From Alentia gelatinosa (Eukaryota > Annelida > Polychaeta > Phyllodocida > Polynoidae), in contig OX465584.1 of the NCBI GenBank assembly GCA_950022655.1, forward strand, positions 52,186,723 to 52,250,722: DNA of 64,000 nucleotides, read 5' to 3'. Numbering within the stretch: position 1 is the first letter of the stretch; every line of letters begins with the position of its first letter. Position numbers and translations under genes: made by a program. The notes under the pieces are model-generated. The model was not told the DNA's origin. It did not search any database and saw only the letters and a list, made by a program, of their open reading frames with translations. Positions 1 through 64,000 of the stretch are shown piece after piece.

Positions 1-140
1 GGAGAATGGACCAAGTTATTTTCATCTCGTGAGTTTCCTTCTAATTATTTTAGCCTGGCACAAACGTCCATAGGTTTAACATTAGGAACTCGTACTCAAC
101 AGGCTTGCGAGTATGGTAACTCACATTCAATGGGCGATAA
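1..140. mobile_element. Partial hairpin-family A element at window edge
   Basis: The first bases (a gaccaagttattttcat segment, then a cttaacatt-type segment and an actcgtactcaa segment) match parts of the hairpin-bearing modular elements at 5155-5425, 11281-11575 and 33107-33405. The element is cut by the window start, so its structure cannot be judged. Confidence 0.45.
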
Positions 141-579
141 ACAGCTGCTCCTAGCTAGCATTGTTAAATAGGATTCTTTTTAGTAAATAGATCAGTGAGC
201 ATAGAACTGACGTGCACAAACGTATAGTAAATCAGAGGAAAGTATGGTAGGGAAATACATGTATATTCACTGAGATAGTAAGGTTAACAATCTCCCTCAC
301 ACAGCAAGGCGTCTGATTCTGTCACAATTACTCAGCCAGGCCGTAGGATGTCGCTACCTACCCCTGCACCCCTAATAACAGTTCTATTCATGACAGCTTA
401 ATAAGTAAGAGACTGGGAGGTGGGGAGTGGGTGGATATGCCTGTCTCTGTGCCGCTGTATCACGTTAACCCGGACTCTCAGAACCCCTGGTTATACGCTG
501 CTGTACAGACAGATGGCGCTGTGATGTGTCGACGTTATACCACCACGTGACTTCTAGAAGTGTAACAGCCTCAGGGCCC

Positions 580-1100
580 CGTTGCTCCACGTTTACGACA
601 GAGCTGTGGATCGCAGAATAGCGATCCGAGGGCTTAAACTTTGCTCCTGACATTTTGCGGATCGCGTCGTAATCGCATAGGCGCATCGCCGCGTAAAATA
701 CGGCTTCTACCGATACTTTTAACGTGGACCTTCACAGCACGGCATATCGCATCGCTGTGGATTAAATACACCCTTATTTGATGTTCTAAATAACGCTCCA
801 CGGTGGCACCACCATCCCCTGTCCCTTGTTCTTCTACCTATAGGAAATAGCGATCCACACCACCAGGTGTCAGGCCAGTTTTAACTGTAATGCCATCTGT
901 ATCTGATTAAAAAACTAATGAATCTTCTTCTGTCTCATTCAATATGTGCCCCTGAATTGTTGTATCACTATCGCATCGTAAAAAGTAGCGATACCGCAGA
1001 AACTCAGCGATACGCTTTTCCAGTCGGATCGTTAAAGTAATCGTAAAAATAAAATTGCGTTCCGATTATAGCTAGCGATACTACAAAAAGTGGAGCAACG
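580..1100. mobile_element. TIR element with GTTGCTCCA ends, copy 1
   Basis: The left end CAGGGCCCCGTTGCTCCAC (572-590) is the exact reverse complement of 1090-1108. Internal sequence with GGATCGCAGAATAGCGA and GCGGATCGC blocks recurs in the copies at 1113-1339 and 7652-8036. No coding sequence is visible, so this is probably a non-autonomous DNA element. Confidence 0.6.
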
Positions 1101-1112
1101 GGGCCCTGGGGG

Positions 1113-1339
1113 TCGCTGCTCAACGTTTTGAGGATGGCAGAATAGCGACCCGAGGTCGAAACTCTTGCTGGGGATACTTTGCAGATCGCATCATAAATAT
1201 GTCGCCATCTATATTCCATTAAAAATCTAATGAACCTTTCACCTATGTCACTGAACATGTGGTGTTGTTAAAAATAATGATACAACATGAAAGTAAAGAT
1301 ACCACATGACATGATCTTTTATTACTGGAGCAACGCTTG
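1113..1339. mobile_element. TIR element with GTTGCTCCA ends, copy 2
   Basis: About 227 bp, starting at a diverged cgctgctcaacg end and finishing at attactggagcaacgc. It is collinear with 7652-8036 once the insertion in that copy is removed, so it serves as the empty-site reference for that insertion. Confidence 0.6.
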
Positions 1340-1382
1340 ACGGGAGAGGGGAGGGGAGGAGGAGAAGATGAAGGAGATGGAT

Positions 1383-1650
1383 GTATTTATCATCCACCTA
1401 ATACAAAGTGTCCATAGAACACACATATGGAGTGTGTATGAACACATCCGGCGCATACGGATATGTTGTATATTCCGGAGGGCGCATACGGAAAGATATT
1501 GCATGCAGAATAATAGGCGATATCAACATGCCACTTGTCCAGAACAGGTGGATAAAAAATACAATAAAGACTGTCCAACAACTAGTGGTTTACGGCCACC
1601 TATCCACAAAACCATCGCTTATTGTCTATGTCTTGATGGATATTTTCTTA
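1383..1650 (+). mobile_element. Hairpin-family B element, centre of hairpin lost
   Basis: A TIR unit runs from tatttatcatccacc to aggtggataaaaa (about 1383-1560) and contains the aatacaaagtgtccatag block seen at 4.6, 33.4 and 40.6 kb. It is followed by the outer right arm of a family-B hairpin (tggtttacggccacc, then tccacaaaaccatcg). The central loop present at 55926-56062 is missing here. Confidence 0.6.
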
Positions 1651-1660
1651 CTCTGTTATA

Positions 1661-2080
1661 GTCGGCAGCTGATTGCGTCAGTCCGCGGTATTATTGACAC
1701 TCTAAATTAATCTGCTCAGCTCCTTTTTTCTGTGCTTTAGTCATGCAGATAAGCATCTATCAGTAAGGGTCTTTATCTGCTCCCAGAGTGACGACCCATA
1801 GAGACAGGCGACGCCACCCTATCAGCCTATCTAGAATGTCATCTTCTGAAGATATAGTTACCATAGCAACCCGAGAGGCGGAGCGGTAGAGGTGATGCGG
1901 GCAACAGCGAGGGTGGGAGTAGGTGCCCTGGAGAGGAGGGTGGGTGGCGATTCTCCCGCACCACCTTTTAGACCTACGTTATCAGACGCTACTTTGATCT
2001 GATACCGCTGATTGCACCATATTCCTATGGTCTACATATTCTAAATCTCGGCTATGCAGCACTCCCAATCCCCACCCTTA
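1661..2080. other. Low-copy spacer
   Basis: No gene or convincing repeat seen. A GC-rich, CpG-containing stretch lies around 1850-1980. Confidence 0.5.
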
Positions 2081-3585
2081 TGCTACGTTTACACCATGTT
2101 CCTGGCGACCCCGGCAGCCATAGCAGCCGAAACTGTTGCAGATGGCATGGAGGTCATAAATGAGTGTTTCACCATTTTCCCAGTGACCCAGGCAGCCACA
2201 ACAGCCGAAATGTAGAGTTATAAATGTGCGTTTACTCAATGATCCCAGTGACCCCAGCGGCCATGGCCGTCAAAACATAGAGCGCTGTTTCAGATAGTCA
2301 CAGAAGTCATAAATTTCCATTTACACTATGATCCCTGTGACCCCAGCAACCATGGCAGTTGAAACGCAGAGCACAGTTGCAGATGGTCTATTGTGCAGAA
2401 GTTATAAATGTGCCTTTATACTATGATCCCAAGATTGCTGGCAGCCATGGCATCCGAAACATAGAGTGCTGCTGCAGATGGTCACGGAATTCATAAATGT
2501 GCATCTATACTATGATCCCAGTGTAGCTGGCAGCCATGGCATCCGAAACGGAGGGCACTGTTGCAGATTGTCACAGAAGTCATAAATGTAAGTTTTCACC
2601 AGCTTCTGGGTGACTCAACAGCTATGGCAGCTGAAACGTACAGCACTGTAGCAGATAGTCACGGAAGCCATAAATGTGTATTTACACTATGATCCCAGTG
2701 ACCCCAGCGGCCATGGCAGTCAAAACATGGAGCGCTGTTTCAGATAATCACAGAAGTTATACATGTGCCTTTACACTATGATCACAGTGACCCCAACTGC
2801 CATGGTAGCCGAAATGTAGAGCACTATTGCAGAAGGTCATGAAAATTTCATAAATGTGCGTTTACTCAATGATCCCTCTGACCCTGGCGGCCATGGCAGC
2901 CGAAACATAGAGCACTGTTGCAGATGGTCACGGAATTCATAAATGTGTAACTATACTATGATCCCAGTTACCCTGGCGGCCATGGCAGCTGAAACGTAGA
3001 GCACTGTTGCAGATAGTCACGGAAGCCATAAATGTGTATTTACACTATGATCCCGGTGACCCCAGCGGCCATGGCAGTCAAAACATGGAGCGCTGTTTCA
3101 GATAGTCACAGAAGTTATAAATGTACCTTTACACTATGATCCCAGTGACCCCGGCTGCCATGGCAGCCGAAATGTAGAGCACTATTGCAGAATCACGGAA
3201 GTCATAAATGTGCGTTTACTCAATGATCCCACTGACCCCAGTGGCCATGCCTGCCGAAACATAGAGCGCTGTTGCAGATGGTCACAGAAATCATAAATGT
3301 GCATTTACACCAAGAGCTCGGTGACCCATGCAGCCATGGCAGCCGAAATGTAGAGCACTGTTTCAGATGGTCACGGAAGTCATAAATGTGCGTTTACACT
3401 ATGATCCCGGTGACCCCAGCGGCCATGGCAGTCAAAACATGGAGTGCTGTTTCAGATAGTCACAGAAGTTATAAATGTGCCTTTACACTATGATCCCGGT
3501 GACCCTGCAGCCATGCCAACCGAAACGTAGAGCGCTCTTGAAATGTAGCCTCGGTGGCCGCCGGGAACATAGTGTAAACGAAGCA
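2081..3585. mobile_element. TIR element filled by a ~90-bp minisatellite
   Basis: The ends are imperfect inverted repeats: the left begins tgctacgtttacaccatg and continues into ttcctggcgacc; the right end reads ccgggaacatagtgtaaacg then aagca. Between them lie about 16-17 tandem copies of a ~90-bp unit (spacing of the GCCATGGCAGYC core about 90 at 2711, 2801, 2891, 2981). Each unit carries its own CGTTTACACTATGATCCC..GTGACC segment resembling the left terminus, so the array may have grown from the terminal repeat. Confidence 0.7.
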
Positions 3586-3589
3586 TTGC

Positions 3590-4310
3590 ATACCCATACG
3601 CATCTATCCATGTTCCCAACTCATCACTCATGTTGAAACCATTAAAAAACGCCTAGGACGTGTAGGGACAGAGAACTGGTAAATGTGTTCATCTCACAGG
3701 ATTGCGTTTATTTGAGGGAGAACATATCTTTTTACCAGAAGGCCTCTCAGGATACAATATCGTTCTTTAGTTCCAGGCCAGAAGAAAATAAGTGGCCACA
3801 GATTAATACAAAGCCCGTCATGCCATACACAATAAACACGGCTTGCCTGTCTATTGTGCAAGAAATGGGGAACATCAAAAGTACGTTAGTTTCCATTGCA
3901 ATCGGTTGAACAGAAAATCTTGCTCTGCCTGAGGGATTGTTTGAGAAAGATGTTTGTAGGAATTCTTTGAGGCTCAGTCGCCAGGTTTTCACAGTATTGA
4001 AGACTAATGCAGAAATGGCACCTTTTAAATGTGCTTTTGCGTAAAAGATCTTTACCTGAGTGATTGAGTTTATTGGCAAGTAGAACGGTGTAGATAATGT
4101 AAAAGGCAGAGGGGAATGTAAAGGATTGCATTCAAACAAAGTGATTAGACCAAGTAAGTGATTTGAGAAACATAAGGGATTTAGTATGAGTAGGATGGTT
4201 TAGATAGTATGAAATAGGGACTGGAGGGCTCAGACGCACAAGGTAGATAAACATGTAGGATATGAAAGTAAGATGTAGCCACAGTACAGGAAGTATCTGT
4301 GACAGACATA
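3590..4310. other. Low-copy spacer
   Basis: Moderately AT-rich. Opposing open frames of up to 130 codons at 3747-4139 have no recognisable domain or composition bias. A short tttacctgagtgatt block recurs near 56363. Confidence 0.4.
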
Positions 4311-4745
4311 TACACAATATTAAAATACAAACAACTGTATGCTCCGAGGAGTTGACACGTAGTAATGTCCGAGCGCATGCGAGTAAATTCGTAGGAGCAT
4401 ACAACCGCTTTTATCTGAAACAAGTCTATATTTTTGTATTTATTATCCACCTTTTCTGGACAAGTGGCATACCGATATTAGTTCATTTAGGTGCGCATTA
4501 TTTTTTCAGATACAGTATTTTTCTGTATACCCCGGCTTTCTCGTTATGCTCGGGTATGGTGATACATACTCCCTATGTGTTGTCTATGGACACTGTGTAT
4601 TGGGTAGATATATTTGTATGCACCTGGTATGTCGATACACACTCCCTATGTGTGGTCTATGGACACTGTGTATTGGGTAGATGTATTTGTGTGTTCCTGG
4701 TATGTCGATACATGCTCCCCATGTGTTGTCTATGGACACTTTGTC
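4310..4745 (-). mobile_element. Hairpin-family B element with internal tandem expansion
   Basis: On the minus strand a TIR unit (tttattatccacc end near 4440) sits next to a hairpin whose loop core GAGCGCATGCGAG lies at 4371-4383. The arms pair tgtatgctccgaggag (about 4337) with the gtaggagcataca segment (about 4391). From about 4550 the module ccctatgtgt..tctatggacact..tgtattgggtagat repeats about three times with a ~75-bp period. Confidence 0.65.
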
Positions 4746-4850
4746 TCGTTTGGATGCACTGTAATGGTCACTTGCCTTCGCCTCGATGACGATTGTGGAG
4801 CATCCAAACTCATGGAGTATGGTCTATTTATACGATTCTCGATGCAGTTC
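4745..4850. mobile_element. Hairpin-family A remnant split by a MITE
   Basis: Short arms tttggatgc (4750-4758) and gcatccaaa (4800-4808) flank the loop cttgccttcgcctcgatg (4771-4788), the reverse complement of the family GAGGCGAAG loop. The right part matches 8926-8990, including tttatttatacgatt. The 284-bp MITE at 4853 interrupts it. Confidence 0.6.
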
Positions 4851-4852
4851 TA

Positions 4853-5136
4853 AGGCCCGGCGTCCACCTACTACGATATGGCTCCGATATGCTCTACAAT
4901 GCACCTCCCGATAGAAAATCAAAATCGCGTCAGAAGGTCACCTTATATCGGGGTAGTTGACCACGTTCCTGCGATTAGAAACCAATAAAAAACACATGCA
5001 ATGCGTGGTGGGTTGGCATGTCTAGACATATGTCTACGATTTTGCACCTTCCCGATATGTCTCCGATATTTGCTTTTTGTATCGGTGCCATATCGGTAGG
5101 TCTAAATCTCTATTGTAGTAGGTGGACGCCAGGCCT
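4853..5136 (-). mobile_element. 284-bp MITE (AGGCC..TCCACC ends), copy 1
   Basis: Both ends carry the ~25-bp inverted repeat with core GGCGTCCACCTACTACGATA and are flanked by TA. The same sequence occurs at 12722-13005, 36336-36619 and 59158-59440. There is no coding capacity. TA flanks fit a Tc1/mariner-type or PIF-like mobiliser, but no transposase is in the window. Confidence 0.85.
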
Positions 5137-5154
5137 TAGAATGAAACTGACGGG

Positions 5155-5425
5155 ATGAGAATAACTTGGTCCGTACTCCATCGAGTTTGACTGCGGTGTA
5201 ATTCCCTAAGCAAAGCTGAGTGAATTACATAGCAGTCAAACGAGGTGGAGTGCGGACCAAGTTATTTTCATGAGTGGGTTTCTGATTTGATCCCACCCCG
5301 TATAACATCGTTTATTGATGAAATAACTCACCAAATTAGCCATTGAGTATCGGGTACATTACCGTCACATCCATGGAGTACGAGTTCTTGACGTTAAGCC
5401 CATGGAGAAAAATAACGTGATAATA
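5155..5425 (+). mobile_element. Hairpin-family A element
   Basis: Near-perfect arms of about 50 nt (5155-5204 and 5221-5271) flank the loop cctaagcaaagctgag (about 5205-5220). The loop tip can fold as AGC-AAA-GCT. The hairpin is followed by a unit starting tttgatcccaccccg and ending with the family block gttaagcccatgg. Confidence 0.75.
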
Positions 5426-5430
5426 TCATG

Positions 5431-5688
5431 AAACATCACAAAATTTCATATGATTGTTTATGAGTTGTCTTCGCGGCATGATACCACGAAGCGGAGCTGA
5501 GTGATATTTGTAGTGGAAGACAACGAAAGGCATATAAACAATCATATGAAATTGAGTGATGTTTAGATTTTATCCTACCCTGTTACATGTTTTTAACTTC
5601 ATATGTCACCAGTGGCATATAAATATTTTATGCCATAACCGTGGCATACAGTCACACCATGGAGATTTATATGAGGGGTAGGATTATA
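5431..5688 (+). mobile_element. Hairpin-family A element with ATCCTACCC unit
   Basis: The hairpin has arms 5431-5485 and about 5503-5563, with loop acgaagcggagctgagt whose tip pairs as AGC-GGA-GCT. A TIR unit follows at 5567-5688, bounded by tttatcctaccc and ggggtaggattata, with internal tggcatataaatattttatg and ccgtggcatacagtcac blocks. Confidence 0.8.
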
Positions 5689-5689
5689 T

Positions 5690-5996
5690 ATAAGTCTCTG
5701 CCAGGCAGGCAGGATTCTTCCAGGTGACGAGCTGTTTACTCAATGAGGGCAGTTCCTGCGAGCCGCGCGTCCCTCGAGACCCGAATGTCGTCTGGTCTCT
5801 GGACAAAGCGCGGGAAAACAGGGAAAGGTCATTATTTACACCACTGGGGAGCAGGCGCTTAAAAGGGACAAGCGGACTTATCATCCAAACATCTGAAGCC
5901 GGGTAATCGGGAGTGTGGGCGGGGGCCAGAGAGGGGACGCACAGACAGACGTGCTGTGAATGGTTCCGCGGTCTTGCGCATGCCCGCTGTGAAGCT
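5690..5996. other. Low-copy GC-moderate spacer
   Basis: Two opposing ~60-codon frames overlap here without any recognisable family. No repeat identified. Confidence 0.4.
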
Positions 5997-6218
5997 GGGG
6001 CCCGTTTAATTATCTAAGATCGTACATGAAGACCCTTTTTCTATACCTCGTACAAGGGTTATTGTTTAATGATATTTAATTCTGTTCACTAAGACAGTCA
6101 TAGCCGTCCATAATGTCGTCCATAATTGTTGAATAAAGTTGACCCACATCGTCACTGGGTCTCTATGCCGTACAGAAAACGGTCTACATGTAGGATCCTA
6201 GATTATCAAACGGGTCCC
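5997..6218 (+). mobile_element. MITE with GGGCCCGTTTAAT ends, copy 1
   Basis: The left end ggggcccgtttaat..atcgtacatgaagacc and right end gattatcaaacgggtccc are inverted relatives. A second copy in opposite orientation lies at about 27176-27412 and shares the ctataccTCGTACAAGGGTTA block. Confidence 0.7.
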
Positions 6219-7600
6219 AGGTTTCGTTAGAATCTCCCAGGAGATATTATCTACATCCATATTTCAACTCTGACAAAAAATAAAGACATACCCCAGACCC
6301 CTTCCACATATACAAGAAAACTTCTTACTGCTCTGGATTGAGACAATTCCGTAAAGAACTGAAGACCATATAAAAGTATTTTGTTCTGAGCTCTTGTTGG
6401 GGTTTGCACTTGGTATGCAGGGCAGTAGGGGTTTGGCTAGCACGGGAAAATCTCAGGGGTCTTCTATGCGGGTGAGTCCAGAGAAAAGCACTAAAAAAAA
6501 GCGGACAAAACCACTCTGAAGGGATTTTCTTCGCAAAGAAAGAGGAAAGGTTAGTGAGCTATGACTTTTACTTAATCAGCCCATTGGAAAGATCTAGTAG
6601 GATATGGAACAAAAGAAGAGGGCTTTGATACTGGAAGCCTAGACCGAATCTGATTTAGAGTTGGAAACTAAGAAAGGACATAAGTTAGAGGGGGTGGCTT
6701 AGAAGGGATCTTAAACACTAAGTAGGGAGCTAATATGAGACTCCTAGTACTTAAGGGGTAATTCCACCAGGACGTGCGATATATGCCGATCATGGCCGAT
6801 TTGTTGACTCGCTAGGTCGGGATGAATCGTGTGAGAATATCTGGTTGAATTGCTGCAGTGGAATAATTCCCTTTGAGCGATGATATTGGCTACACACGCA
6901 GTGGTAAGTGCAGGACAGGATATTACAAGATTCATCACGATTCATCAAGATGCAGGAACATGCTACAAGACACAGCCCGACCTTGTCTGGCAAAAAATGT
7001 GCTCGTAGAATCAACCCTTTAAGGGGGTGTTCCACTGGGCCGACGGTAGCCGATTCCGTAGCCAGACAATCGCCGATTATTATCGGATGCCCTAGAATTT
7101 CTCAAATCTTTGAAAATGGTCATTTATTAAACTATTATTATCAGAATTAAATGAATTATAACACGTGAGCTTCCTCTTAAGGGCTCAGGAACAATTGATC
7201 GGGTGAGAAATCGGCCTGGTGGATTGTGCCCTTTAGGGAACTAATACGTGACAATTTGTAAAATGGCGTTTTAAATTGTTTCCAGGTATTTAATGATAAG
7301 GGGACATAGTGAGTGTGTCTGAATTACATCTGGTCCTTGTTGCTTTTGGTCGGTAATATTTACCGAGAGTGTACCCTCCTACCTAACGTTATATGTAGTG
7401 GATATCGCAAATGTTATTAATCGAGAACATGAACGTGGAACGGTAGATGGTCGCATTAGCAAGAATCTATTGTGCATCTATGAGGCAGAGAAAGCTTACT
7501 ACGAGGAAGAGTGATGACTTATAGTGTAGCTGAAACTCTATCCACTAAGGTTACCATGGCTGGAGAGCACCATGTTCAACCATATTCCCCCTACTCCCCA
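6219..7600. other. Low-copy region with a degenerate ~270-bp direct repeat
   Basis: No gene is supported. Two segments near 6750 and 7018 share ttaagggg..ttccac..gg..gacg in direct orientation, which may mark the same element end twice. Confidence 0.35.
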
Positions 7601-7651
7601 GGGTGTGTGTGTGTGTGTGTGGGGGTGGGGGGGGGGTGGGGGGGGGGGGGT
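7601..7651. repeat. GT microsatellite and poly-G tract
   Basis: A (GT)n run passes into GGGGGTGGGGGGGGGG-type sequence directly against the GTTGCTCCA end at 7652. Prone to slippage and assembly error. Confidence 0.9.
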
Positions 7652-8036
7652 CGTTGCTCCACGTTTTGTGGATCGCAGAATAGCAACCCGAGGTCGAAAC
7701 CGTTGCTCCAGATTATTTGCGGATCGCATCATAAATATGTCGCCATCTATATTCAATCAAAGATCGTATAAACCTTTCACCTATGTCACTGAAAATGTGG
7801 TGCTATAAAAAGTAGTTGAAGGTAAATCCACAAAAAACCCGACGAGTTGATCTTAAAGATAGGACAGTTTATTTGGGATTGTTGTACATCGAAATAGGGG
7901 GGGGGGGGGGCAAATTCAATACTTGGTCGCAACGTTTCGTCTCAATTAATGAGACTTCTTCAGGCAGTATAAAAAGTAGTGATACTGATGAAAATTACGA
8001 TACAAATTGACACGATCTGATATTACTGGAGCAGTG
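7652..8036. mobile_element. TIR element with GTTGCTCCA ends, copy 3, interrupted
   Basis: Runs from cgttgctccacg to attactggagcag. Removing the insertion at 7817-7967 and one target duplication leaves about 221 bp collinear with 1113-1339. Confidence 0.7.
7817..7967 (-). mobile_element. Penelope-like terminal fragment (hammerhead-like)
   Basis: This insertion is flanked by a 13-bp target duplication TATAAAAAGTAGT (7804-7816 and 7968-7980). On the minus strand, 7966-7928 reads CTGAAGA, then a GTCTC/GAGAC stem with an ATTAATT loop, then GAAAC. That order of CTGANGA, helix II and GAAA is typical of hammerhead motifs in Penelope-like retroelement terminal repeats (established family knowledge). 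The expected UH cleavage position after stem III is not obvious, so activity is doubtful. A poly-G run at about 7898-7910 lies inside. Confidence 0.6.
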
Positions 8037-8039
8037 CTT

Positions 8040-8565
8040 CCCCCACATTTCTCAGAGCAACCATTCCTAGACCACATACAGCACCACAGACAGCTATTAC
8101 AGGGAAGAACCTGCCCCTATCGCCGTGACACCAGCATGCTTTGATTACAGCCACACCTTCCGGGCACAAGCGCTAGATCACGTGAGCTTGGTCACGTGGT
8201 TCTCGCCATCACCACGGATACCACCAGGGGTCGCTGGCGACGTCCCCCCTGGCGGGAGGGAGAGGTAGCGTGAGGGGGCGGGACCTAATAAGGCCCCGAA
8301 ATGGATACGGCATCATATTACGGTATTAACCCGTGTTGTTTGTGAGCGGGCACATCTTAATGCTGTTTCCGGGCCCTGGGGCCACCCTGGAAGAAAATGT
8401 AAGGAAAAGTGCGAGGTAAAATACCTGCCCGGAAAGTGAAACGACGTGCATGCGTAATTTGCCTGAAGGGATTCACTTCATCAGCTGAAGATTGAGCCTG
8501 ATGCAGAGATTATTCTGAACAGCTTCAGCGCAGAGTACGATTTATATACCTCGTATACTATCAAG
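8040..8565. other. Low-copy spacer with CACGTG sites
   Basis: No gene seen. Two CACGTG sites near 8178 and 8193 lie in a CpG-containing stretch; regulatory use is only possible. Confidence 0.3.
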
Positions 8566-8569
8566 AAAC

Positions 8570-8790
8570 GTCATAAAACTTCATTTGATTGTTTATATGG
8601 TGTGACTTGTCTTCTTGGAATGATAACCTGAAGCGGATCTGAGTGATATATGTAGCAGAAGACAAAGAACTCCGTGCAAAAAATTGTATGAAATTGAGTG
8701 GTGTTTAGGTTTGATCCTACCCCGTCACATGATTTTAATTTCATCTGTCACCCTCGGCATATAAATATTTTATGGCATAACCAAAGTAGG
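8570..8790 (+). mobile_element. Hairpin-family A element, right end lost
   Basis: The hairpin has loop cctgaagcggatctgagtga (about 8627-8646) with arms related to 5431-5563. It is followed by tttgatcctaccccgtcac and the tggcat ataaatattttatgg block. The terminal ggggtaggataa is absent, so the copy is truncated. Confidence 0.7.
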
Positions 8791-8865
8791 TAAATTGAAT
8801 TATTCTGATATTGTGATGCTATTCTAATGTCCGTTAAATAAATCCAGAACCGCACATTAGTCGTA

Positions 8866-8990
8866 AGATAAACAATACTCCACTTATTTTGATGCGGCAT
8901 AATCATCACTCAGCTTCGCCTCATTAACGATTGCAGCGCATTCAAACTAGTTAAGTATAGTTTATTTATACGATTCCTAATCCAGTTCTA
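8866..8990 (-). mobile_element. Hairpin-family A hairpin, reverse orientation
   Basis: Imperfect arms 8866-8906 and 8926-8969 flank the loop cactcagcttcgcctcatt (8907-8925), the exact complement of the consensus AATGAGGCGAAGCTGAGTG. Confidence 0.65.
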
Positions 8991-9295
8991 TATGAGTCTC
9001 TCAGATTAGACTGCAAAACGGCATACTCTGAGGGTCTCATCTTCTCGCTGTGGCGGATAGCCCAATGTGTGTCCGACTGATCAATCAACTGAATGGGACT
9101 TTAACGCGTTTCTTTATTCCTTAATTACAGTTAGGTTCCCCTAAGTAGGTTTCTCCTCTGTGGAGTGGGCTTAAAGCTTCTGGGATAAGACACATAAACG
9201 TGGTATTTATATGCTTTGGATTGGATTGGTGACAGAATGTTTTCATCCTTCAAAGTTGATATGAAGCAAATACTCCGTGAATATGTTATAAAAAA
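8991..9295. other. Low-copy spacer
   Basis: Nothing recognised. Confidence 0.4.
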
Positions 9296-9304
9296 AATTG
9301 TAAG

Positions 9305-10306
9305 GCCCGCCCCTCACACATCGAGAGAACGGCCTGTGTGTAGAGTGGTCAGTGCACCTGTCACACACCTCCCTCACACAGTGAGAGAGCAGGCCTGAGT
9401 GTAGAGTGGTCAGTGCACCTGACACACACCTCCCCTCACACAGTGAGAGAGCAGGCCTGTGTGTAGAGCGGTCAGTACACCTGACACACACCTCCCCTCA
9501 CACAGTGAGAGAGCAGGCCTGAGTGTAGAGTGGTCAGTGCACCTGACACACACCTCCCCTCACACAGTGAGAGAGCAGGCCTGTGTGTAGAGTGGTCAGT
9601 GCACCTGTCACACACCTCCCCTCACACAGTGAGAGAGCAGGCCTGTGTGTAGAGTGGTCATTGCACCTGGCACACACTGCCCCTCACACAGTGAGAGAGC
9701 AGGCCTGTGTGTAGAGTGGTCAGTGCACCTGTCACACACCTCCCCTCACACAGTGAGAGAGCAGGCCTGAGTGTAGAGCGGTCAGTGCACCTGTCACACA
9801 CCTCCCCTCACACAGTGAGAGAGCAGGCCTGTGTGTAGAGCGGTCAGTACACCTGACACACACTGCCCCTCACACAGTGAGAGAGCAGGCCTGTGTGTAG
9901 AGCGGTCAGTGCACCTGGCACACACCTCCCCTCACACAGTGAGAGAGCAGGCCTGTGTGTAGAGTGGTCAGTGCACCTGACACACACCTCCCCTCACACA
10001 GTGAGAGAGCAGGCCTGAGTGTAGAGCGGTCAGTGCACCTGTCACACACCTCCCCTCACACAGTGAGAGAGCAGGCCTGTGTGTAGAGCGGTCAGTACAC
10101 CTGACACACACTGCCCCTCACACAGTGAGAGAGCAGGCCTGTGTGTAGAGCGGTCAGTGCACCTGGCACACACCTCCCCTCACACAGTGAGAGAGCAGGC
10201 CTGTGTGTAGAGTGGTCAGTGCACCTGACACACACCTCCCCTCACACAGTGAGAGAGCAGGCCTGTGTGTAGAGTGGTCAGTGCACCTGTCACACACCTC
10301 CTCTCA
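9305..10306. repeat. 62-bp tandem array (about 16 copies)
   Basis: The unit core is CACAGTGAGAGAGCAGGCCT followed by GWGTGTAGAGYGGTCAGTRC. Core spacing is 62 bp (9381, 9443, 9505). Variants alternate (GAGTG/GTGTG, CTGACAC/CTGTCAC/CTGGCAC), and a four-unit block appears duplicated (about 9720-9960 versus 9968-10200), which suggests a higher-order repeat. No TIR at the borders. Confidence 0.95.
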
Positions 10307-10505
10307 ATGTGTTCATTGTGACTAAGTCTGAGAGTGTGTACCAAGTGTGTCCTTCCATGTGAAAACAATTCGCCATTGTTCATTGAGACTGGCCAAAGCA
10401 CATTGTCATGAGATTTTTGTACCAGAAGAGAATTGTCTAAGACTAGGGGAAAGGTGCGAAGTACATCTGTCTCAGGTACAGTAGTCCCTTGTGTGAATCC
10501 CTCTT

Positions 10506-11030
10506 AAAGGAATATTGGTGAATTTGACTTAAACATTAAAACGCACGTCATTTTCCTGAAACTTCAACATAATGATTTCTAAGTGTTGAGGTACACATAT
10601 CTAACATAAAAATCAGGGGTCACTATGCTCGTTTTTGATTTAGAGATCAATATTACAATGATTTTATAATAGAATATAAAATATTCTAAAAAGTTGTTTT
10701 TCATATAGTAAAACCCATGTCATTTTCCTCAAACTTTCAAAGAATATAGATGATGTATAGTACTACACATTTAGGTTTTAAAATTCATAGCTCAACATGC
10801 TTGTTTTTGAAAGAATTGAAGAACCATATTTTTCAGTACATTCCCTATGTAAATCAAGTAAATATGTATTGGCCTATTCTACCTCATATTATTGCATAAA
10901 CTGGGCAAAATTTAAATTAACTAGAATGAATCACAATTTAGAATGAATCACAATGAGCCAGTTTTGACTGATAATTGACAGTATTAAAAAATCACGAGGT
11001 AGCGCCACTGAGAATTGTAGGATACGCCTT
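10506..11030 (+). mobile_element. AT-rich TIR element (AAGG..CCTT), copy 1
   Basis: Shares with 24880-25414 and, reversed, 61403-61851 the blocks ttttcctcaaac, tgatttagagatcaatat, gaatgaatcacaa and a gccac-type end. The terminus resembles AAAGGCATATC..GATATGCCTTT of the third copy. No ORF. Confidence 0.65.
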
Positions 11031-11280
11031 CAATGTATTTGTGTTGTGTTCGTGTGAGTAGTAAAGGGAATTGTGGGTTTGGATCGGGCACTGCGGAAGC
11101 GAGTAGTATATAAAGCCTTGGGTTTTCTGCGGGTGAACCATCCGTAATCTCACACTAATAAATATGATTCGAATCAGTTGGCTCTATTGTCCCGTTTTTA
11201 CTGTAGTTAAGGCTATGTAGTGCAAATGTCAAATGCTAGTTTGGGTACTTAGCAATATAGCAAGTAATGCTCACATTAGA

Positions 11281-11575
11281 CACACAAACAAAGGGTTCAT
11301 CTCATCCCTGGTATTTCTGGCCCATAGGCTTAACATTGAGAACTTGTTATCCATGCCCCTACGAGTATTGCAGTCCGTTCTCCATGGTCTATATCCTGTG
11401 TATTGTATATTCTGTTGGTGTGTACAGGAGTGAGTTAAATACAGAAAGCAACTAGTTTTGATGAAAAAAAAGTCGTTGTCTAACTTGTTTGAATGCTAGG
11501 TGGTATTCACTCAGCTGTCGCCTCGTTTATATCACTCCACATCAAACCCGTGGAGAATGACAAAATTTGTAGTTT
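11281..11575 (-). mobile_element. Hairpin-family A element (ATCTCACCCC type)
   Basis: The unit starts tcatctcatccctggtat and contains cataggcttaacattgag and ctacgagtattgcagtcc, also present at 24.8, 33.1 and 41.7 kb. It leads into a hairpin with loop cactcagctgtcgcctcgtt (11508-11527). Confidence 0.7.
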
Positions 11576-12560
11576 TTTTTCTTTAGTACGCAATAGAACA
11601 AAGAAGGAACATACCCAAATTTCCGGAGATTTTTTTCACCCCCCTTTACGTTACGGATGGCAGAATCGGATTAACAAAGAAAAGAGCTGGTTTATCGCAT
11701 GAAATTGAAGTTTGTCCAGATTAGGATAGTGCACTTGTGTTTTGGTTTAGAATGGTTATGGTTCGTCATTGGAAGGGTCACATGTAACCATGAATGATAG
11801 CCATTTGTTCACCGATGGAACGTTCCCTTGTACGCACATCAGGATTAAATGATAAATAAATTCTCGTTAAAGAAAAACAACAAACACACACACACACACA
11901 AAACAACGTATACAACTAGTATTCATGCTACTGTAACACAGCTTCAGCCTCTAAAGTATCCAGAAACACTCTATAGAAAAGGACAGCTGAGGTCTACACA
12001 CCAGACCTAAATATATGATTAAGGCTGAGGGTAAACATTGCTAATTGCAGAGGACAGTCAGTGTGTGAATAGCTGCATTTTGAGACAATAATTAGCACCT
12101 ATACTGTCAGGCAAACATTGTCTACACTGGGCAGACCACAGATGAGAGAGGCAGAACCGAAGGTTGGTGAAAAAAAAGCTTTCTGAAAAAAAAACTATTA
12201 AAAAAAGTTTGAAGACAGAGACCTTGAGTCTATCACATAGAGACAAGAGGCACAGGCGGCAACCCACAGGGGCTGTTTTATTCAGCATATGTAATGTGTA
12301 GGGTTTTTATCAGACTCCCATCTCAGCCTCCATATATCAGCTACAGCCTGTGTCAACTTAAAACGATACAAACGAGGCATAACTCGCCATTCGTAGGGAA
12401 AAAGGTCCAGAGATCTACTGATATAGGTGCACCCATTACATCGTTAGCGTGAGGAAAGGGATGGAGACCTCAAAGAGATGTGATGGGGAAAGTAGCGAGG
12501 GTCCTGTCTTTAGCCCCGGCCACACTCCACCCCTGCCAGAAGCATATATAGATAATAATC
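11576..12560. other. Low-copy AT-rich region
   Basis: No gene supported. A short (CA)n run lies at about 11884-11900. Confidence 0.4.
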
Positions 12561-12564
12561 AATA

Positions 12565-12690
12565 GGTTTCTGGACAGGCCACCCTAAACCACGAGTGGTT
12601 GACGCGTATTAATACAAGAGCGCTAGCGAGTACATTACGACGTCAACCTCGAGTGGTTCACAGAGCCGTCTGTCCAGAGAATCATCTTCT
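12565..12690. mobile_element. Hairpin-family B hairpin without its unit
   Basis: Arms of about 50 nt (tctggacaggcc..aaaccacgagtggttgacg and the complementary cgtcaacctcgagtggtt..ctgtccaga) flank the core GAGCGCTAGCGAG at 12618-12630. Confidence 0.7.
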
Positions 12691-12721
12691 CGAATGAATT
12701 AAACCCATAGTTGTCATATTA

Positions 12722-13005
12722 AGGCCTGGCGTCCACCTACTACGATAGAAATTTAGACCTCCCGATATGGCACCGATACAAAAAGCAAATACCGGAGACA
12801 TATCGGGAATGTCCAAAATCGTAGACATATGTCTAGACATGCCAATCCACCACGCATTGTATGGGGTTTTTATCGGTGTCTAATCGCAGAAACGTGGTCA
12901 ACTGTCCCGATATTAGTTGACCTTCCGACGCGATTTTGATTTTTTATCGTGAGGGGCATCGTAGACCATATCGGAGCCATATCGTAGTAGGTGGACGCCG
13001 GGCCT
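12722..13005 (+). mobile_element. 284-bp MITE, copy 2
   Basis: Full-length copy in the orientation opposite to 4853-5136, TA-flanked on the left; the right flank reads TAA. The ends are the same ~25-bp inverted repeat. Confidence 0.85.
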
Positions 13006-13260
13006 AACGGGTATAACAATAGCCTATACAATCTTTGAAATCCATATTTTTGATACACTTAACAACTGTCATCATAGTTTGAGACAGACCTATTCAGAGA
13101 CGATAGTAATAAACTATACTTTGATAATAACAAACGGGACCGAAAACAAAATTTTAGCCTCGAACCCCCATAGTTTTTTCACTAAGCCGCGTTCTTACTG
13201 GCCCCCGGAAATGGAGTTTTCAGCACGGGTATCTGCCATTTCGATGGGTTCACTTTAGTT

Positions 13261-13465
13261 GAAATCGAAGCTGAGTGGTATTTGTAGCAGAAGACAAAAA
13301 CGCCATGTAAATAATTATATAAAATTGAGAGACATTTAGATTTTATACCACCCCGTCACCTGTTTTTAATTGCATATGCCACCTGTGGCATATAAATATT
13401 TTATGGCATAACCGTGGCATACAGTCACACCATGTCTATGGAATTTTATATGAGGGGTAGGATAA
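13261..13465 (+). mobile_element. Hairpin-family A element, left arm missing
   Basis: Only the loop remainder (tcgaagctgagtgg) and right arm remain. They are followed by a unit ending ggggtaggataa (13454-13465) with the same tggcatataaatattttatg block as 5567-5688. Confidence 0.7.
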
Positions 13466-13960
13466 TGGATGGTATGACGTGAGTGAACATTTCTGTAACA
13501 TTTTTGTCATCTTGGAATGGGGTGACAATATTGTACCCGAAAAACGGGAAAAGAGGCGGATAGAAGAAGCGATTGGATGTTTTCAATAAGTGCAAATGGA
13601 TAGGTTTAGAATGGAGAGCTGGGGCCGGGCCAAGGAGTAGAAGGTTTAAACAGGTTAGCGGGGGATGGGGGAAGGTTAGGCTTGGAGGAGTTGGTGACGT
13701 TTTGGGTAATGGACAGCTAAAGTACAGGATTGTAGTGTAGTGGCTTCGGCATGGTACACGGTAATCAGGAAGTCGGGAGGTTAGGTACGTAATAATGGTG
13801 GAGGGGTGTGTAGGGTACAGGGTAATAGGGGCAGTGGTTGTTTTAAAGTGGGAACTCTGGTTACCAGTGCACCAAGCCCGCCCGTCTCGTGTCCCGCTAC
13901 GCTGCGAATAATTACAAAATTCAATTAGGAGGTTGTTCACCAGGGGCCTCTCTACCCCCC
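13466..13960. other. Low-copy spacer
   Basis: A 178-codon minus frame at 13446-13982 has Pro/Ser/Thr-rich low-complexity composition and no domain; not called as a gene. Confidence 0.35.
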
Positions 13961-14059
13961 TCCCACCCTCCCGTCTTTTCAACCCCTGCGCTCCAGGCTC
14001 CTTCTTCCTCCGCCAGACGGCACCACTGGCGCCACTGACGTCGAACCAATGTTGCGTGG

Positions 14060-15670
14060 CCGCTGGGGGCAGGTCTGTTGTGGGATGGCAGGGGGGGCAG
14101 CGGCTGGGGGCAGGTCTGTTGTGGGATGGTAGGAGGGGCGGCGGTCTTGGACAGGCCTGTTGTCGGATGGCGGGAGCGGTGGTGGATAGAAGAAGGTCCG
14201 TTGTGGGATGGCAGGAGAGGCAGTGGTCGGGGAAAGGCCCGTTGTGGGATGGCAGAAGAGGCAGTGGTTGGGGACAGGCCGGTTGTCGGATGGCGGAAGT
14301 GGTGGCAGGCAGGGGCAGGCCTGTTGTAGGATGGCGGTGGCTGGGGGTAGGTCTGTTATGGGATGGCGGGGGGGGGGGGGGCAGCGGCTGGGGGCAAGCC
14401 TGTGGTGGGATGGCAGGAGGGGCGGCGGTCTGGGACAGGCCTGTTTTTCGATGGCGGGAGTGGTGGTGGATAGAAGAAGGTCTGTTGTGGGATGGCAGGA
14501 GAGGCAGTGGTCGGGGAAAGGCCAGTTGTGGGATGGCAGAAGACGCAGTGGTCGGGGGCAGGCCTGTTGTCGGATGGCGGGAGTGGTGGCAGGTCTGTTA
14601 TTGGATGGCAGGGGGGGCAGCGGTCTGGGACAGGCCTGTTGTTGAATGGCGTGAGTGGTGGTGGATAGAAGAAGGTCTGTTGTGGGATGGCAGGAGAGGC
14701 AGTGGTCGGGGAAAGGCCAGTTGTGGGATGGCAGAAGAAGCAGTGGTCAGGGACAGGCCGGTTGTCGGATGGCGGGAGTGGTGGCAGGCAGGGGCAGGCC
14801 TTTGTAAGATGTAAGAGGGCGGGGGCAGGCCTGTTGTGGGGTGCCAGGAGTTGTGGTGGCTGATGGTAGGCATGTTGTGGGATGGGGGGAGTGCAGGCGG
14901 CCAGGGGCAGCGGCCAGGAGCAGGCCTGTTGTGGGGTGGTTGGAAGGGCGGCAGCCAGGGGCAGGCCTGTTGTGGGATGGTGGAAGGGGCGGCAGCTGGT
15001 GACAGCTATATTGTGGTATGACGGGTGTGGTGGCGGTTAGAGGCAGGCCTGTTGTGGGATGGCAGGAGGGGTGGCAGCCGGGGGCAGGGCTGTTGTGGGG
15101 TGGCGGGAAGGGCGGCAGCCAGGGGCAGGGCTGTTGTGGGATGGTGAAAGGGTGGCAGCTGGTGGCAGCTATATTGTGGTATGACGGGTGTGGTGGCGGT
15201 TAGAGGCAGGCCTGTTGTGGGATGGCAGGAGGGGTGGCGGCTGTGGGCAGGCCTATTGTGAGATGGTGGGTGTGGTGGCGGTTAGAGGCAGGCCTGTTGT
15301 GAGATGGTGGGAGTGGCAGCGGCTGGGGGCAGTTCTGTTGTGGGATGGCGGGTGTGGTGGCGGTTAGAGGCAGGCCTGTTGTGGGATGGCATGAGTGGTG
15401 GTGGTAGGGGGCAGGCCTGTTGTGAGATCTTTGGAGGGACGGGGCTGGAGAGGCAGGCCTGTTGTGGGATGATAGGAGGGGCAGCTAGTGGCAGCTATGT
15501 TGTTGGATGGCGGGTGTGGTGGCAGTTAGAGGCAGGCCTGTTGTAGGATGGTTGGAGTGTCAGCGGCTGGGGGCAGGCCTGTTGTAGGATGGTTGGAGTG
15601 GCAGCGGCTGGGGGCAGGCCTGCTGTGAGATGGCGGGAGGGGCGGCAGGCCTGTTGGAGGGAGGGTGGTG
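14060..15670. repeat. G-rich ~41-bp minisatellite
   Basis: Repeats of GGCCTGTTGTGGGATGGC plus a variable G-rich part; core spacing about 41 bp (14201, 14242, 14283). A longer block beginning gtggtggatagaagaagg recurs at about 14170, 14461 and 14656, giving a higher-order pattern. Long frames here (to 293 codons) are products of the repeat. Confidence 0.95.
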
Positions 15671-15679
15671 GCTGGGGAG

Positions 15680-16590
15680 ATCCATATGGACTACTTTTCC
15701 AGATTGCTGTGTTCTAAGGCCATTAACGGCCATTGCAATCACTTTCCCAATATTTCGAGGGTGTTTTCTTTTTACAAAACGGCCATAACTAGGGTCATAT
15801 CTCCTTGAAATCTAATCCACGTGATAACGTATCTGAGAATTAGTGCTGCTCTGCGAGCTCATGCGATATCGAAAGAAACACGGTGCGAGATTCCGTCCTA
15901 ATAAGGTAAAACTGTTTCACTGAACCGCCATACCTCTTCCTCTACCACTTACTGAATTAATACTCAGAACCCGGCCACCCCGATCTTTGACAGGCCTAGG
16001 TCACACCACCTTTAGGCAACACACCCCATTATCACTATCTCCCCCATCCACTACCACCATCCACAACAGCCCCCACGCAATACCCCAACCACAACGCCCC
16101 TGGTGGCAGCCACGCAACCAATGTCCCTTAACAACACCCTCTGGCGGCCACCCTTTACACTTCCGGTTCCTATGAATGCTGATCGATGTCCGGGGGTTAC
16201 CGTTGTAATAGCACGGGGGCCTGAAGGCTAACGACTTTGTACATCCGGGTGAGGGTGCGTGGTCACGTGGGCCCTGTCTGACCAATCACAACACGGCCAC
16301 GCCATATCTGCACCACGTGTGCACCACGTGACCACGTCTTGGCGTCTGGCCCTAGACGGGAACCGGAAATGGGCGTGTTGTGTCGGCTGCGTTCCCCTGG
16401 TGGCGGGTTTAATTTGGCGGACGGGTTGTCAGGCGTCTGTCGGTCACAGCGACACCGGCTACGACACTGATATCCTCCAATAGGAAATAAGAGGGTCCAC
16501 ACTTGTTATTTGCCGATAGGAAACAATTTCCATAGAAATATGAGGTGGGATTTATGTGCGAGTTTCAGAAATAAGAGTATGATTGATATT
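15680..16590. other. Low-copy region with possible CpG/E-box cluster
   Basis: A block near 15850-15910 resembles about 26405-26480 (gagctNatgcgatat..ctaataaggtaaa), so it is repetitive. 16150-16400 has ACTTCCGG, CCAATCAC and several CACGTG sites (16264, 16314, 16325). That would suit a promoter, but no first exon or transcript is visible. Confidence 0.3.
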
Positions 16591-16599
16591 GACGAATTT

Positions 16600-16893
16600 A
16601 TTACCTGTGGGTAGCGTACGGTGTATCGATGGCGTACGGCGTATGGTAGGCGTATGGCGTATGGGTGGTGTAAAGTGTATGGGTGGCATATGACATATGG
16701 GTGGCGTATGGGTGGTATATGGCATATGGGTGGTCTACGGCATATAGGTGGCGTATGGTGTACAGTTGGCATATGGCGTATGGGTTTCGTATGGCGTATG
16801 GGTGGCATACGGCATATCGGTGGCAGACGGTGTAGGGATAGCATATGGTGTATGGGTTGCATATGTACAGGGTATGGGTGGGGTATGGCGTAT
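16600..16893. repeat. Minisatellite with ATGGGTGGC core, left array
   Basis: Degenerate short tandem repeats of GTATGGCGTATGGGTGGC type. The same array type resumes at 17284-17400 in the same orientation on the other side of the element at 16894-17275. Confidence 0.85.
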
Positions 16894-17275
16894 AGGGGAC
16901 AGAGCCATTGTTAGTTCATGAAGCAGTTACTAGGTGGCGAGCAGTATGGCTGGTCCCATGGGGGGACAGAACCTGTATTCTGGCTCTTTGTTCTTACAAA
17001 ATTTAACTGCCTTTCAATGTTTTACCATGGTTCCCTTGAATCTCTACACCCATCTCAGAGCAGGATGACATAATGATCAAACCCAGAACATGGTGTTTTT
17101 CACATGGAACACTTTAAATACATGTGTGAGTAAGGCTAGAGTTGTGACACTTCCCCATTATCACTCATCTCTTTCACACCTCAATTGGTGAAGAACACCC
17201 ACTTTTTCACCTCCATTAGTGAAGAACACCTACTCGGGGGGCGTCATGGCGGCGCCCATGGATCATAGGCTATAT
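16894..17275 (+). mobile_element. ~380-bp dispersed element, copy 1
   Basis: From ggggacagagccattgttag to ggatcataggctatatgcc. It is homologous over its length to the reverse strand of 43521-43890, including tcaatNttttaccatggt and tgaagaacacctactcgggg. Termini are not inverted repeats by eye; class unknown. Confidence 0.75.
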
Positions 17276-17283
17276 GCCCTATA

Positions 17284-17400
17284 GGTAGTGTATGGCGTAT
17301 GGGTAGTATATAGCATATGGGTGGTGTATGGCATATGGGTGGTGTATGGTGTATGGGTCGCATACCACGTATGGGTGGCGTACAGGCGGCGTGTCACGTA
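17284..17400. repeat. Minisatellite with ATGGGTGGC core, right array
   Basis: Same unit as 16600-16893. The pair brackets the dispersed element. Confidence 0.85.
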
Positions 17401-17960
17401 TGACGCTCGCCATATTTGGTCAGGCCGGCGCCAGTTAAAAACCTCCCTCCATGGACATCTTGTATTTTTAACTGCCCGGTGTCTCAACAGTGAGCCGTGT
17501 CTCTGCATAAGGACGCACCTTTGCGCGAGAGTTTTTAGCATTTGGCGATCGCATTCTATCCTAGTGAGCGTCCCGTAAACAGGGCCCTTTAATTTGTATT
17601 CAAGACGTACTCATGTTGTTTATGTGTTCTACACCCACCCAGGTCTCACTCGTCTCACTTCAACCACTTTGTCGTTCCGCAGCTCCCCCTTGTGAGCGCC
17701 GCGTTCTCGTCTCTTCTCGTCATTCCTCGCCTCGCGGGATTTCGTCTCGGCTGCTGATCTGTAGATGGATTATCGCCCACAGTTTTCAGCCCCCCGTGCA
17801 CGCACGCGCGCCCCCTGTCGGCACGGTGGTTTACGGGGGTCATGGGACGCAGCGCGCAACGTGCACAACGTCACAAACTGACCCCAGCGTCCACTCCCGC
17901 GTCTGACGTCACAGTTTCATACCGCTCACTGTGACGTATGGTCTCAGTAGTGTGTATACC
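17401..17960. other. CpG-containing low-copy spacer
   Basis: Frames of under 100 codons only. The C/T-rich, CpG-containing stretch at 17640-17860 might be promoter-like but nothing confirms it. Confidence 0.3.
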
Positions 17961-18095
17961 TATGCCAGAAAATACTGTAAATACCAACCTCTGCTAGTAA
18001 AATGGTAGTTGACACGTACCACCATACTGTGCCCGTATGGCGACATACCAGAATACTTTAAATACGATTGGTCACACTCCACACAGAAATACGTA
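17961..18095 (+). repeat. Dispersed ~135-bp repeat, copy 1
   Basis: The blocks ctgtaaataccaacctct, ggtagttgacacgtacca and atggcgacNtaccaNNatact match 25921-26045. Confidence 0.7.
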
Positions 18096-18335
18096 AACTG
18101 ACTGACCGCCTCGTTTGGTACAGGATTGGTAAACTAACTCGAATCCTCCCCTACATCTCGGCACACTATAGGCCTATTTACATTGATTTTTTGAGTTACC
18201 CAGAAAGTCTGTCGGTGGTGCCATTCACTGTATAGAAGGGTAGTAGATTTCACTAAGCGACCAGCCTTTCACTCAGTGGTGAGTGGTGCCACATTGTATA
18301 ACCTAAGCAGAAAAGTCGTGGGTCATTTCACGAGC

Positions 18336-18850
18336 TGGGACCCGTTTCAATAGTCTGTAGGACGTCCGTTACTGGGTCTAGTGACACAATAGCGGCACTT
18401 CGCGTTTCAGTACTTAAGGGACAAACGTTTCTGGGACATAGGGTAAGAGACAGGCGCAAATAGTGGCTTGTACCATTTCAGAAGTGGCTGTCCGGTCACT
18501 AAAAGGGTCACTATAGTGTCTATAATAGCGAGAGGGTATACCCTCTCACTTCTATTGTCACAAACGTGTAACTTCACTTCCCGTGGGAATTAAGCTGTGA
18601 AACTTTAACCCCAGTTAGGGACACATACAACTTATAAACATGCCAAATATGAAGGAGATCGGCTCATGCAATGGGGGTACCCCACATGTTTTGTCCCAAA
18701 CTAGGGACACATCAACAACAGTGACAAGACACACCTCCCCTACAGTGACATGCCTTATGAAATGCGACTTAAATTTTGTCACTTTTGCTGTCACTATTGC
18801 TGTCATTATTGCTGTCACTTAATGACGCATTCTATTGAAACGGGTCCCAG
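18336..18850. mobile_element. ~512-bp TIR element (CTGGGACCCGTTTCAATAG ends)
   Basis: The left end CTGGGACCCGTTTCAATAG and right end CTATTGAAACGGGTCCCAG are exact inverted repeats. The interior has repeated gacaca and tgctgtcactattg runs and no ORF. The termini resemble the GGGACCTGTTTCACTAG family at 44116-44293. Confidence 0.8.
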
Positions 18851-19560
18851 GGTCGTTTGCATTGAATCATTTTGAGTCAGCAGTGCCAAAAGTCTGTTGG
18901 TGGTTCCTGACTGTAGATCGGTGGCGGGAGATCGGCCAATGGAAACGGGCCTTAAATCAGTTTTCCCTAAATCATACATACAGATATAGAGGGAAGCTAT
19001 ACCTCCCAAGGCTTTCAGTCGTTAAATAGTGTAGTGAGTTCAGTGCTAAGTGGATTGGAGGGAATTTCATATTTCAGCTTCTATTGTACTTCGATTGTTC
19101 AACATGCGATGACCACATTGGGTATTTCGGATATACAGTTGTTCAGCGATGGAAAGTGCACATGTTAAATTACTCTAATATATTGCTAGAAGGAAAGACG
19201 AGATTCTTATGTCATTTGTATTGGTTGACTAATAAAAAACATTGCTCGTTATGGAAAGAAATTGAAAGAAAAGATGAACATAATGACAGAATGACTTTAT
19301 AGGAAGTAGACACACTAAGATATGACTCACTTACATATGAGGGTATTCAACATGTACAAACTCATGATGGAGGCTGTTGGCCGGTTGATAATGAATCCCA
19401 TCTGATAATTCCAACACGTGAAAAATGTTAAACGACCACTTTATTTTTTGAACAACGATTTTCAGAGATGATAAATCTAAGCGGGTGGCGGAGGTGAACG
19501 ATATGGGACGACGGCTGGTGAGTGATAGGGGCGAGGGCACATCTGCTATTAAAGAGTTGG
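18851..19560. other. Low-copy spacer with degenerate element ends
   Basis: A gatcggtggcgggagatcggccaatggaaa-type segment at 18916-18945 resembles the element end at about 44908-44938 and at 62040-62075. Otherwise nothing seen. Confidence 0.35.
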
Positions 19561-19564
19561 ACTG

Positions 19565-21350
19565 GCAGTGTGTAGTGGGTGTGGGTTGGTGGATAGTATG
19601 AAGGGTGGGCAGTGGTAGGTGGATGTGGGTAGATGGATAGTGTGAAGGGTAGCAGTGGATGGTGGATGTAGGTAGGTGGGAAGTATGAAGGGCGGTAGTA
19701 GTTAGGTGGATGTGGGTAGGTGGGAAGTATGAAGGGTGGAAGTTGGTGATGGATGTGGGTAGGTGGGCAGTGTGAAGGGTGGCAGTGGGTAGTGGATGTG
19801 GGTAGGTGGATAGTATGAAGGGCGGTAGTAGTTAGGTGGATGTGGGTAGGTGGGCAGTTTGAAGGGCGGTAGTAGTTAGGTGGATGTGGGTAGGTGGGCA
19901 GTTTGAAGGGTGGCAGTAGATAGTGGGTGTGGGTAGGTGGATAGTATGAAGGGTGGGCAGTGGGAGGTGGATGTGGGTAGATGGATAGTGTGAAGGGTAG
20001 CAGTGGATGGTGGATGTAGGTAGGTGGGAAGTATGAAGGGTGGCAGTTGGTAGTGGATGTAGGTAGGTGGGCAGTGTGAAGGGTAGCAGTGGATAGTGGA
20101 TGTGGGTAGATGGGAAGTATGAAGGGTGGCAGTGGTAGGTGGATGTTGGTAGGTGGATAGTATGGAGGGTGGAAAGTGGATGTGGGTAGGTGGGCAGCAA
20201 GAAGGGTGGCAGTGGGTGGTGGATGTGGGTAGGTGGGCAGTATGAAGGGTGGATGGTGGATGTGGGTAGGTGGATAGTGTGAAGGGTGGGCAGTGGTAGG
20301 TGGATGTCAGTAGGTGGGCAGTATGAAGGGCGGTAGTAGTTAGGTGGATGTGGGTAGGTGGGAAGTATGAAGGGTGGCAGTTGGTGATGGATGTGGGTAG
20401 GTGGGCAGTGTGAAGGGTAGCAGTGGATGGTGGATGTGGGTAGGTGGATAGTATGAAGGGCGGTAGTAGTTAGGTGGATGTGGGTAGGTGGGCAGTTTGA
20501 AGGGCGGTAGTAGTTAGGTGGATGTGGGTAGGTGGGCAGTTTGAAGGGTGGCAGTAGATAGTGGGTGTGGGTAGGTGGATAGTATGAAGGGTGGCAGTTG
20601 GTGATGGATGAGGGTAGGTGGGCAGTATGAAGGGTAGCAGTGGATAGTGGATGTGGGTAGGTGGGCAGTATGAAGGGTGGGCAGTGGTAGGTGGATGTGG
20701 GTAGGTGGGAAGTATGAAGGGTGGCAGTGGGTAGTGGATGTGGGTATGTGGGCAGTATGAAGGGCGGTAGTAGTTAGGTGGATGTTGGTAGGTCGGAAGT
20801 ATGAACGCTGACAGTGGGTAGTGGATGTGGGTATGTGGATAGTATGAAGGGTGGGCAGTGGTAGGTGGATGTGGGTAGGTGGGCAGTATGAAGGGTGGCA
20901 GTGGGCAGTGGATGTGGGTAGTCGGGCAGTATGAAGGGTGGCAGTGGATGGTTTATGTGGGTAAGACGGCAGTGTGAAGGGTGGCAGTGGGCAGTGGATG
21001 TGGGTAGTCGGGCAGTATGAAGGGTGGCAGTGGATGGTTTATGTGGGTAAGACGGCAGTGTGAAGGGTGGCAGTGGGCAGTGGATGTGGGTAGTCGGGCA
21101 GTATGAAGGGTGGCAGTGGATGGTTTATGTGGGTAAGACGGCAGTGTGAAGGGTGGCAGTGGGCAGTGGATGTGGGTAGTCGGGCAGTATGAAGGGTGTC
21201 AGTGGGTAGTGGATGTGGGTAGGTGGGCAGTATGAAGGGCGTCAGTGGGTGGTGGATGTGGGTAGGTGGGAAGTATGAAGGGTGGTAGTAGTTAGGAGGA
21301 TGTGGGTAGGTGGGCAGTTTGAAGGGTGGCAGTTGGTAGTTGATGTGGGT
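19565..21350. repeat. G-rich ~43-bp minisatellite (about 40 copies)
   Basis: The unit is GGATGTGGGTAGGTGG, GCAGTATGAAGGGTGG and a short variable part; spacing 43-44 bp. Near 20930-21180 a two-unit variant (containing gtttatgtgggtaagacgg) is itself repeated three times, indicating recent local homogenisation. Confidence 0.95.
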
Positions 21351-21376
21351 GGTCTGGCGTTACTAGGGCTGGATTA

Positions 21377-21665
21377 TCATCTCACCGCTGGTATTTTCCC
21401 CCATAGATATTGGGAAGTCATACTCAATGCCCATTGAGTACTTAGAAAGAAATACTCAATGGGGGATTATACCACAATTACTAGCCAATTAGTTAATGAT
21501 AAGGATGAGATAAAATCTGAACCGCACTCGATGTATAGCTACTGAAAACATGCAATCTATTTCTGTTTCCTACGTAACCTCACCTTGTTTTGCCTCGTGA
21601 AATAACACCTAAACCGAATCTCGTGTCATATTTTCAGTTTCTATGGATCTCAATGCAGTTCCTTT
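21377..21665 (+). mobile_element. Hairpin-family A element (ATCTCACC type)
   Basis: A TIR unit runs from atctcaccgctggtatttt to aggatgagataa (21378-21513). It is followed by an imperfect hairpin (about 21519-21582 and 21600-21665) whose loop ccttgttttgcctcgtg (21583-21599) keeps GCCTCG. Confidence 0.7.
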
Positions 21666-23060
21666 TTAGTATTGCAGGGAGAGAAAGGCAAGTGCTATGA
21701 AGGCTAGTAGCGGATGGCAGTCGATACATCATGTTATGCTGGCTCTGGACTCCCTCCCCATCCCCACACACCCCTAACAATAACATAAGCTAAAACAATC
21801 CCAGCGGCAAGGGGAAAGAATAGGACTGGGATATTTTAACCCTCTGAAGCTTAAACCTTCCTGACTTTAAACACCAACGCCTAAAAAAACCACATCCTCA
21901 GGGGAAAGACTGACTGATCAATAGAGGATTTTATAGCAACAAAACTCATTGGCTATGATATATGTGACATCCCCATCTGCTAGGTGGAGTACAGTCAAAG
22001 TATTATTTCCCCTCGAGTGACAAACGGATGTAGACGTAGTCCATACAACACGGCCCCCTCCATCAGCCACTCTCACAGCAGATATTTCGTGGCGCTAGCG
22101 TTTTCTAATCTCTGTCTCAACTCAACGCTTGTTCCCCAGCAGACTGGCTCCAGTACCTGCATCTTATGACTACCCTCCTCGCTGGGATACAGGGACTGGT
22201 ACAATCGGTAATGGTGTTGGATTCTTGGCGCTGTTTAGCTCCAGAATTCCCAATACTCTCTATACAGATGTCCTGGCTACTGGTCAGGATATCTGCTGGG
22301 AGATTGATACCCTCTCAGTTTCATCTCAATAAGGTCACAGTCAGAAGCAGGCAAAATTTATTTCTATGAAAACACAGGTGGCCAGGGAACTGGAGGAGGG
22401 GGAGGAGGAGGGGTAGGAGGAGGTATTGGGTTACAGGGACCGACTGGGGGCCATAAACAGGAGATTCTGTTCATAGTGGACAAGTCTTTAATTCATGGGC
22501 CAGTCAGAGTAGGATACATACTATAATTAACTTTATTCTGATTTTGATTAATCATTTAATTAATATTCATGGTCAAAGACTTGAGCAAGTCTAGTTCCCC
22601 AGATATCCGCTAAGGCCAGGGGGAAAAGATCGCGGCAGCCAACATTTCGGATTCAAAACAAGGCAACTGTGGCCCGTTATGGAACTCAATCGACTCATAT
22701 ATTATAGGTTTGGAAGTATAGGAATTGTTTAATAAGCTCCATAGACAATCCAGCTGTTTCTTTTTCAGCTTTAAACCACTTTATATTTTAAATCCACAGT
22801 TGATTAGACTACCCCTTCAAGTGAGCACAGTGTCATGTTGACAAACAAAAATCCTGCAACACATGAGGTGCTTTCCACTGAGGAAAGTAACCCCTAAGAC
22901 TATGTCTGGTTTGACATAACATATAACATAAATGAATGCATATTATTTACTATATAATCATGTGCAACTCTGTTTACTAGTAAAAACACAAAATATTCCT
23001 CAAAGGGTTCAGAATTTAGGATATATTAAAAATATAGAGGATGGGACCGATTTTGTCCTA
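21666..23060. other. Low-copy region
   Basis: No repeat or gene recognised, apart from a purine tract (gaggaggggNaggagg) at 22394-22422. One of the longest ordinary stretches in the window. Confidence 0.4.
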
Positions 23061-23290
23061 AACAGGCAGGTTGGTGCAGAGATATAAGCGGCCGCAGGAA
23101 GTAAAGCACAGGATCTCTGCTCGGAGGGTGTCCATCAGCCGCACCACCGCTCCCTCTAGTGGAGCTGCCCACGCTGCACGGTGGCGCCCCTCGCGGAGAC
23201 GCGGTAAATTGGGGGGCAGGATGACCCGGGTGTCTTTAGTCGGAAAGGCGCGCTGCAAATTGTGTCAAAATGGGGATATTCTCCGTGTAA
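23061..23290. other. GC-rich low-copy segment beside minisatellite
   Basis: Contains ctccctctagtggagc, an eight-base palindrome context common at repeat edges. The 86-codon frame is not recognisable. Confidence 0.3.
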
Positions 23291-23309
23291 AAGTGCACTT
23301 CGAGCCGCG

Positions 23310-24045
23310 GCCCCGGAGAGGGGGGAGATGAGGGGGACGGGGGGAGTGACCCGGAGAGGGATGGGGAGGAGGGAGGGGGAGGAGGGCGGGGGAGGAGGGC
23401 AGGGGAGGAGGGCGGGCTGGTGACCCCGAGAGGGAGAGGGAGGGGGACCCAGAGAGGGAGGGGGAGTAGGGCGGGCAGGTGACCCGGAGAGGGAGAGGGA
23501 GGAGGAGGCCAGGTGACCCGGAGAGGGAGAGGGAGGAGGGGGCGGGTGGGTGACCCGGAGAGGGATAGAGAAGAGGGCAGGTGACCCGGAGAGGGAGGGA
23601 GGAGGAAGGGGAGGAAGGGTGACCCAGAGAGGGAGGGGGAGGAGGATGGGGTAGGGAGGAGGAGGGGGCGGGCGGGTGACCCAGAGAGGGAGAGGGAGGA
23701 GGGGATGGGCGGGTGACCTAGAGAGGGAGGAGGGGGCGGGTGGGTGACCCGGAGAGGGATAGAGAGGAGGGCTGGTGACCCGGAGAGGGAGTGGGAGGAG
23801 GGAGGTGGGTGGGTGACCCGGAGAGGGAGGGTGAGGAGGGGGTGGGCGGGTGACCCTGAGAAGGAGGGGGAGGAGGGGGCGGGCAGGTGACCCGGAGAGG
23901 GAGGGTGAGGAGGGGGTGTGCGGGTGACCCTGAGAGGGAGGGGGAGGAGGGGGTGTGCGGGTGACCCTGAGAGGGAGGGGGAGGAGGGGGTGTGCGGGTG
24001 ACCCTGAGAGGGAGGGGGAGGAGGGGGTGTGCGGGTGACCCGGGA
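23310..24045. repeat. G-rich ~37-bp minisatellite
   Basis: Unit GGGTGACCCGGAGAGGGAG plus GGGGAGGAGGGGG; spacing 37 bp in the regular right part (23961, 23998, 24035). A 343-codon minus frame (Pro/Ser-rich, RVTRTPPP repeats) is a repeat artefact. Confidence 0.95.
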
Positions 24046-24630
24046 CTGCAATGCGCGCCTGCCTTTCTTCAGACTATGAGTCGGCATTAGGAGATCAATA
24101 AAGGACATAACAAAGGCTGGCCTCACGTGGGCGGACCGGGCTGAGTGTGGGTGGGGGGAGGGGGCAGGTGGACCCTGTTCTGTACACCCCAGTACCCCGA
24201 GACACACACTCAGCACGGCCTTGTGGCTGTAAAAGGGCTGGGGGTGTGCAGGAGGGTAGGCAATCATCTCCGTCTATATAGGTTCCGCCCTGACCTGTTG
24301 GAGACACCCCAGCGCCGGCAGAGGCTATATTTGTGTGTATGCTCAGAGGAGATTATGATCATCAGTGGAAATTGAACGGTGCTTGTCTGATTGTTTGTAC
24401 CCTCCTCGTCCAGCGCCCCTTATCCCACTTCCTTCACTCTCTCCTCTGAGGCATAGTGGCTTCATCTTTAACCACAGTCTTGTGTCTGTAAACCATTGAC
24501 TTATCCTTCCGACCTTATTTATAATGTCTGTATTGTATGAGCATACAAAAGAAGGACCTGTATTTCTATATTTGTTTACGAGTTTAATTTCTCATTAGTG
24601 AAAGATAGACGTGTAGACTACAGAAGAACC
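24046..24630. other. Low-copy spacer
   Basis: No gene or repeat recognised. Confidence 0.4.
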
Positions 24631-24879
24631 CAGCAAGTTTTGGTAAAAGTTGTCATTTTCCATGAGTTTGATGCAGAGTGCTATGAACGAGGCGAGAGCC
24701 GCGTGGATATCCCGTAGCGTTCAAATGAGTTGGAGAACAACGACTTTGGCCTAAACGAGTTGTTTTCCGTATATATCTCACCCCTGTACCCGCTAAAAGA
24801 TTGTATGACACACAGGGTATAGACCATGGAGAACGGACTGCAATACTTGTATGGGCATGGAAAAGTGGTTCTCAATGTT
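24631..24879 (+). mobile_element. Hairpin-family A element, interrupted at its end
   Basis: Arms 24631-24684 and 24707-24756 flank a diverged loop gaacgaggcgagagccgcg. The unit from atatctcacccctg contains ggagaacggactgcaatac and stops within its terminal aatgttaag block, where the AT-rich element at 24880 begins. Confidence 0.65.
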
Positions 24880-25414
24880 AAGGGCATACCAGACAATTTA
24901 GCGTGGAAATTAAACCCATGTAATTTTCTTGAAATTGAATATGATGATCTCTAAGTGTTGTAGAACACATATCTAACTAAAGAATCGGGGGCCATAGTGC
25001 TAGCTTTTGATTTAGAGATCAATATCAGGATAATTCTATAATAGGATATATAGAAATTTTCAAAAACTTGCTTTTCACATTTTAAAACCCATCTCATTTT
25101 CCTCAAACATTACCAGGTTTGTTTTTGAAAGAATTGAAGAAATCCATACTCTTAGCATATTTCCTATATAAGTGAATGTAAAAAGGGCTAGTTTACCTAT
25201 TAAGATTGTATAAACTGGAAAAATCGTTAGATTCACTTATTTCGAATCAGAATGAATCACAACGAACCAGTTTTTACTGATTTTTTTAAAACTTTTTTTT
25301 ATTTATCATTTGTATTTGACAGATTACATCGTCGCTCTTCCATACAGACGAGAGTGTAAACAATATCTAAAAATCACCAGGTGACGCCACCTTGAAATGT
25401 AGGATATTCCTTTA
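24880..25414 (+). mobile_element. AT-rich TIR element (AAGG..CCTT), copy 2
   Basis: Homologous to 10506-11030. Inserted at a TTA/TA site inside the neighbouring hairpin element, which dates it as the younger of the two. No ORF. Confidence 0.65.
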
Positions 25415-25915
25415 TTCCTCCCAGTCTATGAATGTCGTATGCCATTAGTAAAGCTCTAATAATCCTGTTTCTATATACAAATCTATGGAGATTGAAACAG
25501 CCCAGCACATGCTAGAGTGCTAGAAATGACATCATGAAGTCCGAGGTTGAATGCATAGTCATTTCATATCCCATGGATTCAATTTCACTACGATAGGAGC
25601 CTGATAATTGCTATGCCATAAAACACTAAATAAAATACCACTAAATAAAATACCCTGTGATTATACGCTGCCTACCGTGAAAAGCCGACCTATTCTTCTC
25701 TATCCTTATCGGGCCTTCATGTACCAGTGGTGGACCTAACATATAGTTGTCATACGCAGTAATTGTAGACCGTAGCATAGGGCTGACTGATCGGTCTGTC
25801 TCTGTGCTTAATCTCTGTATGGTATTGATCATGCTAGGCTATAATTCACTCTGCATAGGTCAGTGGTAGGCTGCTTCTGGTGTGGCCAAGACTCGTGCAG
25901 CTGACCGTCACGCCG
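25415..25915. other. Low-copy spacer
   Basis: Nothing recognised. Confidence 0.4.
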
Positions 25916-25920
25916 AATCC

Positions 25921-26045
25921 ACTGTAAATACCAACCTCTGTAATGGTAGTGGTAGTTGACACGTACCATCATACTGTGCCAGTATGGCGACGTACCACCA
26001 TACTTTGAATATAATTGGTTGCACTTCAAACTGAAATAAGGAAAT
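25921..26045 (+). repeat. Dispersed ~135-bp repeat, copy 2
   Basis: Matches 17961-18095; flanks differ. Confidence 0.7.
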
Positions 26046-26590
26046 AAAAGAAAAAGATATTATATGGTCTAACAATTCATACTGAATATTTCAAAATGAT
26101 ATCAGGATTATTAATAACAAACAAAACAAGTTTTAACAAAAAAAAATTTAAAGTGTTTGAATTTTTTCTGAGGAAAATACGATTGAAAACTTAGGACCGA
26201 GTGACATTCGCGCATATACTTAGCTCATAGCAAAATGTTGCTTCCACCTGCTCAGTACACTCTGAAGATTGGTTCAACATTGTTACGTTTTGGTTGATAT
26301 GTAAATAATTATCTATATTTATAGGTAAAGCATACAAGTGAAACTTGTTAACCTTATTGGGACGGCCTCTCGTACCTTGTTTCTTGCGATAGAAATATTG
26401 CACTTGCTCTGTGAGCTTGTGCGATATTTCTGTTGAAAGAAATGCGGTATGTAAGGCCATCCTAATAAGGTAAACATTTTTGGTAAGTACCAATGATACA
26501 GGTTGCTAGGGTCCTTGGCTAAAAAGGATCCACGTCATGGTCTCGAAAATAAGTAGATAAGTTGTTGAAGTTTCAGACTTTAGACATTAT
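26046..26590. other. AT-rich spacer
   Basis: About 26405-26480 resembles 15850-15915. No gene. Confidence 0.35.
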
Positions 26591-26640
26591 ATCTACAGTA
26601 AAATCCCGGTTCTGAGACACCCTGTTTAAGATTTTATTAA
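26591..26640 (+). mobile_element. Pogo-like left end, solo
   Basis: TA followed by CAGTAAAATCCCGGTTCTGA and GACACCCTGTTTAAG. It matches the left end of 36643-37186; no right end was found nearby. Confidence 0.45.
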
Positions 26641-26924
26641 TATTTCCTATATTAGACCAATGCATTGCGGCAAATATGCGCATGATTATTCAAAACCTAA
26701 CAAGAATTAGCAAGTCACCCGAATCGTGACATATCTCGCTACATCTCGTGTGTTGCTGGAACCAGCCCTTAACTCAACCACCGAGAGGGTACGGAAGACC
26801 GCACCACGCGCGAGACCCCTAAAACACAGTCTTCCTGCTGCAGGCCCAGCTTTATATACAAGCCAGGTTATGTAATAAGGGCGAGCCCATGGCATTTCCG
26901 TGTCATGGACACCCTACGATTGAG
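26641..26924. other. Low-copy spacer
   Basis: Nothing recognised. Confidence 0.35.
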
Positions 26925-26959
26925 TATTTTCATTGGGAACAAATCATAGACAGGCAGTG

Positions 26960-27105
26960 TGCATCGGGGGGTAATCGTAGAAACCTGATCAACTGCCACA
27001 ATATCTGCTCCCCTTCCAACGCAATCTTAATGTTTTTTTTGTCGAAAGGTGCATTGTAAGGCCTATCGTATGTGATTTAGAGTTCAGTGGACGCCGTGCT
27101 TTAGA
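26960..27105 (+). mobile_element. Degraded 3' half of the 284-bp MITE
   Basis: Retains aatcgtagaaac, tgatcaactgcc, caatat and ccttccaacgcaat in the right order, and a damaged gtggacgccg end. The left half is missing. Confidence 0.6.
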
Positions 27106-27175
27106 CAACAGTATCCTGTACATATTAGACAGAAAGTTCAGCTACTGTTTTTAGAAACAAGAAATGGCACTTAGG

Positions 27176-27412
27176 CCCGTTGAATAATCTAGGGTTGTAC
27201 GTGAGGACCCTTTTCTGTACGCCAAGGAGACCCAAGGACGATATGAGTCAACTTAATTAAACACTCATTGACTACCTTATGGACGGCTAATACTTATGGA
27301 CGGCTAATTCTGTCTTAGCAAATGAACTTACAAATTATTAAACGATAACCCTTGTACGAGGTATAGAAAAGGGTCTTCATCTACGATCCTTTATTATTAA
27401 ACGGGCTCCGGC
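27176..27412 (-). mobile_element. MITE with GGGCCCGTTTAAT ends, copy 2
   Basis: Reverse-oriented relative of 5997-6218. The ends are ggcccgttgaataatct and attattaaacgggctcc. A short ttatggacggctaat duplication lies inside. Confidence 0.7.
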
Positions 27413-27985
27413 TGACCACAAACGTTTATCGTCTGGAGATTCTGAGACAGAAGAACTCTGCGTGAACTCGTCCATGTCGTTTTTGTTGTAGAAATAATGG
27501 CATGTATACTGCGCACGCGTACATCACGTCTCCCGGATGACGTAGGAGACGCTGTGGTGAACCATTTGTCATAGCCCTGTGCCAGGGAAAAAAACAGACC
27601 CCAAAAGAACAAAGCAACAGCAATCACAAACAACAGACACGGCCGCGGTAGACCACCAAATCAATATAAGGCGTTGTGAGACCTTAAGCCGGCATCAAGT
27701 GCCCGGATGTGAGAAGGCTGAATCACGTGGCACGCGTCACGTGATCGGATGTCCCGGTCCGCTGGCGTGAAATTAAGTCTATGCGCTCGGCAGTTTCCGG
27801 ATTGTTTGGGATTTTATCGGATTTTCCCCGTTAAGTATACGGACCATTTCCAGTCCAGCTGCGTCCCTTTGTCGTCTGCTAGACCGGAAGTCTGACTTGC
27901 AAGCTCAGAGGAAGCATGGCATGCGGGCTCTGATTGGTTAGCGAGCAAAGATATGGACGGAGTGTGCTTAGTTTACCAATTTATC
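27413..27985. other. Low-copy, CpG-containing spacer
   Basis: CACGTG sites at about 27725 and 27738, ACCGGAAGT at 27883 and ATTGGTT at 27934 would suit a promoter. No exon was found; speculative. Confidence 0.25.
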
Positions 27986-27988
27986 TGT

Positions 27989-28195
27989 AAATATGATGCT
28001 CAGTTTATACTCCAGATGAGAAAGTCAGTTCTACCATGCACAGACCATCATTGCCCCTACCCTGGACAGAAAAAGAGGTACAGTAGTTGGGAGAATAAAA
28101 TTGTATTGAATTTTATGAAGATAAAAGTATATGTATGATGCTCAGTTATGCTCCAGATGACAAAGTCAGTTCTACCATGCACAGACCATATTGAG
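27989..28195 (+). repeat. Imperfect ~60-bp direct duplication
   Basis: atgatgctcagtt..ctccagatga followed by aaagtcagttctaccatgca occurs at about 27991 and again at about 28135. Confidence 0.85.
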
Positions 28196-30000
28196 GTATC
28201 CCATACTGCAGTGCGTTTACAGGATCCCAAGATAGCTGGTTCCTGTTGTTGTACAGTCATAACCCACAATTATTGCGGTTGGATTGCGATTGGACGGATT
28301 TCATGTCTTCAAATCCGAAATCCGATGCCAAAAATGTGAATTTTCTTATATTTCTACATGTGCATGTCAAATTATATTAAATTTCTCCAGTTATAAATCG
28401 GAAAAACTTCGTGTGACTTTATACTATCAGATACAACTATCGGGTACTTAATGTTCGTTTTTCTTTCTACCCAATGAGGTGTCTTATCTTTTTTTCTTTT
28501 CAAAACTACTCATATGCACTGCAAACGTACAAACGATCCCACCAACGCAATTAATGGACTTTCAAACTGAGCTTACGCGCAAAACGAAACCCTCCAACAG
28601 CTTGTTGGGGCATTGGCTTAGCAAGGTTGTTCTTTTAAATTGAATTCTATTAAAGGCATTTCAGAGCCAGTACATAGAGGCAATTTAAGACTAGGCACCA
28701 ACATCATAAATTCAGATAACAATAGGTACAGTGTGACAAGTGAAAAATCCAACGTAATGGATGAAGTACCCATTAAAGGTGCAATAACAATATATGTTTA
28801 GTATGCTATAATAGGCAGTTTGGTAAATCATAAAAGGCAGTTTGGTATAATTCAAAACCGTGAGTAACAAAAAAAATACATTGAAGCAATAGAGAAGAGA
28901 CCACAGCATATCAATTCTGTATGTACATCTTAAGACTTTATGCGCATATCACAAAATCCGGCGAAGAAAGTGTTTAGCCTGAATGTTATCTTTTAAGGCC
29001 AATAAAAATTGCTGCAAAAAAAACCTAAAATAAATAAAATGGCGACATTTATGATATTCAGGTATATAATGATAAAGTAGACAAAATAAGCTCTATTCCT
29101 CCTCGGTTAGGTTTCTTTAGAGGTCTAACTCGGTACAGATGTCATTCAGACACCCTACCCCTGTCTACATATCGTAAAACTGCCTTCTGAAGGTTTGCCG
29201 TCGACTCACTGTTTTGTTCCGTGAGAAATTATAATTTTATTTCTAAATATCGATGGAGTAAAACCCAACAGCCCGAGAAGAAGTGGAAATTTACTGTTCT
29301 GAGAAAAGAGGGAACGGTCTGACACAAAGGTAGTTAAAGTGTGACAAATGGGAACCGTTTCTGAATTTCGAAGTCTTGGGTGAACACTTTCACCCTTGGG
29401 GGAGGTGCCGCTTGATTTATCCGCTGAAATAAAAGCTCGGGTGGTCAGATAAGAGTTGCTCATCTTTGAGCAATAAAAGCTTGTCTGTGGAAGCTGAAAG
29501 AGTCCGCACTCACAGCGCGGACAACAATCAAATAAATACACAATATTGGTTTAAGATATAAAGTCTAATGCACACCAACTGATTCGGGGTTGAACGATTA
29601 GTTCTCAAATGGTTTAGTAGCCGGTGAAATTGTCTCAGGCAAAATTAGCAAGACCAGCAGCTATCCCAGCGGGATACCAGGGAGGGGGTGGTTGGAGTTG
29701 GTCCTAAGAAAATCAATTTACACATTCAGACAGAGATACAAATCGTTACCAGTTTAGATGTTGGTTAACTTGGGGGCACTAATCGGTGAGGGACCGCATC
29801 TGACCACTTATCTGTGTGTGTCACCCTCCAAATCTCCTCACCCTGTGACTAATGAGGTTAATTATGGACTGATATCGGTAAAGCCCAATACCCATCTACC
29901 GATTTCGGAACATTCATGTACCTTTGTCGGCGACAAACGGACGGTAATTTGTCTCAGGCGAGGTATTCTAACGAAGTCGGCCGCAGTCGGTAGATGTAGG
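28196..30000. other. Low-copy AT-rich region
   Basis: A 111-codon minus frame at 29206-29541 (Ser/Thr/Phe-rich) has no recognisable domain. Nothing else supported. Confidence 0.35.
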
Positions 30001-30003
30001 ACA

Positions 30004-30283
30004 GCTAGGCAAGGGTGAGCCACCGATTAGTAGACTGATTTGCTTAGGACTAATACCCACTAACCCCTCTCCTCGATGCCTGCCCGTCGAGTGAAGGGTT
30101 ACGTTAAGCACCACAAAGGATATTGCCAATATTCCCTTGTCGCCGACTGGATTTATCAACATGTTGATGAACTATTGGCGAGTTATTTAGGAACATCTAC
30201 CAAAACCTCGTCGGTGACAAAAGAACATCTCAAGGGGGGGGGGGGGGGGGCAGTCACTAATCGTTGGCTGACCCTTGCCTAGC
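30004..30283. mobile_element. 280-bp MITE with ~33-bp TIRs
   Basis: gctaggcaagggtgagccac..gattagtagactg (30004-30037) and its reverse complement (30251-30283) bound the element. A poly-G run (30234-30250) lies just inside the right TIR. Confidence 0.75.
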
Positions 30284-30640
30284 GGCCCAAAATCTACTGA
30301 CTAGAGCCGAATCAACTCTGTTTCCTTGTCACTGTCACAAGGCCAGCTGACATCGACCAATTGGCGCCGATGTATGCATATCCGATAAACGAATCGGCTC
30401 TCTAATTTGTTTCTTATCCAACTTGATAGGGAAGATTGGGCCTCATTGTCGCCCTCCACCTCCAAAACTACCACACTTACGAATCCCATCTGGTGGCTTC
30501 TGATGTGTCATTTCCACCTGCCGATTATGACCACCGATACTGGCAGATCCGATGATATGGTCGGGTAAAATCGGTTGAGAGATTATTGATGACGTGTTCT
30601 AGACTTTGAACTGGAGGACCGAGGAGAGAAGCCCATAGAG
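30284..30640. other. Low-copy spacer
   Basis: Nothing recognised. Confidence 0.4.
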
Positions 30641-30646
30641 AAAACC

Positions 30647-30917
30647 TTTACGGCCAGAGCTCGTGTCCCAACGAGATTGAATAGCGTAGTAATTCACAAG
30701 GCGAAGCAGCCTGAATTAAGTAGTGATTTAGCAAGATGGAATCGAGCTCTGACCGTAAACTTAAATAAGTCTCTGAATTTATCTCACCCATCACATTGAC
30801 TAATTGGCTACCATTTGTGACACAACCCCTCCATCGATTTTTTTCTAAATACTCCATGGGCATTGAATACAAGTTATCAATGTTAAGTCTGTGAGGAAAA
30901 ATGCCAGGGGCGAGATA
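30647..30917 (+). mobile_element. Hairpin-family A element (ATCTCACCC type)
   Basis: Arms 30647-30695 and 30712-30761 flank the loop acaaggcgaagcagcc, which contains GCGAAGC. A unit follows from tatctcaccc to ggggcgagata (30779-30917), with tactccatgggcattga. Confidence 0.75.
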
Positions 30918-30954
30918 CTTGCGCTACATACCACACAGTTGATTCCGCACACAC

Positions 30955-31300
30955 CTAGAGATAACTAGGAGCAAATAGTATGTTCATTATAGATCAATGA
31001 GCGTGCAATTATAAATGAATAACAATTAAAAGGTTTGAGTTAGATTTAGCCTATGGATAGTTTTCTGTAACCCACTTGCACCCAGTCAACTTCCCATTTC
31101 TACAACTGCCTATCTAGGATTCAAACACATCAAGCACCAGTGGGTCTTGAGGTATTTTGGTGTTGAGTAATTGGTCATGGTCAGCTGGGTACGCCTCTAA
31201 GAGATTGTGACACTGGCTCCCTGCTCTGTTCTCAATATCACAGTGAATAGCACACAGATAGTGAATGAATAGTTTGTATGCAGTACCCTGAACGTCTATG
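30955..31300 (-). repeat. Dispersed repeat, copy related to 37236-37978
   Basis: On the minus strand it matches 37380-37975: tggatagttttctgtaaccc, caattaaaaggttt and ctaggagcaaatagta are shared. The 37-kb copy carries an extra ~240 bp (about 37660-37900). Confidence 0.75.
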
Positions 31301-31339
31301 TGGACCCCTCTAACCTCTAGATGATGTATATAGAGCGTG

Positions 31340-31470
31340 TAAGCATGCTCTGATAAGGAACTGCATCGAGATCCATAGCCATTGACAATATCCCATAAGT
31401 TTTAGTTGTAGTGTAATCTTACGAGGCAAAGCCGAGTGAGATTACGTAGCAAACCAAAATGAATATGGAG
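31340..31470 (+). mobile_element. Hairpin-family A hairpin, first of a pair
   Basis: The loop cttacgaggcaaagccgag (31418-31436) has a tip folding as GGC-AAA-GCC. The right arm runs directly into the next hairpin. Confidence 0.65.
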
Positions 31471-31777
31471 AAACCAAACAAGAGTTGGTCTTGTTGTTGT
31501 TTATCGCACGACGGCAATATCGCATATTACTGCGCGAGGCAAAGCCAAGAGCAGTAATATGCGATCTTGCCGGAGTGCGATGAACAATAACATGACTAAC
31601 TCGTGTTTGGTTTAGAATTTATCCTACCCCGCCCGTCTAAATTACTTCTACATTAACAAATGACGTCATTTGTCAAGTGTATCCCACTAGGGCGATATTT
31701 TTCATTTTTCTGAACTCCAGACCGAATACAGTGTCCCACTGTTAAGCCTATGGAGTTTATTATCAGGGGTAGGATAA
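31471..31777 (+). mobile_element. Hairpin-family A element, best-preserved hairpin
   Basis: Arms of 63 nt (31471-31533 and 31551-31613) pair at roughly 85 percent identity around the loop gcgaggcaaagccaaga (31534-31550). A TIR unit follows from tttatcctaccccgcc to ggggtaggataa (31617-31777). Confidence 0.85.
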
Positions 31778-31811
31778 TGGCATATTATCAGTGACTTTGG
31801 GTCGACTTTGG

Positions 31812-31953
31812 ATCTCACCCCTATCACTGACTAATTAGCTCAAATGAATTACACCATCCCCATTGAGCATTCTCCTACAGTACTCCATGGGCGTTGAGTA
31901 CGAGTTTCCAGTATAAAGTCTATAGGGGAAAAAAATACCAGGGCTGAGATAAA
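31812..31953 (+). mobile_element. Family A unit without hairpin
   Basis: atctcacccc at the left and agggctgagataa at the right bound a ~142-bp unit with tactccatgggcgttgag inside. No hairpin is attached, so the unit can exist alone. Confidence 0.7.
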
Positions 31954-33100
31954 ACCCTGGGCCCCACGCCGTGGATTGTCTTTTGCTCCCAACACTTCTA
32001 ATCTATTTATAACACGTCGAGTCGCTCAGTGTGAGTGTTACGAGCACCTAAACTCAATTTACGAGCTGTGACTGTTTCATTCCATTAAGTGACATAATAT
32101 TCCTTTCTAGCCGATTGCTTTAATGGTGGGAGCTGTGTAGGTGTGTGTCTACTGGGAGGGGTGGTCGGAGATGTATGCCTGACATAGACAGCTGGATGGT
32201 GTTTGGATGTGTGCTACCACGGACGATAGAAGTGGTGTATGGATAATGGCGGAGGAACAAGTAATGGGGAAGAGGTTTTGTGTAGATAATGGGTCTGGTG
32301 TGTAGTGTGTGTCGTGCTGGAGTATATATTTATCTTACCCCAAGTACAAGTTTAATTATAGGAATAACGTTATAAATAATTATTCAACGATCAATTGTAT
32401 ATTCTAGGAAGGGGGAAGGATTATTATAAGGTATGTAAGCGAAACCGGGCAAACTGAAATGGTAGCCTTGATTAGGAAACAAATAGACCAGATGAAACGG
32501 TTAGTTTGTTTATGGTAATGGCAACTGCACAAGAATTATTATGAAGGACAAGCTGGGTTCCTTTGTAGAGATCTGGTGAGGGGCACTGGATCAAAGCAAT
32601 GGAATCAGTGCAGCATTGCCTACTAAGATATTGACTGTATGAATAACTTGTAGATAAGATTGAAGGATTGAAAGAAATTATGTACAAGATCATCCCTTCA
32701 TTGTAAATACCATTTATTTTCTCTGTTTGTTCCTGCACTTATTATTGCCTGGAAGAGCGAATAGTAAAATTCGAAAGCAATAAAAATGGGTTTTTTTTAA
32801 TAAAAAAAAAACCACCCCGGTAAAGTGACAACAGTACGCCACGGTCCAGGCGGATGGAATATGAGATGATGTCATACGCTATTAACCAACTGGATTTGCG
32901 GAGTAATTTGAAATACTCCGATGTTGTGATACTATTTTAGGGACTATGGTGGGTTCCAGGGGCCCGTTTAATAAACGTGTCGATCTGTTGAGAATCTCGT
33001 ATATCAGGTATATGGTGGGGAGATAGTCCGTAGTCTAGGCCATCTTTAAAACTGGAGTTTGTGTGGTACTCGAAGCACCACCTTGTAGTTGTTGAGAAGA
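31954..33100. other. Low-copy region
   Basis: No gene. ggggcccgtttaataa at 32961-32976 resembles one end of the MITE at 5997. Confidence 0.35.
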
Positions 33101-33106
33101 AGGCAT

Positions 33107-33405
33107 TATCTCACCCCTGTTATTTTCGACCTATATAGTCTTAACATTGGGAACTCGTTCTCCATGCCCCTACGAGTATTGCCATCCGTTCGTGATGGTC
33201 TATATCCTGTGGTCATCCATTTTTTTTAGTGTTCATGGGATTGAGATAAATATAGAAAACAACTCGATTTGGTCAAAGAAGTCATTCTCCAACTCCTTTG
33301 AATGCTTAGTGATATCCACTCAGCTGTCCCTTCATTCCTATCACTCCGCATCAAACTCTGGGAGAACAACGACTTTAACCAAATATTTTTGGTTTCTTCT
33401 TTAGT
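33107..33405 (-). mobile_element. Hairpin-family A element, reverse orientation
   Basis: Starts tatctcacccctgttattt and contains ctacgagtattgccatccgt. Its hairpin (33270-33315 with 33337-33385) has loop cactcagctgtcccttcatt (33317-33336). Confidence 0.75.
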
Positions 33406-33436
33406 TGGTAACTGAGATGAGCTTGTACCCCGCATT

Positions 33437-33770
33437 ATTATCCACTTAATACAAAGTGTCCATAGAAAACACATAGGGATTTCGTATGGACATACCCGGC
33501 ACATACAGATATGTTGTATGCTCCGGGTGGCGCATACGGAAAAATAGTGCGTACGGAAAAATAGTGCATAACTAAAAGGGACTGATATCGACATGCCACT
33601 TGTCCAGAAAAGGTGGATAATAGATATAATATAGACTGGTTCCAGATAAAAGCGGTTGTATGCTCCTCGGAGTTGACTCGCATACGCTCGGATATTACTA
33701 CGCGTCAACTCCTCGGAGCATACGGCCGCTTGTATCTGAAACCAGTCAATATTGTGTATTCCACGCACAC
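33437..33770 (+). mobile_element. Hairpin-family B element
   Basis: A TIR unit from ttattatccactt to aaggtggataatag (33437-33623) is followed by a hairpin whose arms contain ctcctcggagttga and tcaactcctcggagcata. The loop contains CTCGCATACGCTC (33677-33689). Confidence 0.75.
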
Positions 33771-34200
33771 CACAGCCACCAAACGCACGAAATCCCATCA
33801 TGCACCACCAGCAATATCATTCTTTTTCCGGTTCCGCCTGCGGTCACATGACATGGTTTGGAACAACATGCCGCATTGCATGCTGGTCTCATCACAACAG
33901 TATTTGTCGATCTCCAGCATAGTGTATCGTCAGATCATTTGTGGATGTAGTTATATTTTTGCCCGTCTATTCTCCAGTGTTGGTAGGTGAAAGTCATCAG
34001 TTGTTTTCAGTGAGTGAGCCCATTCATTGTTTAATGACCGTGGTCACGAAGCACACAGTGGTTAGTGGATCCTGATTCTAGAGAATATAGGGGCTAATTA
34101 TTCAAATTATTTTGACAATGTAACCACGTCAAATGACAAAAAGGACCCAACTGGATCGCAATCTCTTCATGAGAAATTTTCCATTGCAATCTATGATCTA
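33771..34200. other. Low-copy spacer
   Basis: Nothing recognised. Confidence 0.4.
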
Positions 34201-34204
34201 TTTG

Positions 34205-34350
34205 TGTGAAAACTACACAACCATGGTATACAGGAAAATAGTCCGTTTGTGCTATAGGGCAAAGAAATAGTCCATATTGATATACCCCTTGATATAGCAC
34301 TCCTGGGGTTAATTTATCGGAGAACATGGATAATAGATACATCAAATGCT
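34205..34350 (+). mobile_element. Hairpin-family B unit, left end lost
   Basis: aaccatggtataca, ctatagggcaaagaaatagtcc and acatggataatagat match the right two-thirds of the unit at 34372-34635. Confidence 0.6.
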
Positions 34351-34371
34351 AGTTTTCATGGAAAGGCAGCT

Positions 34372-34745
34372 CTTTATTATCCATCGTAAAGAAAGACCCC
34401 ATGGAAAATGTATTGGAACTTATTAAACCACCATCCATTAAATAAAACCTGTCAGATGCCATAACTGTGGAATATGAATTCAAATCTGTGGTATGCGGCT
34501 TCAAAACCATGGTATACGGAAAAGTAGTCCCTTTGCGCTACAGAGCAAAGAAATAGTGCCTCTTGATATACTCTTTGATATTTCAATTCCTGGCTTTTTT
34601 CTATTCGAATAGATGGATGATAAATACAATAAACGATTGTTTTATGGACAGGCGGCTGTGTAAACCACTCGAGGTTGAGGGTGAATACACTTGCTAGCTA
34701 GTATTACAACGCGTCAACCATCCGTAGTTTACGGCCGACTTTCCA
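34372..34745 (+). mobile_element. Hairpin-family B element
   Basis: The unit runs from tttattatccatcg to atagatggatgataaat and contains tandem ccataactgtgg / accatggtatacgg inverted blocks. It is followed by a hairpin with arms aaaccactcgaggttga and tcaaccatccgtagttt around cttgctagctag. Confidence 0.75.
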
Positions 34746-34764
34746 CAACCCCATCGTTAATTGT

Positions 34765-34860
34765 CTATGTAAACAACTCAAGGTTGACTTCGTAATAAGC
34801 TCGCTGACGCTCGCGTGTTACTACGCGCCTGTCCACAAAACCATCGCTTATTGTCTATCC
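34765..34860 (+). mobile_element. Hairpin-family B hairpin, partial
   Basis: The left arm aaacaactcaaggttgact and core CTCGCTGACGCTCG (34800-34813) are kept. The inner right arm is deleted but the outer tccacaaaaccatcgctta remains. Confidence 0.6.
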
Positions 34861-35130
34861 GGGGTGTGACTACGATGCGGCGGTTCTCATGGGATCTGTC
34901 TGGCACTTTCCGATTTATCGTGGTTCGGTCAGAACAGGCCTTGACCGTGCGTATTGGTAACGTTCACAGACCAGCTGAGACCGAACCACGTCCCCAGTCC
35001 ATTTCTCAGCTGTATATCGAATACCACCAAGTAAATAGACTAAGAAAGCGCAAAGTGGAGAATAAGTGAGTATATTTACCAGGCAAACAGGAGGGCGATT
35101 CTCACGAAGGTATGGGTAATATTCTAGGGT
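34861..35130. other. Low-copy spacer
   Basis: Opposing frames of 84 and 151 codons have no recognisable domain. Confidence 0.3.
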
Positions 35131-35135
35131 CATTC

Positions 35136-35203
35136 CTCCCGTTTCCAAAGTGGATCTATAACGCCATGCCAAAATTGGAATAGATCCACTTTGGAAACGG
35201 AGG
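35136..35203. repeat. Short near-perfect hairpin
   Basis: cgtttccaaagtggatctat (35140-35159) pairs with atagatccactttggaaacg (35180-35199), with a 20-nt loop. Size would suit a small-RNA precursor or a tiny foldback; no further evidence. Confidence 0.6.
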
Positions 35204-35460
35204 AGGAAGCGACTAGCTCCCATTATGTTCAGAAATAGATTTGATTGTGAGTTGGTTGATCGTGGATAAAGGGAAACCAGATTGGCTGATGAGATTAATT
35301 CTAAGATTTGTCCGACTCGTATAGTTATCGTATCCTCAGAGGTCTTTATATGTGTGAAGAGTTGTGTCACAATGTCGGTGTTGCGAACAGTGACACTACA
35401 GTGCCACTTGTGCCAGCGCTACTTGTGTTGTCAAAAAACTAATCAAGCTCAATCTATCTG
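35204..35460. other. Low-copy spacer
   Basis: Nothing recognised. Confidence 0.35.
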
Positions 35461-35519
35461 TATGGTGTCACAGACGCCATTTAAACATGTCACGAAACTA
35501 GTGAAACAGGTCCCTGGAC
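35461..35519 (+). mobile_element. Right end of GGGACCTGTTTCACTAG family
   Basis: atggtgtcacagac and catgtcacgaaactagtg aaacaggtccc match 44343-44381 and, reversed, 62093-62134. No left end nearby. Confidence 0.55.
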
Positions 35520-35562
35520 AGTTCAAGATGAAAGCCATTCTATGTGTCTGACCCGGGCGTTA

Positions 35563-35625
35563 AGGGGGTGCCCAGTTAAAATCAGGGTAATCTGAAGGTC
35601 TTGGGTTCAAACCCCAGACAAGCTT
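35563..35625 (+). mobile_element. tRNA-like / SINE fragment
   Basis: ggtcttgggttcaaacccc gives a B-box-like GGTTCAAACCC in a T-arm-like stem-loop, but the rest does not fold convincingly as a tRNA. Probably a SINE head remnant. Confidence 0.35.
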
Positions 35626-36330
35626 AAGTTTGTTGGGGTTTTTTCATTTAAAAAAAGTCTATTCTTATTTATTCAATGGAGAATAATAAAAGTATTTATT
35701 TAGATATGATTGTTAGAAGTTCTGATGGATACTATTCAAGCGTGTACATTGATTGTATTGTAGTTGGTTAAGCAACCAGCATAAGAAAGGACAACAATTG
35801 AGATGTCCTTCAAAAAGGAGAGATTTCAGTGTCGAAGTCAGGAAAATTATTTATTAAACAGTCTGGAAAGACATTTCAAGTCTCTGTCCTTCTGCCTGTC
35901 CTTTTCTTAGGACAATCCATGTTTATTTAACGTGGTCCCTCCTATGACAGTCCTAGGACTAACATATAACCGTCCTATGAAAATCCTTTCGCATATTAAA
36001 CGGCCGTCAGAATAACTCGTCTGCCAGAAAGATACAATAAACATGAATAAAAAAATATTCATTTCACAAGCCCTGCTGATCCATGGAAACTGGGAAAAGG
36101 ACAGTTAATAAATATTGTATCAATCCCTGTTCAGTCTAAAAACATCATCCTATCTGATGACACTTCGAAGCGACCGAAAGTGATTCATATTCTGGCGCGG
36201 ACTGAGGGATCAGTACACCAGCTTTTAACTCAGAAGGAAAGTTGACCAGTCCTGGAGGTATTCAACGTGTTACCTCTAATGTGGACAACGCATAGGCATT
36301 TGATACGATATGAATGCCAGTCCTAATACA
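35626..36330. other. Low-copy AT-rich spacer
   Basis: Nothing recognised. Confidence 0.4.
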
Positions 36331-36335
36331 CTATA

Positions 36336-36619
36336 AGGCCCGGCATCCACCTACTGTGATATGGCTCCGACGTGCTCTACGATGCACCTCCCGATAAAAA
36401 ATAAAAATCGCGTCGGAAGGTCCCCTAATATCGGAGCAGTTGACCACGTTTCTGCGATTAGACACCGATAAAAACCCCATACAATGCGTGGTGGATTGGC
36501 ATATCAAGACATATGTCTTCGATTTTGCACCTTCCCGATATGTCTCCGATATTTTCTTTTTGTATCAGTGCCATATCGGTAGGTCTAAATTTCTATCGTA
36601 GTAGGTGGACGCCAGGCCT
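36336..36619 (-). mobile_element. 284-bp MITE, copy 3
   Basis: Full length, TA-flanked, same orientation as 4853-5136. The left TIR has a single change (GGCATCCACC). Confidence 0.85.
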
Positions 36620-36642
36620 TAGTGTTGAATGAAAAACCTGTA

Positions 36643-37186
36643 CAATAAAACTTCGCTTCTGAGACACCCTACCTAAGGGGACACCTCGCTTAAGGGAACA
36701 TTTCGCTTAAAGGGGCACTTTGCTCGAACGGAAATCTTTCCTTCTATTTAGAGTTTGTTTTAACTCCGATTAAGGGGGCACTCCACTTAAGGGGACACCT
36801 TGCTTAAGGGGATAGTTATTTTAGTACAGGATGCTTCCTAACCCTGCTTTAGGGGCCACTTTGAAGGGACACCTTATCGAATCTAACGGGACAGTGTGAG
36901 AACAACACTCCAAATTATCTTGATAGCTTGTCTATGGTGTGTGTGTGAGGTGGGTAGGCCGGTGTCTAGAAATCAACGGCTTGTGTAGGCTCCTGTAGGC
37001 ATCAAGTAGGCGCCTGCTGAGTGTTTGTGTGGTTAAAACTGTGTCTCTAAGCCATGACATGTATAAAGGTCTTATATACTAGATAGCATAACCATCGGCA
37101 AACAGAAAACCTCGGTTAAGGGGACATTTCGCTTAAGGGGTCACTTTGCTCAGAACAGATGGTGTCGCTTAAGCGGGAATTTGCTG
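36643..37186 (+). mobile_element. Pogo-like TIR element
   Basis: TA-flanked ends caataaaacttcgcttctga.. and ..cttaagcgggaatttgctg are inverted relatives of the CAGTAAAACTC..AAGCAGAC ends at 41204-41299. The interior repeats cgcttaaggggacac several times. The CAGT(A/R)-AA terminus at TA is typical of pogo/Tigger-type Tc1/mariner elements (family knowledge); no transposase frame. Confidence 0.6.
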
Positions 37187-37235
37187 TATAAGGTTAACAC
37201 GTAAAGTATAAGTTAATTAACCTGGGACAGTTTAT

Positions 37236-37978
37236 TACTATAATATACATGTTATAAATGACCATGAGTTTGAAGCAGGTAATTACTGTACATTACTGCG
37301 ACAGTTTCCCTATATATCACGCCATATATACTTTGCCTAAAGGTTAGAGTGGTCACATATAGGTTTCCAGTGTACTGCAAAAACATTATCCATTCACTAT
37401 CTGCATGCTACTCACTGTGATACTGGCAAAGGAGCAGGGTCTCTGTGTCTTGGGAGCATGTCCAAGTGACCATAACCAATCATTCAAGAATACCTGATTG
37501 ACCTACTTGTGCTTGATATATTTGGATCCTAGACTCAGGCCGTTGAAGAACTTGCAAGTTGACTGGGTGTAAGTGGGTTACAGAAAACTATCCATAGACT
37601 GAATCTAACCCAAACCTTTTAATTGTTATTCAATTGTATATCAATGTATGAGAAAAAAGGGGTTGCCACATTTGCCGATTCAGGAAAAATAAATCGTTGG
37701 CCCTTTTATTAACATTAACAATTTAAACAATGATTAACAATATTTAAAACAATAATTTAAACAAAATTTAAAGATAGGAAAAGAAATGTTTAAACGTACA
37801 CGGAGGCACCTGTACCCAATGGCAGACAAAGAGCATGTTCAAACCCGCCAACTAGCATGTAAGGATCATGTGACCTGATTAATATTCATGAACTTGTGTC
37901 CTCCGAAATATATATCTATATAACCATAATTGCACACCCATTCATCCATGATGAACATATACTATTTGCTCCTAGTTG
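37236..37978 (+). repeat. Dispersed repeat, ~740 bp
   Basis: Starts tactataatatacatgttat and ends atttgctcctagtt. Related to minus-strand 30955-31300; its first ~69 bp recur at 38699-38766. Confidence 0.65.
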
Positions 37979-38689
37979 AGCGCGGGAAATCGCGCTCATA
38001 TACGTCATCTAGAGAATGCTCACACAGGCTTTCAGCTTACTGCAGAGAATCTAACACTTCACTCTCCATGCACCAACTATAAAGGCCTGGTAAAAGGATC
38101 AGGTACCCAGTATCCCTGCATCCCGTATCCCTGCCCCACTACTGACTTGGTTCCTTTAAATAGAACTTACATGGCTGACTGACCATGTGAAAGTGTGTGC
38201 ATTGTGGTGTAGCAAATCAACAGAAATCAGATATCAATGGACTATGATAATAGTGCCGAATATATGGATGTTCCAGATGAAGATGTCAAAAGATTTCTTA
38301 GAAGTAGAAGGAAAACAGATGACAAATATGTTAGTAAGAGGATTACCAAGGGCACTAGTACTCCAAATGAAGTACCTTCAAGCAAAACAAACTAAAGCGC
38401 ATCAAGTGCTAAGGGGCTATCAAAGAGCAAATTGAGTGGCATAGCTGACCTATTAGCCAGAGAAGTAGGGCAGTTGACCAAGACCCTAAATGAAAAAATC
38501 AGTCACAACCATGACAAGGTGAATGTGATCTGTAGTATGCTAGACCAGGCACAAGTCAAAATCAAAAACGTTAGCCAGAAAATGACAAACATCTCAAAAG
38601 AAATATACCAAAGTATTGATATTCTCTTACTTTTATTTCATGAGATTTTGGTATACCGCGCTCTTCCATTATGAATGGAAATAACATAT
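37979..38689 (+). mobile_element. ~710-bp insertion carrying a decayed ORF
   Basis: It lies between two copies of GCTCCTAGTT (37969-37978 and 38690-38699). The related locus at about 30964 has that sequence only once, as expected for an empty site. GAGCGCGG at the left border has its complement CCGCGCTC near the right border (38657-38664). Class unknown. Confidence 0.55.
38237..38674 (+). pseudogene. Decayed or stop-interrupted small ORF, unknown family
   Basis: An ATG at 38237 opens 52 codons rich in Asp, Lys, Arg and Ser (it starts MDYDNSAEYMDVPDEDVKRF). These end at a TAA (38393-38395), after which the same frame continues without a stop to TGA at 38672-38674. The downstream part (SKLSGIADLLAREVGQLTKT and following) is Lys/Asn/Gln-rich with spaced Ile, Val, Leu and Met, suggesting an amphipathic or coiled-coil helix. 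The last ~14 codons are hydrophobic and may be non-coding. The composition is far more protein-like than any other frame in the window. I do not recognise the family. It sits inside a ~710-bp insertion with target-duplication-like flanks, so a short protein of a mobile element, or a gene fragment carried by one, is the likeliest source. Readthrough of TAA or an intron removing it cannot be excluded. Confidence 0.35.
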
Positions 38690-38698
38690 GCTCCTAGT

Positions 38699-38766
38699 TA
38701 CTATAATACACCCGTTATAAATGTCCACGAGTTTGAGGCAGGTAATTGCTGTAAATAACTGCTGTG
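38699..38766 (+). repeat. Partial second copy of the 37236 repeat
   Basis: tactataatacacccgttat and gagtttgaggcaggtaatt match 37236-37304. It directly follows the 38690-38699 flank, so the insertion sits at a repeat-unit junction. Confidence 0.65.
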
Positions 38767-39126
38767 TTTTCCCCACATCAGTTTATTGATAGGGCCGGTC
38801 CGTTTACGTAGTCTATCTGCAGACGCATTACCGTGGTTTATTGATCGGGACCCGCCAGTGGCCGTATCGTACTGACCGCTGGGTGGCGCGGTTTGCTGGT
38901 CAAGGGGCGTCTGTTGCTGAGATCTATAGCTCGTGGGGGTATCGTAGATTCATTACACCTGCACCCAGCCAACCAGACTCCAATACAAGAATTAGTCGAG
39001 GCAGGCAAAGGTCAGACTGTGGCGATACACGCGCTGTGAGGTAAAGTGCAGCGTCCCCATTGAGGTCCGCTGTCTGCATCCTGAACAACCCCCTGACATT
39101 TCAACCTGGTCGGCGTCGCACAAATT
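38767..39126. other. Low-copy spacer
   Basis: Nothing recognised. Confidence 0.35.
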
Positions 39127-39239
39127 AGCTCCCGGCGTTTACACCAGACGATAATTGGAGGCGATTTTTGAATTTAGCACCACCTGACGACATTCAGCTG
39201 TAAAAAGTTAGAAACCGTCTAGTGTAAATGCCGAGAGCA
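39127..39239. mobile_element. 113-bp MITE (GCATTTACACTAGACG ends)
   Basis: gctcccggcgtttacaccag and cgtctagtgtaaatgccgag agc are inverted repeats. Additional single ends (cgtctagtgtaaaagctc at about 39378 and cgtctagtgtgaacgccgag at about 39868) lie downstream, suggesting nested or multi-ended structures. Confidence 0.65.
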
Positions 39240-39464
39240 TGGCGACCTGCAGATCGTCTGATTATGTCGGTTTATGCAATTTGGCACGCTCTAATGCCGG
39301 CGATGATTTCAATCCAGCTTGAATTGGTCGTCTTCGCAGTTGGCGATTAATCTCCGAGGTTCATTTTTAGAATAAGTCGTCTAGTGTAAAAGCTCAAGAA
39401 AACTCTTTGGTCGATGACTATTGTGGCTGATAATGCATAATCAAGCACCATCTGACAACTATTG

Positions 39465-39835
39465 GCTAGAAGATCTATTGGGTGGGGATTTAGCTCAGGC
39501 ACTGGACCTCGAGTCCCACTGCAGCCACTCTTCTCCTTCCCCCCAAGCAGTGGTAGATTTACTGCTATATCAAAGGCCAATCGTTTTCATACGTTGTCTA
39601 TGTGGTGTTGTGTGCAGCCATCTTTCTCCTTCATCCCCAGCAGTGGTAGATTTACTGATATATCAAGGCCAATCGTTCTCATACTATGTCTATGTGGTGT
39701 GGGAACTCTCACCTCGGTAAGTGTATAGGGGTGGGATTTCTACCTAAATTCATCTCATACATTCGATGACCATCGAGCCCAAAGTAAATCTAATATGATC
39801 ATACCCAAACAACAACAACAACAACAACAACCATC
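39465..39835 (+). mobile_element. tRNA-derived SINE, copy with doubled body
   Basis: The degenerate head ggggatttagctcaggcac (A-box-like TAGCTCAG) precedes a body with tctccttccccc, gcagtggtagatttactg and atatcaaaggccaatcg. That body is immediately repeated (about 39522-39613 and 39614-39702, ~90 bp each). The tail ends in (CAA)n at about 39810-39830. The body matches the minus strand at 43206-43300. Confidence 0.65.
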
Positions 39836-39930
39836 AACCAGGCGATCTACAGTAGTCAGGTTTTTAGTCGTCTAGTGTGAACGCCGAGTAACGGTCTTGT
39901 CCCTTTTACTCTTTCTACGTGTTTAAAGCT
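39836..39930. other. Spacer with a solo MITE end
   Basis: Carries cgtctagtgtgaacgccgag. Confidence 0.4.
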
Positions 39931-40142
39931 GGAAACACACCAAGTGAGTAATCCAGCGATTTCCGGAATCGCCAACACAAAATGGCAAATATGTGCACTA
40001 TTACTCTATATTTCACATTATTTTTGCTTCCGAGACACTAACTTATGGGTGGGAGATATTACTGTAAAATTATTTTTCACATATATGCTATTTTGTGTTG
40101 GCGATTACAGAGATCGCTGCCTTGACTCGCTTGATGTGTCCT
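39931..40142. mobile_element. ~212-bp MITE with ~64-bp TIRs
   Basis: The left arm (aaacacaccaagtgagtaat.. to ..atcgccaacacaaaatgg) and the right arm (..ttttgtgttggcgattac to actcgcttgatgtgtcc) are imperfect inverted repeats over about 64 bp. No ORF. Confidence 0.75.
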
Positions 40143-40545
40143 CGGTATTAGATCGGTTGCGCCACGTCAGCAAATAAGAGGACAAAATCAAATGTTATTA
40201 TGATGAGGTCACATTTCTTCATGAATAAGATCAGATATGAACCATTAATATTCCAAAACATGATTGCGAATATGTTGATGAATTCTAAAACATCTAAAAA
40301 CGATCAGATATAATGAGAGATTTGTAAAAGGCCGGGTGGGACGTGATGGTCTGCGACCTTTCCGTTTCATATGACGCACTACAAATAAGGGCATCGTCTT
40401 TCTAAATGGAGGACCGGATTTTCTTCAAATCCCATTATCTAAAATTAATACCACTAAAAATCGCCTTGATATTGGGTTTATTTGATGTCAGCATCACTGA
40501 TTGCCTACAGATCAAATTCAGCGGGCGTTATGGTGGAATGCTGTG
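40143..40545. other. Low-copy AT-rich spacer
   Basis: Nothing recognised. Confidence 0.4.
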
Positions 40546-40865
40546 TCTGAGTGTCCATAGAAAACACACAGGGAGTGTTTATCACCATATCGGGAGCATA
40601 TATCTATACCCAACTCATATAAAGTGTCAATAGAAGACACATAGGGTGTGTGTATCACCATACATGGAGCATGCATATATATCCACCCAATACAAAGTGT
40701 CCGTAGAAAACACATGGGGAGTGTGTATCACCATACCCGGAGAATACAGATATATCCAACTCATACAAAGTGTCCATAGTAAACACATAGGGAGTGTGTT
40801 TGAACATACCCGGAGCATATAGATAAATCCACCTAATACAAAGTGTCCATAGTAAGTACACAAAG
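40545..40865 (-). repeat. Family B internal module, about four tandem copies
   Basis: Repeats of aaagtgtccatagaaaacac, a gggagtgtgtatcaccatac block and cggagcatanagatatatcca at a ~87-bp spacing. The module occurs once in the units at 1383 and 33437 and about three times at 4550-4745. Confidence 0.8.
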
Positions 40866-41203
40866 AGTGAATTGCATATAATTCAATGATATCAGCATGT
40901 TGGTAATCCGATTTAAGCACAAAGACCGAGATTTAACGATGTCACGTATTTTTTGGAATTATACATAATGAAGGATTCCTTCTTTTTTTTCCTTTTTTTC
41001 TAAATATTTTATCCATCCTGTATCTTACGTATTTGCTGGAATTATGCATAATCGATTATTTTTATTCATTTATAAAGCCTTGATGTATCAGAAGGCGCTC
41101 AAAGAGAAAACGAAATCTCTTCACCAAGCCATGAAAAATATGACGAGGGCGCTTTTTTTTTTTTTTTTTTTTTTTTTTTGCTATATCAAAGGTGGCAGAC
41201 ATA
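40866..41203. other. AT-rich spacer with poly-T
   Basis: Poly-T at 41153-41179; no gene. Confidence 0.5.
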
Positions 41204-41299
41204 CAGTAAAACTCTGCATAAGCAGACACTCTCCGATCCGGGCCAAAGTGGCTGCTTACGCGGGGTGTCTGCTTACGCGGGGTTTCCAGGTTTTTACTG
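41204..41299. mobile_element. 96-bp pogo-like MITE
   Basis: TA-CAGTAAAACTCTGCATAAGC at the left; the right end reads gtctgcttacgcgggg then tttccaggtttttactg. The ends are inverted repeats. Confidence 0.65.
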
Positions 41300-41540
41300 G
41301 CTATACATTTAATGCATCCCTGACATCAGGAGCTTTAATTTGATACTAAATACACAAACCTTTCATAATTTCTATCAAGGTTCATCTATTTAAAAAAAAA
41401 AAAAAAAAAATCTTCTAAAATCGTTTTTTCTGATGCGCGCGGTGATGAGAAACAAGTTGGTTTTTTTTTGAGTGGCCTAACCTAAAGGAGAAGATATGAC
41501 AAGGCTTATACAGTTTTCCCATTCAAACTTTAGAAAATAG
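41300..41540. other. AT-rich spacer with poly-A
   Basis: Poly-A at about 41392-41410. Confidence 0.5.
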
Positions 41541-41770
41541 AGTAAAGACGAAACCAACAAGTTTTGGTAAAAGTCGCCAATCTCCACAAGTTTGATGCGG
41601 AGGGAATATCACGTAGCGTTCAAACGAGTTGGAGAACGATTTCTTTGACCAAAACGTGTTGCTGACTGTACTTATTTCACTCCTGTACACACTAAAAGAA
41701 TGGACACAGGATATTGACCATGGAGAACGGACTGTCATACTCGTAGGGGCATGGAGAACGAGGGTGTCCG
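41541..41770 (+). mobile_element. Hairpin-family A element, loop deleted
   Basis: Arms around 41557-41602 and 41605-41655 abut (tttgatgcggagggaatatc) without the usual loop. The right part has tatttcactcctgta and ggagaacggactg as at 24.8 kb. Confidence 0.6.
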
Positions 41771-41819
41771 ATGTAACTTAAGCATGTGAGACAAGAATAC
41801 TAGTGCAGGCTTCCCAGTG

Positions 41820-42335
41820 AAACCTTAAAAACCTATAAAACCTATAAAGACCTATATTTAGATTCTTTAGCCTTTATTTTTTTTGATAACCTATATAACC
41901 TATAGAAACCTATATTTTTCACTGTCATGCAGTTTGATGTGTACAGGAAATTTTAGAAGTTAACTGGACACAAAGTCAGATTGTCAAATAACAAGAAATC
42001 CACATTATTAGTATATTTAAAAGATCTTAAAAATGTTTAAGAATCAACAATTTTTATGACTTCTTGCCAGTCTTGTTTGCATGTTGGAAGTTCAGCACAC
42101 ACATGTGCGTACTGGGTAAAACCAGATGTGCCAGACATCCTGACGTCCTGCAATGTACTACTAGGTACATTTCTTTAATAGATTAGCAACTGAAAATAAG
42201 TGATTCACTATATTTAGACTCCATCGCAATGAATATGTCAACCCTAAAAACCTATAAAACCCCATGTTTTTGGCATTGAAAAACCTGTAAAAACCTATAT
42301 TTTGATTTTCAAAACCTATTAAAAAACGTATATTG
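41820..42335. repeat. AACCTATA-rich low-complexity repeats
   Basis: Two clusters (41820-41920 and 42240-42335) of aaacctataaaacctata-type runs separated by ordinary AT-rich DNA. Confidence 0.7.
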
Positions 42336-42990
42336 AGGAAGAGTGGTACTGGGAGGTCTGCTAGTGGTGAGATAAACCTTTTCATAAAATATGTCTCTGC
42401 TATTTATTACGGAAATGGATAATTCTTACGATACTTAATTTTGTTTAGTTTAGGGCTGGACTATGAGACTCTATGGTATGAATCGACTGAAATTATTCCA
42501 AATGGTCCAAATCAACTTCACATGGGTGAGAGCAGTGGTACAGATAAAGGCAACGAAAATATGGTCCCCAATGTGGCTAAATACTGGGACATGCCGTCAA
42601 AATGGCCGTCAAAACGGGCGACACAGATGCGTTGGTCTCTGTATGAATGACCTCAGGGTCTGGGGCTAGGAATGACAGTGAGTGTCAAACGTCGGGACCC
42701 TGGAGAAAAGTGTACATTCAGCTTCTCCAGACGGGTCAGATGCAGCCTTTCAGCCTCAACAGACCGCCCGGGGGCACACGAGGCGGCCTGACAAGAGTCT
42801 GGCCCAGTCTAACAGAGCTGGGTGCTGATTGGCTGGCGGTGGGATTTTTCTAGTTGGCCACGCTAAGAATAGATCGTATTCAAACCAAAGGAAACCCAAA
42901 CAAAATTCACATGTTCAAGCTGTGAGATGAATAAACTCACATATAAACGAAGCAAATTCACAATCTACTTAGGTTGAAGTGTATGAGGCA
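42336..42990. other. Low-copy spacer
   Basis: Short overlapping frames near 42441-42853; no family recognised. Confidence 0.35.
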
Positions 42991-42999
42991 TACAGCGCG

Positions 43000-43384
43000 A
43001 GGGACTGTTGATGTATCTGAAGGGTTTTTTTCCACGAACCATCGGAGACCGTACCTGAAACCCAACAACCAAACCAGGGTCAGTGCGTAATGTCCAAAGG
43101 CAGAGGAATCCATATACACAAAGATTTCTACATAGGTTATTGACTTTCATTCCCAAACCTTTGAACAATGTATGAATCTTGTCTAACTGAGCGATAATTT
43201 TACTCCCCCCACCACATAGACATGGTATAAGAAGGATTGGCCTTTGATATGGCAGTAAATCTACCAAGCGCTGCTGGGGGTGAAGGAGAAAAGTGCCTGC
43301 AGTGGATCTCCAATCAACAAAGTCTGACAACTTTGGGATTACAAGTCCAGTGCTCTTTACCACTGAGCTAACTTCCCGCCCGGT
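43000..43384 (-). mobile_element. tRNA-derived SINE, copy with intact head
   Basis: On the minus strand from about 43384, ggcgggaagttagctcagtg gtaaagagcactgg gives a clear A box and D-arm. An anticodon-arm-like segment follows (cttgtaatcc; TGT in anticodon position if folded as a tRNA). The body with tctccttcacccccagcag and tggtagatttactgccatat matches 39522-39702. The 3' end was not located. Confidence 0.65.
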
Positions 43385-43520
43385 CGCTTTTGTTATGCTT
43401 GCGTGCAAGCATATATCCGGTCTGCACCACGATGAGGCAAGGCGCCCAAGAGGGTGAACAGATTGCTAATTGCTGTCTACACCAGCAGACCCTGCATCCG
43501 GGCAGCTATGAGCCTTCCTT

Positions 43521-43890
43521 ATACGGCATATATCCTATGATCCATGGGCGCCGCAATGACGCCCCCCGAGTAGGTGTTCTTCACTAAAGGAGGTGAAATG
43601 TAGCTATTCTTCACTAATGGAGGTGCAAAAGAAGTGAATGATAATTGGGAAATGTCACTTTTCTTGCCTTGCTCACATATGTAAATAAAGTGTCCCATGT
43701 AAAAAACATCATGTACTGGCTTTTAGCATTATATCTTCCTGCTCTGGGATCAGTGTAGAGAGTCAAGGGGACCATGGTAAAATATTGAAAGGCAGTTGAA
43801 TTTCGTAAGAACAAAGAGTGAGAATACAAGGTTTGTCCCCCGACCACATAGTGACTGCTTCGTGAACTAACAATGGCTCTGTCCCCTATA
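43521..43890 (-). mobile_element. ~370-bp dispersed element, copy 2
   Basis: Reverse-strand homologue of 16894-17275 over its whole length. No ATGGGTGGC minisatellite flanks this copy. Confidence 0.75.
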
Positions 43891-44115
43891 CTCCAGACTC
43901 CAACAGGCCTACTTTGATCCGTGAACGACGCCTGGTGAATGTTGGCCGCACCACAAGCTATCTTCCCAATGGCGTGTCTGACCCCTCTTCCTGCAGCGAA
44001 CGCCTTACGCTTAGATAAAGTGTGATAGGAGAAGCTTTCCCTTTGGGCGGTCTGCTGACTGGCAGGCTATGGATGGTGGTCAGACCTGCCTGATGTTTGT
44101 ACTGGGTTGAGATCT
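43891..44115. other. Low-copy spacer
   Basis: Nothing recognised. Confidence 0.4.
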
Positions 44116-44293
44116 GGGACCTGTTTCACTAGTTTCGTGCCATGACTTATTGTCTAGATGGCGTCTAGATGGTGTGTCCAGTTTCATAAGAACTAGACAT
44201 TAGACTTCGTTTTTTCCGTTCTTGATTGCACTGTTGGTGCCGCTTTTCATATCTGTCTAACACTTTTGTCGTGAAACTAGTGAAACAGGTCCC
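44116..44293. mobile_element. 178-bp MITE (GGGACCTGTTTCACTAG ends)
   Basis: gggacctgtttcactagttt cgtg and its reverse complement bound the element. Solo ends of the same family occur at 35500, 44360 and 62093. Confidence 0.8.
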
Positions 44294-44339
44294 ATGATGT
44301 GTAGATTTGGCTAATTCTTATGTCAACCCCAATGTTTGA

Positions 44340-44382
44340 ATGGTGTCACAGACATGTCACGAAACTAGTGAAACAGGTCCCT
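44340..44382 (+). mobile_element. Solo right end of GGGACCTGTTTCACTAG family
   Basis: ggtgtcacagacatgtcacg aaactagtgaaacaggtccc matches the 35.5-kb and 62.1-kb ends. Confidence 0.6.
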
Positions 44383-44579
44383 GGTTCTACCAGCACGATG
44401 GATTGCCATATTAAACTTTGGTATGTCTTCATGTCAAGACTTGGAAAGACTGAAAACATCTTGATCCAGGGATTTGTTCATCATGTGATGTAAAGTTTAC
44501 CTCACAAATTTGGAAGCTCTAGCCCATGTCCCTATTCTGTCAGGGCTATGCTCCATATTGATGTCCATAAACTGCTGAA

Positions 44580-44940
44580 ACAAATTTCCACTGGCCGACG
44601 AGAATGGCTCCGATTAATTGAGTTCTCCCAAAAGTCAGTTAGTGGTGGCCAATGACTGCACGTCGCTATCTAATAATTGGTGTATGCCTTGTTTCTGCTG
44701 CATTTGACAGGTCCATACTGGCAGAACTATCCTTCAAACCCAATGACCATCACTGACAATTTCAAACCCCTTTGATTCTGTCATTCGTCGACCAAGTCAG
44801 TCGGTGGTGGCCTAATTGCATTATCTATTCACAATAAAGTGGAGAACACTTCTCTGCATGTCTCTTCCCATTCACCGATCTGGCGTTGGTGGTTTCCAAC
44901 TGCAGATCAGTTGCGAGTAGTCGAGTAGTGGAAAATGGCT
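44580..44940. mobile_element. ~360-bp TIR element (TTTCCACTGGCCGAC ends)
   Basis: atttccactggccgacgag at the left and cgagtagtcgagtagtggaa a at the right are inverted relatives. gccattttccaccggccgac at 62033 and gtagatcggtggcgg at 18913 are related ends. Confidence 0.5.
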
Positions 44941-45424
44941 TTTTCTTTCAGTACTCTACATTTGCTACATCATACTTATCTATTCTTTTTCCTACTTATT
45001 TTCACTTGGACCTGTGTAAACTGATTTGAATTGAAATTTGAATTACATGGGGCATACCGTTGAGCCAATTAACACTAATGGTGGATTAATACAAGATGAC
45101 TGTGACAGGGCTCTGCAAGAGAGAAGACCTGAATCCATTGACTGCTGTAGAGAAGACTACGCCGCAGGTAGTCCCTGGCCTGACTACATCCCCAATTATC
45201 ACCCGCAGTAACCATTGGTCATGTCATGGTAGTGAACAGCTCTATGTAGCACATCTCACCTACCACTCCTGTCCACCCCATCACTTTCTGCTTTCAACTC
45301 TTCTGTGGGCACCCTTTCTTTTTTAAAGGTTTTTATTTATCCTGGAGGAAATCGATTAGGGATAGTATCGTTCCCTATCTTCCAGCGGCTCCAGCGAAGA
45401 GATCTCTCGTCAGCAACTGCCCAG
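44941..45424. other. Low-copy spacer before the giant element
   Basis: Nothing recognised. Confidence 0.4.
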
Positions 45425-45449
45425 TTAAGGCCTACATCCACCAAAGTTG

Positions 45450-45830
45450 ATAAATCCGTCCGTCAAAAAAAGTCGACTAAAGTTGACGGATTTCAGTATC
45501 CGTCAGCAGTGGAAGAGTAATTCTCCGTCGACGTTTCACTATTCCGTCGGGTAAACTTGTACGGATCCTTCATTCTCTCTTCCACCTAGCCAAAAAGTCT
45601 GCTATCCGTCAGCCTTTGTATATAATTAGCTGTACGGATTTTGGTGGAAGTCATTTTTTCCGTTCACCGTCCCTGTTTAGTCTGTGAAATACCAACGGAA
45701 TACCCACAAATTTTAAATTCCAACGGACGGATCCAATATCAAACCATGTTTGATATTTTTCCCCGTCAATGGATACCTACTCCGTCCGTCCAAAAATGCT
45801 ATCTGCCCTCCCTGCCTGGGGGTCGTTGCA
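45450..45830. other. Left subterminal domain with TCCGTC motifs
   Basis: At least ten TCCGTC/GACGGA/ACGGAT motifs in both orientations are spread over ~350 bp. This domain is followed by tgcctgggggtcgttgcata, which recurs with changes at 51148-51167 beside the second GC array. Confidence 0.7.
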
Positions 45831-45835
45831 TAAAC

Positions 45836-46070
45836 GGGCCCGGTTTGGTCCCGGGCCGGGTTTGGTCCCGGGCCGGGTTTGGTCCCGGGCCGGGTTTGAT
45901 CCCGGGCCGGGTTTGGTCCCGGGCCAGACCGGTTTGATCCCGGGCCGGGTTTGATCCCGGGCCGGGTATGGTCCCGGGCCGGGTTTGGTCCCGGGCCGGG
46001 TTTGATCCCGGGCCGGGTTTGGTCCCGGGCCGGGTTTGGTCCCGGGCCGGGTATGGTCCCGGGCCCGGTT
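45836..46070. repeat. 17-bp array, GGTCCCGGGCCGGGTTT type
   Basis: Tandem 17-mers with TGATC/TGGTC variants; leads directly into the next array. Confidence 0.95.
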
Positions 46071-46770
46071 TGGTCCCGGGCCCGGTTCGGTCCCGGGCCC
46101 GGTTCGGTCCCGGGCCCGGTTCGGTCCCGGGCCCGGTTCGGTCCCGGGCCCGGTTCGGTCCCGGGCCCGGTTCGGTCCCGGGCCCGGTTCGGTCCCGGGC
46201 CCGGTTCGGTCCCGGGCCCGGTTCGGTCCCGGGCCCGGTTCGGTCCCGGGCCCGGTTCGGTCCCGGGCCCGGTTCGGTCCCGGGCCCGGTTCGGTCCCGG
46301 GCCCGGTTCGGTCCCGGGCCCGGTTCGGTCCCGGGCCCGGTTCGGTCCCGGGCCCGGTTCGGTCCCGGGCCCGGTTCGGTCCCGGGCCCGGTTCGGTCCC
46401 GGGCCCGGTTCGGTCCCGGGCCCGGTTCGGTCCCGGGCCCGGTTCGGTCCCGGGCCCGGTTCGGTCCCGGGCCCGGTTCGGTCCCGGGCCCGGTTCGGTC
46501 CCGGGCCCGGTTCGGTCCCGGGCCCGGTTCGGTCCCGGGCCCGGTTCGGTCCCGGGCCCGGTTCGGTCACGGGCCCGGTTCGGTCACGGGCCCGGTTCGG
46601 TCACGGGCCCGGTTCGGTCACGGGCCCGGTTCGGTCACGGGCCCGGTTCGGTCACGGGCCCGGTTCGGTCACGGGCCCGGTTCGGTCACGGGCCCGGTTC
46701 GGTCACGGGCCCGGTTCGGTCACGGGCCCGGTTCGGTCACGGGCCCGGTTCGGTCACGGGCCCGGTTTGA
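46071..46770. repeat. 17-bp array, CGGTCCCGGGCCCGGTT type
   Basis: Almost perfect 17-mers (about 41 copies). After about 46565 the C at one position becomes A (CGGTCACGGG), marking a second homogenised block. Each unit contains the palindrome CCGGGCCCGG. As 17 is not a multiple of 3 and no phase has a stop, all frames are open, giving 17-residue Gly/Pro/Arg repeats. Confidence 0.98.
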
Positions 46771-47610
46771 TCCCGCACCCGGGCCCGGTTTGATCCCACA
46801 CCCGGGCCCGGTTTGATCCCGCACCCGGGCCCGGTTTGGTCCCGGGCCCAGTTTGGTCACGGGCCCGGTTTGATCCCGCACCTGGGCCCGGTTTGATCCC
46901 GCACCCGGGCCCGGTTTGATCCCGGCGCAGTTTGATCCCGGGCCCGGTTTGATCCCGGCCCAGTTTGGTCACGGGCCCGGTTTGATCCCGCACCTGGGCC
47001 CGGTTTGATCCCGCACCCGGGCCCGGTTTGATCCCGGCGCAGTTTGATCCCGGGCCCGGTTTGATCCCGGCCCGGTTTGATCCCGGCCCGGTTTGATCCC
47101 GGCCCGGTTTGATCCCGGGTGCGGCCGGACCGGTTTGATCCCAGTCCGGTTTGATCCCGCACCGGCGCCCGGTTTGATCCCGGGCTCGTTTTGGCCTTGG
47201 CCCGGTTTGATCCCGGCCCGGTTTGATCCCGGTTTGATCCCGGGTGCGGCCGGGCCGGTTTGATCCCGGGCCAGGTTTGATCCCGGGCCGGACCGGTTTG
47301 ATCCCGGGCCGGACCGGTTTGATCCCGGGCCGGACCGGTTTGATCCCGGGCCGGACCGGTTTGATCCCGGCCCGGTTTGATCCCGGCCCGGTTTGATCCC
47401 GGGTGCGGCCGGACCGGTTTGATCCCGGTCCGGTTTGATCCCGGTCCGGTTTGAACCCGGGCCGGGTTTGGTCCCGGGCCGGGTTTGGTCCCGGGCCCGG
47501 TTTGATCCCGGCCCGGTTTGATCCCGGCCCGGTTTGATCCCGGCCCGGTTTGATCCCGGGTGCGGCCGGACCGGTTTGATCCCGGTCCGGTTTGATCCCG
47601 GCCCGGCCGC
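46771..47610. repeat. GGTTTGATCCCGGGCC-type mixed array
   Basis: Variable units combine GGCCCGGTTTGATCCC with inserts gcaccc, ggtgcggccgga and ggccggacc. This is the same vocabulary as 51290-52800 but on the opposite strand. Confidence 0.95.
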
Positions 47611-47705
47611 ACCCGGCCCGGCTGCGGTTGGTTGATTGCGGTTGGTTGATTGCAGGGTGGTCAGGTGGGTAGGTCAGCGGATGGGTCAGTTAACGGGTCG
47701 GTTAA
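47611..47705. repeat. Transitional GGTTGGTTGATTGCG / GGTCAGG segment
   Basis: Two copies of ggttggttgattgc, then ggtcagg/gggtaggtcag words like those in 52810-54390. Confidence 0.7.
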
Positions 47706-47708
47706 CGG

Positions 47709-48090
47709 GTCGATCCCCGGGCCCGGTTGGATCCCCGGGCCCGGTTGGATCCCCGGGCCCGGTTGGATCCCCGGGCCCGGTTGGATCCCCGGGCCCGGTT
47801 GGATCCCCGGGCCCGGTTGGATCCCCGGGCCCGGTTGGATCCCCGGGCCCGGTCGGATCCCCGGGCCCGGTCGGATCCCCGGGCCCGGTCGGATCCCCGG
47901 GCCCGGTCGGATCCCCGGGCCCGGTCGGATCCCCGGGCCCGGTTGGATCCCCGGGCCCGGTTCGATCCCCGGGCCCGGTTCGATCCCCGGGCCCGGTTCG
48001 ATCCCCGGGCCCGGTTCGATCCCCGGGCCCGGTTCGATCCCCGGGCCCGGTTCGATGACCGTGCCCGGTTCGATGACCGTGCCCGGGTTC
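47709..48090. repeat. 18-bp array, GGATCCCCGGGCCCGGTT type
   Basis: About 20 near-perfect 18-mers with block-wise variants (GTTGG, GTCGG, GTTCG). The 18-bp unit is a multiple of three, so frames carry constant 6-residue repeats such as IPGPGW and DPRARL. Confidence 0.98.
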
Positions 48091-49756
48091 GATCCCTTCC
48101 AAGAGGCAGACAGGAAGACATGGAGTCAGGCATGGAGGCAGGCAGGCAGGCCGGCAGGCAGGGAGACAGGGAGGCAGGGAGGCAGTCAGGCAGGCATGCA
48201 GGCATGCAGGCATGCAGGCAGGCAGGCAGGCAGGGTGGCAGTCAGGTAGGCATGCAGGCAGGCAGAGAGGCAGGTAGGCATGCAGGCAGGCAGGCAGGCA
48301 GGGTGGCAGTCAGGTAGGCATGCAGGCAGGCAGGCAGGCAGGGTGGCAGTCAGGTAGGCATGCAGGCAGGCAGGGAGGTAGGCATGCATGCAGGCAGGCA
48401 GGCAGGCAGGCAGGCAGGGTGGCAGTCAGGTAGGCATGCAGGCAGGCAGGCAGGCAGGCAGGCAGGGTGGCAGTCAGGTAGGTATGAAGGCAGGCAGGGA
48501 GGCATGCAGGAAGGCAGGCAGGCAGGCAGGCCGGCAGGCAGGCAGGCAGGCAGGCAGGCTGGCAGGGTGGCAGTAAGGTAGGCATGCAGGCAGGCAGGCA
48601 GGGTGGCAGTCAGGTAGGCATGCAGGCAGGCAGGGAGGCAGGTAGGCAAGCAGGCAGGCAGGCAGGTAGGGTGGCAGTCAGGTAGGCATGCAGGCAGGCA
48701 GGCAGGCAGGGTGGCAGTCAGGTAGGCATGCAGGCAGGCAGGCAGGGTGGCAGTCAGGTAGGCATGCAGGCAGGCAGGCAGGCAGGGTGGCAGTCAGGTA
48801 GGCATGCAGGCAGATCACCGTGCCCGGGTTCGATCCCTTCCAAGAGGCAGACAGGAAGACATGGAGTCAGGCATGGAGGCAGGCAGGCAGGCCGGCAGGC
48901 AGGGAGACAGGGAGGCAGGGAGGCAGTCAGGCAGGCATGCAGGCATGCAGGCATGCAGGCAGGCAGGCAGGCAGGGTGGCAGTCAGGTAGGCATGCAGGC
49001 AGGCAGAGAGGCAGGTAGGCATGCAGGCAGGCAGGCAGGCAGGGTGGCAGTCAGGTAGGCATGCAGGCAGGCAGGCAGGCAGGGTGGCAGTCAGGTAGGC
49101 ATGCAGGCAGGCAGGGAGGCAGGTAGGCATGCATGCAGGCAGGCAGGCAGGCAGGCAGGGTGGCAGTCAGGTAGGCATGCAGGCAGGCAGGCAGGCAGGC
49201 AGGCAGGGTGGCAGTCAGGTAGGTATGAAGGCAGGCAGGGAGGCATGCAGGAAGGCAGGCAGGCAGGCAGGCCGGCAGGCAGGCAGGCAGGCAGGCAGGC
49301 TGGCAGGGTGGCAGTAAGGTAGGCATGCAGGCAGGCAGGCAGGGTGGCAGTCAGGTAGGCATGCAGGCAGGCAGGGAGGCAGGTAGGCAAGCAGGCAGGC
49401 AGGCAGGTAGGGTGGCAGTCAGGTAGGCATGCAGGCAGGCAGGCAGGCAGGGTGGCAGTCAGGTAGGCATGCAGGCAGGCAGGCAGGGTGGCAGTCAGGT
49501 AGGCATGCAGGCAGGCAGGCAGGCAGGGTGGCAGTCAGGTAGGCATGCAGGCAGATCACCGTGCCCGGGTTCGATCCCTTCCAAGAGGCAGACAGGAAGA
49601 CATGGAGTCAGGCATGGAGGCAGGCAGGCAGGCCGGCAGGCAGGGAGACAGGGAGGCAGGGAGGCAGTCAGGCAGGCATGCAGGCATGCAGGCAGGCAGG
49701 CAGGCAGGGTGGCAGTCAGGTAGGCATGCAGGCAGGCAGGGAGGCAGGTAGGCATG

Positions 49757-49789
<33 letters not shown>

Positions 49790-49856
49790 AGGCAGGTAGG
49801 CATGCATGTAGGCAGGCAGGCAGGCAGGCAGGCAGGGTGGCAGTCAGGTAGGCATG

Positions 49857-49889
<33 letters not shown>

Positions 49890-51110
49890 TGGCAGTCAGG
49901 TAGGTATGAAGGCAGGCAGGGAGGCATGCAGGAAGGCAGGCAGGCAGGCAGGCTGGCAGGGAAGCAGTAAGGTAGGCATGCATGCAGGCAGGCAGGGTGG
50001 CAGTCAGGTAGGCATGCAGGCAGGCAGGGAGGCAGGGTGGCAGTCAGGTAGGCATGCAGGCAGGCAGGCAGGGTGGCAGTCAGGTAGGCATGCAGGCAGG
50101 CAGGCAGGCAGGGTGGCAGTCAGGTAGGCATGCAGGCAGATCACCGTGCCCGGGTTCGATCCCTTCCAAGAGGCAGACAGGAAGACATGGAGTCAGGCAT
50201 GGAGGCAGGCAGGCAGGCCGGCAGGCAGGGAGACAGGGAGGCAGGGAGGCAGTCAGGCAGGCATGCAGGCATGCAGGCAGGCAGGCAGGCAGGCAGGGTG
50301 GCAGTCAGGTAGGCATGCAGGCAGGCAGGGAGGCAGGTAGGCATGCAGGCAGGCAGGCAGGCAGGCAGGCAGGGAGGCAGGTAGGCATGCATGCAGGCAG
50401 GCAGGCAGGCAGGCAGGGTGGCAGTCAGGTAGGCATGCAGGCAGGCAGGCAGGCAGGCAGGCAGGGTGGCAGTCAGGTAGGTATGAAGGCAGGCAGGGAG
50501 GCATGCAGGAAGGCAGGCAGGCAGGCAGGGTGGCAGGGTGGCAGTAAGGTAGGCATGCAGGCAGGCAGGCAGGGTGGCAGTCAGGTAGGCATGCAGGCAG
50601 GCAGGGAGGCAGGTAGGCAAGCAGGCAGGCAGGCAGGTAGGGTGGCAGTCAGGTAGGCATGCAGGCAGGCAGGCAGGGTGGCAGTCAGGTAGGCATGCAG
50701 GCAGGCAGGCAGGGTGGCAGTCAGGTAGGCATGCAGGCAGGCAGGCAGGGTGGCAGTCAGGTAGGCATGCAGGCAGGCAGGCAGGCAGGCAGGGTGGCAG
50801 TCAGGTAGGCATGCAGGGAGGCAGGGAGGCAGGGTGGCAGTCAGGTAGGCATGCAGGCAGGCAGGCAGGCAGGGTGGCAGTCAGGTAGGCATGCAGGGAG
50901 GCAGGCAGGCAGGGTGGCAGTCAGGTAGGCATGCAGGCATGCAGGCAGGCAGGCAGGGTGGCAGTCAGGTAGGCATGCAGGCAGGCAGGCAGGCAGGGTG
51001 GCAGTCAGGTAGGCATGCAGGCAGGCAGGCAGGCAGGCAGGGTGGCAGTCAGGTAGGCATGCAGGCATGCAGGCAGGCACGCAGGCAGGCACGCTGCCTC
51101 CTTCCTTCTA
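48091..51110. repeat. GGCA-based array with 741-bp higher-order repeat
   Basis: (GGCA)n runs alternate with GGGTGGCAGTCAGGTAGGCA words. The marker cccgggttcgatcccttcc + aagaggcagacagg starts blocks at 48082, 48823, 49564 and 50149, i.e. periods of 741, 741 and 585 bp. A degenerate marker at 51095-51140 closes the array. Confidence 0.97.
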
Positions 51111-51290
51111 AGAGGCAGAGAGGGAGACATGGAGTCAGCTCTCCCTGCCTAGGGGGCGTTGCATAAACCGGGAACGAAAATACATGTGAATTTAGGTAAA
51201 GAACGAAAGTACAACGAAAATACAACATAACATTTTTCATTGTGTTGCACCAAACATATCGTTGTGTTATGGTTCCTTTGTTGACTCAAA
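51111..51290. other. Unique linker inside the giant element
   Basis: Contains ctccctgcctagggggcgtt gcataaacc, related to 45805-45835, followed by ~120 bp of non-repetitive DNA. Confidence 0.6.
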
Positions 51291-52810
51291 AGTTTGGGGC
51301 TCAAACCAGGCCGGGCCGGGGGTCAAACCGGGCCGGGGTCAAACCGGGCCGGGGCTCAAATCGGGCCGGGTGCGGCTGGGCCGGGGCTCAAACCGGGCCA
51401 GGCCGGGCCGGGCCGGGGCTCAAACCTGGCCTGGCCGGGTGCGGCCGGGCCTGGGGTCAAACAGGGTTGGGATCAAACCGGGCCGGCGCTCAAACCGGGC
51501 CGGGCCGGGTGCGGCTGGGCTGGGCCGGGGCTCAAACCGGGCCGGGCCGGGCCGGGGGTCAAACCGGGCCGGGCATCAAACCGGGCCGGGCATCAAACCG
51601 GGCCAGGCGTCAAACCGGGCCGGGCCGGGTGCGGCCGGGCCGGGTGATCAAAACCGGGGATCAAACCAGGGATCAAACCGCTCAAACCGGGCCGGGCCGG
51701 GTGCGACTGGGCCGGGCTTAAACCGGGCCGGGCCGGGTGCGGCCGGGCCGGGCCGGGGCTCAAACCGGGCCCGGGATCAAACCGGGCCCGGGATCAAACC
51801 TGGCCCGGGATCAAACCGGGCCCGGGATCAAACCGGGCCCGGGATCAAACCGGGCCCGGGATCAAACCGGGCCCGGGATCAAACCGGGCCCGGGATCAAA
51901 CCGGGCCCGGGATCAAACCGGGCCCGGGATTAAACCGGGCCGTGTCGGGTGCGGCCGGGCCGGGCCGTGTCGGGTGCGGCCGGTCCGGGCCGTGTCGGGT
52001 GCGGCCGGGCCGGGGCGTGCCGGGTGCGGCCGGGCCGGGTGCGGCCGGGCCAGCGCTCAAACCGGGCCGGACCGGGCCCGGGATCAAACCGGGCCCGGGA
52101 TCAAACCGGGCCCGGGATCAAACCGGGCCCGGGATCAAACCGGGCCCGGGATCAAACCGGGCCCGGGATCAAACCTGGCCCGGGATCAAACCGGGCCCGG
52201 GATCAAACCGGGCCCGGGATCAAACCGGGCCCGGGATCAAACCGGGCCCGGGATCAAACCGGGCCCGGGATCAAACCGGGCCCGGGATTAAACCGGGCCG
52301 TGTCGGGTGCGGCCGGGCCGGGCCGTGTCGGGTGCGGCCGGGCCGGGCCGTGTCGGGTGCGGCCGGGCCGGGGCGTGCCGGGTGCGGCCGGGCCGGGTGC
52401 GGCCGGGCCAGCGCTCAAACCGGGCCGGACCGGGCCCGGGATCAAACCGGGCCCGGGATCAAACCGGGCCCGGGATCAAACCTGGCCCGGGATCAAACCG
52501 GGCCCGGGATCAAACCGGGCCCGGGATCAAACCGGGCCCGGGATCAAACCGGGCCCGGGATCAAACCGGGCCCGGGATTAAACCGGGCCGTGTCGGGTGC
52601 GGCCGGGCCGGGCCGTGTCGGGTGCGGCCGGGCCGGGCCGTGTCGGGTGCGGCCGAGCCGGGTCGGGTGCGGCCGGGTCGGGCCGAGATCGAACCCGGCC
52701 GAGATCGAAGCGGGCCTGGGGTCGAACCGGGCCTGGGATCGGACCGGGCCCGGGATCAAACTGGGACCGGGTTGATCCCGGGATCAAACCGGGCCCGGGA
52801 TCAAACGGGA
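51291..52810. repeat. CGGGATCAAACCGGGCC array, inverted to the left array
   Basis: 17-mer CCGGGATCAAACCGGGC (reverse complement of the left-array word), interspersed with gtgcggccgggcc blocks. A composite block starting attaaaccgggccgtgtcgg recurs at about 51928, 52286 and 52576. Confidence 0.97.
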
Positions 52811-54390
52811 TCAGTCAATCAGTCGATCGATTGGTCATTGGGAAGGTTGATGGGTCAATCTATCAGTGGGTCAATTGGTGGGTGGGTCAATCAGTCAGTG
52901 GGTCGATCGGTCAGTGGGTCAATCGGTCATTGGGAAGGTTGGTCAGTCGCTCAGTGGATAGGTCAGTGGGTTGATTGGTCAGTGGGTCGATCGGTTGATG
53001 GGTTAGTCAGTCAGTGGGTGAATCAAGCAGTTGGTTAATTGGTCAGTGGGATGATTGGTCGCTTGGTCAATCAGTCAATGAGTCGAATGATCATTTGGTG
53101 GGTCAGTCGGTGGGTAAATCAATCTATGGGACGATCTGTCGTTGGGATGATTTGTTGGTGGCACAATCAGTCAGTTGGTCGAACAGTCAGTCAGTCCATC
53201 CATTAGTTATTGGTTGGGTCAGTGGATCGATCAGTCGATTGGTTGGTGGGTCATTGTGTTGGTGGGTTGATTTGTGGGTAGGCCAATTGGTCTGTGGGTC
53301 AATAGGTCAGTGGGTACAATCAGTCGGTGGGACAATCGGTCGGTTGGTCAATCTGTCAATAAGTCGATAAATGGGTTGGTTGGTTGGTCGATGGGTCGAA
53401 CGGTCAGTGGGTCGATCGGTTGATTGGTTGGTGGGTTGATCTGTCGGTGGGTCAATCAGTTGGTGGGTCAATCAGTCGGTGGGACAATCAGTCTATGGGA
53501 AGATCAGTCAAATAGTCGATCGATTGGTCATTGGGAAGGTCGGTGGGTCAATCTGTCAATGGGTCGATTGGTGGGTTGGTCAATCAGTCAGTGGGTTGAT
53601 CGGTATGTGGGTCGATCTGTCATTGGGAAGGTTGGTCAGTAGATGAGTTGATCAGTCAGTGGGTCTATTAGTCGGTGGGTCAATCGGTTGGTGGGTAAAT
53701 CAGTCAGTGGGTCAATCGATCGGTGGGTCAATTGGTCAGTGGGACAATCTGTCGGTTGGTTAATCAGTCAATGAGTCGATTGATTGTTTGGTGGGTCAGT
53801 CGGTGGGTCAATCAGTCAATGGGATGATCGGTCAATAGGACGATCTGTCGGTGGGACGATCTGTCTGTGGGACGATCTGTCTGTGGGACGATCTGTCGGT
53901 GGGACGATCTGTCGGTGGGACGATCTGTCGGTGGGACGATCTGTCGGTGGGACGATCTGTCGGTGGGACGATCTGTCGGTGGGACGATCTGTCGGTGGGA
54001 CGATCTGTCGATGGGACGATCGGTCAGTGGGACGATCGGTCAGTGGGGCGATTGGTCGGTGGCACAATCAGTCAGTTGGTCGATCCATCATTTATTGGTT
54101 GGGTCAGTGGGTTGATTAGTTGGTAGCAGGGTCAATCTGTAGGTGGGTCGATTAGTGGGTAGGCCGAGCGGTCGGTTGGTCAATAGGTCAGTGGGTCAAT
54201 CAATAGGTGGTACAATCAGTCGGTAGGATGATCGGTAGGTTGGTCAATCGGTCAAAGCGTCAATGGTGGGTTGGTGAGTTGGTGGTTCGGTAGGTCAGTG
54301 GGTCGGTTTGTTGGTTGGTTGGTTTGAGGATGTGTGGGTGGATAGGTCGGGGGATGGGTCGGTGGGTGGGTCGGTAGGTCGGTGGATCGG
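52811..54390. repeat. GGTCAGTGGGTCGATC-type degenerate array
   Basis: Loose ~12-16-bp words built from GGTCAGTGGGTCAATCGG. A regular 16-bp sub-array GGGACGATCTGTCGGT lies at about 53850-54010. Confidence 0.95.
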
Positions 54391-54570
54391 ATGTTTGGTG
54401 GCAGGGAGGCAGGGAGGCAGGAAGGGAGGGGGGAGGCAGGGAGGCAGGCAGACGGGCAGGGAGGCAGGGAGGGAGGCAGGCAGGCAGGGGGACAGGGGGG
54501 GAAGGAGGCAGGCAGGTAGGCAGGGAGGTGGGCTGGCAGGCAGGTAGGCAGGTAGGCAGGCAGGGAGACA
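54391..54570. repeat. GGCAGGGA-type array, right end
   Basis: ggcagggaggcaggcagg words resemble the central GGCA array. Confidence 0.9.
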
Positions 54571-54574
54571 GGGG

Positions 54575-54773
54575 TTCCTTTCCGCTACAAATCCGTCGCT
54601 GACGACGGACGGGCTTCAATAATTTGACGGACGGATGGTTGGTGGAAGCTGGTTTAGCCGTCCGTAGGGTAACCGTCGACAAACATTCAGCCAATCCGTC
54701 GAATTTTGCGACGGACGGATTGATAATAGGCCGGACGGATTCATAACCAACTTTGGTGGATGTGGGGCTTTAA
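54575..54773. other. Right subterminal domain with GACGGA motifs
   Basis: Repeated gacggacgg/ccgtccg motifs in both orientations lead into the right TIR (ccaactttggtggatgtgg, then ggcttta). Confidence 0.75.
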
Positions 54774-54831
54774 ATGGACGTACATTGGCGGTACAATTTT
54801 TCATTATGCATACTATCGTAAAACTGGATGA

Positions 54832-55117
54832 GGTTTAATCTTGTCCACCGTATTCCACGACTGGAGTTTGGCAAAGTGACTTCATGAGGCGAAGCCCAGT
54901 GAAGTCCGGAGCGAAAACTTCAGGAGTGGAATGCGGTGGCCAAGATTAAAGCGAATCAGGTTTTGATTTTATCCTACCCTATCTCCTCTATTTTGGAATA
55001 TTACGTGATAACAATGCTGTATGCCACTAGTGGCATATAAAACTCCGTATACCAGTCAGCGTGGCATACGGAAACCCAATGTTAAGCCTATGGGATTTTA
55101 TATTAGGGGTAGGATAA
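54832..55117 (+). mobile_element. Hairpin-family A element
   Basis: Arms of about 50 nt (54832-54883 and 54901-54952) flank the loop atgaggcgaagcccagt (54884-54900), with GGC-GAA-GCC at its tip. A unit follows from tttatcctaccc (54968) to ggggtaggataa (55117), with gttaagcctatggg. Confidence 0.85.
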
Positions 55118-55360
55118 ATAAAGAATATTGCATCCTGCTACTGTTGCTACTTTCCTTCGACCATGTACCATATTTGCACGGCCAGGGGTTTTTTCTCTCT
55201 TAAAATATCGTTATTGGTTTATTTAGAATAATAACAGATTATTCAGGATAATAATCAAAGTAACTGAACATTATACAAGCTCAGCGGACGTTACGCTCTA
55301 AGGGGTCTAATCACTCGGTGCTGAATTTGTTCCGATGCTTGAGGGTGTACCCCTCTCATA
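55118..55360. other. Low-copy spacer
   Basis: Nothing recognised. Confidence 0.4.
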
Positions 55361-55600
55361 AGATCTCTAAGTGGCATTCTGTACAAGCACAACGCTCTAT
55401 GGGAGAATAATTTTTAACGAACTAGACTAGGAGCCTTGAGAATCCACTGAAATCGTCCTATAATCTCAATGATGCCACCTAGCGGAAATACTGTGTGCCA
55501 GTGGATTCTCATGGCTCTAAGCATAGTTTGTTAAGAACTTTTCTCCCATAGAGCGTAGTGAGAAACTTGTACAGAATACCGCTTAGAGAGAGTGAGATCT
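55361..55600. mobile_element. Long inverted repeat (~88-bp arms)
   Basis: agatctctaagtggcattct.. to ..gagaatccactg (about 55361-55452) is imperfectly complementary to about 55501-55595 across a ~50-bp spacer. gctctatgggagaa and its complement are exact. A foldback or MITE; no second copy in the window. Confidence 0.75.
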
Positions 55601-55688
55601 ATTTGAGACTGTGGGCCCTACGTAAAGGCTGCGGATTGGGAACGTATCCGTTTGCTTTGATTTAACGTTCTAGTACGTTTCCATGCTT
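55601..55688. other. Spacer
   Basis: Nothing recognised. Confidence 0.3.
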
Positions 55689-56065
55689 TTATTATCCATC
55701 GTATACAAAGCCTTCATTGAAAATATATGGGGACCCATTATATGAAACTTGTCAGATACCATAACTGTGGTATACGGGTTCAAACCTGTGGTATACGGCC
55801 TCAAAACCATGGTATGAATAGTCCCTTTGTGCTATAGAGCAAAGAAATAGTTCCCATTGTTGTACCGTTTAATATGGCAATAACTGGGTTTAACTTATTG
55901 GAAAAGATGGATAATAAATGCAACAAACGATGGTTTTGTGGACAGGCAGCTCTGTAAACCACTCGAGGTTGACGTCGTAATACACTCGCTAGCGCTCGTG
56001 TATTACTACGCGTCAACCTCTCGTGGTTTACGGCCGCCTGTCCACAAAACCATCGATTATGGTCT
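55689..56065 (+). mobile_element. Hairpin-family B element, best copy
   Basis: The unit from tttattatccatcg to aaagatggataataaat (55689-55920) contains the ccataactgtggtatacgg blocks. The hairpin has ~60-nt arms (aacgatggttttgtggacag.. and ..ctgtccacaaaaccatcg) around CTCGCTAGCGCTC (55985-55997). Confidence 0.85.
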
Positions 56066-57135
56066 ATATCTACGCTGTTGTACGCATTGTCGCGTTTTAC
56101 TGCGGTCATGTACACATTAGAAATGCGTACACATAAGTTTGTACGTCCGATTTAATTTTGCGTCGCATGATCTCTCTACTTTTTTTCATACATTGCATAT
56201 GGACATGGGTACGTCAAGTACACATAATAATCCTAATGTGCATTCTAACCTGAATGATATTACCGTGCTTCCAGAAGAGTGACTTCTTTAGTTCTTTTCA
56301 GCATTATACTAATGGACACTGTCTAGCAAGGTATAATGAGATGTAATATACAACAGAGGTTTTTACCTGAGTGATTTGATTAGTTATCATGTACTAGAGG
56401 AAATCTAGTCCTCCTCCAAATGGAAAGATATGATTCTTGGAAATGAAAGCTGCTTATTGAAAACAAAGTTTATAATCTTTAAAAGCAATTCTGATACCGC
56501 CTTTTTTCCAAGTTTTGTCCATGTACGCACGTCTATGTTCTTTTACGTTTTATGAAATGTATACGTCGCAAAATGCCACAAATCGCCTAGTTACGTAAAC
56601 GAAAGTCGTAATGCATAAAAGGAATGTGAACAGCACTCGGAAAGTATGCACTGTCAGAATTAGTTTTGAAGATTTTAAACTTTTCTCTACGTATTTGGAA
56701 TGCGTAAACGAGCATCGAAGTCAGTCGAAATGCAAAGAGAAATGTTAAGAGATGTTAAAGAACGTTTAGGAGCATAAAGGAAAGTAAAAGCTATGCAAAC
56801 AGTTTTGTTCACATATAGTTCATAGTAGAAAAGTCAGAATTTACGTGAGTGCGACTGGATTATGTAGTAAGATTGTAAGCGTTTTGATTTACATAGCTAA
56901 TACGCGGAACTCGGGTCTCGGGAACTAAGATAAAATCAGAAATATATTCGTGATTGATCTGGGTCCCCGATTGCCATCTCATTTTGCGCACTTCTGAATA
57001 TTCACTCAGCTATCGCATCGTAAAATTCTTGCGTACTTCAATGGCGTATGGGGACACAGACCAAACAGTCATCAGTTTCTTTCTTAATCTCTCACCACTT
57101 TCATCTCCCTAGCCGCCAATCTCTATCAGCGCCTC
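56066..57135. other. Low-copy AT-rich region
   Basis: No repeat or gene, apart from a gaatattcactcagctatcg catcg segment at 56997-57020 that recalls the family-A loop. Confidence 0.4.
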
Positions 57136-57136
57136 A

Positions 57137-57200
<64 letters not shown>

Positions 57201-57227
57201 ACATATATATATATATATATTAACATA

Positions 57228-57259
<32 letters not shown>

Positions 57260-57270
57260 CATACATATAC
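57136..57270. repeat. (TA)n microsatellite
   Basis: Long TA runs with interspersed ACA; frames here are poly-Ile/Tyr artefacts. Confidence 0.97.
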
Positions 57271-57482
57271 ACATACAATGTATATACATATACACCTATA
57301 GAGCCCATACCAAGTATTCATCTCACCACTCATCCTCTAATGCTCTACTGCTGCCTCTGGTTCTACCATACATATATACATACATATACACATATAAATA
57401 TACATATACACCTATAGAACCCATACCAAGTATTCATCTCACCACCCATTCTCTAATGCTCTACTGCTGCCTCTGGTTCTAT
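57271..57482 (+). repeat. ~117-bp direct duplication beside the TA tract
   Basis: atacacctatagaRcccata, ccaagtattcatctcacca and taatgctctactgctgcctc occur twice (about 57290-57366 and 57407-57482). Confidence 0.9.
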
Positions 57483-57640
57483 CACGACCTGCCCCAGGGG
57501 TTAGGGTTAGACTTGTGGGGGTACATCTCCTACTTAGTCGTCCCGGCAATCAGGTCCCATCCACTTACTGCTATAGCAGAGCCGTGTTTCCCGCAGGTCT
57601 AATCATGGAGCTAAATGGCCGTCTATAGGTGCACTCCGAG
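57483..57640. other. Spacer
   Basis: Nothing recognised. Confidence 0.3.
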
Positions 57641-57644
57641 ACCC

Positions 57645-57760
57645 TGGAGGGCGGAGTGTATGGAGGAGGGACCGGGCGGGCGGGGCGGGGCGGGTGTGTT
57701 ATCCGGCCGGGCGGGCGGGCGGGCGGGGCCGCGGGGTCCGGAGGCCCGTATATATCCGCC
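57645..57760 (+). other. GC-rich island, G-quadruplex-prone
   Basis: Runs of gggcgggcggggcggggcg and a (gggc)n stretch in a CpG-dense segment. May be a promoter island or simply repeat-derived; no adjacent exon seen. Confidence 0.4.
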
Positions 57761-57819
57761 CCGTATACCGTACGTGATGAGGTAAAGTGGCCGAGGATCA
57801 CGAGCACGGTTAGCAGATG

Positions 57820-59130
57820 GAGGTGAGCGTGTGTGAGTGGCTGAGCTCATCTCTAGGTGTGAGCGTGTGTGAGTGGCTGAGCTCATATCTAGGTGGGTGG
57901 TCTGGTGTGAGTGGCTGAGCTCATCTCTAGGTGGGTGGTCTGGTGTGAGAAACTGAGCTCATCTCTAAGGGTGAGGGTGTCGGAGTGGTTGAGCCTATCT
58001 CTAGGTGGGAGCTGGTGTGAGTGGCCGAGCTCATATCTAGGGGTGACCTGGTGTAAATCTCTAGGGGGTGGGTTGGTGTAAGTGGCTGGACTCATCACTA
58101 GGGAGGTGAGCGTGTGTGTGTGTCTGAGCTCATATCTAGGGGTGACCTGGTGTAAGTGGCTGGACTCATCACTAGGGAGGTGAGCGTGTGTGTGTGTCTG
58201 AGCTCATATCTAGGGGTGACCTGGTGTGAGTGGCTGAGCTCATCTCTAGGGGAGTGAGCATGTGTAAGTGGCTGAGCTCATATTTAGGGGTGGGTTGGTG
58301 TAAGTGGTTGAGCTCATTTCTAGGGGTGACATGGTATAAGTGGTTGAGTTCATATCTAGGAGGGTGGTTGTGGCCCCTAAGATTCGAGGTCAACTCTCGA
58401 CTGTATAGCCCTCCCAAGGCCTAGAAAATAGCATGTAAGGAGGTCAGGGTCAAGGTCGGGGTTTGCTGCGAATGCAGTCATTGGCTACTCGGTCTACTCT
58501 ATTCCTTATATGGACTTAAGGTAATGGGACAACTCCATGCTGGTAGCGGTGACCTGGTGTGAGTGGTTGAACTCATCTCTAGAGGTGAGTTGGTGTAAGT
58601 GGCTGGGCTCATCTCTAGGGGGGAGCTGGTGTGAGTGGCTCATCTCTGGGGTGAGCTGGTGTGAGTGGACGAGCTCATATCTAGGGGAGTGAGCGTGTGT
58701 GAGCGGCCGAGCTCATATCTAGGGATGGGTGAGCGTGTGTGGATGGCTGAGCCTATCTCTAGAGGAGAGCTGGTGTGAGTGGCCGAGCTCACATCTAGGG
58801 GGGGGGGCGGGTTGGTGTAAGTGGCTGAGATCATATCTAGGAATGAGCTGGTGTGAGTGGCTCATCTAGGGGTGTGAGCTGGTGTTAGTGCCTGAGGTAA
58901 TCTCTAGGGGTGTGAGCTGGTATGAGTGGCTGAGCTCAGCTCTAGGGGAGTGGGCTGTTGTGAGAATCTCATCTCTCGGGGTGAGCATGTGGGAGTGGTT
59001 GAGCCTATCTCTAGGTGGGAGCTGGTATGAGAGGTTGAACTCATATCTAGGGGAGCTAGGATGTGTGAGAGGTTAAACTCATATCTAGGGGGGACCCTGT
59101 GTGAGTAGCTGTGAGTATCTCATCTCTAGG
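57820..59130. repeat. G/T-rich ~36-40-bp minisatellite
   Basis: Unit GTGTGAGTGGCTGAGCTCAT followed by ATCTAGGGGTGAGC. An unrelated ~130-bp segment (about 58415-58545) interrupts the array. The 284-bp MITE lies just past its right end. Confidence 0.95.
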
Positions 59131-59157
59131 GGTGAGCGTGTGGTGCGGGGAGCGTTA

Positions 59158-59440
59158 AGGCCCGGCGTCCACCTACTACGATGGAATCGTAGACCTCCGG
59201 ATATGGCGCCGATACAAAATGTCAAAATCGGTGCCATATCGGAAAGGTGCAAATTCGTAGACATATGTCTAGACATGCCAATCGACCACGCATTGTATGG
59301 GGTTTTATCGGTGTCTAATCGCAGAAACGTGGTCAACTGCCCCGATATTAGGTAACCTTCCGACGCGATTTTGATTTTTTATCGGGAGGTGCATCGTAGG
59401 GCATATCGGTGCCATATCGTAGTAGGTGGACGCCGGGCCT
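59158..59440 (+). mobile_element. 284-bp MITE, copy 4
   Basis: Full-length, TA-flanked, oriented as 12722-13005. It carries two short differences in the interior. Confidence 0.85.
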
Positions 59441-59550
59441 TACCGGAGAGTGAGACGAGCTTTAAGTACGGTTAAGTCGGCTGATGGCGAACGGGAGCGA
59501 TGTGAGGACGTTATGAGTGGATTGCGGCAATGTGTCAAATAGACCCTAAA

Positions 59551-60065
59551 GCCCCGTTCACACTGTGCGACTGGAGGGCGTGCAACTAGTGGGACCTAGC
59601 TTGAGACAGGACGTTCCACAGTCGAAAGGTATTCTCAAATCTGAGTGTGAACCACTGCCCCTGTGAATAGAAAGCTTGTGACTGGGCGTACCTCAGTACA
59701 CCCAGTCGGCGACTAGAGTACCTAATATCATGTGTAATATTCGAAAATGCTTGAGACTGGGTGTACCTGAGGTACCTCCAGTCTGAGACTCTGCATTCCC
59801 TATATGCCCAGTCTCAGACTAGCGGGAAGCGCGCAGTTCACACTGTTTTGCCACGCTATATGCTCACAGGTACAGTAGAACCCATAGTACGCGCACGCAG
59901 TTTGAGGTTCTACTGTACCTCCAATGTGAGACTGAGTGTACGGAGATACCTCCAGTCTGAGACTGGGCGTACCCAAGACGCCCAGTCTCAGACTAGCGGG
60001 AAGCGCACAGTTCACACTGTGCGTTTTGCTGCAGTACGCGCTCACAGGTAACTCCAGTCTAAGAA
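59551..60065. mobile_element. Element with AGTTCACACTGTGCG ends and internal duplication
   Basis: The left block ccccgttcacactgtgcgac and internal cagttcacactgt blocks recur. A ~175-bp segment (cccagtctcagactagcggg aagcgc..gctcacaggta) is present twice, at about 59808 and 59983. The first copy is interrupted by the 47-bp element at 59871. Confidence 0.6.
59871..59917. mobile_element. 47-bp pogo-like miniature element
   Basis: TA-CAGTAGAACC..GGTTCTACTG-TA. The second copy of the host repeat reads ctcacaggta followed by host sequence, i.e. an unoccupied site with one TA. Confidence 0.6.
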
Positions 60066-60194
60066 TTAATTGGACATAAGAAAATGATTTTTCTGTTAAA
60101 TGTTGAGGATCTTGAAGAGATTCCACTACTGATAGTAATCAGGTCGCCAACACTGATGTAGAGGACAGATCATGAGAAGTTCTCGGAAGGTTGT

Positions 60195-60570
60195 AAATAC
60201 GCAATATTGACTGGTTTCAGATACAAGCGGCTGTATGCACTGACAAGTTATATATACTAGTTTATAAGGAGGTGTATCCTCAAGCCACTCTTGAGTAACT
60301 ATAGATTTCAATGTTCTAGATGTAACTGCACACATTTTTGTTTACTGTGTGTAAAGGTTGATCCCTCTGTATTGGTGCAAAAAAGTTATTAGACTCAAAG
60401 TGTAAGTGTTGATGTCAAGTAGAGTGATCTATCCTCCTACACTGTATAGTTGTACCTTGTACTATAAGAACAAATCATACCGGCGGTTAGCCGATGTTCT
60501 TGCAGGATAAATACCGACACGTAGTAATCTCCGAGCGCATGCGCGGATATTGCTCAGAGTCAGTTTCACA
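60195..60570. mobile_element. Degenerate hairpin-family B element
   Basis: gactggtttcagatacaagc ggctgtatgc (60210-60240) is the outer arm seen at 33.7 kb. gacacgtagtaatctccgag with GAGCGCATGCGCG (60533-60545) is the loop side, separated by ~280 bp of other DNA. Confidence 0.5.
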
Positions 60571-60735
60571 TACGGACTGCATTAGTTCGTATGTGTGTGT
60601 TAGTTATACATATCTAGGTAGTTATATATATCTGGTTTCTAATTAACCTCATTGTATATATAATCATGTGTATAACAAAGTTGTTTCTTGTAATGTAACA
60701 ACACGCGCAGTATAAGTGTAATAAACCTTTTTTAT
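60571..60735. other. Spacer
   Basis: Nothing recognised. Confidence 0.3.
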
Positions 60736-60737
60736 TA

Positions 60738-61030
60738 TCCATCGTATACAAAACCCCAATTGAAAATGTATGGGGACTCAGAAAACCATTGTATAAAACC
60801 TGTCAGATACCATAACTATGGTATACAGATTGAAATCTATGGTATACTGACTCAAAACCATGGTATACGGGAAAAATAACCCCTTTGAGCTAAAGAGCAA
60901 TGAAATAGTCCCAATTGTTATACATCTTAATATGGTCATTACTGGGTTTGGTTCATTCGAAAAGATGGATCATAAATGCAACAAACGATGGCTTTGTTCA
61001 CAAAACCATCGGATATTGCATTGTCTATAT
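60738..61030 (+). mobile_element. Hairpin-family B element, hairpin collapsed
   Basis: The unit from tttattatccatcg to aaagatggatcataaatg (60738-60979) is collinear with 55689-55920. The hairpin is reduced to aacgatggctttgttc and acaaaaccatcgg with no loop. Confidence 0.75.
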
Positions 61031-61400
61031 CCTCCAATTGAGGTTTCATCATTTAATGGTGTATTAACCTGTTGAAGGTAGCACCTTACAGGTAAAAGAG
61101 ATATCAGTGAAGAGCCTCCCCTCGCTCATAATCCCCGCAGACGACAATGGATGACTACATCACGTGATCCCGTCTCGTTACCATGGTGATGAAGGACCTC
61201 TTACCTACTTTGGTATTCATTGCATGAACTCGGAATTTCTTTAACTTCCTCAATTTCTCTAAGGACTTCGCACTGATATAGTTCAAAAAGAGGGGACTTA
61301 CTAGAGAGTCATTATATATCTTTAACGGCGCTATTGCCAGACAAATGCTTGGTGTTATCTTCAACCAGCCAAGCTCTGGTCGTTAACAGCATTGCGTGGT
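61031..61400. other. Low-copy spacer
   Basis: Nothing recognised. Confidence 0.4.
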
Positions 61401-61402
61401 TA

Positions 61403-61851
61403 AAGGCATATCTTACAATGCACAGTGGCGCCCCCCCCCCCCCCCGGTGATTTTCAAATACAGTCAATTACCAATTCAAACTGGTTCATATGACTTCTTC
61501 TAATACAAATGTACTAATTGAGTGATCTATAACTTATTATCGAATTAGACCTAACCTAAATCCAGGTAGATTCGGCCAATTTGCAATTTTTTATCTATAT
61601 TATATGTACTATATTCTGTAAAGTTTTGAGAAAATAGCATGGTTTTACTATGTGAAAATCTAATATTTAGAATGTCTCTATAGTCTATTGTAATATTTTC
61701 TTAATATCGTTCTCTAAATCAAAATCTAGCACGGTGACCCCTAATTTGTTATTTAGATATGCGTTCTACAACACCGGGAGATCACCAAATTCAACTTCCA
61801 GAACATTTACATGGAGTTTACTCTTCAAGGTATAATGTCCGATATGCCTTT
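61403..61851 (-). mobile_element. AT-rich TIR element (AAGGCATATC ends), copy 3
   Basis: aaaggcatatc and gatatgccttt bound ~450 bp, with TA at both outer edges. Reverse-oriented homologue of 10506-11030. A poly-C run (61431-61445) interrupts a GGTGGCGCC..GGTGATTTT block near one end. Confidence 0.7.
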
Positions 61852-62080
61852 ATCAACATTGCCTCGTTGACCGCATTACAGAATCTATTAGACTACATAT
61901 TTCACCACTGATTAAATCGCTTCCATTACCGACAGCAATTATACTAGAGACAGCCGTTAAATGCCATGGGCAGTTAATTTCTCCCTACACAGATTTATAT
62001 AGGCAATCGCTATAGCATGAGTTCCGTAAAAGCCATTTTCCACCGGCCGACTATTCGCCACCGATCTACAGCTGGGTATA
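61852..62080. other. Spacer with a TTTCCACCGGCCGAC end
   Basis: ccattttccaccggccgact at 62035 is related to the ends of 44580-44940. Confidence 0.4.
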
Positions 62081-62092
62081 ACGACACCAGGG

Positions 62093-62140
62093 ACCTGTTT
62101 CAGTAGTTTCGTGACATGTCTGTGACACCATACAGACAGA
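62093..62140 (-). mobile_element. Solo end of GGGACCTGTTTCACTAG family
   Basis: gggacctgtttcagtagttt cgtgacatgtctgtgacacc is the complement of the 35.5-kb end. Confidence 0.6.
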
Positions 62141-62520
62141 TGGGTCGATTTTTCAAAACCTGCATTTTAGGTAAAAAAGTATCTTCCTAGACTATTTCTC
62201 TTAATAATCAGTGTACAGTTGTAATTCTTGCATCAATCGATGCGTCTCAAGACATTCTATCATTCCAACAAAGGGTTTTTCCATATCCGACTGGAATCTA
62301 TAGGTGAAAATTGAGAAAAACCCTTATTTTCTCCTCATTTTCAAGCTCTTTTAAATGCTTGAAGATAAACAGATACTCACAATATATATAGAGGTAACAG
62401 AATCAATAAAAATGGTTCATTAGGTCAACCTTTACCATCAGGGATATGTGAAAAATCATAGAACAAGGTAAGAAAATGAAAATTCCATGAATTTTATATT
62501 TGGACATTTTTTCAATTGAA
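62141..62520. other. AT-rich spacer
   Basis: Nothing recognised. Confidence 0.4.
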
Positions 62521-62524
62521 AAAT

Positions 62525-64000
62525 GTTACGTCCATGACCTCAAGGTTAAAATATATACATCAAGAGGGGAAAAAAATCAAGGTCATGTTTGTCACCTGCA
62601 AATGCTGAGAAATATGTCCTTTTACATTCCTTAAAGTTTGAGCTTAATTGTCCTATGATAAGTGTGTCATATTCAGGATATGGTTACCTAGACTTAAATT
62701 CCAAAAAATAGGGGTCATGGACGTAACAGTCACATAAAACATGATTACAATTCCAGTATTCAATTTTTCAAAACCAAACCTCATTTACATCATGCTATTC
62801 TATGTTGTCCTTAAGCATGATAAAAACAATTGTTCTAATCTTTTTTTTTAACACCTCTGAGGATGCAAATGTGTATTTGTTACGTCCGACACCCCGTTAC
62901 GTCCGACACCCCAATATATGCTAAACAGGAAAGTAATTACTAAAGGCAGGTCATACTGTTTGCATAAAGTATCAAGATGTATACTAGTTAAGTTACATAG
63001 GTGTACAATGAATATTAAATGTTTAATGGAGTTTTCTGTTCCCTGTTTTATCCGTAAGTGTTACGTCCATGACCCCTACACCCAGGTATCAGTTTATGAT
63101 AAAACTGGTCACAAATCATAGGTTAATTCTGGATTTCTATATGAAACATTTTCATATAAGTTTAATCTCATCAGCTCCTGTTATTTCTTGAGGTATTTTT
63201 TAATTTAGTCCCTGCATAAAACCCTTTTTTAATTTGTTACTAAGTGTTACGTCCGATACCCCTTTTAAGGATCAAAAGTTAAGAGATCTCCATACATGGC
63301 TATATCAATTGCATTATAATTTGAGGGACATTTATAAATATTTATGTTTTGTCTATACTAAAGCCTTGTCCCCATGTCCTTAGCTATGTTTTAAACTTAA
63401 AGTACAAGATATTTGGTGGTAAAAAAAATACCTTTGATTTTGGTAATTTTTATACCAAAATGGTTTTTTTCTTGTATTATCTTCTCATAAAATACATTTG
63501 TGAATCTGGTTTATTCTGCATATCTAGGTCTTAACATGACATCAAATAATATTTCCAAAGCAGATAAAATTGCTTCTTCTAGCTGTAAGATGCATTCTCT
63601 TGTGGTACTGTCATTTAAGAAATAAATGTTACGTCCAACACCCCTCTTTTATAAATGAGAGATACTGTTACAAGTACAGGAAAACTAGATAGAACTTGCC
63701 ATATTACAAAGAAGATTTGATAGGTTATACAGAAAGTTAACTGTGATCATTTTGTGTATATGCAGGCAACACATATCTGTCTTTTGATCCATTATAACAT
63801 AGAATGAAGAACAAAAAATAAAGTTTTAGCCAAAACTCAATAATATTTCATAGACACATAAATTCTGGAATTTGATATTCCTATCTGTTGTAGAAATGAT
63901 GTACATATCACATAATAGTAATTTGATAGGTTTTTAAGTTCTGATACTACAAAACATCCTACATGTAATAGACTATGTGTAATATAGTTAGCATGTTACG
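62525..64000. repeat. Phased GTTACGTCCGACACCCC motif region
   Basis: The 17-nt motif (variants GTTACGTCCATGACCCC, GTTACGTCCGATACCCC, GTTACGTCCAACACCCC) lies at 62525, 62711 (minus strand), 62879, 62896, 63060, 63246 and 63628, and starts again at 63995, cut by the window end. Gaps are about 186, 168, 17, 164, 186, 382 and 367 bp, i.e. near multiples of 185. The DNA between is AT-rich and otherwise dissimilar by eye. No coding frame joins the motifs. Confidence 0.8.

Follow-up and report, generated by a model that had tools for sequence, protein, structure and literature searches.

Structure of the element

Within the window, the 64-kb stretch of DNA analysed here, we found an element of 9,343 bp that lies between two flanking TA dinucleotides (positions 45428-54770, Table 1). 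The MITEs and satellites of the window suggest a eukaryote-like genome. Its ends read AAGGCCTACATCCACCAAAGTTG...ATAAATCCGTCCG on the left and, as the reverse complement, AAGCCCCACATCCACCAAAGTTG...ATGAATCCGTCCG on the right. The interior consists of seven blocks built from three motif families: a 17/18-mer (arrays A, B and D), a GGTC-type 4/16-mer (a short stretch and array E) and the tetranucleotide GGCA (arrays C and F). Tandem repeats make up 96.9% of this interior, versus 17-18% of the flanks.

The original prediction placed no gene between the ends, and none was seen. The interior stop-to-stop open reading frames (ORFs) of at least 120 amino acids are mostly periodic translations of the arrays, and on inspection of the translations no ORF of this copy looked gene-like. 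With a translated piece of array D as protein query, none of the 7,986 scored candidates reached 1e-5. Pfam was applied to nine of the 58 ORFs, all nine outside the element, with a sub-threshold match to Secapin (E 0.035) as the sole hit, which we take as chance, and Rfam at gathering scores gave no match anywhere in the window. Exact-pattern scans of viral and genome contigs also found no match; these collections are viral and prokaryotic, so the result is little informative.

Table 1. Features of the element and its edges, in window coordinates.
Feature	Position	Strand	Basis
TA, left edge, putative target duplication	45426-45427		sequence read directly; calibrated on the MITE copies of the window
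Left terminal inverted repeat, AGGCCTACATCCACCAAAGTTGATAAATCCGTCCG	45428-45463	+	end-versus-end alignment and shuffles
Left subterminal block	45464-45801		motif count; 15 ACGGA/TCCGT in 45425-45825 (401 bp)
Junction segment X, copy 1	45802-45838	+	direct repeat of 51135-51171; 32/37 identical; E 1e-6 over 34 bases
Array A, 17-mer GGTTYGRTCMCGGGCCC	45835-47612	+	28 and 12 identical monomers in uninterrupted runs, followed by mixed 16/21/23/26-mer part
Short GGTT/GGTC stretch resembling E	47613-47711	+	14% of 9-mers in E on same strand, 0% on other
Array B, 18-mer GGTYSGATCCCCGGGCCC	47712-48096	+	repeat detection, k-mer sharing
Array C, GGCA tetranucleotide; higher-order units of 741, 741, 585 and 942 bp	48097-51134	+	self-comparison
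Junction segment X, copy 2	51135-51171	+	direct repeat of copy 1
Non-tandem sequence (~118 bp) with imperfect inverted repeat	51172-51289		longest interior stretch outside arrays
Array D, 17-mer of A inverted; 358-bp higher-order repeat, 353/358 identical	51290-52806	-	k-mer sharing, self-comparison
Array E, degenerate 16-mer of tetranucleotide make-up, GGTCAATCGGTCAGTG	52807-54395	+	repeat detection, k-mer sharing
Array F, GGCA tetranucleotide, family and strand of C	54396-54572	+	59% of 9-mers in C on same strand, 0% on other
Right subterminal block	54573-54731		motif count; 9 ACGGA/TCCGT in 54573-54773 (201 bp)
Right terminal inverted repeat	54732-54770	-	end-versus-end alignment and shuffles
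TA, right edge	54771-54772		sequence read directly; calibrated on the MITE copies of the window

Terminal inverted repeats and putative target site

Inverted alignment of one end against the other gave a local score of 67, which none of 1,000 dinucleotide-shuffled pairs reached (best 53), and the inverted match between the terminal 56 bp of both ends alone was equalled by none of 1,000 shuffles. Past approximately 45 bp the inverted likeness is weak: its local score was reached by 82 of 2,000 shuffles and its global score by 23 of 2,000, with the same-strand local score slightly above the inverted one (35 versus 32). Because the likeness fades at this point, we take the inverted repeat to be about 40 bp long, with the motif-rich blocks lying inward of it. 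Terminal inverted repeats (TIRs) of 200 bp were rejected, as the likeness past 45 bp is near the shuffle level, and the matching TIRs of the original prediction stand as paired inverted ends but not at a length of ~200 bp.

It is highly improbable that a satellite cluster has simply met two unrelated end-like sequences by chance. The ends were picked by eye from 64 kb, which brings some multiple testing, and among 1,000 pairs drawn at random from unshuffled, array-free window sequence two exceeded the score of 67 (84 and 103), but motif clusters and array borders coincide with the inverted match, and TA stands at each edge.

The TA dinucleotides were found at most one base from the positions predicted for them. 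TTA and TTAA also fit the edges; a TTA duplication is PIF/Harbinger-like and a TTAA duplication piggyBac/Kolobok-like. We prefer TA as the putative target duplication because a 284-bp MITE, present four times in the window, has TA at seven of its eight ends, the eighth being short of one A, and the two longer duplications were set aside on the same grounds.

Possible relationship to a MITE of the window

The TA-flanked ends of this 284-bp MITE have a form related to those of the element, in which TA is followed by RGSCC and TCCACC. The pattern TA-A?RGSCC-N2-5-NTCCACC has ten matches in the 64 kb, namely the eight MITE ends and both element ends, and AGGCC-N1-8-TCCACC has nine, of which eight are MITE ends and one is the left end of the element (shuffles averaged 0.35 matches and none of 100 reached nine); both patterns were devised post hoc, after the ends had been seen. 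A looser end pattern additionally matches one other site, at 29879. Beyond the short pattern the likeness does not stand out. In an unanchored alignment of the MITE end to 8,106 TA sites, with the MITE copies masked, the left end ranked 31 and the right end 932, and TAAGGCC alone occurs at eight further places outside the MITEs. The kinship therefore rests on the anchored, post hoc pattern. The subterminal motifs differ, the MITE carrying CGATA clusters without ACGGA, versus ACGGA in the element.

Subterminal blocks and the pairing of the ends

ACGGA/TCCGT occurs 83 times in the 64 kb but never in the 8.7-kb interior. When 200-bp windows of the whole stretch are ranked by motif density, the top three all fall in the subterminal blocks (9, 9 and 5 motifs; next best 3), which bears out the subterminal clusters originally predicted: the motif is dense in both blocks and reaches that density nowhere else in the 64 kb.

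The original prediction had named, as a finding that would count against it, that each end belongs to its own complete short MITE. Paired with the remainder of their own blocks, the two ends scored 26 and 21, versus 54 for end to end. These own-block scores were matched by 41 and 48 of 1,000 shuffles, and so are better than roughly 95% of them, and in the left block a 12-base stretch pairs in inverted orientation with the end of that block (ACATCCACCAAA at 45434 and TTTGGTGGAAGT at 45640, 92% complementary). As own-block pairing is much weaker than end-to-end pairing, separate MITEs are disfavoured.

A related possibility is that two separate short elements of the same family, in opposite orientation, came to flank an older satellite cluster and later lost their inner ends, so that the 9.3-kb unit was never mobile as one. 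TA beside each outer end would be expected here too, each end has its weak own-block partner, and tandem arrays are common in the flanks. Of ten other arrays picked and tested with 1.2-kb flanks, one (2216-3540) likewise lies between an inverted pair, made of copies of a dispersed repeat. We nevertheless consider two insertions unlikely, since the ends match one another far better than they match their own blocks, the dense motif cluster is confined to these two blocks in 64 kb, and the ends face each other as they would within one element.

Interior arrays

The interior had been described as five or more different arrays, distinct and individually homogenised. Several arrays do fill it, but the seven blocks derive from only three motif families. 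Arrays A, B and D share one monomer, inverted in D, C and F are both GGCA, and E is like the stretch between A and B, so that the predicted distinctness holds only in part. Homogenisation is likewise uneven. A1 (self-match 0.97 at lag 17) and B (0.96 at lag 18) are homogeneous, as are C and D when compared by higher-order unit, but A2 and E are degraded, with best self-matches of 0.58 and 0.66 among the lags tested.

The monomer that arrays A and D have in common runs in opposite directions in the two. The core of the 17-mer, GGTT[CTG]G[AG]TC, has 108 sites in 45842-51000, all on the plus strand, and 34 in 51471-52782, all on the minus strand. The 17-mer is nearly self-complementary and forms hairpins with a 10-bp stem; the hairpin potential of 111 nt of array A has a z of -5.2, and none of 200 shuffles was equally stable. 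It also resembles the TIR of another MITE in the window (GGGGCCCGTTTRAT), from which it might conceivably have arisen, but this is a resemblance only.

Units 1 and 2 of array C are identical at 737 of 741 positions without gaps, a partial fifth unit begins at 51106, and the junction between B and C stands at the first four of the five unit starts. The B-C junction was amplified jointly with C. The order of events read from these repeats is that B and C were joined first and the joined unit amplified later, so that expansion continued after the blocks had met. Along the plus strand the blocks follow the order X, 17-mer, GGTC-type, GGCA twice over, B and the 118-bp stretch being additional to this order.

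Origin of the element

That both ends belong to one TIR element with a nearly all-tandem-repeat interior is well supported by the features of the sequence. We consider it likely that this is a single non-autonomous cut-and-paste transposon with a TA target preference, whose interior was filled by repeat expansion in place. Such an element would be mobilised by a transposase supplied from elsewhere, which would recognise the ~40-bp ends and probably also the ACGGA-rich subterminal blocks, and which by the TA alone would be classed as Tc1/mariner-like. Short repeats between the ends may have expanded in place, through replication slippage or unequal exchange, until the element was filled. Hairpins of the nearly self-complementary 17-mer could have promoted this expansion and, through template switching, also the inversion of one array. 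Several observations count against this reading: one copy is known, TA at each end is equally expected from two separate insertions and is no proof of one event, both ends find weak inverted partners inside their own blocks, the TIR likeness fades after ~45 bp, the viral and prokaryotic collections scanned held no transposase or relative, and TTA or TTAA would serve as target equally well.

One special form of the single transposon, compatible with it, is a strict foldback element, in which an ancestral long palindrome with arms A and D, each carrying the 17-mer, became lopsided through growth of C and E. In its favour, the same monomer stands in A and D in strictly opposite orientation, and comparable tandem domains lie within the TIRs of Tetris (PMC4079207) and of a Galileo copy of 9,021 bp (PMC4168063). 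We regard this form as rather doubtful. Inverted tandem-repeat domains on the two sides are seen in A and D but not in C/F, E or X: C and F share a strand, E has the strand of the short stretch, and the two copies of segment X stand in direct orientation. Long inverted arms that continue through the repeats were not found, as the likeness fades at ~45 bp and the block order is not mirror-like; the twice-repeated plus-strand order looks instead like a direct duplication of a module with one array flipped.

A further reading, which we think improbable, is that the single transposon acts as a mobile satellite cassette: the ordered module (X, self-complementary 17-mer, GGTC-type, GGCA), present twice, would seed several unrelated satellite families wherever it inserted, and the ends would define a separate family to which short MITEs are related. 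The original prediction saw in the element a possible means of spreading satellites around a genome. The dispersal of satellites unrelated in sequence still calls for an explanation, and a transposon with several array families in one unit would be a direct vehicle. If more copies of the element exist, the growth of the arrays could be dated against the ends.

Comparison with known systems

Tc1/mariner elements target TA, which is found at both edges here, and TTA or TTAA readings fit as well. Membership would further call for a DDE transposase of that superfamily, in this copy or in an autonomous relative with matching ends; the ORFs of this copy include none that looked gene-like. Helitrons end in TC...CTRR with a 3' hairpin and no TIR; the ends of this element, AGGCC... 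and ...GGGGCTT, form an inverted repeat. MITEs are up to about 800 bp long. The element is MITE-like in being non-coding, with a TIR and TA as putative target duplication, but not in its 9,343 bp; a MITE length of approximately 400 bp is given in PMC9659126.

Tetris of Drosophila virilis (PMC4079207) and Galileo share with the element the lack of a transposase gene in the copies, TIR-type ends and tandem repeats on both sides. Galileo copy 112 of D. willistoni measures 9,021 bp, its TIRs are 4,246 and 4,680 bp long, and its left and right sides differ in repeat number (PMC4168063). The repeat units of Tetris and Galileo, ~220 and ~140 bp, are of one kind, whereas three motif families occur here. 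Tetris has target site duplications of 8-10 bp (PMC4079207) in contrast to TA, the foldback TIRs are long compared with ~40 bp, and these partial descriptions include no GGCA or GGTC arrays (PMC4079207, PMC4168063).

The Tc1/mariner MITE miDNA4 of Xenopus is likewise a TIR element that is not autonomous; it carries inside it a satellite that varies in copy number, and growth of the internal array has been modelled (PMC12628747, PMC9659126). There the MITE holds one satellite family, whereas this element holds three motif families in 8.7 kb. Lepidopteran MITEs with hitch-hiking (GTCY)n microsatellites similarly place a GTC-type tetranucleotide array in a short non-autonomous element, but carry a single microsatellite, according to a citation in PMC9659126, compared with several arrays here. 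The Helitron/Helentron elements (HINE) of the Pacific oyster are likewise mobile non-coding vehicles of satellite arrays with short tetranucleotide tracts (GTCY and others). Their ends are Helentron-type with subterminal inverted repeats, unlike the TIR and TA of this element, and their arrays mostly have at most five monomers of 140-180 bp (PMC7492417, PMC12628747). The multi-array interior, originally predicted to be unusual, is so in degree but less in kind, as oyster Helitron-type elements with more than one array are known (PMC12628747, PMC7492417). Transposon ends around tandem repeats are a known arrangement, here taken unusually far.

Terminal structure of the large element

The two ends of the large element, a putative TIR transposon, match one another in inverted orientation. 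Read directly in full (45426-54772), the left end is TA-AGGCCTACATCCACCAAAGTTG-ATAAATCCGTCCG and the right end, on the opposite strand, is TA-AAGCCCCACATCCACCAAAGTTGGTTATGAATCCGTCCG. The inverted match of the two ends scored 67, which was reached by none of 1,000 dinucleotide-shuffled pairs (best 53) and by 2 of 1,000 pairs drawn at random from the window's actual sequence. Further inward the inverted likeness drops, with 82 of 2,000 shuffles as good locally and 23 of 2,000 globally, and the inner parts score 35 on the same strand versus 32 inverted (local alignment). As the likeness fades, the inverted repeat proper is only about 40 bp. The ends might instead belong to two separate short elements, one at each end; each pairs with other sequence in its block, and the left block contains a 12-base inverted pair. 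However, this pairing is weak, being equalled by 41 and 48 of 1,000 shuffles, whereas the left and right ends, compared over their terminal 56 bp, outscore every one of 1,000 shuffles, and from these alignments the two-element explanation appears disfavoured.

Of the 83 ACGGA/TCCGT sites in the 64 kb, the left 401 bp contain 15, the right 201 bp contain 9 and the interior none. Ranked by number of these sites, the top three 200-bp windows in the 64 kb (9, 9 and 5 sites) all fall within the two subterminal blocks, and the next holds 3. Transposase binding sites often take the form of short motifs clustered near the ends. The common clusters link the two ends independently of the inverted repeat, and the matching inverted ends, flanking TA and subterminal clusters of the original prediction were all recovered. 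From anatomy alone we infer that the large element may be mobile. Scans for exact patterns in contigs of viruses and prokaryotes, collections poorly suited to DNA of such make-up, gave no match.

Features of the large element and other repeats in the window
Feature	Position	Unit or length
Large element (putative)	45428-54770	9,343 bp
Left subterminal block	45464-45801	
Segment X, copy 1	45802-45838	
Array A		17-mer
Short stretch between A and B		GGTT/GGTC
Array B		18-mer
Array C		GGCA
Segment X, copy 2, between C and D	51135-51171	
Ordinary sequence between C and D		~118 bp
Array D		17-mer
Array E		16-mer of GGTC type
Array F		GGCA
Right subterminal block	54573-54731	
B-box-like GGTTCGATCCC	47959-48096, 48827, 49568, 50153	
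MITE, four copies	4853-5136, 12722-13005, 36336-36619, 59158-59440	284 bp
Second MITE pair	5992-6223, 27175-27406	
Dispersed repeat	1388-1572, 4423-4612; also near 33439	
Satellite	2216-3540	89 bp
Tandem units of the dispersed-repeat family	4553-4744, 40550-40852	73 bp
Further minisatellite arrays	9310-10306, 14062-15646, 19563-21350, 23356-24043, 57822-59142	

Interior arrays

Between the subterminal blocks, 96.9% of the sequence (8,465 of 8,738 bases) is tandem repeat by Tandem Repeats Finder; the figure is 17.3% for the left flank and 17.7% for the right. The predicted TIR element filled with five or more distinct satellites holds for its paired TIR/TA ends and for an interior made almost entirely of several arrays, but these arrays form only three motif families. 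The 17-mer core GGTT[CTG]G[AG]TC has 108 sites at 45842-51000, all on the forward strand, and 34 at 51471-52782, all on the reverse, with two extra forward sites inside E. The fraction of 9-mers present in D is 0.38 in reverse complement versus 0.13 on the same strand for A1, and 0.55 versus 0.20 for A2 (both parts of A).

This mutual inversion of A and D suggests that the interior may descend from a foldback. Against this, segment X is a direct repeat (32/37 identical, counted on the alignment), C and F share one strand (0.59 of F 9-mers present in C, versus 0.00 on the opposite strand), and the likeness of the short GGTT/GGTC stretch to E is likewise on one strand. The forward strand reads X, 17-mer, GGTC-type, GGCA two times over, the first round also containing B and the second the 118-bp stretch. 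A module that was duplicated directly, and in which one array then flipped, would account for this no less well than a foldback.

The arrays carry marks of local, in-place expansion: a run of 28 identical monomers then 12 of a one-base variant in A, higher-order units of 741, 741, 585 and 942 bp in C, the first two differing at 4/741 positions, and a 358-bp higher-order repeat in D (353/358 identical). B-type sequence precedes four of the five C unit starts (48097, 48838, 49579 and 50164), which argues that the B-C junction is older than unit multiplication; the fifth, partial unit, starting at 51106, has none before it. The 17-mer comes close to being self-complementary. A 111-nt piece of A folds to hairpins with a 10-bp stem (0 of 200 shuffles equally stable). 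It is possible that hairpins promoted array growth, or the inversion of A relative to D.

GGTTCGATCCC fits the tRNA B-box form GGTTCGANNCC; its nine forward and one reverse matches in the 64 kb all lie in the large element and are probably a by-product of the monomer. Elsewhere in the window, the dispersed repeat forms an inverted pair around the 89-bp satellite. Several of the five further long minisatellite arrays are strongly G-rich on the forward strand, and none has a clear inverted pair within its 1.2-kb flanks.

A possible relative

The four copies of the 284-bp MITE (90% mean column identity, aligned with short flanks) start with AGGCCYGGCRTCCACC, and TA adjoins 7 of their 8 ends. Using patterns devised post hoc, with the ends already known, we found 10 matches in the 64 kb to TA-A?RGSCC-N2-5-NTCCACC, eight in MITE copies plus both large-element ends, and 9 to AGGCC-N1-8-TCCACC, the eight MITE ends and the left large-element end, versus 0.35 expected from shuffles. 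Against kinship, a looser version also matches at 29879, and outside the MITEs there are 8 further occurrences of TAAGGCC on its own. Among 8,106 TA sites outside the MITEs aligned unanchored to the MITE end, the left end ranks 31st and the right 932nd; the subterminal motif also differs, with CGATA clusters in the MITE versus ACGGA in the large element. Overall, the likeness is suggestive of kinship, and it points to TA as the target in preference to TTA or TTAA. The second MITE pair has a TIR near GGGGCCCGTTTRATWATC, resembling the 17-mer monomer GGGCCCGGTTTGAT.

Comparison with known systems

Among the literature matches listed, covered by titles and abstract openings and with most subscription papers outside the scope, no TIR element like this one was evident. 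As far as the accessible text of each source goes, TIR ends with internal tandem repeats are shared with Tetris (PMC4079207), with a 9,021-bp Galileo copy that is nearly all TIRs containing tandem repeats (PMC4168063) and with miDNA4, a Tc1/mariner MITE with a satellite (as described in PMC12628747 and PMC9659126). More than one array type per element is likewise described, in the text available, for oyster Helitron-type elements (PMC12628747). The large element brings together TIR/TA ends and arrays of several motif families, with hardly any other sequence.
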